From an uncultured Prochlorococcus sp. (GTDB lineage Bacteria > Cyanobacteriota > Cyanobacteriia > PCC-6307 > Cyanobiaceae): a DNA stretch of 63,430 nucleotides. Shown one piece after another: positions 1-63,430 of the stretch. The notes below the pieces were generated by a model. The model was not told the DNA's origin. It saw only the letters and a program-made list of their open reading frames with translations, and did not search any database. Position numbers and translations under genes: made by a program. Where the stretch lies: the NCBI GenBank assembly GCA_902634795.1, contig CACPLK010000003.1, positions 1-63,430 on the forward strand, given 5' to 3'. Each line of letters begins with the position of its first letter. Positions within the stretch are counted from its first letter, which is position 1.

Positions 1-420
1 CAAGATAATTATTCACAATCTAAAAAGGGAGTTCTTCGTGGACTTCATTATCAATTACAGCCAATGGACCAAGGTAAACTATTAAGGTGCACAAAAGGAG
101 CTGTATTTGATGTGACTGTTGATCTTCGAGAAGACTCATCTAGTTTTGGTAAATGGTTTGGGATAGAATTAAACAGACCGGAACAAGCAATATGGATGCC
201 CCCAGGAATTGCACATGGTTTTTATACACTTTCAGAATCAGCAGATATTCAATATAAAGTCACCAAATATTATGATCCTGCCTCAGAAAGAGTCCTTTTA
301 TGGAATGATCCTGCTCTTAGAATTCAATGGCCTATTGATGAGCCCCCAAGAATATGCAAAAGAGACATAAAAGAAGCAAAAACATTTAAACTATCTCCAA
401 AACATAAATTCAAACCATAA
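1..420 (+). CDS. rfbC: dTDP-4-dehydrorhamnose 3,5-epimerase (5'-truncated by window start)
   Basis: Open frame continues to base 1 (QDNYSQSKKGVLRGLHYQLQPMDQGKLLRC..., cupin RmlC motifs, IWMPPGIAHGF). Confidence 0.93.
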   Translation, partial: QDNYSQSKKGVLRGLHYQLQPMDQGKLLRCTKGAVFDVTVDLREDSSSFGKWFGIELNRPEQAIWMPPGIAHGFYTLSESADIQYKVTKYYDPASERVLLWNDPALRIQWPIDEPPRICKRDIKEAKTFKLSPKHKFKP

Positions 421-428
421 GGATACAC

Positions 429-1544
429 ATGGATATAAGAAAAGATTTTCTACCAGTTCTTAGACCAGTTGGAGGCGAAGAAGAGATTAGATCCATAGCA
501 GAAACCATTGAAAGTGGTTGGTGGGGGAAGGGGCCCAAGGTTGCACAATTTGAAAAAGAATTTGCTGAGATGGTAGGAGCAAAATATGCAGTAGCTGTTA
601 CCAGCGCCACTCACGGCCAAGATCTTGTTTTCAAAGCTATGGGAATAAAAGATGCAGATATTATTAATCCTGCAATTTCTTTTATGACAACTGCTGTTGT
701 TCCATTATGGAATAATTGTACTTCAAATATTGTAGACGTTAGAGAAGTTGATTTAAATATATGTCCTGAAGATGTTAGAAAAAATTTAAAGCCTAATACT
801 AAAGCAATTATTGCAGTTAATCATGCTGGTGTTCCAGCACCAATAAAGGAAATTAGAGAAGTTTATGATGGATTTATATTAGAGGATTGTGCTCATAGTT
901 GTTATTTCCCTGGAGCAGGAAAAAATGGTGATGTAGCTGTTTGGTCATTTCAGGCTGTTAAAACAATGCCTTGCGGAGATGGAGGAATGATCACCACTAA
1001 TGATAAAGATTTATATGAAAAATTAGTTCCAATGTCATGGCTAGGTATTAGCAGCACATATTCTAGAGTTAATAAAAATGATAACCTAAGCGGAAAACCA
1101 GGTTATAGTTGGGATTATGAGGTTGATTTACTTGGATATAAATGCTACATGATTGATATTGTTGCAGCAATTTGCTTAGAACAAATGAAAAAATTACCTA
1201 AACATTTAGAAATCAGAAAAAATATTCAGAATATTTACAATAAAGAGCTCAAAGATTATATTCAAACCCCACCATGGAGTGAGACTTGTCAGTATTATTG
1301 TGCACGAGTTGCACCAAGTCAACGTGACGATTTAATTGATTATTTAGCGACAAAAAATATTCATACAAGTGTACATTTTAAACCACTTTATTTATATAAT
1401 GTAGTACGCAAGATGAACCAAAGAAGTTATCAGATTAGTGATAATCAATGGAAGCGTCTTATTAGTCTTCCCTGCCACCCAGGAATGAATAATAATGATA
1501 TTGATTATGTAATTTATTGGGTTAAAAAATATTTTACAAGATAA
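429..1544 (+). CDS. DegT/DnrJ/EryC1-type sugar aminotransferase
   Basis: ORF 371 aa; PLP Lys region SFQAVKTMPCGDGGM, AVTSATHGQDL. Confidence 0.88.
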   Translation: MDIRKDFLPVLRPVGGEEEIRSIAETIESGWWGKGPKVAQFEKEFAEMVGAKYAVAVTSATHGQDLVFKAMGIKDADIINPAISFMTTAVVPLWNNCTSNIVDVREVDLNICPEDVRKNLKPNTKAIIAVNHAGVPAPIKEIREVYDGFILEDCAHSCYFPGAGKNGDVAVWSFQAVKTMPCGDGGMITTNDKDLYEKLVPMSWLGISSTYSRVNKNDNLSGKPGYSWDYEVDLLGYKCYMIDIVAAICLEQMKKLPKHLEIRKNIQNIYNKELKDYIQTPPWSETCQYYCARVAPSQRDDLIDYLATKNIHTSVHFKPLYLYNVVRKMNQRSYQISDNQWKRLISLPCHPGMNNNDIDYVIYWVKKYFTR

Positions 1545-1546
1545 AA

Positions 1547-2473
1547 ATGAAAGCTTTTAAAAGAAATAAACCTTTATCTAATAGGAAAGGGATAATTCTT
1601 GCAGGTGGCTTAGGTAAGAGATTAAGGCCTCTTACATTTTCAATAAGTAAACAATTAATGCCAGTCTATGATAAGCCGATGATTTACTACCCTCTAAGTA
1701 CTTTGATGCTTAGTGGGATAAAAGAGATTTTAATTATTACTGTTAAAGAGGATCAAAATGCATTCAAAAGACTCCTTGGAGATGGACAAAAATGGGGTAT
1801 GAAATTTAATTATGCGGTACAAGATAGACCTGAAGGAATCCCTCAAGCAATTTTAATAGGTAAGGAGTTTATTGGGAATAGTGATATTGCTATTGCATTG
1901 GGTGATAATTTATTTTACGGAAATGATTTAATTTCACTTTTATCGTCTGCCAATTCAAGAAAAGTAGGAAGTACAATTTTTGCATATTTAGTAAATGATC
2001 CAGAAAGATATGGTGTTGTCCAATTTAGCAATTCTAGAAAAGTAATCAGTATTGAAGAAAAGCCTAAAAAGCCCTTAAGTAAATATGCAATTACAGGCTT
2101 ATATTTCTATGATAATTCTGTAGTGGAAAGAGCACAAAAATTAAAGTTTTCAGATCGAAAAGAACTTGAGATTACAGCCTTGAATAATATGTACTTAGAA
2201 GATGAATTACTTAACGTTGAAATTATGGGTCGCGGATTTGCATGGCTTGATACCGGTACATTTGACTCACTACATGAAGCAGGTTCATTTATAAGAACAC
2301 TAGAAAATCGCCAAGGACTGAAAGTTGGATGTCCAGAGGAAATTGCATGGAGATTGGGATGGATAAATGATCAAGATTTAAAAAATCTTGCTGACCCATT
2401 AACTAAAAGTGGGTATGGAAAATACTTGTTAAAACTTCTAGAAGGGCAAAAGTCTTTAGACGGTATAAGTTAA
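1547..2473 (+). CDS. rfbA: glucose-1-phosphate thymidylyltransferase
   Basis: ORF 308 aa; ISKQLMPVYDKPMIYYPLSTLMLSGI, LGDNLFYG. Confidence 0.93.
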   Translation: MKAFKRNKPLSNRKGIILAGGLGKRLRPLTFSISKQLMPVYDKPMIYYPLSTLMLSGIKEILIITVKEDQNAFKRLLGDGQKWGMKFNYAVQDRPEGIPQAILIGKEFIGNSDIAIALGDNLFYGNDLISLLSSANSRKVGSTIFAYLVNDPERYGVVQFSNSRKVISIEEKPKKPLSKYAITGLYFYDNSVVERAQKLKFSDRKELEITALNNMYLEDELLNVEIMGRGFAWLDTGTFDSLHEAGSFIRTLENRQGLKVGCPEEIAWRLGWINDQDLKNLADPLTKSGYGKYLLKLLEGQKSLDGIS

Positions 2474-2484
2474 ATAAAATACTT

Positions 2485-3543
2485 ATGAGATTACTTCCTA
2501 AATCAATAAAAAATATTCTGGTTACTGGAGGATGTGGTTTTATTGGGGGAAGATTAATAAGAAGATTAATTTTAGATGATAATTTAAATATATTTAACTT
2601 GGATAAAATTGGATATGCAAGTGATCTTACAAGTCATAATAAGTATTTGAAAAATATAAGATCTCATCAAGCTAAATATACATTAATTAAAAGTGATCTT
2701 TCAAATCTCAAAGATACAAAACATGCTATTAAATTAAGTAATCCAGATATTGTATTTCATTTTGCAGCTGAAAGTCATGTTGATAGATCTATCTCTAACC
2801 CAGAAATATTCGTCAAAAGTAATGTTATTGGAACTTTTAATTTACTAGAAGCATTAAAATTTCACTGGGAATCATTATCACCAATTAGAAAAAAAAAGTT
2901 TAAGCTTTTACATATCAGTACAGATGAAGTATTTGGCAGCTTAAATTTAAATGATGAATTATTATTTAATGAAAATAGTCCTTATAAGCCTAGTAGTCCA
3001 TATGCTTCTAGTAAATCAGCGAGTGATCACTTTGTCAAAGCCTGGTATTACACATATGGATTACCCGTAATTATCTCTAATTGCAGCAACAATTATGGGC
3101 CGTATCAATTTCCAGAGAAGTTAATACCACTCACAATTTTAAATGCAAAAAATAACAAAGAAATTTCAATTTACGGTAACGGTAATAACATTAGAGATTG
3201 GATATTTGTAGAAGATCATATAAATGCTTTACTTCAATTAATTGTTAAAGGCCAAATAGGTGAATCTTATTGTATTGGCGGTGGAGAACAAAAAACAAAT
3301 AATGAAATTGTTCAAATAATTTGCAGTATTTTTGATGAAATAAAGCCATTAAATGCTCCGCATATTAAATTAAAAAAATTCATAAAAGATCGCCCTGGAC
3401 ATGATATGAAGTACGGAGTAGATAACAACAAAATCACAAATGAAACCGGCTGGAAGCCAACTTACAGTTTTAAACAAGCTATTCGTATAACTATAGATTG
3501 GTATCTTAAAAATATCGATTGGTGTAAACAATCTTATAGATAA
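2485..3543 (+). CDS. rfbB: dTDP-glucose 4,6-dehydratase
   Basis: ORF 352 aa; GGCGFIGGRLIRR, FAAESHVDRSI, STDEVFGSL, YASSK. Confidence 0.94.
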   Translation: MRLLPKSIKNILVTGGCGFIGGRLIRRLILDDNLNIFNLDKIGYASDLTSHNKYLKNIRSHQAKYTLIKSDLSNLKDTKHAIKLSNPDIVFHFAAESHVDRSISNPEIFVKSNVIGTFNLLEALKFHWESLSPIRKKKFKLLHISTDEVFGSLNLNDELLFNENSPYKPSSPYASSKSASDHFVKAWYYTYGLPVIISNCSNNYGPYQFPEKLIPLTILNAKNNKEISIYGNGNNIRDWIFVEDHINALLQLIVKGQIGESYCIGGGEQKTNNEIVQIICSIFDEIKPLNAPHIKLKKFIKDRPGHDMKYGVDNNKITNETGWKPTYSFKQAIRITIDWYLKNIDWCKQSYR

Positions 3544-3565
3544 GATAATAATCAAAAAAATAGAT

Positions 3566-3610
3566 AAGCTATATATATTCAATTATTAATTAATTTCATA
3601 TATATAGCTT
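3566..3610. terminator. Inverted repeat between convergent genes (aagctatatata / tatatatagctt, 21-nt loop), possible bidirectional terminator
   Basis: Perfect 12-bp arms 3566-3577 and 3599-3610 between the ends of rfbB (+) and the TPR gene (-). Confidence 0.5.
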
Positions 3611-6116
3611 CTAAATCAGAACAATATTTTGAAGATGAAAAATATGGAGATGTCTTTTGGAGATTCAATATTTTTTCTTTTAATAAAAGAAGATATTTTT
3701 TATTTGTTGCAATATAATATGCTTTTTCTTCATAGGAATTCAAATTCTCACAAATTAGTTCATTCAAACCAAGTTCATTAAGAATACTAGTAGCTAATCG
3801 AGATGCCATCGTATTTCCTGGCATTGTTATTAATGGTAGACCTGTTTTTAGGGCTAGTTGCGTCATAACACCTGAACTAAAGTTAAATGTATCTAATGCA
3901 AGGTCAGCACAACTTTGACGACTCATATGATCTCTGATTGATATTTTCTTACTAAAGATTAATCTGTTATTTTCTATTCCTAAATCCTCAGCCGCTATTA
4001 ATAAATTTGACTTAGAAATTGGATTTGATTCTTTTAACCAAAGACAACTATTATCTACTCTAGATAATAAATTCATCCATATTTTAAACTCTTTATATTG
4101 AATTTTATGACTATTAGAAAAACAACAAAAAACAAACGCATTTTCATTTAATCCAAAGTCTGATCTACGAAATATATTATTAGATTGTAATAAAGTATCA
4201 TCCAATGGTTGTCGAGCATGAGGCATTCTAATTATTTTTTCAGTATAGTTAATTTCCTCTTCAGGTCTTATTAAAGTTCGATCAGCTATTAAATAATCAA
4301 TAGAGTCATTTCCTGTAGTACCGGGATAGTCTAAATGTTCTATTTGAATAGGAGCAACTCTATGAGAAAAAATTCTTGCCCTATTGTTTTCTGTATATCC
4401 CATTAAATCTATTGCAATATCTAAATTATCATTTTTTGCTAAATTCACTATATCTATATCACTTAGATTATTTATATATCTGAATATATCAACACTTTTC
4501 TTTACTCTTTCTGTATATTCATCTGAATCATGCTTACCAAAATCATATGCAAAAACTTCAAATTTATCCTTGTTATGTAATTCTATTACTCTGCATAAAA
4601 GTACCATACTACTATGGCTACAAAAATTACTTGTGAAATAACCTATTTTGATTTTTTTGTTCTTTTTAGGCTTTATATCTAATGTTTTTACTAAAAAGTT
4701 TTCTTTATAATATTTTTTAGCTCTTTTTAAATCTTTTTGAGGATCATCTTCAAGATACCAAAAATAAGAAGGGTTAACAGATTGTTTTTGAAGACCTAAA
4801 TTATTAAACAAATGATTATTATTTCTAAGATATTTCCAATCACAATTAATTGCTAAATTGTATAAAAATAATCCTTTAGTTGATTCAGACTTGAAACCTA
4901 GATCTAATGATTTCTCAAATTCCAATCTAGATAAATCAAATTTCTTTAACGAAAAAAGAATTGATCCAAAGTAAGCATGAGCTTTAGCATAATTTGGTCT
5001 TAGTTCTATTGCCTTGCAAGTAATAGTCTCTGCATCTTCTAACTGACCAAGATCTTTTAAAATAACTCCAAGATTTAGATACGCTTCAACTAAGTCTGGA
5101 TTGTTCTTGATTAATTCCCTAGTAATGCTCTCCGCCTCTTTTAACTGACCGAGACCTTTTAAAATAAGTCCAAGATTTAGATACGCTTCAACTAAGTCTG
5201 GATTGTTCTTGATTGCTTCCCTAGTAATACTTTCCGCCTCTTCTAACCGACCGAGATCTATTAAAATACTTCCTAGATTAGCTTGTGCTTCAGCATAATT
5301 TGGTCTCAGTTCGATTACTTTTCTTGTAATAGAAACTGCCTCTTCCAATTGGCCAAGATCTTTTAAAATGATGCCAAGATTTGAATTTGCTTCAACTAAA
5401 TCTGGATTACTTTTGATTAATTCCCTTGTAATGCTTTCTGCCTCTTCTAATTGGCCAAGATCTTTTAAAATGATGCCAAGATTTAAATTTGCTTCAACTA
5501 AATCTGGATTATTTTTTATTGCTTCCCTTGTAATGCTTTCTGCCTCTTCTAATCGACCGAGATCTTTTAAGGTACTACCAAGATTAGATTGTGCTTCAGC
5601 ATAGTTTGGTTTAAGTTTTATTGCTCTCCTAAAAATAGATTCAGCTTCTTTTCTTTCGCCTTTAGCAATTAGAATAGTACCAAGATTATTAAATGCCTTG
5701 AAATAATCTGACCTAATCTCAATCGCCTTTCTTACATACATTTCTGCTTCCTTGATTTTCCCAGTATCTTTCAATAATTTTCCAAGATTATTGAAAGATA
5801 AGGAACTCTTTGGAAATAGCTGAATTGATCTTTTATATAAAGTAAATGCTTTATTTAAATCTCCTTTTTGGGTACAAATTGTTGCATAGTTCGAGAGAAT
5901 TCTTGGATCTGTAAATCCCTTTTCTAAAAAATATTGATAATATTTTACAGCTTCGTCTATATTACCTTTAGAATGAAGATTGAGTCCCTCTTTAATAAGT
6001 TTTTCTTTAGAAAGATTTAAATCATTATTTTCTTTCCTATTAGAATTTTGAATCGTAAATGTTTTTACATCATATTGATTTTTATTAGATCCTTGAATAT
6101 CACCAGAGTCTTCCAT
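3579..6116 (-). CDS. TPR-repeat protein with C-terminal OGT-like (SPINDLY/GT41) glycosyltransferase domain
   Basis: 845 aa; tandem TPR units then KIGYFTSNFCSHSS...LDYPGTTGNDSIDYLIADR...MPHARQPLDD. Confidence 0.9.
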   Translation of the reverse strand: MEDSGDIQGSNKNQYDVKTFTIQNSNRKENNDLNLSKEKLIKEGLNLHSKGNIDEAVKYYQYFLEKGFTDPRILSNYATICTQKGDLNKAFTLYKRSIQLFPKSSLSFNNLGKLLKDTGKIKEAEMYVRKAIEIRSDYFKAFNNLGTILIAKGERKEAESIFRRAIKLKPNYAEAQSNLGSTLKDLGRLEEAESITREAIKNNPDLVEANLNLGIILKDLGQLEEAESITRELIKSNPDLVEANSNLGIILKDLGQLEEAVSITRKVIELRPNYAEAQANLGSILIDLGRLEEAESITREAIKNNPDLVEAYLNLGLILKGLGQLKEAESITRELIKNNPDLVEAYLNLGVILKDLGQLEDAETITCKAIELRPNYAKAHAYFGSILFSLKKFDLSRLEFEKSLDLGFKSESTKGLFLYNLAINCDWKYLRNNNHLFNNLGLQKQSVNPSYFWYLEDDPQKDLKRAKKYYKENFLVKTLDIKPKKNKKIKIGYFTSNFCSHSSMVLLCRVIELHNKDKFEVFAYDFGKHDSDEYTERVKKSVDIFRYINNLSDIDIVNLAKNDNLDIAIDLMGYTENNRARIFSHRVAPIQIEHLDYPGTTGNDSIDYLIADRTLIRPEEEINYTEKIIRMPHARQPLDDTLLQSNNIFRRSDFGLNENAFVFCCFSNSHKIQYKEFKIWMNLLSRVDNSCLWLKESNPISKSNLLIAAEDLGIENNRLIFSKKISIRDHMSRQSCADLALDTFNFSSGVMTQLALKTGLPLITMPGNTMASRLATSILNELGLNELICENLNSYEEKAYYIATNKKYLLLLKEKILNLQKTSPYFSSSKYCSDLEAIYMKLINN
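5050..5640 (-). repeat. 102-bp (34-aa) near-identical TPR DNA repeats
   Basis: 58-nt blocks at 5351 and 5453 differ at one base; 45-nt blocks at 5068 and 5170 are identical; both spacings are 102 nt. Confidence 0.9.
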
Positions 6117-6205
6117 TTCACTTTTTAAGAAATTAATTTATTCGAATCATACACTTACTCATAGATAATGTAGGATAAATTTAACAAATAACATTTCTAA
6201 AATTT

Positions 6206-7105
6206 ATGGAAAATTTCTGGAAATGGAAAAATTTAGAAATTGCATGGCAAGTTGAAGGACAAATTCAATCTTCTCCAATAGCAATAGTTTTAATTCATGG
6301 GTTCGGAGCTTCAAAAGAGCATTGGAGATTTAATCAAAAAGTATTAAGTAAACTAGCTCCTTGTTACTCCTTAGATTTAATTGGCTTTGGGAAAAGTAGT
6401 CAGCCAATTTCAAGACTTCCATATGAAAAATTTACTCCAAATAGTTTTAATTATTGCTTTGATGAATGGAGCCAACAAATTGTAGATTTTTGTACTCAAA
6501 TCGTACAGAAGCCAGTCATTCTAATAGGTAACTCAATAGGAGGAGTCATAGCATTAAATGCATCTGAAAAAATATCAACTAAGTGTTCAAAACTTATATT
6601 AATAGACTGTGCCCAAAGAACAATGGATGATAAACGTCTCTATTCTCAACCATTAATCATGAGATTCCTAAGACCAGTTGTCAAAGTAATTGTTCGACAA
6701 AGATTAATAACTCAAGTTATATTTAAGAACGCTTCTAATCCAACATTTATAGAAAAGATTTTAAAAATTGCATACCCCAGCAAAAATAATATTGATAAAG
6801 AATTAATAGATTTATTGTATAAACCTTCTCAAAGGAAGGGAGCTCAAGAAGCTTTTAGGGGCTTTATAAATTTATTTGATGATCACTTGGCTCCTAATTT
6901 ATTAAAAAGCCTATCTATACCAGTTCATTTAATTTGTGGTGAAAATGACCCATGGGAACCAATTGAAGAAGCAAAAAAATGGCAAAGCAAATTTAGTTGT
7001 ATTAAATCCTTAGATATAATTATGGGAGCTGGACATTGTCCACATGATGAAAATCCAGATAAGGTTAATCCTATACTAAAAAAAATAATTCAAGAAGCCA
7101 TGTAA
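6206..7105 (+). CDS. alpha/beta fold hydrolase
   Basis: 299 aa; VLIHGFGASKEHW, LIGNSIGGVIALN, CGENDPWEP, GAGHCPHDENP. Confidence 0.9.
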   Translation: MENFWKWKNLEIAWQVEGQIQSSPIAIVLIHGFGASKEHWRFNQKVLSKLAPCYSLDLIGFGKSSQPISRLPYEKFTPNSFNYCFDEWSQQIVDFCTQIVQKPVILIGNSIGGVIALNASEKISTKCSKLILIDCAQRTMDDKRLYSQPLIMRFLRPVVKVIVRQRLITQVIFKNASNPTFIEKILKIAYPSKNNIDKELIDLLYKPSQRKGAQEAFRGFINLFDDHLAPNLLKSLSIPVHLICGENDPWEPIEEAKKWQSKFSCIKSLDIIMGAGHCPHDENPDKVNPILKKIIQEAM

Positions 7106-8094
7106 GCTTCAACTGATTCACCAGTTTTCCTTAATCCTCTTAAACCATCTCTCTCTAAATTTCTTACTCTATCTCTGCTAATTCCTAAAACTCTGCCAAT
7201 ACCTGTCAAACTCATTGGGTCATCTCCATCAATACCGTAACGCATTCTTAAAACTCTATTTTGTAGTTCAGGTAACTGTTCTAGCAAAGTCTCTAAATCT
7301 CCTTTCATACAATCACTTTCAATTTGTTCTGAAGGCATATCTATATCATTAGAAAGTAGATCCAACAAAATAGTATCTTCGCCGTCACCAATTTTGGTTT
7401 CCAAACTCACTGGCTGTCCTGCTCTGCTCATCAAGTCTTTAACATCAGTTTCAGGCAATTCAACATATTCAGATAATTCTTTTAATGTTGGAGTTCTAGA
7501 GAGTTCTTGACTTAATTCTCTCTGACCTTTTTTTAATTTGTTGAGCATCTCAGTAATATGAATAGGAAGTCTTATTGATCTACTTTTTTCAGCAATTGCT
7601 CGTGTAATGCCTTGACGTATCCACCAATAGGCATAAGTTGAAAACTTGTAGCCCCGAGCAGGGTCAAATTTCTCAACTCCTCTGACCAATCCAATAGTTC
7701 CTTCTTGAATTAAATCGAGTAATTCCATATTCCTTTTTGTATATTTCTTCGCAACACTCACTACCAAACGGAGATTTGCTGCAACCATTCTTTCTTTTGC
7801 TCTTCTTCCGCTTTTGAGCTTCTTTTTTAATTGGAGAGGAGAAATTCCGGCTTTATCAGCAAAAATCTTAATTTCTGGCTTTTCTCCAAGATCACTCTCA
7901 AGTTCAGACTCAAGATTTTCAAGAACCATAAGATCTTGAACTTGTCTCCCAAGAGTTATCTCTTGCTCGTGTGAAAGTAATGGAACTCTTCCAATATCTC
8001 TTAAATAAGATCGAACTAAGTCTATGTCTGCTACAGATTTTGAAGCAGAAGCAGATGGATTTTTAGTCTGAATAGCCTCTACCGCAGAAGTCAT
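7090..8094 (-). CDS. RpoD/SigA-family (group 2) RNA polymerase sigma factor
   Basis: 334 aa; DLIQEGTIGLVRGVEKFDPARGYKFSTYAYWWIRQGITRAI. Confidence 0.93.
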   Translation of the reverse strand: MTSAVEAIQTKNPSASASKSVADIDLVRSYLRDIGRVPLLSHEQEITLGRQVQDLMVLENLESELESDLGEKPEIKIFADKAGISPLQLKKKLKSGRRAKERMVAANLRLVVSVAKKYTKRNMELLDLIQEGTIGLVRGVEKFDPARGYKFSTYAYWWIRQGITRAIAEKSRSIRLPIHITEMLNKLKKGQRELSQELSRTPTLKELSEYVELPETDVKDLMSRAGQPVSLETKIGDGEDTILLDLLSNDIDMPSEQIESDCMKGDLETLLEQLPELQNRVLRMRYGIDGDDPMSLTGIGRVLGISRDRVRNLERDGLRGLRKTGESVEAYMAS

Positions 8095-8194
8095 AGGTTT
8101 GTTGAGTTTTGTAAAGCTTACTACTAAGAATTGTAAAGATCAATTAAGTAGGGCTCGGCTTCCCGCACTTTGAGTAGAAACACTCATTCGGCTT

Positions 8195-9604
8195 CTACGC
8201 CAATCTTCCTAGCAGCCAAGAAGCTGTTTTCAAGTAAATCAACACCCCTGCAACATCTGTAGCAGTAGTAATAAATGGAGCAGACATTAAAGCGGGATCT
8301 AAGCCCATGCGATCAAACAGTAACGGCAGGGCCGCACCGGCAGTTGCCGCAAGAGTTGTTATAGCAACCAAGCTGATTCCTACAGCTGTAGCTACTAAAG
8401 GCCCCTGTCCTTGCCACCAGGCAAAAGGCACAACAAAAACAGCCATCAAAACACCAAGCAAAGCTCCTGCCAATGATTCTTTAGCAATAGCCCTGAAAAG
8501 ACCAAGTCGTTGAATTCGCTGAGTGCTCAGCCCTCGAATAACAACTGTTGAGCTTTGAGCTCCAACATTGCCACCCGCGCCAATTAAAAGCGGAATGAAA
8601 GCAGCTAACAAAACTACTTGCTTTAAAACCTCGTCATTCCTAGCAATAACTTGAGTTGTCAATCCATTAGCGAAAACGAGTACTGCAAGCCAAACGATGC
8701 GGCGCCTGGCTACAACAAATAAATTACTCTGAAAATAATCATCTTCATCTCCTGCTTGAACAGCACCCGCAGCGTATATGTCCCTAGTTGCCTCTTGTTC
8801 AATAACATCAATAACATCATCAACGGTGACTATGCCAACTAATCTCTTTTCTAGATCCACAACAGGTAGAGCTAAAAAGTCATATCTTTGAATTGCTCTG
8901 GCAACCTCTTCTTGATCTGTATCTGTTCTGACATTCACAACCTCTCGTGTCATAACCTCCCCAATAAGCGACTCAGGGTCAGCAACCACTAAATCTCTCA
9001 ACGACAAAATCCCAGTCAAATGCCTTTCCTTGTCAGTCACATACAGGCTATAAATTGTCTCTGAAAAAGTAGCCCTTTGCCTCACTAGTTTTAAAGCCTG
9101 AGAGACGCTAAGAAATTCTTTTAGATCAATAAATTCAGTGGTCATTAATCTTCCAGCTGTTTCAGATTCATAACCCAAAAGTTGAGCAGTTACTCGTCTT
9201 TCTTCAGGACTAAGTTCTGCAAGTAAACGCCTTACAACTTTTGCAGGCAACTCATCAAACAAGCGCACTCGATCATCAGGCGACATCTCCTCTACCAAAT
9301 CAAGAACCTCATTTGATCTCAACCGATCTAAAAGATTTTGTTGAACAGAGGGATCTAAATATTCGTAAACTTCAATTGCTTCATTTTTATTTAAAAGCCT
9401 GAAAGCTAAGGCTTGCAAAATCATTGGTAAGGTCCCAATAGCTTGAGCAATATCGACAGGCTGAACAGGACTTAGCAGTGCTTTGACACCATCGTAATTT
9501 CCAGCTGAAAGCATTGCTTCTAATTGCTCAGCAACAGCATCAGCGACCAGACTACCGTTAGACAAAGGTTGAGACTCAGTTGATGCCCCTAATTGTTCAT
9601 TCAT
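8195..9604 (-). CDS. mgtE: magnesium transporter MgtE
   Basis: 469 aa; MgtE N domain, CBS pair, C-terminal TM domain GAGGNVGAQSSTVVIRGL. Confidence 0.94.
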   Translation of the reverse strand: MNEQLGASTESQPLSNGSLVADAVAEQLEAMLSAGNYDGVKALLSPVQPVDIAQAIGTLPMILQALAFRLLNKNEAIEVYEYLDPSVQQNLLDRLRSNEVLDLVEEMSPDDRVRLFDELPAKVVRRLLAELSPEERRVTAQLLGYESETAGRLMTTEFIDLKEFLSVSQALKLVRQRATFSETIYSLYVTDKERHLTGILSLRDLVVADPESLIGEVMTREVVNVRTDTDQEEVARAIQRYDFLALPVVDLEKRLVGIVTVDDVIDVIEQEATRDIYAAGAVQAGDEDDYFQSNLFVVARRRIVWLAVLVFANGLTTQVIARNDEVLKQVVLLAAFIPLLIGAGGNVGAQSSTVVIRGLSTQRIQRLGLFRAIAKESLAGALLGVLMAVFVVPFAWWQGQGPLVATAVGISLVAITTLAATAGAALPLLFDRMGLDPALMSAPFITTATDVAGVLIYLKTASWLLGRLA

Positions 9605-9667
9605 ACTTAGAGCAACAAGCCTCTGTTATTTTATGGCTAACTTCCATTTTTTATTACTACGATATCC

Positions 9668-10144
9668 ATGTCCGTAAATATCAGCAAAGTTGAGGTCTTA
9701 TCTTTCGAAAACAAAAAAATAACTTTTGATCATTTCAAAGGGGATGTTTTATTGATTGTTAATGTCGCTAGTAAGTGCGGATTTACCAAACAATATAAAG
9801 GGTTACAAAATCTCCAAGATAAGTACGGCTCAAAAGGTTTCAAAGTTTTAGGTTTCCCTTGTAATGACTTTGGCAATCAAGAACCTGGGGAGTTAGAAGA
9901 AATCAAAAAATTCTGCTCAATTTCTTATGGCGCAAAATTCCCACTTTTCCAAAAAGTTCATGCAAAAGGAAAAACAACTGAGCCATTTACAACTTTGAAT
10001 AAAGTCAGTCCAGCTGGAGATGTTGAATGGAACTTTGAAAAATTTCTTATTAATACCAAAGGAGAAGCAATAGCTAGATTTAAAAGTTCAGTAGAACCAG
10101 ACAGTATGGAGATCACAAAAGCAATTGAAAATTTGTTGGACTAA
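9668..10144 (+). CDS. glutathione peroxidase (Cys type)
   Basis: 158 aa; NVASKCGFTKQY, GFPCNDFGNQEPG, WNFEKFLI. Confidence 0.93.
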   Translation: MSVNISKVEVLSFENKKITFDHFKGDVLLIVNVASKCGFTKQYKGLQNLQDKYGSKGFKVLGFPCNDFGNQEPGELEEIKKFCSISYGAKFPLFQKVHAKGKTTEPFTTLNKVSPAGDVEWNFEKFLINTKGEAIARFKSSVEPDSMEITKAIENLLD

Positions 10145-10485
10145 ACACTTGTTTTCTTAGCAACTATATGTCCAAATCCCACAGCAAAAAAACCAATAAA
10201 TACAAAAAATATTAAATTCAAAACAAATAATTTATATAAACCTTTATTTATAAATTCAAATAACTCGAAAGACAATCCACTGAATGTAGTTAGTGATCCA
10301 CAAAATCCAAATCCAAAAATCAACTTGTATTTCCTAGAAATATCTAAGGCATTTATAAAACCTATTAAAAAACAACCAATTATATTGACAATAAAAATTT
10401 CATCTATTTGCCAACGAAATATAGCAGCAGGAACTGCTGCAATTGAAATCAAAAAATAACTGTTATTTTTAAAAAAATCATACAT
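10141..10485 (-). CDS. crcB: CrcB-family fluoride channel subunit
   Basis: 114 aa; GFCGSLTTFSGLSFE, four hydrophobic segments. Confidence 0.85.
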   Translation of the reverse strand: MYDFFKNNSYFLISIAAVPAAIFRWQIDEIFIVNIIGCFLIGFINALDISRKYKLIFGFGFCGSLTTFSGLSFELFEFINKGLYKLFVLNLIFFVFIGFFAVGFGHIVAKKTSV

Positions 10486-10860
10486 TTATTGTTTTCCCAA
10501 AAAAGAACCTACAGCTAGCGCAATTATTCCCAAAGAGAAAGAAAGAGAAAATAATTTTAACGCTCTAAAAAACTTATTTTGCAAGAATAAATCAAATAGA
10601 TCATAAATAAAAGTAGAGAAAGTACTCAAGCTTCCTATGAAACCTGTTATAAAAAATAAAGCTAGCTTATAAGAAAAATTATAAGACTCAATACCAGTCA
10701 AAATTGATAGTAATAAACCAAGAAAAAAAGTGGCGAGGATATTAATTGTTAAAATGCAAATATCCATACTTAAATTTATTCTTTCAAATTTTTTGTAAAT
10801 TATAAACCTAGTGTTTGCACCCAATATTGCACCAAAAGAAACTAATAAAATATCTTTCAA
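10486..10860 (-). CDS. crcB: CrcB-family fluoride channel subunit
   Basis: 124 aa; GAILGANTRFIIYK, TGFIGSLSTFSTFIYD. Confidence 0.87.
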   Translation of the reverse strand: MKDILLVSFGAILGANTRFIIYKKFERINLSMDICILTINILATFFLGLLLSILTGIESYNFSYKLALFFITGFIGSLSTFSTFIYDLFDLFLQNKFFRALKLFSLSFSLGIIALAVGSFLGKQ

Positions 10861-10864
10861 TTGA

Positions 10865-13212
<2,348 letters not shown>

Positions 13213-13342
13213 TTAGTTGAAACCTTTCCCGAAATTTCAATTTAACATTGGTCTTAAGGAAAGTCTCAGGAAAAATTTCAAAACCAAATCAAAAAATCTA
13301 ATTTCATGCAATTACTGCTAATAAACCTCCTGAAAGAAAATC

Positions 13343-14245
13343 ATGCAACCCAATAACAAGCCACTTGTCATAGCCATTATGGGCCCAACTGCAAGTGGTA
13401 AAACGGCACTAGCGATTGATATTGCAAAAAAAATCAATTCGAATATTCACAATGTCGATTCTCGCCAAATTTATCTTGATATGGATATTGGTACTGCAAA
13501 GCCAACAGCAGCTCAACAAAAACAAGTACAACATTTTCTAATTGATCTTTGCTCGCCAGCTAAACCGATTAATCTTCATGATTTTCAATCCATTGCAAGA
13601 GCATCTATGGATAGAGAATTGAAACAAAAAAAAGTAACTTTAGTTGTAGGAGGAAGCGGATTATATGTTCAAGCTTTAATTGGAGGACTTAATCCTCCTG
13701 CGGTGCCACCTCAAAAATTCTTAAGAACTCAGCTTGATAAAATCCACAAAACAGAAAGACATAATTTATTGAAATGTTGTGATCCTGTTTCTGCCAATAA
13801 AATTCATCCAGAAGACTCAATAAGAACAATTCGTGCTTTAGAGGTTTTTTATGCCACAGGAAACATGTTTTCCAAACAGAAACATTTAAAACCTTCTCCT
13901 TGGAGAGTTTTAGAACTAGGGTTAAATCCTAATAATTTAACCAAAAGAATCCAACACAGAACTGAAAAAATGTACAAAAATGGGTTAATAGAGGAAACTA
14001 AGGGATTGCTAAGTCAATACGGAAATGATTTACAGTTGCTTAAAACTATTGGTTATGATGAAGCAAGATCTATTATTAATGGAAAGACTAATTATGAGGA
14101 GGCTTTAGAAATAACAGTAAAACGAACATGCCAATTAGCCAAAAGACAAAAAACTTGGTTTAGAAATAAACATAATCCTAAATGGCTAAATGATGAAAAT
14201 CAATTATCAGAAGCTTTAGCTTCTATCTATGAGATTTTAAGTTGA
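13343..14245 (+). CDS. miaA: tRNA dimethylallyltransferase
   Basis: 300 aa; [44 protein letters not shown]. Confidence 0.96.
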
Positions 14246-14304
14246 CGGATTCATATATACTTAGAATCGCTTAAAAGGTACTTTCCACCTCAATTAATTA
14301 CTGA

Positions 14305-14913
14305 ATGCCACCACGTCCTCGTTTTGATCGTCGCGCTCCAGAAAGAGAGCTTCCCAACATTAATGAAAGAATCACCTATTCGAGCTTGAGGGTTGTTGAT
14401 TCAGATGGAACACAACTTGGTGTCATAAGCCGAGAAGAAGCATTAGAGGTTGCTAAAGACAGAGAGCTTGATCTTGTTTTAGTAAGCGAGAAGGCAACCC
14501 CTCCAGTATGCAGAATAATGAATTATGGGAAATTTAAATTCGAGCAAGAAAAAAAGGCAAAAGAAGCTAAGAAAAAATCACATCAAACAGAAGTTAAAGA
14601 AGTAAAAATGAGATACAAAATTGATCAACACGATTATCAAGTTCGTATTAGCCAAGCTACTAGATTCTTAAAAGCTGGGGACAAGGTTAAATGTACGGTT
14701 ATTTTCAGAGGTCGAGAAATTCAACATACTGCTCTAGCTGAAAATCTATTGAAAAGAATGGCTAAGGATCTCGAAGAGAAAGCAGAAGTTCAGCAATCTC
14801 CCAAAAGAGAGGGCAGAAATATGATTATGTTTTTAACACCCCGTAAAACCCCATTATTAAAGAAAGAGGCAGAGACAACTGAACCCAAAAAAGCCTTAAG
14901 AACAATAAATTAA
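14305..14913 (+). CDS. infC: translation initiation factor IF-3
   Basis: 202 aa; [36 protein letters not shown]. Confidence 0.96.
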
Positions 14914-15004
14914 ATTAAATAAACTTGTCGTTGGACAAACAAATAATTGTCACTAGCCATTCTATTTATTAATGTAGCCACATTCACACCTGTCCTATAA
15001 GCGA

Positions 15005-15994
15005 GTGAGATTCCACATACAACAGGAAAGTGAAATCCCTGCCTCAAGTCAATTATATAACCAAATTTGCTTTGCCATTGCAGCAAGGCATTATCCACCT
15101 GGACACAGACTGCCTAGTACTAGGCAACTTGCGATGCAAACTGGATTACATCGAAACACTATTAGCAAAGTTTATAGACAACTAGAAACAGATGGAGTGG
15201 TAGAGGCCATTGCAGGGTCAGGTATTTATGTTCGTGATCAACAAAAACAAAAAGATATAAGAAGTAACTCCCAATCAATACGTAATAAAGGTATCAAAGA
15301 TGTAGATCATGAAGTTCGTAAAAGTATTGATGAACTTTTAAACTCAGGATGCACCCTTCAACAAACAAGAGAATTGTTTACACGAGAAATAGATTGGAGG
15401 CTGAGATGTGGAGCCCGCTTACTCGTTAGCACGCCTAGAGAGGATATAGGGGCTTCATTGCTTATTGCAGAAGAATTAGCTCCTCATTTAGATGTGCCAG
15501 TTGAAGTTGTTCCCATGGAAGAACTTGAAAATGTACTAGAAAGTTCAAGTAAAGGGACAGTCGTAACTAGCAGATATTTTTTACAACCTTTAGAAGAATT
15601 AGCCAAGCGTCATAAAGTACGAGCAGTGGCTGTAGATCTAAGTGATTTTCAGAAAGAACTAACCATTTTAAAAAAGTTACGCTCAGGAAGTTGTGTAGGG
15701 ATAGTAAGTATTAGCCCAGGAATACTTAGAGCAGCAGAAGTAATTTTACACAGTATGCGTGGTAATGAAATACTTTTGATGACTGCTAATCCTGACGTAG
15801 GAAGTCGTCTAATTGCCTTATTGAGAGCAGCTAGTCACGTAATTTGTGATAGTCCCAGCTTGCCAGTGATTGAACATACTTTGAGGCAAAATAGATCCCA
15901 ATTAATGAGAATGCCACAAATACATTGTGCGCAAAAGTATCTAAGCGAGTCTACAATTGAAGAATTGAGTAAAGAGATTGGCCTGCTCGAGTAA
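15005..15994 (+). CDS. GntR-family transcriptional regulator
   Basis: 329 aa; RLPSTRQLAMQTGLHRNTISKVYRQLETDGVVEAIAGSGIYV; GTG start as in the track. Confidence 0.87.
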   Translation: MRFHIQQESEIPASSQLYNQICFAIAARHYPPGHRLPSTRQLAMQTGLHRNTISKVYRQLETDGVVEAIAGSGIYVRDQQKQKDIRSNSQSIRNKGIKDVDHEVRKSIDELLNSGCTLQQTRELFTREIDWRLRCGARLLVSTPREDIGASLLIAEELAPHLDVPVEVVPMEELENVLESSSKGTVVTSRYFLQPLEELAKRHKVRAVAVDLSDFQKELTILKKLRSGSCVGIVSISPGILRAAEVILHSMRGNEILLMTANPDVGSRLIALLRAASHVICDSPSLPVIEHTLRQNRSQLMRMPQIHCAQKYLSESTIEELSKEIGLLE

Positions 15995-16014
15995 AAACAT
16001 TGCATGTTAAATCA

Positions 16015-16749
16015 ATGTTTAGATCACTAAGATCCGATTTTGCAATAATCAAAGAAAGGGATCCAGCTGCAAAAGGTATTTGGGAAATAATATTTTGCTA
16101 TCCGGGCTTTCAAGCACTAGCAATGCATAGGATTAGTCACAGACTATGGAAATATAATTGTCCGCTTATACCAAGGTTTTTAAGTCATATCACTAGATTT
16201 TTTACAGGTGTTGAAATTCATCCAGGTGCAAGGATTGGTAAAGGTGTTTTTATAGATCATGGAATGGGTGTAGTAATTGGAGAAACTAGTGAAATAGGCG
16301 ATAGATGCTTGCTATATCAAGGTGTAACTTTAGGTGGTACGGGGAAAGAGGGCGGAAAAAGACATCCAACTCTTGAAGCTAATGTAGTTGTGGGTGCCGG
16401 AGCAAAAGTACTAGGAGGAATCTCCGTAGGAACAAATACAAGGATTGGAGCAGGATCAGTTGTCGTAAAAAATGTTGACGCAAATTGTACTGTTGTAGGA
16501 ATTCCGGGACGAATAGTGCATCAAAGTGGAGTAAAAATAAATCCTTTAGCTCATTCTGCGCTTCCAGATACTGAAGCAAACGTTCTTCGAAATCTAATGG
16601 AAAGAATTGATAAATTAGAAAGTGATATTCTAGGGCTACAAGATGTAATAGTTAATATGAGAACTAATAAGAAAAAAAAAGAAATTATCATCGGAGAATC
16701 TCAAAACATTAGAGATAAAGAAATTATAGAATTCTTAGGGGATGATTGA
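16015..16749 (+). CDS. cysE: serine O-acetyltransferase (start placed at ATG 16015, downstream of the track start)
   Basis: MFRSLRSDFAIIKERDPAAKGIWEII..., hexapeptide repeats, GIDHGMGVVIGETSEIG-type motif. Confidence 0.93.
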   Translation: MFRSLRSDFAIIKERDPAAKGIWEIIFCYPGFQALAMHRISHRLWKYNCPLIPRFLSHITRFFTGVEIHPGARIGKGVFIDHGMGVVIGETSEIGDRCLLYQGVTLGGTGKEGGKRHPTLEANVVVGAGAKVLGGISVGTNTRIGAGSVVVKNVDANCTVVGIPGRIVHQSGVKINPLAHSALPDTEANVLRNLMERIDKLESDILGLQDVIVNMRTNKKKKEIIIGESQNIRDKEIIEFLGDD

Positions 16750-16791
16750 AACAAAGAAAGCAGTTAATCTAAAATGTATTTTATCTTTCAT

Positions 16792-17589
16792 TTAGAGTAA
16801 AAAAGGTAATCTTTTGCTCTCCAAATTAAGAATTTTAATAGTTACAAAAAGTCCAATTACATTTAAGAAGAATAATAACATTGAATGCGCATAGTTTATG
16901 TAACCGTTGATTATACTCATTCTAATAGGATCTAAAATCTGATAAATGAAGTTTAAATTTGTTATCCACTCTAATGAACCTAAACTTTCTTTTCTATATA
17001 ATATTGGTGATGTCAAGAAAACTAATTGAAGTACTATAGGAACCAATTGTGCGATATCCGTAAAACGAACACTAATAAGACATATGATGACGGGGAACCA
17101 ATATATAAATACAAACAAATTCAAGAAAGGCAACCATGAATAAATCAACAAGTTATTTATCAAGTTAAATTTTAAAAAAAGGAAAACAATGAATACCAAT
17201 ATAAATGATTGAATAAAAGTCTGCAATTGGAAAGACCATTCCTCTAAAGTATAAAAAATAGGCTTAAGATTCATATTCTTTATATTTGATGAATTATGTG
17301 CAAATAGATTGGGTGCATTAGAAATAGATGAACTAATTGTATTCCAAATAACCAAACCAAATCCTAAATATATAAAATAAGACCGAAAGTCTTCAACTGA
17401 AAAAACTGTACCGTAAACAATTCCTAGAGTTCCAATAGATAATAAATTTGAAAAACCCAGCCAGAAACTGCCAAGAGTAGTTCTAGCGAACCTCGCTCTT
17501 GATCTTGAGGTGGCTGTATACCACCAAGCTTTTCTAGTTTTAAAAGCAAATTTAAAATTATCCAATAACATTTTTACGATAATAATCAT
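16792..17589 (-). CDS. ABC-2 type polysaccharide export permease (Wzm-like)
   Basis: 265 aa; multiple TM segments, RARFARTTLGSFWLGFSNLL, overlaps the Wzt-like ATPase ORF by 32 bp. Confidence 0.85.
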   Translation of the reverse strand: MIIIVKMLLDNFKFAFKTRKAWWYTATSRSRARFARTTLGSFWLGFSNLLSIGTLGIVYGTVFSVEDFRSYFIYLGFGLVIWNTISSSISNAPNLFAHNSSNIKNMNLKPIFYTLEEWSFQLQTFIQSFILVFIVFLFLKFNLINNLLIYSWLPFLNLFVFIYWFPVIICLISVRFTDIAQLVPIVLQLVFLTSPILYRKESLGSLEWITNLNFIYQILDPIRMSIINGYINYAHSMLLFFLNVIGLFVTIKILNLESKRLPFLL

Positions 17590-18934
17590 GCGTATGATAG
17601 TAATTCAAGGCAGCATCTAAAGGGCCATCATATGCAATTGATCCATGACTAAAAACAATGCCTCTATTACAAAACTGTTTTAAAAGCTCTTCAGAATGAC
17701 TAGCTAGAAATAAAGTTGCTGCGGATTCCATAAATTGTTTCATTCGCTCCTCTGCTCTATCACAGAAATCCGCATCACCAGTTCCAAAACCTTCATCTAT
17801 TGCCAAACAATCGTGAGGACTGGAAGTAAGAATTGAAAAAATCAATCTTGCAGACATGCCTTCACTATAGGTTTTGATAGGTAGCGAAATATATGAGCCA
17901 AGGCCGGAAAACTCAATAATTTCATTTAAGAAAAATTCAAAGCCTTCCAAACTATGATTTTTGAGTAAATAATGTGCCTTACAAGCATCAATCCCAGAGA
18001 GTTCTGCACTAGTAAGAAAAGTCTTTTGAAGCATTGGATACACTTCAACTAGAACGTTAATATTGCCAGTAGTAGGTAAATAAATACCTGAAATTAGCCT
18101 TAAAAAACTACTTTTCCCAGAGCCATTATGACCAATCAAGCCAACCCTTTCACCTTTCATAATAGTCAAATTAATATTATTTAGAGCGATAATATTAGTT
18201 CTATTTTTTGATTGATCTAATGCTCCTCCTGTAATATTAATTACTTTCTTTGCAAATCTCTTGGTAATTGATCTACTCTCAAGCTGATAAATAGGTATAG
18301 AAAGGGAAAGATCTTTAATCTTTATGGCTGGTTTTGTCAGCAAATTTATTGAAGAATCAGATAACGAAAAAATAACATTTTCTACCTCTTCAACAGAGGG
18401 TGGATCATCACATATATGATTAAGAAAATTAGATACTCTAATAAATGAGTTGCCTGATATCCACGGAGATATTGAATCGGGTTTGTATAAATTGATCAAA
18501 GTAATACTTTTACTTATTTGATTAGTAAATAGTTCTGCAGCCAAAGTTTTATTTTGTAGTATCTTTAAATCCTTTTTTTCTTGATCAGGGTTAACTGAAT
18601 AAGATTTACTACTTAAGGAAATTAATTCATATGCGATATCTGAAATTTGGCAGTTATTACTATTGATCATCTCCATCCAATAATTCAAACCTTCAAAATC
18701 TGCCTTCCTATTAAATAGATTTAAATATAATTTATTAATCTTAAATTCAAAAGATTTATCATGAGAAATATATTTTATATACTCATCTTGCCTAGATAAC
18801 TCATTAGATATTTCTCTTAAATTTAGAGATTCTTTAGAGCGGGAGAGCCAATAATTTATCCCAGATGGATCACCAGGTCTTCCAAAATATGCGACATATA
18901 ATTTTTGCAACTGATCAGATTCAACATTAATCAT
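17558..18934 (-). CDS. polysaccharide export ABC ATPase (Wzt-like) with N-terminal DUF4214-type module
   Basis: 458 aa; Walker A GLIGHNGSGKSS, signature YSEGMSARL, N-terminus LQKLYVAYFGRPGDPSGINYW; no C-terminal carbohydrate-binding domain. Confidence 0.88.
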   Translation of the reverse strand: MINVESDQLQKLYVAYFGRPGDPSGINYWLSRSKESLNLREISNELSRQDEYIKYISHDKSFEFKINKLYLNLFNRKADFEGLNYWMEMINSNNCQISDIAYELISLSSKSYSVNPDQEKKDLKILQNKTLAAELFTNQISKSITLINLYKPDSISPWISGNSFIRVSNFLNHICDDPPSVEEVENVIFSLSDSSINLLTKPAIKIKDLSLSIPIYQLESRSITKRFAKKVINITGGALDQSKNRTNIIALNNINLTIMKGERVGLIGHNGSGKSSFLRLISGIYLPTTGNINVLVEVYPMLQKTFLTSAELSGIDACKAHYLLKNHSLEGFEFFLNEIIEFSGLGSYISLPIKTYSEGMSARLIFSILTSSPHDCLAIDEGFGTGDADFCDRAEERMKQFMESAATLFLASHSEELLKQFCNRGIVFSHGSIAYDGPLDAALNYYHTHDYYRKNVIG

Positions 18935-18957
18935 ATTGATATATTAAATAGTTAAAT

Positions 18958-21789
18958 TTATGCTTCCACTGTCTTTTGGGCTGGTTGAAACATAAACATA
19001 GAATAAATCACATTTCTTCTCATATTTATCATCATATCTAAAAACATATCATAACCTTCATTTTTGTATTCAATCAAAGGGTCTTTTTGTCCATAGCCTC
19101 TTAAGCCAACTGATTCTCTTAAGGAATCCATAGACTGCAAATGCTCCCTCCAAAGCGTATCTAATTGCTGAAGTATAAAGAATCTCTCAGCTTGTCTCAT
19201 TATTCCTGGATGAGTTTGTTCTACTTGAGCTTCCTTAATATCGTAAGCATTTCTTAGCTGCTCTTTCAAAAAATCTTTTAATTCATCTTTATTTAAACCA
19301 AGTAAATCCTCAGGTTTTAGATCTTCTAATAAATAGATAAATTCTTTCACTTTAGATACTAAATTTAATAAGTCCCACTCTTCCGGTGGTAAGTCTTCAT
19401 TAACGTACGCTTCAACTATCTCTTCCATAGTTCTTTGACCATATCCAATAACTTGAATTTTCAACTCTCTACCCTCTAATACTCTTCTTCTCTCTGAATA
19501 AACTGCTTTTCTCTGATTATTCATTACTTCATCATATTCAAATATTTGTTTTCTAATATCGTAATAATAAGTTTCTACTTTTTTCTGAGCACCTTCTAAA
19601 GAACGAGTAAGCATTCCGGACTCGATGGGCATATCTTCTTCAACACGAAAGGCATTCATAAGTCCAGCTACTCTATCTCCTCCAAATATTCGTAATAAAT
19701 TATCTTCTAATGATAAAAAGAAACGGGTACTGCCCAAATCTCCTTGTCTACCAGCTCTACCTCTTAATTGATTATCTACTCTCCTTGATTCATGTCGTTC
19801 AGTTCCAATGACATGCAGACCACCAACCTTACGAACATTAGCTTCCTCCTCGTTTAAAACCTCTTCATATTCTTTCTTTATTAGTTGAATTGCACTTCTT
19901 AGTTCCTCTATATTTTGATCCTTTGTAGGTGTTTTTTCCGCTGCAGTAGCAATATAATCTTCAAGTTCAATCGAACTTAAAGCTCTATCTCCCCATTCTT
20001 TAACTAATTTTGAAGCTAATGAAGCTAATTTTTGATCTGTATCTTCACTCAGTAAAACAGGGAAAATATTTTGACAGACTATTGATTGGATTTTCTTGGA
20101 AGCTTTGGTACTCGAATGTTGATCCTCCTTAAATCCAGACGCCTGAGAATTTCTTTGCAGAGGCATAGGGGGTTTATGTCCCTCCTCTGGCTTAACTAAA
20201 CGAGAGCTAAGAATTTCTTTTATTTTTAATCTAGCCATATAATCACTGTTGCCACCAAGAATGATATCCGTTCCTCTACCAGCCATATTAGTAGCAATTG
20301 TCACAGCACCTGATCTCCCTGCTTGAGCAACTATTTCAGCTTCTCTTTCAACATTTTCAGGCTTTGCATTTAATAAATTATGTGGGATTTCCTGTTCTGA
20401 TAAAAGGCTACTTAGCAACTCACTCTTCTCAACACTAGTAGTACCAACAAGAACTGGCCTCCCTTTTTTATGAATACCAGCAGTTTCTTTAGCTACGGCT
20501 CTCCATTTTGCTGATTCAGTTTTAAATACCTGATCAACCCAATCTTCTCTAGAAACTTTGCGATTGGTAGGAATAACAGTAGTCTCTAATTTATATGTTT
20601 TTTCGAATTCAACTTCTTCGGTTTTTGCTGTTCCTGTCATTCCTGACAATCTAGGATATAGAAGAAAGAAATTTTGATATGTAATTGAAGCCATAGTTTG
20701 AGTCTCAGGCTGAATAGGAAGATTTTCTTTCGCTTCAATTGCTTGATGTTGTCCATCACTCCATCTTCTTCCAGGCATTACTCGGCCAGTAAATTCGTCG
20801 ACAATGACAGCTTCTCTATCTCTGACTATGTAATTAACATCTTTGACAAAAAGCTCCTTAGCCTTTAATGCATTTGTTACGTAATGAGCCCAAGGATCTT
20901 TAGGATCGAATAAATCTTGTACTTTCAGAAGTTTTTCGGTTTTCGCAAAACCTTCGTCAGTAAGGATGCAACTCCTTTGTTTCTCGTCAACCTCATAATC
21001 ACCCTCTGGATCAATTCCATCTTTACTAGTATCTAAAGCCCGTTTTAAATTTGAGACTACTTGAGCTGCTCTTTGGTATTTTTCTTGCGGTCTCTCTACT
21101 TGTCCAGAAATAATCAGAGGAGTTCGAGCTTCATCTATCAAAATCGAGTCAACTTCATCAATAACACAATATTGGAAGTCTCTTTGAACAATTTCTGATC
21201 TATCAGCTGCCATGTTATCTCGCAAATAATCAAACCCAAGCTCAGAATTAGTTGCATAAGTAATATCGCACTCGTAATTTTTTTTTCTTTCCAAAGGTGA
21301 CATTGTTTGTTGCACCAAACCAACGCTTAAGCCAAGAAAACGATGTATCTGTCCCATCCATTCGGCATCTCTTCTTGCTAAATAGTCATTCACAGTAACG
21401 ACATGTACTCCTCTTCCAGTAAGAGCATTTAAGTAACTGGGCAGGGTCGCTACCAATGTTTTTCCCTCTCCAGTTTTCATTTCGGCTATTTGTCCTTCAT
21501 GAAGCACCATGCCGCCAATTAATTGGACATCAAAATGCCTCATTCCCAAAACTCTTTTCGAAGCTTCACGCACCACGGCAAAAGCTTCTGGTAGTAAATC
21601 ATCCAAGAGAGAAAGTTGTTCTTTTGAAGACAAATTTTCAAGTCTTGATCGAAACTCACCTGTACGAGCTCTTAATCCTTCGTCACTTAAAGAAATTAAA
21701 TCCTCTTCAAAAATATTCACATCGGACACAAGAGGAGTAAATCTTTTAAGCTTCCTCGTATTGGGGTCACCTAGTAAATTCGCAAACAT
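18958..21789 (-). CDS. secA: preprotein translocase ATPase SecA
   Basis: 943 aa; [45 protein letters not shown]. Confidence 0.98.
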
Positions 21790-22028
21790 GTATATCTATG
21801 GTGTTCAAGATATTGTATTATATTATTTATAAATATAGGACTAGTAAAAAATTAAATATATTTAATTGAGAAATTAATCAATTAAAACTTTTATTTATAA
21901 AAAAATAAATTAAAGACCTGGCTTCTTATGAAATTAATTTATTATTCATTTGACTTTAGTAATCTCACAATAGTTCATCAAAAAACTCTAATACAGTATT
22001 ATTCTAATAGCTACGATAAATTGAAAGG

Positions 22029-23096
22029 GTGAGTCAAAGCAAAACTGCACTTATCACAGGCATAACAGGTCAAGATGGGAGCTATCTAGCAGAACTTTTA
22101 CTGAAAAAAAAGTATCAAGTTCACGGAATCATTCGACGTTCGAGCCAAGAGAATACACAGCTACTAAATGAAATAATAAATACTCAGGAAAGCAATCTCA
22201 GTCTTCATTATGGTGACTTAACTGATAGCACTAATATTTTAAGGATTATTCAAGAGATACAGCCTGATGAAATCTATAATTTAGGCGCCCAAAGTCATGT
22301 GAAAGTTAGTTTTGAAGTTCCAGAATACACGGCTCAAACTGATGCCTTAGGAGCGCTGAGGATTCTCGAAGCGGTAAGAATACTTGGATTAGATAAAAAA
22401 ACAAGAGTTTATCAAGCAAGTACCTCTGAATTATATGGTTTAGTACAAGAAATCCCTCAAACAGAAAAGACAGGGTTTTATCCAAGGAGTCCTTATGCTA
22501 TAGCTAAATTATTTGCATATTGGACAACAGTTAACTATCGAGAGTCATATGGAATATTTGCTTGTAATGGCATTCTTTTTAATCATGAATCACCCAGAAG
22601 AGGAGAAGCTTTTGTTACCAGAAAAATTACTAAGGGGCTCGCAAGAATTGACCAAGGTCTTCAAGATTCTCTTTACATGGGAAATATTGATTCACTAAGA
22701 GACTGGGGTCATGCAAAAGATTATGTAGAAATGCAATGGCAAATGCTTCAACAAAAAGAACCTGATGATTATGTTATTGCAACTGGCAAGCAATCATCAG
22801 TAAGAGAATTTATAGAACTTTCGGCAAAAAAACTTAATTGGGGGGGGATTTCATGGGAGGGATCGGGAGTAGATGAAGTTGGAAAAAGAATTGATTCAGG
22901 AGAGACGGTTATAAAAATTGATCAAAAGTTTTTTAGACCATCAGAAGTTGAAACACTATTGGGAGATGCAACAAAAGCATTTAAAAAACTCCAATGGAAG
23001 CCAAAAATAACTTTAGAGGATTTAGTATCAGAAATGATTGAGCACGATTTAAATAGAGCAAAAAAAGAAAAATCGTTCAATCAAATATCTACATAA
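22029..23096 (+). CDS. gmd: GDP-mannose 4,6-dehydratase
   Basis: 355 aa; [45 protein letters not shown] start. Confidence 0.93.
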
Positions 23097-23129
23097 GCAT
23101 AAATTATTTATTTGATTTAATCTAAATCG

Positions 23130-24311
23130 ATGGCATTTGATTTTAATTTATTATTATTAGATACAAGCATTTCAGAACATGCAGAGAAAGTAAGCCAAAA
23201 CAATATAGATGAAGAAATAACCTATTATATTGATAATAATATTGGCTGGAACTATCTAGATAGATATTATAATTCAACTGGAAGATGGATAACATTAGAT
23301 GATGATATAAGAACCTTTAGCATTGGACATAGCAATCACATTAAAGATGAAATTCGTAAATTATTCATACAAATTGATGAATTGATTGATTTAGATTTTA
23401 AAGAAATGTCTCATAACAATGGTTCAGAGATTGATATCTACTGTATTAATTACTCATCAAATATGGAGGAAGATGCAGTCGGCCAAGCAATCCCACAAGA
23501 TTCAAATAGTGGTGCATGGTGGGAGTTATTATGGAAAAAAACTGATTCCAATAAAACTCTAAATAATTTAGATAAGAATACTATTATTCATGAAATTGGA
23601 CATGTACTAGGACTTTCTCACCCGAATAATGATCCCTTTAATCAAAAATGGAATACTCAAGACACGGTAATGTCATACAACAAAGGAGATGAGGAATGGA
23701 ATCCATGGTTCTCAGAAGGTGATATTAAAGCTCTGATTAGTTTATGGAAAAGAGAAGATGACTTAGGATATATAAACTTCAATGGAAAAAGTTCAGATTA
23801 TAAATTTTACAAAAATGAAGATACTTACTCTATCAAAAGTGAAATTGGTCTTGAAGATATTAGTAAAATAGAAACTATTAATTTCTCTGATAAAAGCTTA
23901 TCTTTAACGTACGATATCAAAGAGGTTTTCAATCAAATAATTGGAATTGATGATATTACTGGAAAAATATATAGACTTTATAATGCAGCATTTGCAAGAT
24001 TTCCTGATAATGGTGGATTAAAATATTGGATAAATAATCATCAATCAAATATAGATACTTATCGACAAATAAGCCATGCATTCATACAATCAAAAGAGTT
24101 TATAAGTTTGTATGGAGAAAACAGTTCAAACGAAAATTATATCAATAAATTATATTTAAATATTTTAAATAGAACTCCAGACAATGATGGAAAAAATTAT
24201 TGGATGGGACAACTAAACCTAAACCTAGAGTCTAGAAGTGAGATTCTTATGGGATTTTCAGAGTCTCAAGAGAATAAAAGTATTTTTTCAGAGGAGACAG
24301 GGATCACATAA
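23130..24311 (+). CDS. metzincin (M10-like) zinc metalloprotease with C-terminal DUF4214 domain
   Basis: 393 aa; HEIGHVLGLSHP zinc motif, VMSYN Met-turn, LYNAAFARFPDNGGLKYW...LYLNILNRTPDNDGKNYW. Confidence 0.85.
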   Translation: MAFDFNLLLLDTSISEHAEKVSQNNIDEEITYYIDNNIGWNYLDRYYNSTGRWITLDDDIRTFSIGHSNHIKDEIRKLFIQIDELIDLDFKEMSHNNGSEIDIYCINYSSNMEEDAVGQAIPQDSNSGAWWELLWKKTDSNKTLNNLDKNTIIHEIGHVLGLSHPNNDPFNQKWNTQDTVMSYNKGDEEWNPWFSEGDIKALISLWKREDDLGYINFNGKSSDYKFYKNEDTYSIKSEIGLEDISKIETINFSDKSLSLTYDIKEVFNQIIGIDDITGKIYRLYNAAFARFPDNGGLKYWINNHQSNIDTYRQISHAFIQSKEFISLYGENSSNENYINKLYLNILNRTPDNDGKNYWMGQLNLNLESRSEILMGFSESQENKSIFSEETGIT

Positions 24312-24350
24312 TAATATGTATTATGTGCAAAAACTAAATTTACACATAAT
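24305..24350 (+). promoter_or_regulatory. Triple alternating inverted repeat (cacataat - attatgtg - cacataat) between the metalloprotease stop and the T1SS operon
   Basis: Copies at 24305-24312, 24320-24327 and 24343-24350; the centre can pair with either flank. Confidence 0.6.
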
Positions 24351-24417
24351 AAAAACCGTGAAAAAAAGCTAGGTCTCTGTGATAAAATGAAAATCCACTT
24401 GTAAAACACAAAGTAAA

Positions 24418-24612
24418 ATGGCAAAAGTTACTATTGACAATAACGAATATGAGTTAGATTCTCTTTCACAAAAAGCGAAAGATAATATTGCTACTTTGCA
24501 ATTTGTTCAGGCTGAGTTAAATAGACTGCAAGCCCAAATAGCAGTTTTCAAAACTGCTGAAGTATCTTATGTCGCTGTTGTCAAACAAGAAATAGAAAAT
24601 AGTGATAACTAA
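24418..24612 (+). CDS. small T1SS-associated protein (DUF6447-like)
   Basis: 64 aa MAKVTIDNNEYELDSLSQKAKDNIATLQFVQAELNRLQAQIAVFKTA...; first gene of the T1SS operon. Confidence 0.75.
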   Translation: MAKVTIDNNEYELDSLSQKAKDNIATLQFVQAELNRLQAQIAVFKTAEVSYVAVVKQEIENSDN

Positions 24613-24614
24613 AA

Positions 24615-25337
24615 ATGGAGCTTCCAAGTTTTTTATCAAAAGAAACAAATTATGAATTACATGATTTAGGTTTTCTCCAAGAGATAATAAAAGGTATTGT
24701 AGTAAGGAACATAATTAAAGATATTCATATAGAAAAAGCTAAAATTGATGAGAATATTAATAATTTTTGTAAATCAAATAAAATTGAAATTGATAAATAT
24801 GATGAGTGGCTAATAAAAAACTCTTATTCTAAAAAATCTATGGAAATAAAATTAACAGCAAGTGAACGAATTCAAATATATTCAAAAGATAATTTCAATG
24901 CAAAAGTAAAAGCAAGGTTTCTAGATAAAAAAAACTACTTAGACAAAGTAGTATATAGTTTAATAAGAGTAAAAGATTATTACAAAGCGAAAGAACTACA
25001 TATGAGAATTTCCGAAGGGGAAGCAGATTTTGGTGATATTGCTTCTGAGTTTTCTGAAGGACCCGAAAGCCTTACCAGAGGGATTGTAGGACCTGTAGAA
25101 CTAGGATCTTCACATCCATTATTATTGCAAAAATTAAAATCTTTAGGAAAACATGAGCTATATTCAGATATTATAGAAATTAATAATTGGCATTTAATAT
25201 TGAGATTAGAAAATCATATACCTAGCAAGCTAGATGAAAATATGGAATCTTTTATGCAAAAAGAATTATTTGAAGAATATATAACTTCAGAGTCAAAGAC
25301 TATATTAAATAATCTTTTTGAAAAGGGATTAATATAA
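24615..25337 (+). CDS. parvulin-type peptidyl-prolyl isomerase
   Basis: 240 aa; AKELHMRISEGEADFGDIASEFSEGPESLTRGIVGPVEL; no N-terminal signal peptide seen. Confidence 0.82.
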   Translation: MELPSFLSKETNYELHDLGFLQEIIKGIVVRNIIKDIHIEKAKIDENINNFCKSNKIEIDKYDEWLIKNSYSKKSMEIKLTASERIQIYSKDNFNAKVKARFLDKKNYLDKVVYSLIRVKDYYKAKELHMRISEGEADFGDIASEFSEGPESLTRGIVGPVELGSSHPLLLQKLKSLGKHELYSDIIEINNWHLILRLENHIPSKLDENMESFMQKELFEEYITSESKTILNNLFEKGLI

Positions 25338-28271
25338 ATGAATTCTATAAAGGAAATATTAATACAAGTAGAAGGATTTAATAACCTAAGTGATGATATA
25401 TATGAAAAAATTTCTTCTTCATGCAAAATCTTATCTTATAAAATTGGCTATCAAATTTTATTATCTGAAGTCATTCCAGATAATATCTTAATTATTTTAG
25501 AAGGTGAAGCCAGATTAATAGGCACAAATAAGGGAATTAAGACAACTATTCTTAAATTAAAATCTGGTCAAATAATTGGACTTGCATCAATCCTAAGGGC
25601 TAAAGGATGTGAAAATATTTCTGCCTCTGAAGATACTAAAGTTTTATCAATACCTGTAAAAACTTTTCTTGATATATACCAAAGCGATGAATCTTTTCAA
25701 AGTTGGTGTAATAATTATGTAAGTCCAGCTGAAATACTTTCATTAACCGAAGAACTCATTAAGCAATCACCTAGATCAGATATTAATATTAGAGCCGCCT
25801 TTCAAATAATTTTTAAAAATTGTAACCTAATTCTTGATAAGATAATCTCTGATAATTCAAAAGAAAGTCAGTATATATATTTTTTAAGTAGTGGAGGAGT
25901 AAATAATAAAGAATCTTGGGATACTCTAAATGAGGATGAAAAACTTGAAACAAGAAGTTTTTCTCCTGCTCGTATATTCAAATTACCTTTGAATATTTAT
26001 AATGAGTTTTATAATATGTCTGAAAGAAATAATAATAAAGAAATTAACAAGGAATATGATAAAAAAATAGAAGATGCGCCAGTATCACCATCCGCTATTT
26101 CTATTGATATTGGGCAATACGATCCAAAACAAAGTTTTAAATTAATTACTGCTAAAGGTCCAATTCAAGAGTCTCTAGCTTGTTTACAAATGTTAGCCAG
26201 CTTCATGGACATTCCTTTTAGGAAAGACTCCATTGAAAAGATTTTGAGAGATGAAATTCGAAGAGGGAAGCAACCATCAATATATCTTATAGGTTCAATT
26301 TGTAGATTACTTGGACTTCAGGCTAACGGAGGCATTATTGATTCAGAATTCGGCACACGCTTACAAGTACCTTCAGTGATTGGATGGAAAGGTAGTTTTG
26401 CGATAGTTAAAGAAAGTTCGTCAAAGGGAATAATAATTGCATCACCGGTTTCAGGCATTATTGAAATTAAAGCAGAAGAAATAATTAATGAATTCCCAGA
26501 AGGGATTCAACTTCTGTTAATAGAAAAAAGTATATCTACTCCAAACAATAAATTTGGAATTAATTGGTTTTGGCCATCACTTAAAAAATATAAAAATGTT
26601 TTATTCCAAGTATTAATTGCTTCTTTTGTTGTTCAACTTTTCGGATTAGCCAACCCTCTACTAATACAAGTAATTATAGATAAAGTAATTTCTCAAAGAA
26701 GTCTTGATACACTGCAAATACTTGGAATAGCCTTAGTTGTTGTAACAATATTAGGCGGAGTAATTGGCAGTTTGAGATCATTTTTATTCACGGAAACAAC
26801 AAATAGAATAGATATGAGATTAGCCTCAGAAGTAATTGATCATCTTCTAAGATTGCCACTTGGTTATTTTGATAATCGTCCAGTTGGTGAGCTTGGGAGC
26901 AGAGTAGCTGAATTAGAAAAAATCAGAAATTTTCTCACTGGCCAAGCTTTAACTACCATTTTAGATGCAGCTTTTTCTGTGATTTATATCGTTGTCATGT
27001 TGATTTATAGCTGGCTACTTACTCTTATTTCATTAGCCGTTATCCCCATTCAAATTGGATTAACTCTTCTTGGTGCCCCACTTTTTAGAAGACAAATCAG
27101 AGAAGTCGCAAAAGAGAATGCTAAAACCCAAAGCCATCTTGTTGAGGTTCTTACTGGTGTCCAAACTGTAAAAGCACAAAATGTAGAAACTGTGAGCAGA
27201 TGGAAGTGGCAAGATCTTTACACACAATACATATCTAGGACTTTTGAAAAAACTATCACTGGCGTTGGGCTAAGCGAAACTAGTAAAGTTCTTCAACAAC
27301 TTTCTCAATTAATGGTCCTATGGGCAGGTGCTTCTTTAGTTCTTGCAGGAGAACTATCTTTAGGTCAATTAATTGCATTTAGAATAATCTCAAGCTATGT
27401 CACTCAACCACTTTTAAGGCTTAGTACTATTTGGCAAAATATACAAGAATTAAAAGTCTCATTCGAGAGACTGGCAGACATAATTGACACCCCTCAAGAA
27501 TCCAATGAAGCTGATAAAGCAAATATCCCTATTCCTAAAGTTTCAGGAAAAGTAAAATTTGATAATGTATCATTTGCCTTTAATCCCAGCAGTCCATATG
27601 TTTTAGAAAATATAAATTTAGAGATAGAAGAAGGAACGTTTGTTGGAATTGTAGGTCAAAGTGGAAGCGGTAAAAGTACTTTAATGAAGCTTCTACCTAG
27701 ACTTTACATACCTAATCGAGGAAGAATAATCGTTGATAATTACGACATCAACAAAGTAGAGTTATATTCATTAAGACGACAGATAGGAATAGTCCCTCAA
27801 GACCCACTTTTATTCTCTGGGACAGTTAGCGAAAATATTGCTCTTTCTAATCCGGAGGCATCAAGTGACGAAATTGTTGAGGCTTCAAAAAACGCAAATG
27901 CTCATGACTTTGTTATGGATTTACCAAATGGATATAGTAGTGATGTTGGAGAGAGAGGATCAGGGCTTTCTGGAGGTCAGCGCCAACGTATCGCAATTGC
28001 TAGAACACTTTTATCAAAACCAAATTTATTAGTTTTAGACGAGGCTACAAGTGCATTGGACTATGACACTGAGAATAGGGTTTGTTCTAATCTTCGTAGT
28101 TCATGCAAAGGGATAACCGTTTTCTTCATTACTCACAGATTAAGTACGATAAAGAACTCAGACATTATTATTATGATGCATCAGGGATCAATAGCAGAGA
28201 AAGGAACCCATGAAGAATTGATGAAGTTAAAAGGAAGATATTTTGCTCTATACCAACAACAAGAATCTTAA
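25338..28271 (+). CDS. T1SS ABC exporter (HlyB-like) with N-terminal cyclic-nucleotide-binding-like fold and degenerate C39-like domain
   Basis: 977 aa; ILIILEGEARLIG..., QESLACLQMLASFMDIPF, TM domain, GQSGSGKSTLMKLLPRLY, GLSGGQRQRIAIARTLL. Confidence 0.9.
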   Translation: MNSIKEILIQVEGFNNLSDDIYEKISSSCKILSYKIGYQILLSEVIPDNILIILEGEARLIGTNKGIKTTILKLKSGQIIGLASILRAKGCENISASEDTKVLSIPVKTFLDIYQSDESFQSWCNNYVSPAEILSLTEELIKQSPRSDINIRAAFQIIFKNCNLILDKIISDNSKESQYIYFLSSGGVNNKESWDTLNEDEKLETRSFSPARIFKLPLNIYNEFYNMSERNNNKEINKEYDKKIEDAPVSPSAISIDIGQYDPKQSFKLITAKGPIQESLACLQMLASFMDIPFRKDSIEKILRDEIRRGKQPSIYLIGSICRLLGLQANGGIIDSEFGTRLQVPSVIGWKGSFAIVKESSSKGIIIASPVSGIIEIKAEEIINEFPEGIQLLLIEKSISTPNNKFGINWFWPSLKKYKNVLFQVLIASFVVQLFGLANPLLIQVIIDKVISQRSLDTLQILGIALVVVTILGGVIGSLRSFLFTETTNRIDMRLASEVIDHLLRLPLGYFDNRPVGELGSRVAELEKIRNFLTGQALTTILDAAFSVIYIVVMLIYSWLLTLISLAVIPIQIGLTLLGAPLFRRQIREVAKENAKTQSHLVEVLTGVQTVKAQNVETVSRWKWQDLYTQYISRTFEKTITGVGLSETSKVLQQLSQLMVLWAGASLVLAGELSLGQLIAFRIISSYVTQPLLRLSTIWQNIQELKVSFERLADIIDTPQESNEADKANIPIPKVSGKVKFDNVSFAFNPSSPYVLENINLEIEEGTFVGIVGQSGSGKSTLMKLLPRLYIPNRGRIIVDNYDINKVELYSLRRQIGIVPQDPLLFSGTVSENIALSNPEASSDEIVEASKNANAHDFVMDLPNGYSSDVGERGSGLSGGQRQRIAIARTLLSKPNLLVLDEATSALDYDTENRVCSNLRSSCKGITVFFITHRLSTIKNSDIIIMMHQGSIAEKGTHEELMKLKGRYFALYQQQES

Positions 28272-29359
28272 TGAAAAATAATTTACTGCAAAAAACTAAA
28301 AATCTTTTTAATGAAAATGTTAAAAGTTATTTTGTCACCAATAATTTATTAGAAAAAGCTCAAGATCTGTATAATAAAAATATTAAAAATCACTTTGTCT
28401 TCAATAATAATTTATTTCAAAAAACTCAAGATCTTGTTGAAAAAAATATCAAAAATAATTCCCAGGATGTCTTATTAAAACAATCTCCTTTTTGGGCTAG
28501 ATCAATCACTTGGACATTAATAGGAGGGACATTTTTTGGAATTGCCTGGTTGAGTTTTGCTAAAACTGAAGAAATAATTATTGCACAAGGAAAATTAGAA
28601 CCAATTAAAAAAGTAATTGATGTTCAAATGCCAATTGAAGGAATAATTACAAAAGTACTTATTAAAGAAGGAGAGCAAGTTAAAAAAGGTCAAAAACTGA
28701 TTCAATTAGATACTGAAACTTCAAAAAGCAAATTAATAAGTCTCGAAAAAAGTCTAGAAATTAACAGTCTTATTCTTGACAAACTCAAAGTATTAAAAGA
28801 AGAGGGGGCTGTTTCGGAACTGCAATATTTACAACAACAGCTTAAATTAACTGAATTGAAAAGCGCAATTACTGCAGAAAAAGTAATTTTAAAATACCAA
28901 AATATTATCTCCCCTTCAGATGGGATAGTTTTTGATTTAAAACCAAGTGGCCCAGGTTTTGTAGCAAGGACAAGTCAACCAATTTTAAAAATAGTACCCT
29001 TAGATAATTTAAAAGCAAAAGTTGAAATAGATAACAGATCAATTGGTTTTGTTAGTGTCAATAAAAAAGTTGATATCAGTATTGACTCATTTCCATCAAA
29101 TGATTTTGGTGTTATTCAAGGAAAAATTAGTAGTATTGGATCTGATGCACTACCTCCGAACCCATCACTGGGTTTAGGTTATAGATTTCCTGCAAATATA
29201 GAAATGAGCTCTCAATTCATTAAACTGACAGATGGAAGTCAACTCCCATTACAGCCAGGGATGAGTCTTACAGCTAATATTAAATTGAGAAAGGTAAGTT
29301 ATCTACAACTTCTTTTAAATACTTTTCAAGACAAGGCAGATTCACTAAGAGCACTTTAA
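28271..29359 (+). CDS. T1SS membrane-fusion/adaptor protein (HlyD-like)
   Basis: 362 aa; single TM, QMPIEGIITKVLIKEGEQVKKGQKLIQLDTETSKSKL, IISPSDGIVFDLK. Confidence 0.9.
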   Translation: MKNNLLQKTKNLFNENVKSYFVTNNLLEKAQDLYNKNIKNHFVFNNNLFQKTQDLVEKNIKNNSQDVLLKQSPFWARSITWTLIGGTFFGIAWLSFAKTEEIIIAQGKLEPIKKVIDVQMPIEGIITKVLIKEGEQVKKGQKLIQLDTETSKSKLISLEKSLEINSLILDKLKVLKEEGAVSELQYLQQQLKLTELKSAITAEKVILKYQNIISPSDGIVFDLKPSGPGFVARTSQPILKIVPLDNLKAKVEIDNRSIGFVSVNKKVDISIDSFPSNDFGVIQGKISSIGSDALPPNPSLGLGYRFPANIEMSSQFIKLTDGSQLPLQPGMSLTANIKLRKVSYLQLLLNTFQDKADSLRAL

Positions 29360-29409
29360 TTACTCAAAAGGATATTCATAGAATAGAATCATTCAAATTA
29401 AAATTTATA

Positions 29410-30093
29410 ATGGATAAACAAAAGAAATTTTCTCTAGAAAATATAGATATTCAATATAAAGAATGGTTTAGACCAGGAATGGGTACAGAAAATGTAGGAC
29501 CTTTTCTGCAATCTCTTATTGGATTAACTAGACCACAAAGAATTCTTGAAATCGGGGTAGGTTACACTACACCATTTTTAATAGAAGGAATAAATAAAAA
29601 TAATAAATTCTGGGTAGAAGAAATAAATGCAAATAAAAAATATGTAGAAGAAACTATTTATAAATATGATCCGAAAATGGTAATCATTGATGATAATTCG
29701 TTAGGTCAATCAGTTGGAGAAAAGATAAAGAATAAATTAGAAAGTTGTTCTTTCCTAGAGATAGTTGAAGATAAATTTCAAGGCAAATCTAAATATCTAT
29801 TAGAGAAATACGGAAAATTTGATTTTGTTTGGTTTGATTGTGGAGGTAGAACCGAATACACTGAGTTCTTAGAAGAATATTGGGACATATGCTCAGAATA
29901 TGTAATTTTTCACTACACTTACCATGATGGAAAACCTAATGATTTACTGCTAGCAATATTAAAAAATATAGGACCACCTTGCTTTAGACTAGATATAGTT
30001 GAACCACATAAATCAAGGCAAGGAAGTATTACTGTTTTAAGAAAAGCAATAGTTCCAACCCTGAAAAATTGTCACCCTAATATAGAAGATTAG
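29410..30093 (+). CDS. SAM-dependent methyltransferase-like protein
   Basis: 227 aa; RILEIGVGYTTPFLIEGI, KFDFVWFDCGG. Confidence 0.65.
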   Translation: MDKQKKFSLENIDIQYKEWFRPGMGTENVGPFLQSLIGLTRPQRILEIGVGYTTPFLIEGINKNNKFWVEEINANKKYVEETIYKYDPKMVIIDDNSLGQSVGEKIKNKLESCSFLEIVEDKFQGKSKYLLEKYGKFDFVWFDCGGRTEYTEFLEEYWDICSEYVIFHYTYHDGKPNDLLLAILKNIGPPCFRLDIVEPHKSRQGSITVLRKAIVPTLKNCHPNIED

Positions 30094-30767
30094 CGGTTTA
30101 CTGAAAAAGAATAAGCATAACCGTCAGTGCATACCTTAGGCATCACATTAAAACTAAGTGATATTCTATTATCAGCCTGATTATTGTCCCATCCATGTAA
30201 AATATGACTCTTCCAGAGTAAAACTGAGGATTCCTCAATAGAAATTCTCAATTGCTGCTGATTATATGGCGTAGAAACGGATTGATCAATTGGCAATTCT
30301 AAAAAAGGATGTCTAGCTGTGCCTTGCAAAAGCCGATCGTTAAAAATAGACAACGGAGCATGTACATCAGGTACAAAGTTAATGTAATAAGTACCAGAAA
30401 TAAGAGAATTGGAATGTACATGCATCGCCTGACTGGAATTAGCTGAACCACAGTTTAACCATGCATCAGTAATAATTACCTCGTCACAAGTGAAACCAAT
30501 CGATCGAATATATTTCAGAGTAAATTCACATAAAGTTGTTTCTAAGTTTTTAAGTTCAGGGAAATTCTTAAAAATATTTTGGTTCTTTTGATTACAAAAA
30601 TGACTCAATGTCGAACATCCAATGTTTTGAGATTTATATTCATCATTAGGTTTATTGATTATTTTCAGTGCAATTCCTTTGTAATGACAGTGTTCTTCAG
30701 GTGGAATAACAAATAGTCCCAAAGCCTCAGGGAGAATTGGGAAAATTTTTAAATCTTGATTACTCAC
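30090..30767 (-). CDS. putative 2OG-Fe(II) oxygenase (TIGR02466-like)
   Basis: 225 aa; SGTYYINFVPDVHAPLSIFNDR, LLWKSHILHGWDNNQADNRISLSFNVMP. Confidence 0.75.
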   Translation of the reverse strand: MSNQDLKIFPILPEALGLFVIPPEEHCHYKGIALKIINKPNDEYKSQNIGCSTLSHFCNQKNQNIFKNFPELKNLETTLCEFTLKYIRSIGFTCDEVIITDAWLNCGSANSSQAMHVHSNSLISGTYYINFVPDVHAPLSIFNDRLLQGTARHPFLELPIDQSVSTPYNQQQLRISIEESSVLLWKSHILHGWDNNQADNRISLSFNVMPKVCTDGYAYSFSVNR

Positions 30768-31149
30768 CTAAACCTATGAATAAGACATATCAAATATAGC
30801 GTGCACTATGAAGATTAATTTAATAAAGTAAATCATAAAGTCTATTCTATGTATATAAGCTAAAGAAAATTAAGGATTAAAAGAAATGAAGATGTTTTTA
30901 CTATTAGAACGGGAATATCACATGAACTTAAAAATGTAAATTATAATAATTCATATATTAGAAATAAAATTAATTGATAAAATTTAATTGACTACAAGAT
31001 TCATATAAATGGATAAACACATAATGCATGTTGGAAATGTACTACTAATAGTATTTGTGAAACTAGAATAATAATTTTTGTTCAACAAAATTAAAAAGAA
31101 AAAGGAGCAGGAAACAAATAATGCTTAAAAAGAGGTATACGTTTTTATG

Positions 31150-31598
31150 AATTTTACAGGTAAACCCGGCTAAACAAATTTTGTCTCAGGGGTTATGTGA
31201 GGGAATTAAAGAGTACGTAAATAAGCATCTATTTAAAAAACCTAGAAAATTCATGAGGACTCCATAATTACTATTTGATCAAAAATAGAAAAAAGGAAAC
31301 TATTATTTAACAGAGCTTTCTCAACATAATCCATTGAATAATCATAGTAAAAGACTAATTGTATGGATGATTTATTTAAGTGAAAGCTTTGAAGGTGGAG
31401 GTGGAAGCTCTTTTCCTCAACAAGAATTAATTTTAAAACCTAGAGCGGGAGATTTATATATATGGCTATATGGCCTGCAAGCTAGCATTATTCCCATTTA
31501 GGGAAACCAAGTGAAAAAAGGAAAAGTATAAAATAACCGGTTGGTGTAATTTTCTTGATAAAGGAAAAAAAGAAAGAAATTCGAATAAAGCGAGGTAA
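31150..31598 (+). pseudogene. decayed prolyl-4-hydroxylase-type 2OG-Fe(II) oxygenase remnant
   Basis: Discontinuous frames: RLIVWMIYLSESFEGGGGSSFPQQELILKPRAGDLYIW | PAS*HYSHLGKPSEKRK | YKITGWCNFLDKG...; 8-bp tandem duplication at 31459-31474. Confidence 0.8.
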
Positions 31599-31611
31599 AT
31601 AATTTTATGCT

Positions 31612-31640
31612 AAAAAAAAACCCGCCAATGGCGGGTTTTT
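31612..31640 (-). terminator. Rho-independent terminator of the giant S-layer-like gene
   Basis: aaaaacccgccaatggcgggttttt: 7-bp GC-rich stem with A/T tracts on both sides, just past the stop at 31678. Confidence 0.88.
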
Positions 31641-31677
31641 AATAGTTAAGATTCAATTAATCAATATGGGATATTGA

Positions 31678-34600
31678 TTAGATTGTGTATTCGAGGTCAG
31701 CACTTGTAATAACAGCACCTGTGGTGGTTATTGTACCAACGTGTGTAATATCGCCGGTTGCCCATGTATCGTTAGCTGTTGCACCACTATATACATAAGC
31801 TTTGTTGACACTAGGATCGTTAAATACGAAGGCGTGGTCGTCGTTAGAAGCTTGAGTCAAGATTGCATTTAAGGCGGTAGCAACTACAGCTGCGGTAGGT
31901 ACTGTACCAGCAGTAATTGTAGTGGCTCCAGTCAGATCAGCCATGTTTGCGAAGACTATCGCTGCAGTATCAGCAAGGTCGACTGAAGCAGCGTTGGCAG
32001 CCGCGTCAACTGCTGTAGCGCCTAAGTTACCGGATCCAAGAACTTCGATATTAATTTTGTCGGTTCCTGGAACAAAGCCGGTAATGACATCAACACCGTT
32101 ACTTGCTGCTGCGGAGAAGATAGCTTTATCAACAGAAGATGTTGATTCTGTGAAGTCGATAATGTCTGCTCCAATACCACCGGTAACGATGTCAGCACCT
32201 TCACCAGGAGTGAATGAGTCAACAAAATCAGAACCAGTGATTGTGTTTGCCGCTGATGAACCTATTACGAAAGAACCATAAGGACCTGTTATAGCATCAA
32301 GATTGACATGCTCGAAACCAGACTGAATTGAGGGATTTGGATTGCCTTCGTATAGGGACATCTGGTCAGCCTGAGTAAGGTCAATTGAGAATCCACCAAT
32401 AACGCCTGCTCCAGTAACGGTTAGGGTATCTCCAGTACCTGCACCTGCTTTAGCTATGTCACCTGCAACGTTGAAAATGAAGGTGTCATTTCCAATCGAA
32501 CCTGTGAAGTCAATGGCTGTTGAAGTATCAGCTCTTCCAGTCATGATGTAAGCACCACCAGTAGTCATGCCTGAAGCGTCAATCACTGTCGTGTCAACGT
32601 GATGAGCACTAACAGTTAGAGCTTTGTCTCCAGTAACAACAAGCTTGTTTCTCTTACCTGCTGTAGCCATAGCTAATCCATCAAGACTCACACTTGAATC
32701 AGATGTTTCATTCTTAAGGTTGATTGTCTCAACATCAGCAATATCAATATTCGTACCAGCTGCTACGCCACCAACTTCAACACTTATTGAGTTATCTGCG
32801 CCAGACTTGTTTGCTTGATCTAGTACGTAGACAGAAGAAGCATTTTCACTTGTAATTTGAACGATTGTTGAGTCTTCAAGCTTGTTAAGGGTAATTGTCT
32901 CAGCGGTGTTGTCGTCATCAACGTTAATTTGCTTAAGTCCAGATGCCTTACTAGCATCGAAGGTCATATTTGTAGCTGCATTAATTGTCAACGTCTCAAC
33001 TCCAGTCATTGAGCTAACAGCAACTGAAGATCCAGAAGTAACAAGTGTGTCAGTACCTGCTGAACCAGTAATTGTCATGGTATTGACAACTTTGTCAGCA
33101 GCGAAAGTCGTTGATGTTGTACTTCCTAGGAACGTCGAGTAATCAATTGTCGTCAAACTCGCAGGTGAGTGAATCGTTGCGATAGTGAAGGTAGATAGAC
33201 CATCTCCACCGGTAACTTTAAAGGTAGTGGCTGTATCAACCCCTTCACCATCAGCTGCAGTAACGGTAACTTGCGCGTTAGCGCCTACTCCGTAATTAAC
33301 AGTTTCAAAGTTATTTGAGTCCTCAGTAATGTCTCCATCAAGTGTGTAGTTAAGTACGTCAGTACCTGCTCCAGCATCCTCAGTAATAGTTGCAGAACCA
33401 GTTACGGTGTAAGTGTCATCACCTGATCCGAAAGCAATTACGTCAGTAGTTCTTGCCGTTTTCTTAGTAACTGTTGTATTGCCTGAACCAGCTGTAAGAG
33501 TTAATGAACCAATAAAGTTTGATGCATCAATTGTTGTTGTATTGACGTGAAGCTGTCCGAGTTTAAGAAGCTCAGCTGCAGTACCTTCAGTAACAACAAT
33601 TTTGTCTACTTTTGCATCGCTAACTGTGAAATTAGCATCGGCATCGGCTGTATCATCATCGTTATGCTTGATAGATAGCGTTTCGATACCATCGCTTAAT
33701 TTGATGGTTGCAGTGATGTCGTCATTAGAACCAGTAACAGTTGTTTCAATTGCAATAGTGTCAGCAGTACCAGTCTCATCTGCTAGTGAAAGATCAACAG
33801 TTCCCTTGAATTCATCATTAGCATCAAGATCACCAAGAAGATAGGTTAAACCTGCTGGAAGACCAGTTGCTTTTACAGTAGTAGTTGTTGTATTTGCAGT
33901 ACCAAGCTTCACTTTAGAAGCACCAGTTATTCCTGATCCGTCTATGTAGTTAGAGCCGGAGCTAATAATGTGGATATTTTCTACGTCTGCAATATTTAAC
34001 TTGGAGTAGGTAACAACATCACCAAGATTGGCAATGGTTGCTGTCAATGTATCTCCAGTTGTTGTGCTGTCTCCACCACCCTTAATAGTGTCGTAAGTAC
34101 TAAGGGTTGTTCCCATTGTGAAGGTATCGTCAAAAGCTCCACCAGTTATAGAAAATGGCTTAGCAGCAGTTCCAAGAGCTGGTGCAGTAATTACAAATTT
34201 CGCAGCAAGCGCAGAAGCATCAACATCGAGTAAATTCGCTGCAGTTAGACCAGAAATTGTAAAGTTAGCGTCTCCAGTAGCGTTCAAAGATGTAGCAGCA
34301 TTAAAAACACCACTTGTAAGAACGTTGCTATCAGAAGCAGCTAACATAGCAGTAGTGCCATGAGTGCCTGACTTAATATTGATGGTTTCTACATCAGCGA
34401 AAGTCAAGGTTGCAGCGACTGATTCAGCATCTAGAGCTGTTACTCCTAAAATTTCAAGATTACCGATATCTGAAGAACCAGAAGCATCTTTCAAAGAGAC
34501 AGTGTAAGCATTACCGTCCTCGTCATCAGTACCACCTAAAAATGCGACTGTATCGCCAGGTGCGATGTTGTTAACTGTCGCAGATATGTTATTAGTTGCG

Positions 34601-36192
34601 TTCTGTACTACCTCGTATCTTGTAAGACTATCGCCATCTGCATCCACTGAAAGTGCTGTACCAGCAGTTGATGTAAGCCTAATAGTCTCTACGTTCGTGA
34701 GAGTTCGATCAGTGAACTTAAGTGCTGTTCCAATTGAAGCACCTGTGATTTCAACTCTGTCTGTACCAGCTCCAGTATCGATCTTATCGTTTACGGTAAG
34801 AGTAGCTCCAAGCTGAATTACGTCATCATTTGTTCCACCTTTAACATCAAGAGTTGCAGCCTCGTTACCTAAATCAGAGGTAAATTTACCTGTAAAAGCA
34901 GATGCATCAATTGTTGCATCAATAGCTACTCCATTAGTTGGAGTGCCTGCGTAGCCAGTAACAGTTGTAAGTACTAACTCTGTATCACCTGTAATGTTAA
35001 GTGTTTTAAGTGTATCTGCGGTTAAAGCAGTAAGAGTATTTTTTGAAACTTTACTGTCGATATTTACTGTCTCAACACTGTTGACAGTAAATGTTCCAGC
35101 TGTTTGAGCTGCAAGTAATAAATTCTGGGTATCGTCAGTTCCGGTAACAACTTGAACTCCGTTATAGGTAAGAGTTAAATCAGCTGAACCATTACGCATT
35201 TCAGCGTCTACAAAATTAGGTAATTTTGTAAAAGCTGTTCCACCAGAAGAAGATGATGCAGAAAGTCCAACTGTAGTTAGACCAGTCATTAGACCAGTTT
35301 CTACATTGTTAACTCCACTACCAGTTTCAAAGTTTGATAGTACAAACTTTTCAACGTTATCTGTAGTTACCGCGCTGAGTGTATGGGTAGCATTATTTGC
35401 GCCATTTAAACCCGCTACTGAAATCTGAACAGTATCAGTACCACCTTTACCATCTACTGAATCCCCTGGAGCAATTGTAGTTCCAGTGCCACCACCAGTT
35501 TGAAGGACACCATTAATTGTGTCATTGAGTGAATCACCAACCAAAGCATCGGTTGATGTAGTGAATTTAAGAGTTGAACCTACAGCGGATGAACCAGAAC
35601 CAGTAGAAGATGCAGTGATCATTGCTGCAATTCCTGTATCTACTCCTGCATCAGTATGTGCTGTAGTTGTGATACCACTTATGAAAGAAGCGCCTGATTC
35701 AAAAGCTGTTCCAGTTTTCCAAGGATCAGTTGACTCTGGTTGATAAGCAAGGATTGCAGATGTACTTGCTTCAATATCAGCTGTGAAGGCTTCAGCAGCT
35801 GCGACTTTATTGCTTAACGCAAGTGCATCAGCTGCACCTTGAGTTTCATTACCAGAGACTGGATTACTAGCAGCAGCAATCAAGTCGTAAGCAATATTCG
35901 AAAGTGTTAAAATTCCAGCTTCAATCTGCCCGGTCCAATAAATCAAACCAGAAGCATCTGCTTCTCTTCCAAAAAGGTTTTGATAAAGGGAATTTACCTG
36001 AGCTTCTGTTGACTTATCTCCGACAGTTGAATTTTTATATTCGTCTTGTGCGTAAATTTTGTCAGCAAATTCTCTTGCTGTAGAGATTCCGCTGGTTGAA
36101 GATAACCAGTATTTAATACCCGCTGGATCGCCAGGACGGCCGAAGTAAGCGATGTACTGCTGTTGTAGTTGGGTTGCTGTGAGTGTGGACAT
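31678..36192 (-). CDS. giant S-layer/adhesin-like T1SS substrate with N-terminal DUF4214-type module and degenerate RTX-like beta repeats
   Basis: 1504 aa; no cysteine seen; LQQQYIAYFGRPGDPAGIKYW...LYQNLFGREADASGLIYW; repeated GAGTD...NVETI; C-terminal NTITGSDFVDSFTPGEGADIVTGGIGADIIDF. Confidence 0.9.
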   Translation of the reverse strand: MSTLTATQLQQQYIAYFGRPGDPAGIKYWLSSTSGISTAREFADKIYAQDEYKNSTVGDKSTEAQVNSLYQNLFGREADASGLIYWTGQIEAGILTLSNIAYDLIAAASNPVSGNETQGAADALALSNKVAAAEAFTADIEASTSAILAYQPESTDPWKTGTAFESGASFISGITTTAHTDAGVDTGIAAMITASSTGSGSSAVGSTLKFTTSTDALVGDSLNDTINGVLQTGGGTGTTIAPGDSVDGKGGTDTVQISVAGLNGANNATHTLSAVTTDNVEKFVLSNFETGSGVNNVETGLMTGLTTVGLSASSSSGGTAFTKLPNFVDAEMRNGSADLTLTYNGVQVVTGTDDTQNLLLAAQTAGTFTVNSVETVNIDSKVSKNTLTALTADTLKTLNITGDTELVLTTVTGYAGTPTNGVAIDATIDASAFTGKFTSDLGNEAATLDVKGGTNDDVIQLGATLTVNDKIDTGAGTDRVEITGASIGTALKFTDRTLTNVETIRLTSTAGTALSVDADGDSLTRYEVVQNATNNISATVNNIAPGDTVAFLGGTDDEDGNAYTVSLKDASGSSDIGNLEILGVTALDAESVAATLTFADVETINIKSGTHGTTAMLAASDSNVLTSGVFNAATSLNATGDANFTISGLTAANLLDVDASALAAKFVITAPALGTAAKPFSITGGAFDDTFTMGTTLSTYDTIKGGGDSTTTGDTLTATIANLGDVVTYSKLNIADVENIHIISSGSNYIDGSGITGASKVKLGTANTTTTTVKATGLPAGLTYLLGDLDANDEFKGTVDLSLADETGTADTIAIETTVTGSNDDITATIKLSDGIETLSIKHNDDDTADADANFTVSDAKVDKIVVTEGTAAELLKLGQLHVNTTTIDASNFIGSLTLTAGSGNTTVTKKTARTTDVIAFGSGDDTYTVTGSATITEDAGAGTDVLNYTLDGDITEDSNNFETVNYGVGANAQVTVTAADGEGVDTATTFKVTGGDGLSTFTIATIHSPASLTTIDYSTFLGSTTSTTFAADKVVNTMTITGSAGTDTLVTSGSSVAVSSMTGVETLTINAATNMTFDASKASGLKQINVDDDNTAETITLNKLEDSTIVQITSENASSVYVLDQANKSGADNSISVEVGGVAAGTNIDIADVETINLKNETSDSSVSLDGLAMATAGKRNKLVVTGDKALTVSAHHVDTTVIDASGMTTGGAYIMTGRADTSTAIDFTGSIGNDTFIFNVAGDIAKAGAGTGDTLTVTGAGVIGGFSIDLTQADQMSLYEGNPNPSIQSGFEHVNLDAITGPYGSFVIGSSAANTITGSDFVDSFTPGEGADIVTGGIGADIIDFTESTSSVDKAIFSAAASNGVDVITGFVPGTDKINIEVLGSGNLGATAVDAAANAASVDLADTAAIVFANMADLTGATTITAGTVPTAAVVATALNAILTQASNDDHAFVFNDPSVNKAYVYSGATANDTWATGDITHVGTITTTGAVITSADLEYTI

Positions 36193-36306
36193 CCGAGTTT
36201 AGTGGCGTGTATTAGATAGGGAACTCCGCAGTTCGTCTGCGGCTGCCGAGAACCCTGTCTGGGCCTGGCGAACGTGCTTCGGGTAAAATACCTATTGCAC
36301 TTGGCC
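36193..36306 (-). promoter_or_regulatory. GC-rich structured 5' leader of the giant gene
   Basis: Stem ccgcag-ttcgt-ctgcgg (36226-36242), competing gaact-ccgc-agttc (36221-36234); TATATT -10-like on the minus strand at 36312-36317; ggccggcc palindrome 36303-36310. Confidence 0.5.
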
Positions 36307-36718
36307 GGCCTAATATAAGGGTCATCGGTTCTTATGGAAAGATCTTCTTTGAATTCAGTAGTGATTTCAACACAAGCTTAGAAGGATTCTGAACGGAATC
36401 TTCCAAAAATAAAAAAGAAAATCTTTAGTCGAATCTAACAAATTTCAGCTTGATATATATAGGCATATCGCTTTAATACCAGCACTTTAGAGATACTAGT
36501 TAGTGATCTTTTAAAAATTGAATTGGATTAAGATTTGAATAAGAATGAGTGATTAACATTGACATTCAAAAACAGCCCAAAAAGTGGCACATGGTCACAT
36601 TTGATAGATTAAAAAGATAAGGGTTGGAAATCCAACTTCGCTGAGATGACACGAATTTTTTAAACGTTTTTAGATACGAAATACAGTGATTTAAGATCGG
36701 ACTATCAAATTTGTTTTA

Positions 36719-37678
36719 ATGAAACGAAAAGCCTTAGTCTTTGGATGTACTGGTCAAGATGGGACTTACCTCTCCAAGTCGCTATTAGACAAAGGTTTTG
36801 AAGTGATTGGCACCTCGAGGAAAAATAAACCTAATTTAAAGCGATTAAAAACTCTAGGTATAGATGATCAAGTACAACTAATTTGCTGCGATTTAGAGCA
36901 ATTTACTCAGACTAAAAACGCAATCGAGAAATTTCAGCCAAGAGAAATTTATAATTTATCAGCTCAATCGTCAGTAGGAAACTCCTTCAAAAAACCACGT
37001 GAGACTTACAAAAGTATCATCAATACGACAATAAATATACTTGAAGCATGTAGAGAATTTAAGTTCAAAGGGAACATTTTTTTCGCAGGAAGTGGAGAAA
37101 TTTTTGGATCAACCAATACTGCTGCAGACTTAAATTCTAAAATCGATCTTAGAAGTCCATATGCAAATGCAAAGTATCAAAGCTTTTTACTAACAAAAAT
37201 GTACAGAGAAATTTATAACTTAAAGTGCGAAACAGGAATTCTATTTAATCATGAATCGCCACTAAGAGATGAGAATTTTGTACTAAAAAAAATCATTAAC
37301 AGAGCAATTAAAATTAAAAAAGGAATATCTAAAGAGTTAATACTGGGCAATATAACAATAAAAAGAGATTGGGGATACGCTGAAGAATACGTCGAAGCAA
37401 TGCAATTAATTAGCAGAGCTAGAATCAAAAAAGACTATCTAATTTGTTCTGGGAAAAGCTATAGGCTTCAGGATATTATCGAGATAGTATTTAATAAGTT
37501 GGGGTTGAATTGGAAAGATTATGTAACAATATCTAAAGATCTTTTTAGAAAATCAGAAATCGAAGAAAGTAAAGGAAACCCTCAAGCAATTAATAATGAT
37601 TTAAACTGGAAAGCAACCACAGATATTCAAACATTAATAGATATTTTAATAGAATATGAACTGCAAAATGATAAGTAA
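36719..37678 (+). CDS. GDP-mannose 4,6-dehydratase-like SDR (second paralog)
   Basis: 319 aa; [52 protein letters not shown]. Confidence 0.88.
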   Translation: MKRKALVFGCTGQDGTYLSKSLLDKGFEVIGTSRKNKPNLKRLKTLGIDDQVQLICCDLEQFTQTKNAIEKFQPREIYNLSAQSSVGNSFKKPRETYKSIINTTINILEACREFKFKGNIFFAGSGEIFGSTNTAADLNSKIDLRSPYANAKYQSFLLTKMYREIYNLKCETGILFNHESPLRDENFVLKKIINRAIKIKKGISKELILGNITIKRDWGYAEEYVEAMQLISRARIKKDYLICSGKSYRLQDIIEIVFNKLGLNWKDYVTISKDLFRKSEIEESKGNPQAINNDLNWKATTDIQTLIDILIEYELQNDK

Positions 37679-37714
37679 ATCGATTGATGTGAATTATTTT
37701 ATAGTTTATAAAAA

Positions 37715-40700
37715 CTAAAATACTTTTTTATTTAACTCTAGACCTCTCACAAGACCCTGTAAACGTCTTCCTAAAAGACTAAACCTATGTTGCTTTCGCC
37801 AATTATTAGCTTTCACTTGCAGATTGCTATTAATACTCTTTATTGATTTTGATTTTTGAAGCCAATTATGTATACCTTCTGCAATATCTTGCGCAGAGAT
37901 TCCAGGCAAATTATGAACAACATTTTGTAAGTCATCAAAAATAGGAATTGGAGTAACCAGAACATTAGGTCCAGCAGCAAGACCATGCCTTACAGAGGCG
38001 CTAGATGATTCATTTGAAGATTGATAAGGAAAAACTATGAGATCTTGCTTGGAAAGATTAATTAAAGTTTCCGAATCAGTATAGTAGCAAGAATCTATCT
38101 TTAAACATTTACCAAGTTCTAACAGATTAATTTGATCATTCAATTCATCAAAATATTGGGTCGATATCTTTGCGGAATGAATTGCTGTATATAAAGTAAG
38201 ATCTATATTATAATTCATACTTTTTAAAATTTTAACCGCATGAATTAACTCTAAAAATCCTTTATTAGGTAAACAGAATCCATAGCTTGCGATACAAACT
38301 TTATTATTATTTGATAAACTTGATAATAAGTTAGAACTTGTATAATTAGATTGATCAAAATCCAATACTCCATGAGGAAAAATAAATGAATTGAAACCTA
38401 ATCCTATATCTTTTAATCTATTTAAATCTCTTGGTGTATGAACCAATATTCGATCACATTTAGCCAATGAGTCTCTTATATTGATAAGAGACTTATCTGA
38501 ATTATCATTTGGATCTATCGTAGAATGGAGATAAATTATTATTCTTATATCATTACTTGAAAGGTTATTTATAAACTTAGATAACGCTTTGAAATTAAAA
38601 AATCCATAATTAAATTGTATAATTGCCGTAGTAATTTTTTTATTTAAAATTTCATTTAACATTATATCAAGATCCTGCACAAATTTATCATCAAGATCCC
38701 AACAACGAATTACGTTGTTTTCATCGTGAATATGAGTTTCTTCTTTTGGTGCGAAAATTGTTACCTTGTCAGAAATAAAGTCAACTAAGTGTTTAGAATA
38801 AGATGCTATTCCACATCTAGAATTCCACGTGGTAATCCACCCAATTCTTGTAGACCTTGAATAATCAAATGTAGTTAATTTCTTAGCAAAATCAAGGTTA
38901 ATCTCAGCTACTGAATCCCATGTAAATTTCTGAATATTACTTCTGGCTTTTTCAATTTTGCTGCGTAACTCTTCATTGGTTGAATTATAAACCTCAAGCA
39001 TTCTATCAACTATTTTTTCTACTAACGGTTGCGCCCAAACAGAAGAAACCAAATTAAAATGAGTCTTAGAGTATTTATATTCAAAATCAATAAGCCAACT
39101 GTTCTCTGAATTACAAAAATCAAGTTGACCACTCCAATCTGTAGTAATCACTGGTAAGTCCAGCAGCATCGCTTCTGCAATTGGTAATCCAAAACCCTCT
39201 CCTAAACTTGGGGCTATAAGTGCATCTGAATATTGATACAGTGCTTTCATCCTTGAATCGCTGAAGTCTTGATCTAATACAACAACATGAGGATAATTAG
39301 GATTATCAGATTTAACCTGATTAAGAATTTTAAATATATTGTTGTGTGGATTATGTGAGGTCTTGATAATTAGACTGACATCATCATATTTATTAAATGC
39401 CTGTCCAAAAGCTTTTAAGAGATGAATTATTCCCTTCCTGGGAAAGCAGGAAGAAACATGTAAAAAATTATATTTTTTAGAATTAACAGTAAAATTCTTT
39501 TCGGGCACTGAATGATAGATATGTTCAATTCCTAGACCACAAACTTTAATAGGAATTGAAACTCCGTTATTAATAAGTAAATTCTTTACAAAAGAACTCA
39601 TAACTGATATTCCATCCAAATGTTTATTAAAATTATCTACCCATTCGCTAGGAAATTCTGTTTCTTCCCATCCATAAGCATGTAAAAGTTTTAGTTGACC
39701 GTCAAAATCATCAACTCTTGGTGGATAAAGATTACGACTTGAAATGTCACATTTAACTTGTTCACGTTTATGTATATCTAATATTCTTTTATAACCCGAT
39801 AAGAAAGACAGGTCAGGGTTATAATCTCCTGGCCCATCAGTACAATTTATATATATATCAATTTCTTTGTGCGACATAGCCTCAGTAAAATTCCTGTTTA
39901 AAATTGCTAAGCTGTAATTTGAGTCAATGGGACCTTCAATTTTCCATTTAAGATCTTTGGAAAAATCTAGATTACATTTATAATATTGTTTAGCTTGATC
40001 ATCTATTAATGTTATTGCAGAGGCTATCTGTTTAATTAATATATCATTCTCAATTTTTTGGATATTAGTTTGATTGAAAATATTTCGAAGATTATCTATT
40101 AAAATCTGATAGGGAGATATATTATCTATCACTTCTGAATGAATTCTATTTTGAATTATTATTTCTATAGATTTAAATAACTTTTCAGTAGTAGATTTCC
40201 AAGAAAAAAGATTAGATTTTGTTATTGAATTTTTTATCAATCTATTATAAAATTCATGATCAGTTAAAGAACGTTTTATTAAATTAGTCATTGAAGATAT
40301 ATCTAAAGGGTTAAACATAGCTTCTTTTATTCCAACAATTTCAGGAAGGCTACTTGAATTAGATGAAATCACAGGAGCCCCGCAGCACATTGCTTCTAAA
40401 ACTGGCAACCCAAAACCCTCATGTAAAGAAGGAAAAATAAATAATTTACACTTTCGATAAAGTGTCACTAAGAACTCATCAGAAACATAACCTAAAATAA
40501 TAATTTGATTTCTTTTCAGATCACATTCTTCTATACACTTTTCTAGTAAATTAATCTCACTGTCAAATAACTTACCTGCAAGTACTAACTTATACTTTTT
40601 TCTCAAATTTATCGGAATATTTGAATAAGCTTTGATTAAACCCTGAAGATTTTTTCTAGGGTCTCCAGCTCCTGAATAAAGCAAGAATTCACCAAAATTA

Positions 40701-41365
40701 TTTATCATGGAGTCAGAATTAATCGTAATTTCTTGATCTCTACAAAATATCTTTTTATCACAAGCAGAAGAAATATTAAAAATCGAAGAGGGATCAATTC
40801 TTAAATATTTATTTGCCTCTTGCATAGATGAATTAGAAATTGCTAATAATCCATCATAAGATTCTATTTGATTTAATTTCATATAATAAAACTTCTTAAA
40901 AAATGGATTACCGTCTAAATAGGAACCAGAGTTAATTAAAGGTATCAAGTCATATATTATGGAAATAATAGGCGGAAGTTGATTATTTGTATCAATATCT
41001 GTTAGACAATTATCTAAAAAACCTTCAAAATGGCTTGTAATCAAGATACAATCAGCATTAATTATTTTCAATGCATATGTTCTTAATTGTATTGCAGCTA
41101 ATCGAAAATAATTACTATCTGATAAATCTTGATTTCTAGGGCCAACTGAATACCATTGATAATAACTAACGTTAAAATTGGAATTAGTTAATTCATCATT
41201 AAAATCATCCCTTACATCTTTTAATGTTGTGTTCGCCACTAATATGTATTGATTGTTTGGGAATGTACTAATCAAAGACTTAATTAACGCTATTGAATAT
41301 CGGCCAATACCTCGGAGGCTGCTTTCTTCAGATTGATAACCTTGTATGTCAATTGCGATTCTCAT
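37715..41365 (-). CDS. multi-domain glycosyltransferase with three GT4-like modules
   Basis: 1216 aa; EGFGLPVLEAMCCGAPVISSN; EGFGLPIAEAMLLDLPVITTDWSG; third module RIGWITTWNSRCGIASYSKHLVDF...VFPYQSSNESSSASVRHGLAAG. Confidence 0.9.
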   Translation of the reverse strand: MRIAIDIQGYQSEESSLRGIGRYSIALIKSLISTFPNNQYILVANTTLKDVRDDFNDELTNSNFNVSYYQWYSVGPRNQDLSDSNYFRLAAIQLRTYALKIINADCILITSHFEGFLDNCLTDIDTNNQLPPIISIIYDLIPLINSGSYLDGNPFFKKFYYMKLNQIESYDGLLAISNSSMQEANKYLRIDPSSIFNISSACDKKIFCRDQEITINSDSMINNFGEFLLYSGAGDPRKNLQGLIKAYSNIPINLRKKYKLVLAGKLFDSEINLLEKCIEECDLKRNQIIILGYVSDEFLVTLYRKCKLFIFPSLHEGFGLPVLEAMCCGAPVISSNSSSLPEIVGIKEAMFNPLDISSMTNLIKRSLTDHEFYNRLIKNSITKSNLFSWKSTTEKLFKSIEIIIQNRIHSEVIDNISPYQILIDNLRNIFNQTNIQKIENDILIKQIASAITLIDDQAKQYYKCNLDFSKDLKWKIEGPIDSNYSLAILNRNFTEAMSHKEIDIYINCTDGPGDYNPDLSFLSGYKRILDIHKREQVKCDISSRNLYPPRVDDFDGQLKLLHAYGWEETEFPSEWVDNFNKHLDGISVMSSFVKNLLINNGVSIPIKVCGLGIEHIYHSVPEKNFTVNSKKYNFLHVSSCFPRKGIIHLLKAFGQAFNKYDDVSLIIKTSHNPHNNIFKILNQVKSDNPNYPHVVVLDQDFSDSRMKALYQYSDALIAPSLGEGFGLPIAEAMLLDLPVITTDWSGQLDFCNSENSWLIDFEYKYSKTHFNLVSSVWAQPLVEKIVDRMLEVYNSTNEELRSKIEKARSNIQKFTWDSVAEINLDFAKKLTTFDYSRSTRIGWITTWNSRCGIASYSKHLVDFISDKVTIFAPKEETHIHDENNVIRCWDLDDKFVQDLDIMLNEILNKKITTAIIQFNYGFFNFKALSKFINNLSSNDIRIIIYLHSTIDPNDNSDKSLINIRDSLAKCDRILVHTPRDLNRLKDIGLGFNSFIFPHGVLDFDQSNYTSSNLLSSLSNNNKVCIASYGFCLPNKGFLELIHAVKILKSMNYNIDLTLYTAIHSAKISTQYFDELNDQINLLELGKCLKIDSCYYTDSETLINLSKQDLIVFPYQSSNESSSASVRHGLAAGPNVLVTPIPIFDDLQNVVHNLPGISAQDIAEGIHNWLQKSKSIKSINSNLQVKANNWRKQHRFSLLGRRLQGLVRGLELNKKVF

Positions 41366-41377
41366 ATGATGATAATA

Positions 41378-42565
41378 TTATTTTGATTTAATTTCCTCAT
41401 AAATTCTTCGAGCGATACTAGATGAATGATACAAATCTATTAATTTATTATTACAATCATATGATTTTTTATTTGCTTTATTTGCTCTAGAGATAGTATT
41501 TATAAGTTTAGATGAAGAGGTTTTAAATTTAAAAAACTGTAAAATTTTATAAATTATTTGTAAAATTAAAAAAGATATTTTTGAAGAAATGTTCTTAAGT
41601 AAAAACCTAAAAATAAAAAACAAATTTTTTTTCAATATAAACTTTAAAAAATTAACTATTTTTATTCTTATATGATTAATTTTGCGATATACTCGAAAAA
41701 TAATATTATTATATATCTTATTTTGTCTATAAGTAAGATATTCCAACTGCTTTTCTAATGAAGAGATTTTTAAATATTGTTCATTGATTATATTATTATA
41801 ATTACTATCAAAATTCAATGCTATTTCCAAAGTCGATTTGGACAGGTTAAAAGTACCAAGCCAAGACGCTTCATCCCAAAAAATATTCATATCGCCTGAG
41901 TCGTCTCTTGTAGAAATAAAGCATACATCTCTCGCTGATCCAGAAATGATCCTTGTAATATTATTCTGATCTAAATCACTTGATTCTTCACCATTAATAT
42001 AATAATATTTAGACTTTAAAAAACCGGCTTTTTCTAGAGTAAAAATCATTCCATCTGGGTTTATAGGGTTTATATGTGTAGGGTCAAGATAAAATGATCT
42101 ACTAGAAACATGTAAATTATCAATACTAGGAGTTTCTAATATTAAAATTCCATTTGGCTTCAATATTCTTTTACATTCATCTAATAATTTCTCAATATTT
42201 TCATGAGATATGTGCTCTATAAAATGAAAAGAACTAATAATAGAGAAGTATTCAGATTCAAGTGTCTCTATTGTCTCTATTGCATTTCCAGCAAGAATAT
42301 TTAAGCCTTTCTCTTGACAAAAAGAAATCATTTGATTGTTATTCTCAAGTCCTAGTGATTCAAGCCCCATCTCTGAACATTTTTCTAACCACTCTCCGCG
42401 ACCACTTCCGATATCTAAACTTTTTGGACTATCAAAATTATTCAAAATATAATTTACTATTCCATCATATGAAGATAAACGAGACTTTATCTCCTGACGA
42501 GAGCCTCTAAATCGATCTTCAAAGTCGAAATAAGCATTTAATTTCATAATTAATAATCTAACCAA
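41378..42565 (-). CDS. SAM-dependent methyltransferase with C-terminal coiled-coil/basic tail (WbdD-like architecture)
   Basis: 395 aa; SLDIGSGRGEWLEKCSEMGLESLGLE, SFHFIEHI; then YLKISSLEKQLEYLTYRQNKIYNN. Confidence 0.82.
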   Translation of the reverse strand: MVRLLIMKLNAYFDFEDRFRGSRQEIKSRLSSYDGIVNYILNNFDSPKSLDIGSGRGEWLEKCSEMGLESLGLENNNQMISFCQEKGLNILAGNAIETIETLESEYFSIISSFHFIEHISHENIEKLLDECKRILKPNGILILETPSIDNLHVSSRSFYLDPTHINPINPDGMIFTLEKAGFLKSKYYYINGEESSDLDQNNITRIISGSARDVCFISTRDDSGDMNIFWDEASWLGTFNLSKSTLEIALNFDSNYNNIINEQYLKISSLEKQLEYLTYRQNKIYNNIIFRVYRKINHIRIKIVNFLKFILKKNLFFIFRFLLKNISSKISFLILQIIYKILQFFKFKTSSSKLINTISRANKANKKSYDCNNKLIDLYHSSSIARRIYEEIKSK

Positions 42566-42790
42566 CTCATGTTTCTATAAACATCTGACATAATAAAAAC
42601 TCATATTCTTACACTATATAATTATCAAGGCCTATCAAGCCAACTGAAAAACATTGCTTGATGAATATTGAATCTCGCCTGAGACTATGATTGCTAATCG
42701 ACTTAAATAAGATTGTGATTGTCTAATTCTCATCTTAAGAGATTACATCTTCAATGATTTTTTAAACCTTTTTGCATTAATGTTTCTGCA

Positions 42791-43249
42791 ATGTCTAATC
42801 AATATCTTATAAAACATGCACCTGGAGCCCCGGGATTAAGAATTTTGGGGTTAGGACCAAATTTTTTGCCCTCTAAAGGGTTATTAAAACTTCAATTACT
42901 ATTAAATAAATATACATTTTGGGCTAACAAAAGAAGTAGATATGAGCTGAAGACAATGCTTAAAAATAGTTCAGTAATTATAAGTATTTGGGAAGATAAT
43001 GAAATGATCGGCTTTGGAAGAGCTACTAGTGATGGCTCATTTCGATCAGTTATTTGGGATGTCGTAGTAGCAGATAATGTTCAAGGGAATGGATATGGTA
43101 GTCAAATCATAAACGAAATTATCAATTCGCCCATGATAAAAAAAAGTGAAAGAATATATCTGATGACTACGAATAGATCAGAATTTTATAAACAATTAGG
43201 TTTTAAAGTAAATTCCTCTCAGAAGCTAATGGTATATGAAAAGGATTGA
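42791..43249 (+). CDS. GNAT-family N-acetyltransferase
   Basis: 152 aa; WDVVVADNVQGNGYGSQIINEII, FYKQLGFKVN. Confidence 0.88.
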   Translation: MSNQYLIKHAPGAPGLRILGLGPNFLPSKGLLKLQLLLNKYTFWANKRSRYELKTMLKNSSVIISIWEDNEMIGFGRATSDGSFRSVIWDVVVADNVQGNGYGSQIINEIINSPMIKKSERIYLMTTNRSEFYKQLGFKVNSSQKLMVYEKD

Positions 43250-43330
43250 AATATAGTTTAAAAATATATATAAAACAAATAACGAAAAACTGATTTCTGT
43301 AAATACTAATAGCAATAATGAAAATTAAAA

Positions 43331-43401
43331 GCGGATGAAGAGATTCGAACTCTCGACATTCTCCTTGGCAAGGAGATGCTCTACCACTGAGCTACATCCG
43401 C
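43331..43401 (-). tRNA. tRNA-Gly(GCC)
   Basis: Reverse complement GCGGATGTAGCTCAGTGGTAGAGCATCTCCTTGCCAAGGAGAATGTCGAGAGTTCGAATCTCTTCATCCGC folds as a cloverleaf; anticodon GCC. Confidence 0.97.
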
Positions 43402-43407
43402 ATCAAG

Positions 43408-43432
43408 ATGCTTAGATCTTAGATCTAAGCAT
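43408..43432. repeat. Perfect 12-bp inverted repeat, 1-nt spacer (atgcttagatct t agatctaagcat)
   Basis: Read directly; lies 6 nt upstream of the tRNA-Gly 5' end. Confidence 0.9.
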
Positions 43433-43482
43433 GCCTTAAAAGAGGTAGTGTGGTCAAATTATTTCTCAATTGACAAGATTAT

Positions 43483-43959
43483 TCAACTGATCGCTTTCAT
43501 TAAAGAACCCATTTCAATTGCTTGTAGTGCATAATTCCAACCTAAATTATTCTTGATTCCAGCTCTTTCTAAAGCCTGCTGCATTGTATCTGTTGTTAAA
43601 ACTCCAAAGATGATTGGCAATCCTATTTCTCTAGAGACAGTGGCAATTCCTTTGCTTGCCTCGGAAACCACAACGTCAAAATGAGGTGTATCCCCTCGTA
43701 TAACTGCACCCAAGGTAATCAAGACATCATATTTACCCTTTCTTGCAAGCTCTTGTGAAACAATAGGTAACTCAAATGCACCTGGAACCCACGCTATATC
43801 CAACTGATTACTAGTTTCTGATACGTTAATCCCATGCCTTGCAAGACAATCCAGACACCCGCTTAATAACTTCGTAGTTATTAGATCATTAAATCTAGCT
43901 ATAACAATAGCTACTTTTAATGACGAGGATTTCTCAAAGGTACCTTCTATTGTCGCCAT
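43483..43959 (-). CDS. ribH: 6,7-dimethyl-8-ribityllumazine synthase
   Basis: 158 aa; [52 protein letters not shown]. Confidence 0.96.
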
Positions 43960-44060
43960 TTCTTAAAGGCTTTTAAGACCTACTAACAGTAACCTCTTTC
44001 GAGTAAATTTAAAACATCAAATAAAAATTAATCTATCTGGCGAATATATTAAAAAGTTTA

Positions 44061-44276
44061 TTAAACACTCATTTGATGGGTGATGTACTCTCCAACCAGA
44101 GCTTGTAGGAGAACTAAATGGAACCAAACTCCAGCGAGGATCTCGATCTTTTTAATGTTGGGATTTCTATTGTCCTCAGGATTGGTTTGGGTCATGTAGA
44201 AAACAGGAACACCAATTACCAAAAGCAACGAAGAGAACAAAAGTGCGTTCGCAACGATTGAATTAATAGCCAGCAT
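44061..44276 (-). CDS. psbZ: photosystem II protein PsbZ (start at internal ATG; the track ORF extends to 44378)
   Basis: LFSSLLLVIGVPVFYMTQTNPED...IEILAGVWFHLVLLQALV, two TM segments; neighbourhood ribH/mutS. Confidence 0.8.
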   Translation of the reverse strand: MLAINSIVANALLFSSLLLVIGVPVFYMTQTNPEDNRNPNIKKIEILAGVWFHLVLLQALVGEYITHQMSV

Positions 44277-44426
44277 AGTTGAAGCTGCAGAAAAATTTCT
44301 CAATATCCAATAATTCTCCCATGTAAGTGTTTCTTTGAATGATTCCTCTTCATATTTGTAGTGAGGCTTCACATGCAAAATAAATTAATTCTTCTAATAT
44401 GCATTGATTCATTAGTGAGTAATTCA

Positions 44427-47210
44427 ATGGCTGCCAGCCAAGACCCCATACAAGGCAGTCTATTTGAGGGTAGTAAGGAGAGCGAATTCAATGAAAGGGA
44501 ACAACTTCATACTTCAACAACTTTGAACGAAAATCTTTCGAATAAACAACTTAAAGAAGACGCATCACTCAGACCTCGAATAAAAAAGACTCCTGAAAAT
44601 CTAAATCGAACCATTGATTTGGATCAGTTTTCTAATACGGCAGTTGAAGAGCCAAAGTGGTCACATCACAATTTACCAAACATTGATGATCTAACCCCTG
44701 CACTAAGACATTACGTTGAATTAAAAATCGAGAATCCTGAAAGGGTGCTGCTTTACAGACTCGGAGATTTCTACGAATGTTTTTTTGAGGATGCCATAAC
44801 TCTTTCACAGCTTCTAGAAATCACACTCACAAGTAAAGACGGCGGTAAAAAAATTGGCAAAGTCCCAATGGCTGGAATACCTCATCATGCATCTGATCGT
44901 TACTGCACCGAGCTCATTAAAAAAGGTTTATCAATTGCTATTTGTGATCAACTTGAAGCTGCTCCAGCAAAAGGCAATAAATTAATCAAAAGAGGCATAA
45001 CTAGATTAATAACCCCTGGAACAATTCTTGAAGAGGGAATGCTAAGGGCGAAACAAAATAATTGGCTAGCTTCTGTGCTAATAGAATCCAAATCTAACCC
45101 AGACTTTATCACCTGGTCTTTAGCAAAGATAGATGTCAGCACCGGGGAGTTTGTTGTTCAAGAAGGAAAAGAAAGTAATAATTTACGTCAAGAATTGATA
45201 AAACTAAACGCAGCAGAAATTATATCCGATAAAAAATCAATTGCAAATAAAACATGGTTTAGAGGATTCACAGAAATAACGGAATTTAATCAAACATCAT
45301 TTTCCAACTTAGAAGCAACGACAACTATTAAAAATCATTATTGTCTCAATAATATTAATGGATTAGGTATTGATCCAAATTCTCTATCAATTCGAACAAT
45401 TGGAGGATTAATCGCATATTTGAATAAAACTCATCCAACTATTGATGATAATTTTAAAAAAGGAGTAAAGACAAATATATGTATTGATTTTCCTCAAATC
45501 AAAAACAATCAGGCTGGGCTAATTATAGATAATCAAACAAGAAGGAATTTAGAAATTACAGCAACACAAAAGGATGGAAAATTTCATGGTTCATTACTTT
45601 GGGCAATTGACAAAACATTAACTGCCATGGGTGGTAGGTGTATTAGAAGGTGGCTAGAAGAACCTTTAACAGATACTTATGCGATAAAAAACAGACAGGA
45701 GATAATTGAATTACTAGTTGAATCATCGTCGTTAAGAAAAAACATTCGAAGAATATTGAGAGCCATGGGTGATTTAGAACGGCTATCAGGCAGAGCAGGA
45801 GCCCAACAAGCAGGAGCACGTGATTTGGTTGCTATAGCTGAGGGAATTAAGCGTTTTCCAATAATTAAACATTATCTTGATCACCCAATCTTTGAAAAAA
45901 CAAAGTATTTCGAATCTATTATAAATATAGATACAGAATTAATAGAACTTGCAGAAAAGATAAATAATGAAATCATACAAAATCCTCCTCTAAGCCTTAC
46001 AGAAGGTGGTCTAATTTATGATGGTATAAATCCGATACTTGATGGACTTAGAAATCAACTTGATGATCATAATTCATGGCTAAAATCTCAAGAAATAGAA
46101 GAAAGAAAGAACAGCAATATTAACAACTTAAAACTTCAATATCATCGATCATTTGGATACTTTTTAGCAGTAAGCAAAGCAAAATCTATCAACGTTCCTG
46201 CTCATTGGATTAGAAGGCAAACCTTAACAAATGAAGAACGTTTTGTTACCCCAGATTTAAAAGAAAGAGAAGGAAAAATTTTTCAAGTTAAAGCACGAAT
46301 ATCACAACTTGAATATGAATTGTTTTCTAAAATAAGAATTCTCGTTGGAAATAAATCAAACATTATCAGAAAAGCTGCGAAAGCAATTTCTTGTTTAGAT
46401 GTTTTATCTGGTCTTGCCGAATTAGCAGCAATTAATAACTATACAAAACCAGAAATTGTTGATGAAGAAGATGAAAGTAAATCAAGAAAATTATTTATTA
46501 AAGATGGTCGTCATCCTGTAGTTGAGCAAATTCTCATTGATAAAGTTTTCGTTCCTAATGATATTGATCTTGGCTCTGAGACTGATCTGATAATTCTTTC
46601 AGGCCCCAATGCAAGTGGTAAAAGTTGTTACTTAAGACAAGTTGGTATCTTACAAATCATGGCTCAAATCGGTAGTTGGATCCCAGCTGAATCTTGCACT
46701 TTAGGAATTGCCGATCAAGTTTTTACACGCGTTGGAGCAGTAGATGATTTAGCGGCAGGTCAATCAACTTTCATGGTTGAAATGATTGAAACAGCTTTCA
46801 TTCTAAATAAGGCCACTGAAAAATCATTAGTTTTACTAGATGAAATTGGACGAGGAACTTCAACTTTTGATGGCTTATCTATTGCCTGGTCAGTCAGCGA
46901 ATTTTTAGCTAAGAAAATAAAAAGTCGTTCAATCTTTGCAACTCATTATCATGAATTGAATCAAATTTCTGAATATATTCAAAATGTAGAAAATTACCAA
47001 GTTCTTGTTCAATATAAAAATAATTCACTTTCATTTCTTCACAAAGTTGAAAGAGGAGGAGCAAATAAAAGTTATGGAATCGAAGCTGCTCGCCTTGCGG
47101 GAGTACCCAAAGAAGTAGTCAAAAATGCAAAGAAAATTTTAAATAATCTTGAAAAAGAAAGTACCAATAATAGTTTTCAATTAATTCAACCAATTAAAAG
47201 CGATAAATAA
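44427..47210 (+). CDS. mutS: DNA mismatch repair protein MutS (likely start MAASQDPIQGSLFEG; the track start is 44361)
   Basis: LYRLGDFYECFFEDA, LSGPNASGKSCYLRQVGILQIMAQIGSWIPAES, DEIGRGTSTFDGLSIAW. Confidence 0.94.
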   Translation: MAASQDPIQGSLFEGSKESEFNEREQLHTSTTLNENLSNKQLKEDASLRPRIKKTPENLNRTIDLDQFSNTAVEEPKWSHHNLPNIDDLTPALRHYVELKIENPERVLLYRLGDFYECFFEDAITLSQLLEITLTSKDGGKKIGKVPMAGIPHHASDRYCTELIKKGLSIAICDQLEAAPAKGNKLIKRGITRLITPGTILEEGMLRAKQNNWLASVLIESKSNPDFITWSLAKIDVSTGEFVVQEGKESNNLRQELIKLNAAEIISDKKSIANKTWFRGFTEITEFNQTSFSNLEATTTIKNHYCLNNINGLGIDPNSLSIRTIGGLIAYLNKTHPTIDDNFKKGVKTNICIDFPQIKNNQAGLIIDNQTRRNLEITATQKDGKFHGSLLWAIDKTLTAMGGRCIRRWLEEPLTDTYAIKNRQEIIELLVESSSLRKNIRRILRAMGDLERLSGRAGAQQAGARDLVAIAEGIKRFPIIKHYLDHPIFEKTKYFESIINIDTELIELAEKINNEIIQNPPLSLTEGGLIYDGINPILDGLRNQLDDHNSWLKSQEIEERKNSNINNLKLQYHRSFGYFLAVSKAKSINVPAHWIRRQTLTNEERFVTPDLKEREGKIFQVKARISQLEYELFSKIRILVGNKSNIIRKAAKAISCLDVLSGLAELAAINNYTKPEIVDEEDESKSRKLFIKDGRHPVVEQILIDKVFVPNDIDLGSETDLIILSGPNASGKSCYLRQVGILQIMAQIGSWIPAESCTLGIADQVFTRVGAVDDLAAGQSTFMVEMIETAFILNKATEKSLVLLDEIGRGTSTFDGLSIAWSVSEFLAKKIKSRSIFATHYHELNQISEYIQNVENYQVLVQYKNNSLSFLHKVERGGANKSYGIEAARLAGVPKEVVKNAKKILNNLEKESTNNSFQLIQPIKSDK

Positions 47211-47215
47211 AATTA

Positions 47216-47857
47216 TTATGCAATTCCAGTTTCGGCTGCCCTCAATAAGGCATTGGTAGTAGCTGCAGCTAAGGATGCTCCTCCTTTAGAACCCTCCAAA
47301 ACAATATATGGACATTCACTATTCAATAATCGACTTTTACTCTCAGAAACACCTATGAACCCTACTGGCATTCCAATAATTAAACTAGGTTTTGCATAAC
47401 CAGATTCAACAAGATCTAATAAAGAAATTAAAGCTGTTGGCGAACTTCCAATCACAACGAATGGAGAATTAAATAAGTTCTTTTTCTCCTCAAAATCTAA
47501 CCAAATATTTCTCATACCAATTGCACTTCTAGTAGTCAAAGTTGTATCAATTGACGTTGGAGCCATACCTAAAATGCATTGAATATCTGAATTTATAGTC
47601 CTCTTAGCCATCGGAGATATTGCTGCCTCTGCCATATAAGTATCGGTGAAAATCTTGGCTCCATTTTTCAATGCATTAATGGCTTTCTCACAAACACTGG
47701 GGCTAAACCTAATACATGACTGTAGGCTAAAGTCGCCACTTGAATGAATAATGCGTTCCAAAATTGACTGCTGAACCTTATCAAGTCCTGTATTCCCTAG
47801 TTTAGATCTAATATATTTAACACTTTCGAGAAAAATTGGATGTTCTGGTGTTTTCAC
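47216..47857 (-). CDS. cobH: precorrin-8X methylmutase
   Basis: 213 aa; RIIHSSGDFSL, GNTGLDKVQQ, PVGFIGVSESKSRL, GSKGGASLAAATTNALL. Confidence 0.9.
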   Translation of the reverse strand: MKTPEHPIFLESVKYIRSKLGNTGLDKVQQSILERIIHSSGDFSLQSCIRFSPSVCEKAINALKNGAKIFTDTYMAEAAISPMAKRTINSDIQCILGMAPTSIDTTLTTRSAIGMRNIWLDFEEKKNLFNSPFVVIGSSPTALISLLDLVESGYAKPSLIIGMPVGFIGVSESKSRLLNSECPYIVLEGSKGGASLAAATTNALLRAAETGIA

Positions 47858-47916
47858 TGCTAAATTTTTTTGGCTAATTTAAGATCAGAATCTTTTTAAT
47901 AACATATCTCTAAATC

Positions 47917-48945
47917 ATGCCAATACATTTAATATGGGGGGATGATTATGAAGCGTGTAGCAGGGAAATAGAAGAAATAATTCAAAGCGTTATTGATCCA
48001 TCATGGAAAAGTTTTAACTATAGTCAAATAGATGGAAATGATCCAAAACAAAATTTCAGAGCACTTGAAGAAGTTCAGAGCGCCCCTTTAGGAAGCGGAG
48101 GCAGAATCGTATTAGTTAGAAGAAGCCCTTTCTGCAACGGATGTTCTATTGAACTCGCTAATAAACTTGAACAAGCAATTAAATTAATTCCTGATAATAC
48201 ACATCTGATTCTAAATAATTCAAATAAACCAGATAAAAGACTTAAGACTACAAAATTGATAGAAAAAAGTATTCAATCAAATTCTTTTTCAAAGGAAAAA
48301 AGTTTTCTTCTTCCACTGCCATGGGACATAAATGGACAAAAGACCATGGTCAAAAATATTTTATATAAGTTAAATCTAGAAATGAATCATGAAGCAATTG
48401 ATTTAATCGTAGAAAGTATAGGTAATGATAGCTCTTTAATTAATACTGAGCTTCAAAAACTCTCATTGTTATCAGAGGCAATTAATGAAAAATCAAATAT
48501 AAATGGCCCACGAAAAATATCCAAAGAACTAGTCAAAAAACTGATTCAAAATAAATCCGTAAACGCTCTCGAAATTGCAAATTTACTTCTTAAAGGAGAT
48601 AGAACTATAGCCCTATATAAGATTCAGTGCTTACTTAAAAACGGAGAACCAGCTTTAAGGTTAATTACAACTTTAACAAGTCAATCAAGAGGATGGCTTT
48701 GGGTGCATCTATTAGATTTACAGGAAAAGCAAGACGTCAAAGAAATAGCCAAACTTGCTGGGATTGCCAATCCAAAACGTATTTTTGTAATTCGCAAACA
48801 AATACAAGGGCGGTCGTTGGAAGAATTGCTTGAGTTAATGAAAAAACTTTTAAAAATCGAAGTATCAATAAAATCAGGAACTAATCCAATCGACTCTTTT
48901 AAAGATAATCTGCTAACAGAAAGTAAAATGTTGACTAAAAACTGA
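47917..48945 (+). CDS. holA: DNA polymerase III delta subunit
   Basis: 342 aa; MPIHLIWGDDYEACSREIEEII, HolA-like fold and context. Confidence 0.82.
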   Translation: MPIHLIWGDDYEACSREIEEIIQSVIDPSWKSFNYSQIDGNDPKQNFRALEEVQSAPLGSGGRIVLVRRSPFCNGCSIELANKLEQAIKLIPDNTHLILNNSNKPDKRLKTTKLIEKSIQSNSFSKEKSFLLPLPWDINGQKTMVKNILYKLNLEMNHEAIDLIVESIGNDSSLINTELQKLSLLSEAINEKSNINGPRKISKELVKKLIQNKSVNALEIANLLLKGDRTIALYKIQCLLKNGEPALRLITTLTSQSRGWLWVHLLDLQEKQDVKEIAKLAGIANPKRIFVIRKQIQGRSLEELLELMKKLLKIEVSIKSGTNPIDSFKDNLLTESKMLTKN

Positions 48946-48972
48946 AATAATCAATAAGTTAACGAGAGTTCA

Positions 48973-50733
48973 ATGACATTGCTGATTCAAAAATTTGGCG
49001 GCACCTCTCTTGGAAGCATTGAGCGAATCAAAGCTGTCGCGCAAAGAATCAAATCAACTAAAGACAAAGGCCATGATTTGGTAGTTGTTGTATCGGCAAT
49101 GGGACATCAAACTGATGAATTAACACAGCTAGCTTCAGAAATAACGGTTAATCCTCCTCCCCGAGAAATGGATATGCTCCTATCAACCGGAGAGCAAGTT
49201 TCAATATCATTATTGACAATGGCCCTAAATGAATTGGGCACACAAGCAATCTCTTTAACTGGAACTCAAGCTGGAATTATCACAGAATCAGCTCACGGAA
49301 AAGCCAGAATACTTGAAATTAGGACAGAACGAATAAAAAATCTAATAGATCAAGGCCAAACCATAGTCATTGCTGGATTCCAAGGAACCAGTCTTGGAAT
49401 AGGAGGAATCGCCGAAATTACCACTTTAGGAAGAGGAGGGTCAGATACTTCTGCAGTCGCTTTAGCAGCATCTCTTGAAGCGGCCAGATGTGAAATTTAT
49501 ACCGATGTGCCAGGCGTTTTAACAACCGATCCAAGAATTGTTAAAAGTGCAAAATTAATGAAAAGTATTAGTTGTGATGAAATGTTAGAGCTAGCCAGCC
49601 TTGGAGCGGCTGTTTTGCATCCTCGAGCAGTTGAAATAGCAAGAAATTTTGGCGTAACCCTTGTAGTCAAATCAAGTTGGGACAACCTCGATGGAACAAC
49701 TTTAACTAGTAACAAGAAAAATGTTTCTTCTAAAGGTGGTATAGAACATCGCAGTCCTGTCGATGGATTAGAACTTGTTGAGAATCAAGCAGTCGTAGCG
49801 TTATCTAATATCCCGGATCGTCCAGGAATTGCTGCTGAGCTTTTTGAATCTTTATCGGATGGTGGAGTTAATGTAGATCTTATTATTCAAGCAACACATC
49901 AAATAAATTCTAACGATATTACTTTTACGGTTGCAGAAAATGAATTACATAATGCACAAACTCAATGTGAAAAACTAATTAATAGTATTGGAGGTGAAAT
50001 ATCTTCCCAAAAGGGTCTGACTAAACTAAGTATTTACGGAGCTGGGATAATGGGGAGACCTGGAATAGCATCATCTCTATTCCAAACTCTATCTGATTCT
50101 GGTATTAATATTCGTCTGATAGCAACAAGTGAAGTCAAAGTAAGTTGTGTTATTGAAGCAGAATTAGGGAAAAAAGCATTGCGTAATATAGTAGAAGTTT
50201 TCAAGCTAACTGATAAACAAATTACTCTTAATCCATTAATTGAAAATAACAACGAACCAGAAGTACGAGGTATAGCTTTAGATAAAGATCAAATCCAAAT
50301 TAGCGTCAAAAATGTCCCAGACAAGCCAGGTACTGCTTCTACGATATGTTCCACATTGGCCGAGAAAAGTATCAGCTTAGATACAATAGTTCAATCAGAA
50401 AGAAAGCATATGGATAAAACAAAAGATATTAGTTTCACATTAAAGAAAAATGATAGAAGCCATGCTAAATATGCTTTAGAAGAATTGATTTCAAATTGGA
50501 AGGGATCAAAACTAGAAGAAGGAGAATCAATAGTCCGAATTAGCGCAGTAGGATCTGGAATGCCTTTCACAAAAGGAACAGCAGGTAAAATATTTAGAGC
50601 ACTAGCGAACCAAAAAATCAATATCGAAATGATCGCCACAAGTGAAATAAGAACAACTTGTATTATCTCAGAGAAATATGGTGAAAAAGCTTTAAATGAA
50701 ATTCATTCTTGCTTTGAGTTGGAAAAAAATTAA
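48973..50733 (+). CDS. lysC: aspartate kinase with multiple ACT domains
   Basis: 586 aa; IQKFGGTSLGSIERIKAVA, TTLGRGGSDTSAVALAA, repeated ACT motifs (DRPGIAAELF, DKPGTASTIC). Confidence 0.96.
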   Translation: MTLLIQKFGGTSLGSIERIKAVAQRIKSTKDKGHDLVVVVSAMGHQTDELTQLASEITVNPPPREMDMLLSTGEQVSISLLTMALNELGTQAISLTGTQAGIITESAHGKARILEIRTERIKNLIDQGQTIVIAGFQGTSLGIGGIAEITTLGRGGSDTSAVALAASLEAARCEIYTDVPGVLTTDPRIVKSAKLMKSISCDEMLELASLGAAVLHPRAVEIARNFGVTLVVKSSWDNLDGTTLTSNKKNVSSKGGIEHRSPVDGLELVENQAVVALSNIPDRPGIAAELFESLSDGGVNVDLIIQATHQINSNDITFTVAENELHNAQTQCEKLINSIGGEISSQKGLTKLSIYGAGIMGRPGIASSLFQTLSDSGINIRLIATSEVKVSCVIEAELGKKALRNIVEVFKLTDKQITLNPLIENNNEPEVRGIALDKDQIQISVKNVPDKPGTASTICSTLAEKSISLDTIVQSERKHMDKTKDISFTLKKNDRSHAKYALEELISNWKGSKLEEGESIVRISAVGSGMPFTKGTAGKIFRALANQKINIEMIATSEIRTTCIISEKYGEKALNEIHSCFELEKN

Positions 50734-50746
50734 ACCTAAAAATATT

Positions 50747-52783
50747 TCATTTCCCAACTAATCTATGCCTCAATTTTTTAATCCGATCTCTGAGAATTGC
50801 AGCCTTCTCAAAATCTAAATCTTTAGCTGTTATTTTCATTTTAGATTCCAATTTTTCAATTAATTCAGGCAGAGATTCTAAAGAAACGCCGCTATCAGAA
50901 TCTTTGCCACTATGATCAATTAACTTATCAGCAATATCAACAAAATCTTCGGGATTACCATCTTGATTTAATCTTCTTGAGAGCTCTAAAAAAGAAAGAA
51001 TTGAATTATTTGCTTTCTTACCTGCTGGCTGAGGAGTTATACCATTCTCAAGATTATAGATATTTTGTATTTCACGGCGTCTTTCTGTCTCACTTATAGC
51101 CTTTTCCATAGAGTCTGTCATGTTATCTGCATAGAGCAAAGCTAAACCTTCAACATGTCTTGCTGCTCTACCAATTGTTTGTATCAAAGATCTTTGGGCT
51201 CTTAAAAATCCTTCTTTATCTGCATCTAGAATTACCACAAGTGAGACTTCAGGTAAATCTAAACCTTCTCTAAGTAGATTAACTCCTACCAAAACATCAT
51301 ATTCTCCAATTCTTAAATCCTGAATAATTTCAATTCTCTCGATTGAATGTATCTCTGAATGTAAATAGCGAACTCTTATTTTATTTTCAGATAAATAATC
51401 TGTAAGATCTTCAGCCATTCTTTTAGTGAGAGTCGTAACAAGTATTCTTTGATTTTTTGATGCTCTTTTTCTAATTTCGAAAAGTAAATCTTCTACTTGA
51501 CCATCTGTTGGACGCACTTCAACTAAAGGGTCTAAAACTCCTGTAGGTCTTATAACTTGCTCAATTACATTTCCTGTACTTTGAGACAATTCCCAATCAC
51601 CAGGAGTTGCACTTATAAAAACAGTTTGTTTTGCTTTATTCCAAAATTCTATATCTTTTAAAGGACGGTTATCAGCTGCACTAGGTAGTCTAAATCCATG
51701 GTCTATTAACACTTTTTTTCTAGCTTGATCACCATTATACATTGCTCTTAATTGAGGACAAGTAACATGGCTTTCATCAATAAGTAATAACCAATCTTTA
51801 GGAAAATAATCAATTAAGCACTCTGGGGCAGAGCCAGGTTCCCTTCCCGAGAGATGACGAGCATAATTTTCAACACCATTACAATATCCTACCTCTTTTA
51901 ACATTTCTAAATCATAAATTGTTCGTTGCTCTAACCTTTGAGCCTCAAGTAATTTACCCTCTTGATTAAGAAATTCTAATCTATCTTTTAATTCTTTTTT
52001 TATTTCTTTAATTGCAGATTCTAGACGATCTTTTGGAGTTACAAAATGTTTTGCTGGATATATATTAATTGAATCAAGTTTATTTAATATTTCTCCAGTA
52101 GTGGGATCGACATAGCTAATGCTTTCCACTTCATCTCCAAATAATTCAAGTCTTACAAGTCTGTCATCATATGCTGGGCCTATTTCTAATACATCTCCCC
52201 TAACTCTGAATCTACCTCTACTGATTTCAATATCGTTACGTGTATATTGATTGGAGACTAATGATCTAAGACAAGATCTTAAATCAATACTGTCACCAAG
52301 TTGAAATTTTACAGAAGCCTTTAAATATTCACTTGGAATTCCCAAGCCATATATACAACTTATTGAAGCAACAACTATGACATCATCTCGTTCAAATAAA
52401 GATCTAGTGGCGGAGTGGCGTAACATATCAATTTCTTCATTAATTGATGAAGTCTTGGCTATGTAAGTATCACTAACTGGAACATAAGCTTCTGGCTGAT
52501 AATAATCATAATAAGAGATGAAATATTCAACAGCATTATCAGGAAAAAATTCCCTCAACTCATTACATAATTGAGCTGCAAGTGTTTTATTATGAGCTAA
52601 AACTAATGCAGGCCTCCCAGTTTGAGCGATCAGATTAGCTATCGTAAAAGTCTTTCCTGTTCCAGTTGCACCTAATAAAGTTTGAAACTTTTTTCCATTA
52701 TTTACCCCTCTAACTAGTCCTTTAATAGCTGCAGGTTGATCACCTTTTGGAACATAAGGAGCTTTGAGTGTATATTCTGGCAT
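50747..52783 (-). CDS. uvrB: excinuclease ABC subunit B
   Basis: 678 aa; [54 protein letters not shown]. Confidence 0.97.
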
Positions 52784-52874
52784 ATTCTTATTAAATGATA
52801 AGAACAGATAAATTTATTAATTCCATATTCTTAAAATTTGGATCAAAAAAGTTTTATTTACCTTATAAAATTCA

Positions 52875-53651
52875 TTAATTAATCGTGGACACCAAGTTTA
52901 AAGAATCTAAGGCCTGACGAAGACCTTTTACAGTTGCAATCATGGCTAATTCAGTATGCAATTTATTGACAGCAGAACCAATACCAACACCATTAGCTCC
53001 AACTGAGATTGCCATTGGGACAGTTACTTCAGAGAGTCCAGAAGCACAAATCACAGGTACATCAATATGACTTTCCTTGAAAGCAGCGGAGATGGCGATA
53101 GTTCCAGCCAAAGTAGGTGAGGCTTTTTCTATTAATCCTAAAGTTCCAGGACTAATGGGATGAGAGCTAGTCCCCCCTTCTGTCTGAATTAAGTCGACCC
53201 CACTATCAACAAGATCCAAAGCTAATTTAGCTTGACTATCTAAGGGCAATATATGGGGAACAGTAACTGATAAAACAACTTCAGGTAACAGTCGACGAGA
53301 TTCAACCGCTAAGGAAAGGACCTCATCGGCTGAGAAAAAACGCCCATCTGAATAAAAAGAGTCAAAATTTCCAATCTCAATAATTGATGCTCCTGCATTC
53401 ACAGATTGAGGGAAAAGTTTTGGCTCAACAGAACTTACACAAACAGGAATATTTGAAGCCTCCACTGCCAGCTCTACTAATTTTGGGTCACAAGCAATGT
53501 CTAATAGATCAGCACCCCCAAGACCTGCAGCTTTAGAAATCCGAAATACTGATTCTGAATTAAAATTATTCAAACCAGAAATTACTTTCAATAAAGACCT
53601 ATTTTGAATACTCTTTTGAAGTGAAACTGGCAAAGTCTGCAAGCGTGTCAT
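52875..53651 (-). CDS. DUF561 / Ycf23-like protein
   Basis: 258 aa; [45 protein letters not shown]. Confidence 0.82.
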
Positions 53652-53676
53652 AAAAACATCAAGTATTAATCTGATT

Positions 53677-54762
53677 GTGACACTGACTCAGCAAAAGAAC
53701 TTAAAAAATGCAATTAGAGCTCTGAAACCAAAGCAAATGTCACAATCTACTAAAAATGACAGGTCATGGAGTAAATGGCATATGCGTTTACACAAAAGGC
53801 TGAAACAAAATAAATCTCTGCTTCCCATTAACTCAACACTTATTTTAGCTATATCTGGCGGTCAAGATTCAATGGCCCTTCTTAAATTAATTATTGATTT
53901 AAGAAGGCTATATAAATGGCAAGTAGAAATCTGGCATGGAGATCACCAATGGCATAGTAAATCCAAGAAGATAGAAGAAGAACTCAAACTTTGGTGTCTT
54001 AATAAGCAAATATCATTTCACTCTAATAAAGCAAAGAAAGAAGTCGTAGCTAATGAGGAAAAAGCAAGAAATTGGAGATATAAAAACTTATTAATGAAAG
54101 CAAAGTTCTTATCATCAAAGAATATATATTTTCCATCTACAAGAATATTAACTGGTCATACAGCAACTGATCGAGCAGAAACAATCATTATGAACTTAGC
54201 CAGAGGAACTGATCTGATAGGACTTAGTACCCTTAAAGAACAAAGAACTTTAGAGAAAAATATAGATTTAGCCAGACCATTACTTATATTTAATAGAAGC
54301 GAAACACTCGAAATTTGTAAAGAGTTTAATTTGCCAATTTGGATTGATCCTTCAAATGAAAATATTAATTTGACAAGAAATAAAATTAGAAAAGAAATTT
54401 TACCTATTTTAAATTCAATACATAAAGGGGCAGACTCAAGAATAGCCTCCGTAGCTAATAGACTAGAAGGTTTTAGCAAAGATCAACAATCATTTGCAAA
54501 AATAGCAATAGAATTTTGCCAAGGAGAAGAAATCAACTCTCTGTCAAGACAAAAACTAATCAATTTGACAAATTCTATTAGAAAAATAATACTTTTTAAT
54601 TGGTTAAAAATGTTAGGAGTAACAAGAGTAACAGCTTTGCAAATCGAGGAAATAAATACTAAAACATCTCAAAAAAATCCACCTGGAACCATCCATCTTC
54701 ATGGAGACTTCCTCATAGGATGGAACAAAGAAACTATTTATATCTCAAATAAGACTAAGTAA
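53677..54762 (+). CDS. tilS: tRNA(Ile)-lysidine synthetase
   Basis: 361 aa; [41 protein letters not shown]. Confidence 0.94.
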
Positions 54763-54782
54763 AAGAAACAAATATAAAGTTA

Positions 54783-56732
54783 TCAGCTAATTGCTGATCT
54801 GCGACGTCTTGTTCTTCCAGATGGCATTTCCTCAGAATTGCTTTCGTTATTTGTTTTTTGTTGCGTTGATGAACTTTTATCTGTATTGGTTACTGGTGCA
54901 TTGGTTGTCTTAGGAGCTTTATCAGCGGTTTTTTTCACTACTTGTCGTGAGTCGGGCTGTTGATCAAGTTGAGGTTTATATGCACGAGTTCCACCAGGAG
55001 CAGGTTGAACAAGACAAAGAATTAATGGCTCAGCTTGCACCTCCCTTCTCAATCGACGAGATAATCCTGATTCAACCTCTCTTTGCAAACCAATCCAATC
55101 GACCTCAACTGACTTACCTCCTGTTTTAAGAACAAGTTGTTTCCATCTATTTTCTAAGACCCAGTTAATCTCTCTTTCAGTCCAATTGACCATTGTTTTA
55201 GCATCAACATTAGTGATAACACCACGAAGATTGACCCTCGGAGGTGCAACCATTACGCCATCAGTACTAATCGGGGTTAGCACTGTAATAACTCCATCAT
55301 CAGCAAGTTGCTGACGTTCTTTTAAAACTCGAGTATCTACTACTCCTGTTCTAGAAGAATCGAGTAATTCAACTCCTGATTTCACTGGTGATCCTTGCAC
55401 AAGAGAATCTGGTCTTAATTCAGCAACGTCTCCATTTTCCATAACCAATACATTCTCTGGATGAACACCCATTGATACAGCAGTCTTTCCATGGAGAACT
55501 TGCATTCTGTACTCCCCATGCACAGGAATGAAGTATTTAGGTCTAGTTAATCCAAGCATCCATTTTTGGTCTTCTTGGCATCCATGGCCTGAAACATGAA
55601 TCCCCTTATCTTTGCCGTAAATCACTTTTGCACCCAATTTGATTAATTTATCAATTGTATGCATTACGGAAATAGTATTTCCAGGAATTGGACTAGCAGA
55701 AAAAATTACAGTATCGCTGGTTTTTAATTGAACATGTTGATGCTCGCCTCTGGCGATACGACTCAAAGCAGCCATTGATTCACCTTGACTACCTGTCATC
55801 AATAAAAAAGTCTCTCTATCAGGCAAATCTCTGATCTGTTTAATTGGAAAAAATAAATCATCAGGAAAACGCATATATCCAAGTTCTCTTGCTTTCCCAA
55901 CCACATTGAGCATTGAACGACCTAGCAAGCCAACTTTTCTACCGTTTTTCATTGCTAGCTCTAACAGCATCGCTACACGATGAGTTGAACTAGCAAAAGT
56001 AGTAACCATAACTCTGCCCTCAGCAGTAGCAATATATCTATCTAAATTTGGAAAAACAGAATATTCAGAGGGCGTAAATCCTGAAACTTCAGAGTTGGTT
56101 GAATCAGATAGAAGGCAAAGAACACCTTTATCTCCATAATGAGCCATTCTGGCTAAATCTGCAGGCTGTCCGTCAGGTGGGGTATGGTCGAACTTAAAAT
56201 CACCAGTGAAAAATACTACACCTACTGGAGTAGTCACTGCGAAAGAATAACTGTCTGAAATTGAATGGGTATTTCTTACAAATTCCACTGAAAAATGTTG
56301 TCCAACTTTAATAACTTCTCTTGGTCCACATACTTGTATCGTTGTCCGGTCAGCAACTCCTGCTTCCTCCATTTTACCCCTAAGCATAGACATAGCGAGG
56401 GGAGGTCCATACACAATTGGAATATTAAAGTTCTTTAAATGATGAGAAATTCCTCCAATATGGTCCTCATGACCGTGAGTAACAACCAAACCTCTGATAC
56501 GTTTTTGATTTTCACGTAGATAAGTAGTGTCTGGCATGACAACATTTACTCCATGCATCCCATCAGTTGGAAAAGCCAGACCAGCATCAAGAATCATGAT
56601 GTCGTCTCCATATTCAAAGACGCAAGTATTCTTTCCAATTTCTCCGAGGCCCCCTAAGGGAATAATCCTCAAACAAGGAGATTTTGATTGATTATTTTTT
56701 GAACCTTGAGAATTCATTGAACTTGATGTCAT
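54783..56732 (-). CDS. rnj: ribonuclease J
   Basis: 649 aa; PLGGLGEIGKNTCVFEYGDDIMILDAG, VTHGHEDHIGGI, PVHGEYRM. Confidence 0.95.
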   Translation of the reverse strand: MTSSSMNSQGSKNNQSKSPCLRIIPLGGLGEIGKNTCVFEYGDDIMILDAGLAFPTDGMHGVNVVMPDTTYLRENQKRIRGLVVTHGHEDHIGGISHHLKNFNIPIVYGPPLAMSMLRGKMEEAGVADRTTIQVCGPREVIKVGQHFSVEFVRNTHSISDSYSFAVTTPVGVVFFTGDFKFDHTPPDGQPADLARMAHYGDKGVLCLLSDSTNSEVSGFTPSEYSVFPNLDRYIATAEGRVMVTTFASSTHRVAMLLELAMKNGRKVGLLGRSMLNVVGKARELGYMRFPDDLFFPIKQIRDLPDRETFLLMTGSQGESMAALSRIARGEHQHVQLKTSDTVIFSASPIPGNTISVMHTIDKLIKLGAKVIYGKDKGIHVSGHGCQEDQKWMLGLTRPKYFIPVHGEYRMQVLHGKTAVSMGVHPENVLVMENGDVAELRPDSLVQGSPVKSGVELLDSSRTGVVDTRVLKERQQLADDGVITVLTPISTDGVMVAPPRVNLRGVITNVDAKTMVNWTEREINWVLENRWKQLVLKTGGKSVEVDWIGLQREVESGLSRRLRREVQAEPLILCLVQPAPGGTRAYKPQLDQQPDSRQVVKKTADKAPKTTNAPVTNTDKSSSTQQKTNNESNSEEMPSGRTRRRRSAIS

Positions 56733-56805
56733 GGAAAAATTTATGTGAAAAAACTTGGTTGTTACCTAAATGAAAGCCAAACCCACTTTTAAAAGAAGGA
56801 ATAGA

Positions 56806-57717
56806 TCAAATCAATCTCAAAGAAGACAGTATCTTCAAGAGTTCTTCTTTCATTTCGCTGTTTAAAGAGACTAAAGGACTTCTAGGAGGTCCAACAGACC
56901 AACCAATAAGTTGAAGTGCAGCTTTCACAGGAATGGGATTTGTGGTTGCAAAAAGAGATTTAAAAAGAGGTTGTAATGTCTCATGCAAATAAAGTGAATC
57001 AGCATATTTACCTTCTAGAAAACTCTCTATAATTTTCTTCAAATTGGGACCAACTAAATGACTTGCAACACTTACTACACCTACTGCCCCAACTGAAAGC
57101 ATTGGCAAAAGCAAAGCATCATCGCCGCTATAGATAGCTAAATTTGGTCCACAATAGTGTCTTAATTGGGTCACTTCTTCTGTTGTTCCGCTTGCAGCTT
57201 TGAAACTGACTACATTACTGCAATCCATAAGCTTACTTACAATACTAGGCGATATCGAACACCCTGTCCGCCCCGGTATGTTGTAAAGCATCAAAGGCAA
57301 CTCTGGAGCAGCATCAGCAATAGCTCGAAAATGAACTTCTAATCCTTCTTGAGGTGGTTTGTTGTAATAAGGAACCACAACTAAGGCACCATCAGCACCT
57401 GAATTAGCTGCTTCCTTTGTAGCTTCCATTGCCTCAGAGGTCGAATTACTTCCGGTTCCTGCCAAAACTTTAGCTCTTGAAGCAATAGAATTTTTCACTG
57501 TGACCAACATCTTTTGTTGTTCTTGCCAAGTTAAAGTCGGTGACTCTCCTGTAGTTCCACATACAACTATTCCATCTGAACCTTGATCAACTAAATAATT
57601 TGCCAAATCAGCAGCCAAACCATAATCTACAGACCCATTTTCATCAAACGGAGTCACCATAGCCGTTAGCATTCTTCCAAAAGGTGCTGGTGATAACAAA
57701 GCTGACTTACTCATCAT
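56806..57717 (-). CDS. dapA: 4-hydroxy-tetrahydrodipicolinate synthase
   Basis: 303 aa; [28 protein letters not shown]. Confidence 0.96.
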
Positions 57718-58745
57718 TTCGTTGGCAGTAGAAGTTCAGCAATTTGCACTGCATTCAATGCAGCTCCCTTGCGAATTTGATCTCCACATAACCATAGTTC
57801 CAAAGCATTGGGGTTACTTATGTCCTGCCTTATACGACCAACAGATATTGGGTCTCTACCATTTACATCCTGTGGCATCGGGAAACGATTGTTCTCCAAA
57901 TCCTCAAGTATCTCAACTCCTGGTGCGGATTCCAAAATCTCATAAGCTTCTTTTACTGGGAAAGGCTTTGTAAATTCAATATTTACTGATTCAGAATGCG
58001 CTCTTAAAACTGGAACTCTGACACATGTTGCGGTCAAAGAAAGCTGTGGATCTCCAAGAATCTTCCGGGTTTCATTAACCATTTTCATTTCCTCCTCGCA
58101 ATAATTATTAGATTGCAAAGGTGAATTATGCAAAAAAAGATTAAATGCCAAAGAATAAGGAAGAACTGTACTTTTTGGAGTTATTCCATCTAACACTTCT
58201 TGACTTAATTTTTGTAATTCTTCCATTGCCATTGCCCCCGCACCACTAGCGGATTGGTAGGTTGAGACAACAACTCTCTTGATGGGAATATGTCTAGTCA
58301 ATGGGGATAGAACCAACGCTAATAAAATAGTTGTGCAATTGGGATTGGAAATTAAACCATTGTGCTTACATGCATCGACAGGATTAACTTCAGGAACAAC
58401 TAAAGGAACATCTTTTTCCATACGAAATGCACTTGAATTATCAATCATCAAAGCTCCTGAACTTTTAATAGCATCTTTCCACTTTTTAGATATCGAACCC
58501 CCAGCAGAAGCTAAAACTAAATCTACATTTTTAAAACTCTGTTGATTTGTTTCTTGCACTATCAATGTAGTTCCACAAAAGTCCTGTCTCTGCCCAGCCG
58601 AGCGATTAGAAGCTAATAAGATTAATTTTTCAATTGGAAAACATCTCTCTTCAAGCAAAGCCAATAATTCCCTGCCTACAACTCCACTCGATCCAAGGAT
58701 CGCAACTGTAAGAGGTCTATTTGGAAAAAGAAACTGTGGGTTCAA
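57714..58745 (-). CDS. asd: aspartate-semialdehyde dehydrogenase
   Basis: 343 aa; [47 protein letters not shown]. Confidence 0.96.
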
Positions 58746-58897
58746 ACTTGATAAAGATAATAAAAAGGTTTAACAAAAAATTTTTCTTATTGGAAAAATC
58801 AACAAATAACAAATTTTTCGATACTTTTTAGGCCACAATAGCTTTGGAAGTGAATTAACGCTTTCTTACGCTAACCAAATTTGAGAATTCCGTTTCA

Positions 58898-60316
58898 ATG
58901 AGTGCTGCCAAATTAAAAGTAACAACCAGTTCGAAACCTAATAGCAGAATTGCTGTGGAGGTTGAAGTGCCCGCAGATCGATGCAAAAATAGTTACAACG
59001 AAGCTTTAAGCAAACTCAGCAAATCTATTTCAATTCCTGGTTTTCGCAAAGGCAAAGTTCCAAAAGCAGTAGTCATTCAGCAAATTGGAGTCAAAAGAAT
59101 ACAAGCCTCTGCATTAGAGTCACTTTTGCAAAAAGTATGGACAGAAACATTAGATCAGGAAGGAATCGAACCTTTATGTGAGCCTGAACTCGAGGATGGC
59201 TTCGAAACCATTTTAGAAACATTTAACCCTGAAAAAATTCTCACATTAAAACTTGAAACTGATGTGGCTCCTAGTCCAACTTTAAAAAAATCTTCAGGCC
59301 TTACTGCTGAAGTAGAGAATTTAATCTTTGATCCAAAAAAAGTAGATGAACTTATTGAGCAATCCAGGGCTCAACTTGCAACTAAGGTCCCAGTGAGTGA
59401 TCGTGCGGCGAAAAAAGGAGATCTTGCGCTAGTAAGCTTTACAGGGAGTTTCACCGATGATGGAAGCGAAATTGAAGGGGGAAGCGCGAATTCAATAGAA
59501 ATAGAACTTGAAGAAGGAAGAATGATTCCTGGGTTCATTGAAGGTGTAATTGGAATGAACATCAATGATGAGAAAACATTAAAATGTGAATTTCCTAAGG
59601 ATTATCATCAAGAGGATGCGAAAGGCAGAAAAGCTGAATTCAAAGTAAGTCTGGAAGATTTAAAAATTAAAGAATTACCAGAACTAAATGACGAATTTGC
59701 CAAGCAAGCAAGTGATAAAGAAAATATGAATGACTTACGTGCTGATCTTGAAAAAAGGCTCAAAGAGGATACTGACAGGAAACAAACGAAAAATCGGCAG
59801 GACTCACTTCTTGACGCTTTGGTAAAAGAGCTTGAAGTTGAGCTACCAAAAAGTCTTATTGATCAAGAAGTCAGGGTAATTGTTGAACAAACAGCTCAAA
59901 ATTTTGCCCAGCAGGGAATTGATGTTAAATCAATGTTTACTCCAGAACTTGTTAAATCACTAATGGAGTCTTCAAAAGGAGAAGCAGAGAAAAAGCTTCG
60001 ACAAAAACTCGCTTTAAATGCTTTGGCTAAGTCGGAAAAAATTGAAGTTTCACAAAAAGAAATCAATGCAAAACTCAAAGAAGTAGAAGCTGATATCAAA
60101 TTATCAAAAGAAAAGAATATCGATGAAGATCGTCTGAAAGATGCTATAACTGATGATTTATTGCAAGAAAAATTATTGGTATGGCTTGAAGAAAATAATA
60201 CTATTGTTGAAAAAGCCCCTGAAAAAACTAAGAGTCAAAGCAAGGAGAAAAGCTCTAAAAAGAAAACAACAAATACAAATAAAGAAAAGAAAAGTTCTAA
60301 AACACCCAAATCCTAG
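58898..60316 (+). CDS. tig: trigger factor
   Basis: 472 aa; ISIPGFRKGKVPKAVV, FKBP-like GDLALVSFTGSFTDDGSEIEGG. Confidence 0.95.
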   Translation: MSAAKLKVTTSSKPNSRIAVEVEVPADRCKNSYNEALSKLSKSISIPGFRKGKVPKAVVIQQIGVKRIQASALESLLQKVWTETLDQEGIEPLCEPELEDGFETILETFNPEKILTLKLETDVAPSPTLKKSSGLTAEVENLIFDPKKVDELIEQSRAQLATKVPVSDRAAKKGDLALVSFTGSFTDDGSEIEGGSANSIEIELEEGRMIPGFIEGVIGMNINDEKTLKCEFPKDYHQEDAKGRKAEFKVSLEDLKIKELPELNDEFAKQASDKENMNDLRADLEKRLKEDTDRKQTKNRQDSLLDALVKELEVELPKSLIDQEVRVIVEQTAQNFAQQGIDVKSMFTPELVKSLMESSKGEAEKKLRQKLALNALAKSEKIEVSQKEINAKLKEVEADIKLSKEKNIDEDRLKDAITDDLLQEKLLVWLEENNTIVEKAPEKTKSQSKEKSSKKKTTNTNKEKKSSKTPKS

Positions 60317-60359
60317 TTTCTACACATAGATTAAAAGTATTAGCCATCAAAAGTTTAAG

Positions 60360-61016
60360 TTGATTGAAGCAAGACAAAATCATCCCATCAATAGTTCATG
60401 GAAGAACTCCTGTCTATATTCAGGGCCCGGAGTTCTTCCAACAGTAATCGAACAATCAGGTCAGGGTGATCGAGCATTTGATATTTACTCTCGATTGCTT
60501 CGTGAAAGAATCATCTTTCTAGGAACTGATGTAAATGATCAAGTTGCAGATGCATTGGTTGCTCAAATGCTTTTTTTAGAAGCTGATGATCCCGAAAAAG
60601 ATATTCAGTTGTATATCAACTCTCCTGGAGGATCAGTAACTGCTGGACTAGCTATCTATGACACCATGCAGCAAGTGAGTCCGGATGTCATAACAATTTG
60701 CTATGGCCTTGCTGCGAGCATGGGTGCTTTTCTTCTCTCTGGAGGGACAAAAGGTAAAAGACTTGCATTGCCCAATTCCAGAATAATGATTCATCAACCT
60801 CTTGGTGGCGCTCAAGGTCAAGCTGTAGAAATTGAAATCCAAGCCAAAGAAATTCTCTACTTAAAAGAAACTCTTAATTCACTTTTGGCAGAGCATACTG
60901 GGCAAAATATTGACAAGATTTCAGAAGACACTGATCGTGACCACTTTCTTTCTCCCGAAGAAGCGGTTGAATATGGCCTGATCGACAAAGTGGTTTCCAG
61001 TCTCAACTCCATATGA
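60360..61016 (+). CDS. clpP: ATP-dependent Clp protease proteolytic subunit
   Basis: 218 aa; [49 protein letters not shown] start as in the track. Confidence 0.96.
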
Positions 61017-61122
61017 ATCATTAAGGAAGGCTGACAAGGCATCAATCCTCAGTGATCCTATTAATTGAGACTGTATAAATTCACTCTCGGTCTCCTATTT
61101 TATCTGTTTTTTTTAGAGCTCG

Positions 61123-62481
61123 ATGGCAAAATTTGAGGCCCATCTTAAATGCTCCTTCTGTGGCAAAGCCCAAGATCAGGTGAGGAAACTCATTGCTGGT
61201 CCAGGAGTTTACATATGCGATGAATGTATCGACTTATGCAACGAGATTTTAGATGAAGAACTAATTGATAATCCAACTCATCAAAGAAGTGGACATGACC
61301 ATAGCCGTAAAGCGAAAACCACTACAACAACCACTGCTAAACCTGCACCAACTTTGGCCTCCATACCAAAGCCCATTGAAATTAAAAAATTTTTAGATGA
61401 TCAAGTAGTTGGACAAGAACCAGCAAAAAAAATCTTATCAGTAGCTGTCTATAACCACTACAAGAGACTTGCATGGAAAGGTGACGGATCTGGCGAGACT
61501 GATTTAACAGCAACAAAATTACAAAAATCTAATATTTTGCTAATTGGTCCAACTGGATGTGGAAAGACATTACTTGCTCAAACATTAGCTGAAATGCTCG
61601 ATGTTCCATTTGCTGTTGCTGATGCAACAACACTAACTGAGGCTGGATATGTTGGGGAAGATGTTGAAAATATTCTCTTACGTCTCCTACAAAAAGCCGA
61701 TATGGATGTGGATCTAGCACAAAGAGGAATTATTTATATTGATGAAATTGACAAAATTGCTAGAAAAAGTGAAAACCCATCCATCACCAGAGATGTTTCC
61801 GGAGAAGGCGTGCAGCAAGCTCTTTTAAAAATGCTCGAGGGTACTGTTGCTAACGTGCCACCGCAAGGAGGCAGAAAGCATCCTTACGGTGATTCTATTC
61901 AAATTGATACAAGCCAAATACTTTTCATTTGTGGTGGAGCCTTTGTTGGTTTAGACGATGTAGTGCAAAAAAGACTTGGCAAAAATTCAATTGGTTTCAT
62001 ACCAAATGAAAATAGGGGCCGAACCAAGTCCAATCGAGATCGTAATTGCGCAGACTTAATCAATGACCTTGAACCTGATGATTTAGTGAAATACGGTCTA
62101 ATTCCAGAATTTATTGGGAGAATGCCTGTTAGTGCAATATTAGAGCCATTAAATGCTAAAGCTCTTAAGTCTATTCTCACAGAACCAAGAGATGCCTTAG
62201 TAAAACAATTCAGAACCTTATTAAGTATGGATAATGTAGAACTTTCATTTGACGAAGATGCTGTTGAGGCAATTGCACAAGAAGCCTATAAAAGAAAAAC
62301 TGGAGCTAGAGCTTTGCGAGGAATTGTTGAAGAAATCATGCTAGATCTAATGTATAGCCTGCCATCTCAAACTAAGATTAAAAATTTCAACGTAACAAAA
62401 AAAATGGTTGATGAAATCACAGGTGGCAAAGTTGTTCCACTCCTATCAAATGAAAAAAGAATCGTTAAGGAATCTGCTTAG
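61123..62481 (+). CDS. clpX: ATP-dependent Clp protease ATP-binding subunit ClpX
   Basis: 452 aa; zinc finger [42 protein letters not shown]. Confidence 0.98.
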
Positions 62482-62624
62482 ATAAATTAAACTTTTTCAA
62501 CGCCTATCTTAAATTTAATTATAAAATTTTCAAAAATTAAATTAGTCAAATATTTTATGAATGATTAGTAAATTTGAATATGATCAAATCAATCAAGATT
62601 AAATTCATAAATATTTGACTAAAA

Positions 62625-63430
62625 ATGATAAAGACTTACGAGCCATTACATCATAAATATCGCCCAGCAAGCTTTGACGAGCTTGTTGGGCAAGGTCCAA
62701 TTACATCTACATTAAAACAAGCATTAATCAGTGATCGCATAGCCCCTGCATATATATTTTGTGGGCCTCGAGGAACAGGTAAAACGTCAAGCGCAAGAAT
62801 TTTTGCAAAATCTTTAAATTGCTTAAAAACTGAAAAAGCGACAACCAAGCCCTGCGGTGAATGTGAATTATGTAAGGGGATTAGCTCTGGAAATGCATTA
62901 GATATAATTGAAATTGATGCAGCTTCCAATACAGGTGTTGAAAATATTCGTGAATTAATAGAAAGGTCTAGATTTGCGCCAGCAAAAGCTCGCTGGAAAG
63001 TTTATGTCATCGATGAATGTCATATGCTTTCAACCGCAGCTTTTAATGCACTTCTAAAAACTTTAGAAGAACCACCTCCTCAAGTCGTATTTATTCTTGC
63101 TACGACCGATCCTCAACGCGTTTTACCGACAATTCTTAGTAGGTGTATGCGCTTTGATTTCAGAAGAATACCTCTCGATGATTTAGAAAGTCATTTAATT
63201 AATATTGCTAAAAAAGAAAAGATTTCAATCAACGAAGAGGCAATATCATTAATTGCAAAACATTCCCAAGGAGGATTAAGAGATGCGGAAAGTTTACTTG
63301 ATCAAGTCAGTTTACTTCCACCACCTATAACTCAATTAAACATCATTAATTTGATAGGAGCTGTACCTGAAGAAGAATTAATTAAATTAGCTAAGTCTTT
63401 ACTAACTAAAGATCCAAATTCTATTCTAAA
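62625..63430 (+). CDS. dnaX: DNA polymerase III gamma/tau subunit (3'-truncated by window end)
   Basis: MIKTYEPLHHKYRPASFDELVGQ..., CGPRGTGKTSSARIFAKSLNC, zinc-binding Cys cluster, VIDECHML. Confidence 0.93.
   Translation, partial: MIKTYEPLHHKYRPASFDELVGQGPITSTLKQALISDRIAPAYIFCGPRGTGKTSSARIFAKSLNCLKTEKATTKPCGECELCKGISSGNALDIIEIDAASNTGVENIRELIERSRFAPAKARWKVYVIDECHMLSTAAFNALLKTLEEPPPQVVFILATTDPQRVLPTILSRCMRFDFRRIPLDDLESHLINIAKKEKISINEEAISLIAKHSQGGLRDAESLLDQVSLLPPPITQLNIINLIGAVPEEELIKLAKSLLTKDPNSIL

Follow-up and report, generated by a model that had tools for sequence, protein, structure and literature searches.

What would the N-terminal module of a secreted protein do on the cytoplasmic ATPase of a polysaccharide exporter? 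The question arises from the 63,430-nucleotide stretch of Prochlorococcus DNA analysed here (the window), in which one uninterrupted open reading frame on the minus strand (17558-18934, 458 amino acids) codes for a Wzt-type ATPase. Its first 174 residues align without gaps to the N-terminus of a secreted giant of 1504 residues (31678..36192, minus strand), with 75 of the 174 positions identical (43%; BLASTP, single comparison, E 5e-41). The initial annotation had proposed a shared N-terminal module of about 180 residues and of DUF4214 type, and both proposals hold: the two modules are homologous, and DUF4214 (PF13946) scores 36.7 and 44.4 bits in them, above the Pfam gathering cut-off of 23.2. 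BLASTP and Pfam, together with an AlphaFold2 model, assign the tandem module to residues 1-177 of the ATPase (18404..18934, minus strand), and BLASTP and Pfam place it at residues 1-174 of the giant (35671..36192, minus strand). Correlative evidence, presented below, suggests that the two copies share a function and that this function is probably the recognition of the exported glycan.

The module of the ATPase contains two repeats (LYxAYFGRPxDPxGxxYW and LYxNLFxRxADxxGLxYW) followed by a helical part with the motif YxPxSxxPWxSG. A linker delimited by orthologue alignment and the model (residues 178-203, 18326..18403, minus strand), including a helix at residues 181-190, leads into the nucleotide-binding domain (residues 204-450, 17585..18325, minus strand), where Pfam identifies ABC_tran. 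The Walker A sequence GHNGSGKS spans residues 268-275 (18110..18133, minus strand), and all 29 fused orthologues conserve G268-H-N-G-S-G-K274, residues S357, G359 and M360 of the signature, D380-E381 and H413. The best PDB relatives of this domain are polysaccharide exporters, led by RfbE (9qhw, E 2e-45) and followed by TarH, an A. aeolicus-type Wzt and TagH. The gene overlaps by 32 bases with that of its partner, a Wzm-type permease (16792..17589, minus strand; ABC2_membrane, 2e-09; NCBIfam galactan Wzm, 1.2e-24, below the cut-off). The intact ABC motifs, the exporter relatives and the adjacent permease identify the protein as a Wzt-type ATPase, in agreement with the link to surface-polysaccharide export that had been drawn at the outset. 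Its score against the NCBIfam model of galactan exporter Wzt proteins (NF050108) is 187.7 bits, far under the cut-off of 400.

To our knowledge, the substrate-recognition domains of Wzt proteins are C-terminal jelly rolls, and we know of no N-terminal module in the exporters that lack a carbohydrate-binding domain (CBD), such as those of the galactan type and of Klebsiella O1/O2. The window's protein resembles the jelly-roll Wzt proteins (PF14524; E. coli O9a, Aquifex aeolicus) in that a further domain is attached to the exporter ATPase, yet its module is N-terminal, all-helical and of DUF4214 type, and Pfam finds no Wzt_C (PF14524) in the 458 residues. With the CBD-less exporters (galactan type, NF050108; RfbE, PDB 9qhw/9qfx; Klebsiella O1/O2) it shares the lack of Wzt_C and the adjacent Wzm-type permease. 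CBD-type transporters recognize the chain cap (PMC9445017). The Klebsiella O1/O2 exporter has no CBD, and CBD-less exporters such as that of Klebsiella O2a function without a recognition domain (PMC11231755).

The lack of a C-terminal domain, noted in the initial annotation, is borne out by these searches. The accompanying hint that the N-terminal module had taken its place is not, as the orthologues of sister genera are already bare. These orthologous ATPases are 50-55% identical to the fused one, have frames mostly of 250-300 amino acids without the module, and showed no Wzt_C in those scanned. For example, genome G062 has an unfused, bare Wzt in the same slot (SecA-Wzt-Wzm-CysE-GntR). Wzt_C was detected in the Wzt proteins of genomes G071, G174, G299 and G326; the Wzt_C-type gene lies between SecA and CysE in G326 and adjoins CysE in G174. 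The unfused state without Wzt_C in sister genera thus indicates that a module was gained and that no C-terminal sugar-binding domain was lost. Most simply, the module would have been added to an ATPase that already lacked such a domain rather than replacing one.

Of the 41 genomes of this Prochlorococcus genus, about 30 contain the fused frame, and several of those are finished (single-contig). It also occurs in the single-cell genomes AG-402-I20, -M18, -M23, -G06 and -L09, AG-424-E20, AG-409-D14 and AG-436-C14 and, cut short, in AG-315-B03. An artefact of assembly or single-cell amplification could be suspected because the window's own assembly is fragmented (69 contigs, 61% complete) and because chimeras do occur in single-cell assemblies. 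One such case is contig 31 of AG-424-E20 (15.5 kb), which has the same ATPase gene at both ends in inverted orientation and is probably a chimera of whole-genome amplification. With the same fused frame in about 30 independently assembled genomes, finished ones included, with coherent divergence and in one tree, we rule out an artefact as practically impossible. The survey for fused ATPases that the initial annotation had called for recovered a recurrent fusion and not an isolated accident.

When 74 modules are placed in a tree with other genera as the root, leaving out the two very divergent ATPase modules of G056 and G344, the ATPase modules group in one clade (SH-aLRT 100). This clade falls within the secreted modules of the genus (98) and stands beside those of window-type giants (90). 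In an unrooted tree that includes G056 and G344, the ATPase and giant labels need one change only. We conclude that the fusion is genuine and genus-wide, arose once and brought in a module of secreted origin. The simplest reading would be a single move of the module, from a secreted protein onto the ATPase, in the ancestor of the genus. Recent swapping of modules between giant and ATPase is ruled out by the single clade of ATPase modules.

Would a module acquired in this way need a ligand at all? It could be a passenger of a chance fusion, kept because its removal is costly or because it stabilizes the ATPase. Its protein-level evolution, about four times faster than that of the ATPase domain, is consistent with this idea, as is the identity of only 31-38% between the window's module and the most divergent ATPase modules (G056 and G344). 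Yet omega is 0.21 for the module versus 0.057 for the ATPase domain (13 close genomes), so the module is under purifying selection while diversifying faster than the domain it is attached to, and it has been retained across a genus of small genomes. Furthermore, identity still reaches 85% or more at 33 of 176 positions in both the ATPase and the giant module sets, and the conserved polar positions common to both include R19, D22, Q49, E51, N67, N72, R76, D79 and D122. Together, these observations make a mere passenger improbable.

The genomic setting of the module ties the exporter to the giant. The order at the locus is CysE-[Wzm-Wzt]-SecA-[Gmd-M10 protease-PPIase-HlyB-HlyD-...-giant-Gmd2-glycosyltransferase-methyltransferase]-RibH-MutS. 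Directly upstream of the ATPase gene is secA (18958..21789, minus strand), which is retained in genomes that have lost the blocks on both sides. The second block starts on the plus strand with a GDP-mannose 4,6-dehydratase (gmd, 22029..23096; TIGR01472, 542 bits against a cut-off of 415) and an M10/serralysin-like protease in which domain searches find a tandem DUF4214 at the end (23130..24311). A type I secretion operon follows, also on the plus strand, with a SurA/PpiC-like peptidyl-prolyl isomerase (PPIase, 24615..25337), an HlyB-type ATPase/permease (25338..28271) and an HlyD-type adaptor (28271..29359). The HlyB-type transporter has an unusual accessory architecture, in which a cNMP-binding-like domain at the N-terminus is combined with a C39-like region, and it aligns over nearly its full length to most relatives in the family. 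Between this operon and the giant are a 2OG-Fe(II) oxygenase (30090-30767) and an unassigned, possibly methyltransferase-like frame (29410-30093). Beyond the giant are a second GDP-sugar dehydratase/epimerase-like enzyme (Gmd2, 36719..37678, plus strand), a 1216-residue protein with two group-1 glycosyltransferase stretches (37715..41365, minus strand) and a SAM methyltransferase (41378..42565, minus strand). The gmd, glycosyltransferase and methyltransferase genes are glycan genes at the same locus as the exporter and the giant.

The giant has no cysteine in its 1504 residues, and the HlyB, HlyD and PPIase genes are in the same cluster. A search against the PDB returned no relatives at E values up to 0.1. 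We refer to the giant as S-layer-like, a putative assignment made only from its composition and its gene context. The secreted and cytoplasmic copies of the module also differ in composition: 18 of 29 ATPase modules contain cysteine versus none of 27 giant modules, and ATPase modules are near neutral whereas giant modules have a mean net charge of -8.3. These contrasts would suggest that each copy fits its own surroundings.

Gene order at the locus is kept, with small differences, in G161, G110, G056 and G173, and the ATPase and giant genes share a contig, about 14-35 kb apart, in some twenty genomes. In G279, G339 and G369, the Wzm-Wzt block and the giant/T1SS/glycan block are both cleanly missing, and secA and the outer flanks are contiguous. 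G215 exemplifies the decay of the surface locus in progress (L102, G215:C12:1-20000): its ATPase gene is reduced to module fragments, the Wzm frame is broken, Gmd and methyltransferase remnants persist in the second block, and the giant and T1SS genes are gone from the locus. A SecA tree separates the two losses, with G279, G339 and G369 in one clade (96) and G215 as sister of the intact G185 (96). The fact that two blocks flanking a retained housekeeping gene were lost together twice is good evidence for a single functional unit. Linkage extends to other genera, where module-bearing giants are adjacent to a Wzt gene in G299 and lie about 10 kb (G174), 22 kb (G037), 24 kb (G071) and 28 kb (G062) from one; the Wzt proteins concerned are bare or carry Wzt_C. 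Conserved synteny, joint loss and this linkage support, by correlation, the functional tie between exporter and giant that had been postulated.

Proteins with DUF4214 outside the locus offer a second view of what the domain depends on. The number of matches per genome is zero in G279, G339 and G369 and one in G215 (a 91-residue stub), versus 1-22 in the other 37 genomes. As proof of glycan dependence we down-weighted these counts: after subtraction of the roughly three matches of the locus itself, at most one DUF4214 match elsewhere is likewise left in 6 of the 20 intact genomes whose completeness is 85% or more, and three of the four loss genomes form one clade. G279 and G215 keep another PPIase-HlyB-HlyD system without DUF4214, and type I secretion as such therefore does not need the domain. 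This points, though not conclusively, to a dependence of DUF4214 on the glycan side rather than on type I secretion, since the HlyB of the locus itself is missing from G279 and G215 too.

A nearly identical DUF4214 stretch of about 90 residues forms the exact C-terminus of many otherwise unrelated proteins of the genus, most of which look secreted (protease, RCC1-like repeats, esterase-like, cyclophilin-like). The set comprises the window's protease (23130-24311), L159, L161-L165 and L001-L004, with the consensus ...LYxNVLGRxxDxxGLNYWxGQLNNGxETRYEVLLGFSESxENKxLFTEMTGFG. This tail looks like a common C-terminal secretion or anchoring tail. At another site (L135, G360:C3:94500-99500), two adjacent proteins, the products of a recent tandem duplication, differ hardly at all in their DUF4214 modules (tree distance 0.005).

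The AlphaFold2 model of the module (m6d5574350af4) is all-helical except for a short hairpin (pLDDT 90.9, pTM 0.88), and that of the full ATPase is fair (pLDDT 83.9, pTM 0.72). Foldseek matches of the module in the PDB are mostly phycobilisome linker domains, with 3osj on top (probability 0.98, E 0.26, TM 0.34 by query and 0.47 by target), and the named top matches in BFVD are DUF4214 or uncharacterized proteins that point to no function. The linker domain (PF00427) is the nearest solved fold, but it works in a different cellular setting. An hhalign comparison of module and PF00427 is collinear and weak (E 0.013, single comparison), which makes homology at the sequence level suggestive only. 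A remote kinship of these two widespread cyanobacterial domains is possible. Neither sequence searches nor the listed fold matches related the module to a known carbohydrate-binding domain.

The resemblance to linkers raises a serious rival explanation, in which the module is a protein-protein connector that tethers Wzm/Wzt to another inner-membrane machine (for instance HlyB/HlyD or a complex of glycosyltransferases) and thereby brings export of the glycan and secretion of the giant to one site. Docking of this kind would agree with the unusual accessory region of HlyB and with the occurrence of DUF4214 in cytoplasmic-looking TPR and methyltransferase proteins of other cyanobacteria. The distribution of the proposed partner argues against it: the HlyB family of the cluster is widespread (221 of the 321 Cyanobiaceae genomes), whereas the full module was found in only six genomes outside the genus. 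Furthermore, the T1SS of G279 and G215 persists without DUF4214, and the secreted modules would have no obvious cytoplasmic partner once outside the cell. We therefore consider docking to another protein rather unlikely, though by far not negligible.

The initial annotation had also invoked the S-layer protein RsaA of Caulobacter crescentus, whose N-terminal domain binds O-antigen and needs calcium (PMC6978808). As in the window, a type-I-secreted surface protein has an all-helical N-terminal domain, and the parallel extends to the protease: Caulobacter Sap is a serralysin-type protease with the same module as the surface protein (PMC3034196), and the window's M10/serralysin-like protease likewise carries the module type of the giant. 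The anchor modules themselves differ, with no detectable homology. RsaA is absent from the 50 PDB fold matches listed for the module and from its profile hits against the PDB; hhalign of the module against the RsaA N-terminus (residues 1-249, sequence checked against PDB 5n8p) gives a probability under 1%; and the RsaA N-terminus scores the Pfam family RsaA_NTD (PF19198), not DUF4214. RsaA is thus an analogy and cannot be cited as a homologue. Our literature search found no report of an RsaA module on an exporter ATPase. Nor did we find a DUF4214 fusion to a polysaccharide-exporter ATPase described in that search, whose coverage left out most subscription journals.

Two modules that follow the same variable glycan should diverge in step to a degree not explained by phylogeny. 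No such covariation is seen: the partial correlation between ATPase and giant modules is -0.02 (p 0.58, 24 genomes), and their identity is the same within a genome (0.330) as between genomes (0.332). A weak signal (partial r 0.26, p 0.04) hinges on a single divergent genome, G056. The proposal that both modules are tuned to one variable ligand, strain by strain, finds no support in these data; a common ligand with a conserved core is possible. The lack of covariation is also compatible with the docking of the ATPase module to another protein.

The same result weighs on a further explanation, in which the ATPase module pairs with the N-terminal module of the giant before or during type I secretion, when the N-terminus is last out, and so matches glycan export to the amount of S-layer-like protein. 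Both proteins carry homologous modules, their genes are kept close and lost jointly, and the RsaA N-terminal domains contact each other in the lattice, a precedent for self-pairing of anchor modules (PMC6978808). Direct pairing is difficult to reconcile with the lack of covariation and with the divergent chemistry of the partners, the secreted form being acidic and cysteine-free and the ATPase form near neutral and often cysteine-containing. In addition, the substrates of type I secretion are thought to be unfolded in the cytoplasm. A sensor of this type seems improbable, to about the same degree as a passenger.

Recognition of the glycan remains the best explanation. On this view, the ATPase drives a Wzm/Wzt exporter through which a lipid-linked surface polysaccharide crosses the inner membrane, and it would have acquired its tandem DUF4214 module in the ancestor of the genus, from a surface giant secreted by the type I route. 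The module may bind the lipid-linked polysaccharide in the cytoplasm and deliver it to the Wzm channel, doing from the N-terminus the job of the C-terminal jelly-roll CBD in other Wzt proteins. On the cell's exterior, modules of this kind would keep the giant and further DUF4214 proteins attached to the polysaccharide after its export. Three elements of this model are inferred: binding of glycan by the module, a glycan ligand common to both copies, and a gating of export by that binding.

This reading draws on the 43% identity and 33 of 176 shared positions, the single nested clade, the joint losses, the absence of DUF4214 (or its reduction to a stub) in the loss genomes and the proximity of giants to Wzt genes in other genera. 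Against it count the nearest fold, a protein-protein connector, the lack of covariation and the lack of a CBD or RsaA match. The requirement of RsaA binding for calcium (PMC6978808), which is scarce in the cytoplasm, also counts against a glycan ligand for the ATPase module, as does the operation of CBD-less exporters such as that of Klebsiella O2a without any recognition domain (PMC11231755). On balance, we judge that the module recognizes the glycan for export, and shares its ligand with the module outside the cell, with a likelihood that falls somewhat short of even. Because the module comes from a secreted protein, and because exporter and giant were lost jointly, the proposal is a concrete hypothesis and more than a loose analogy.

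More tentatively still, tandem DUF4214 modules may be a new class of glycan-recognition domain that operates on both sides of the envelope. The ATPase copy would select the polysaccharide for export, and the secreted copies, N-terminal in giants and C-terminal tails in many other proteins, would anchor to the same polysaccharide. If true, an exporter and surface-anchored proteins could use one recognition module, moved from a secreted protein, and DUF4214 would have its first function. Surface-layer anchoring would then become testable in one of the ocean's most abundant phototrophs.
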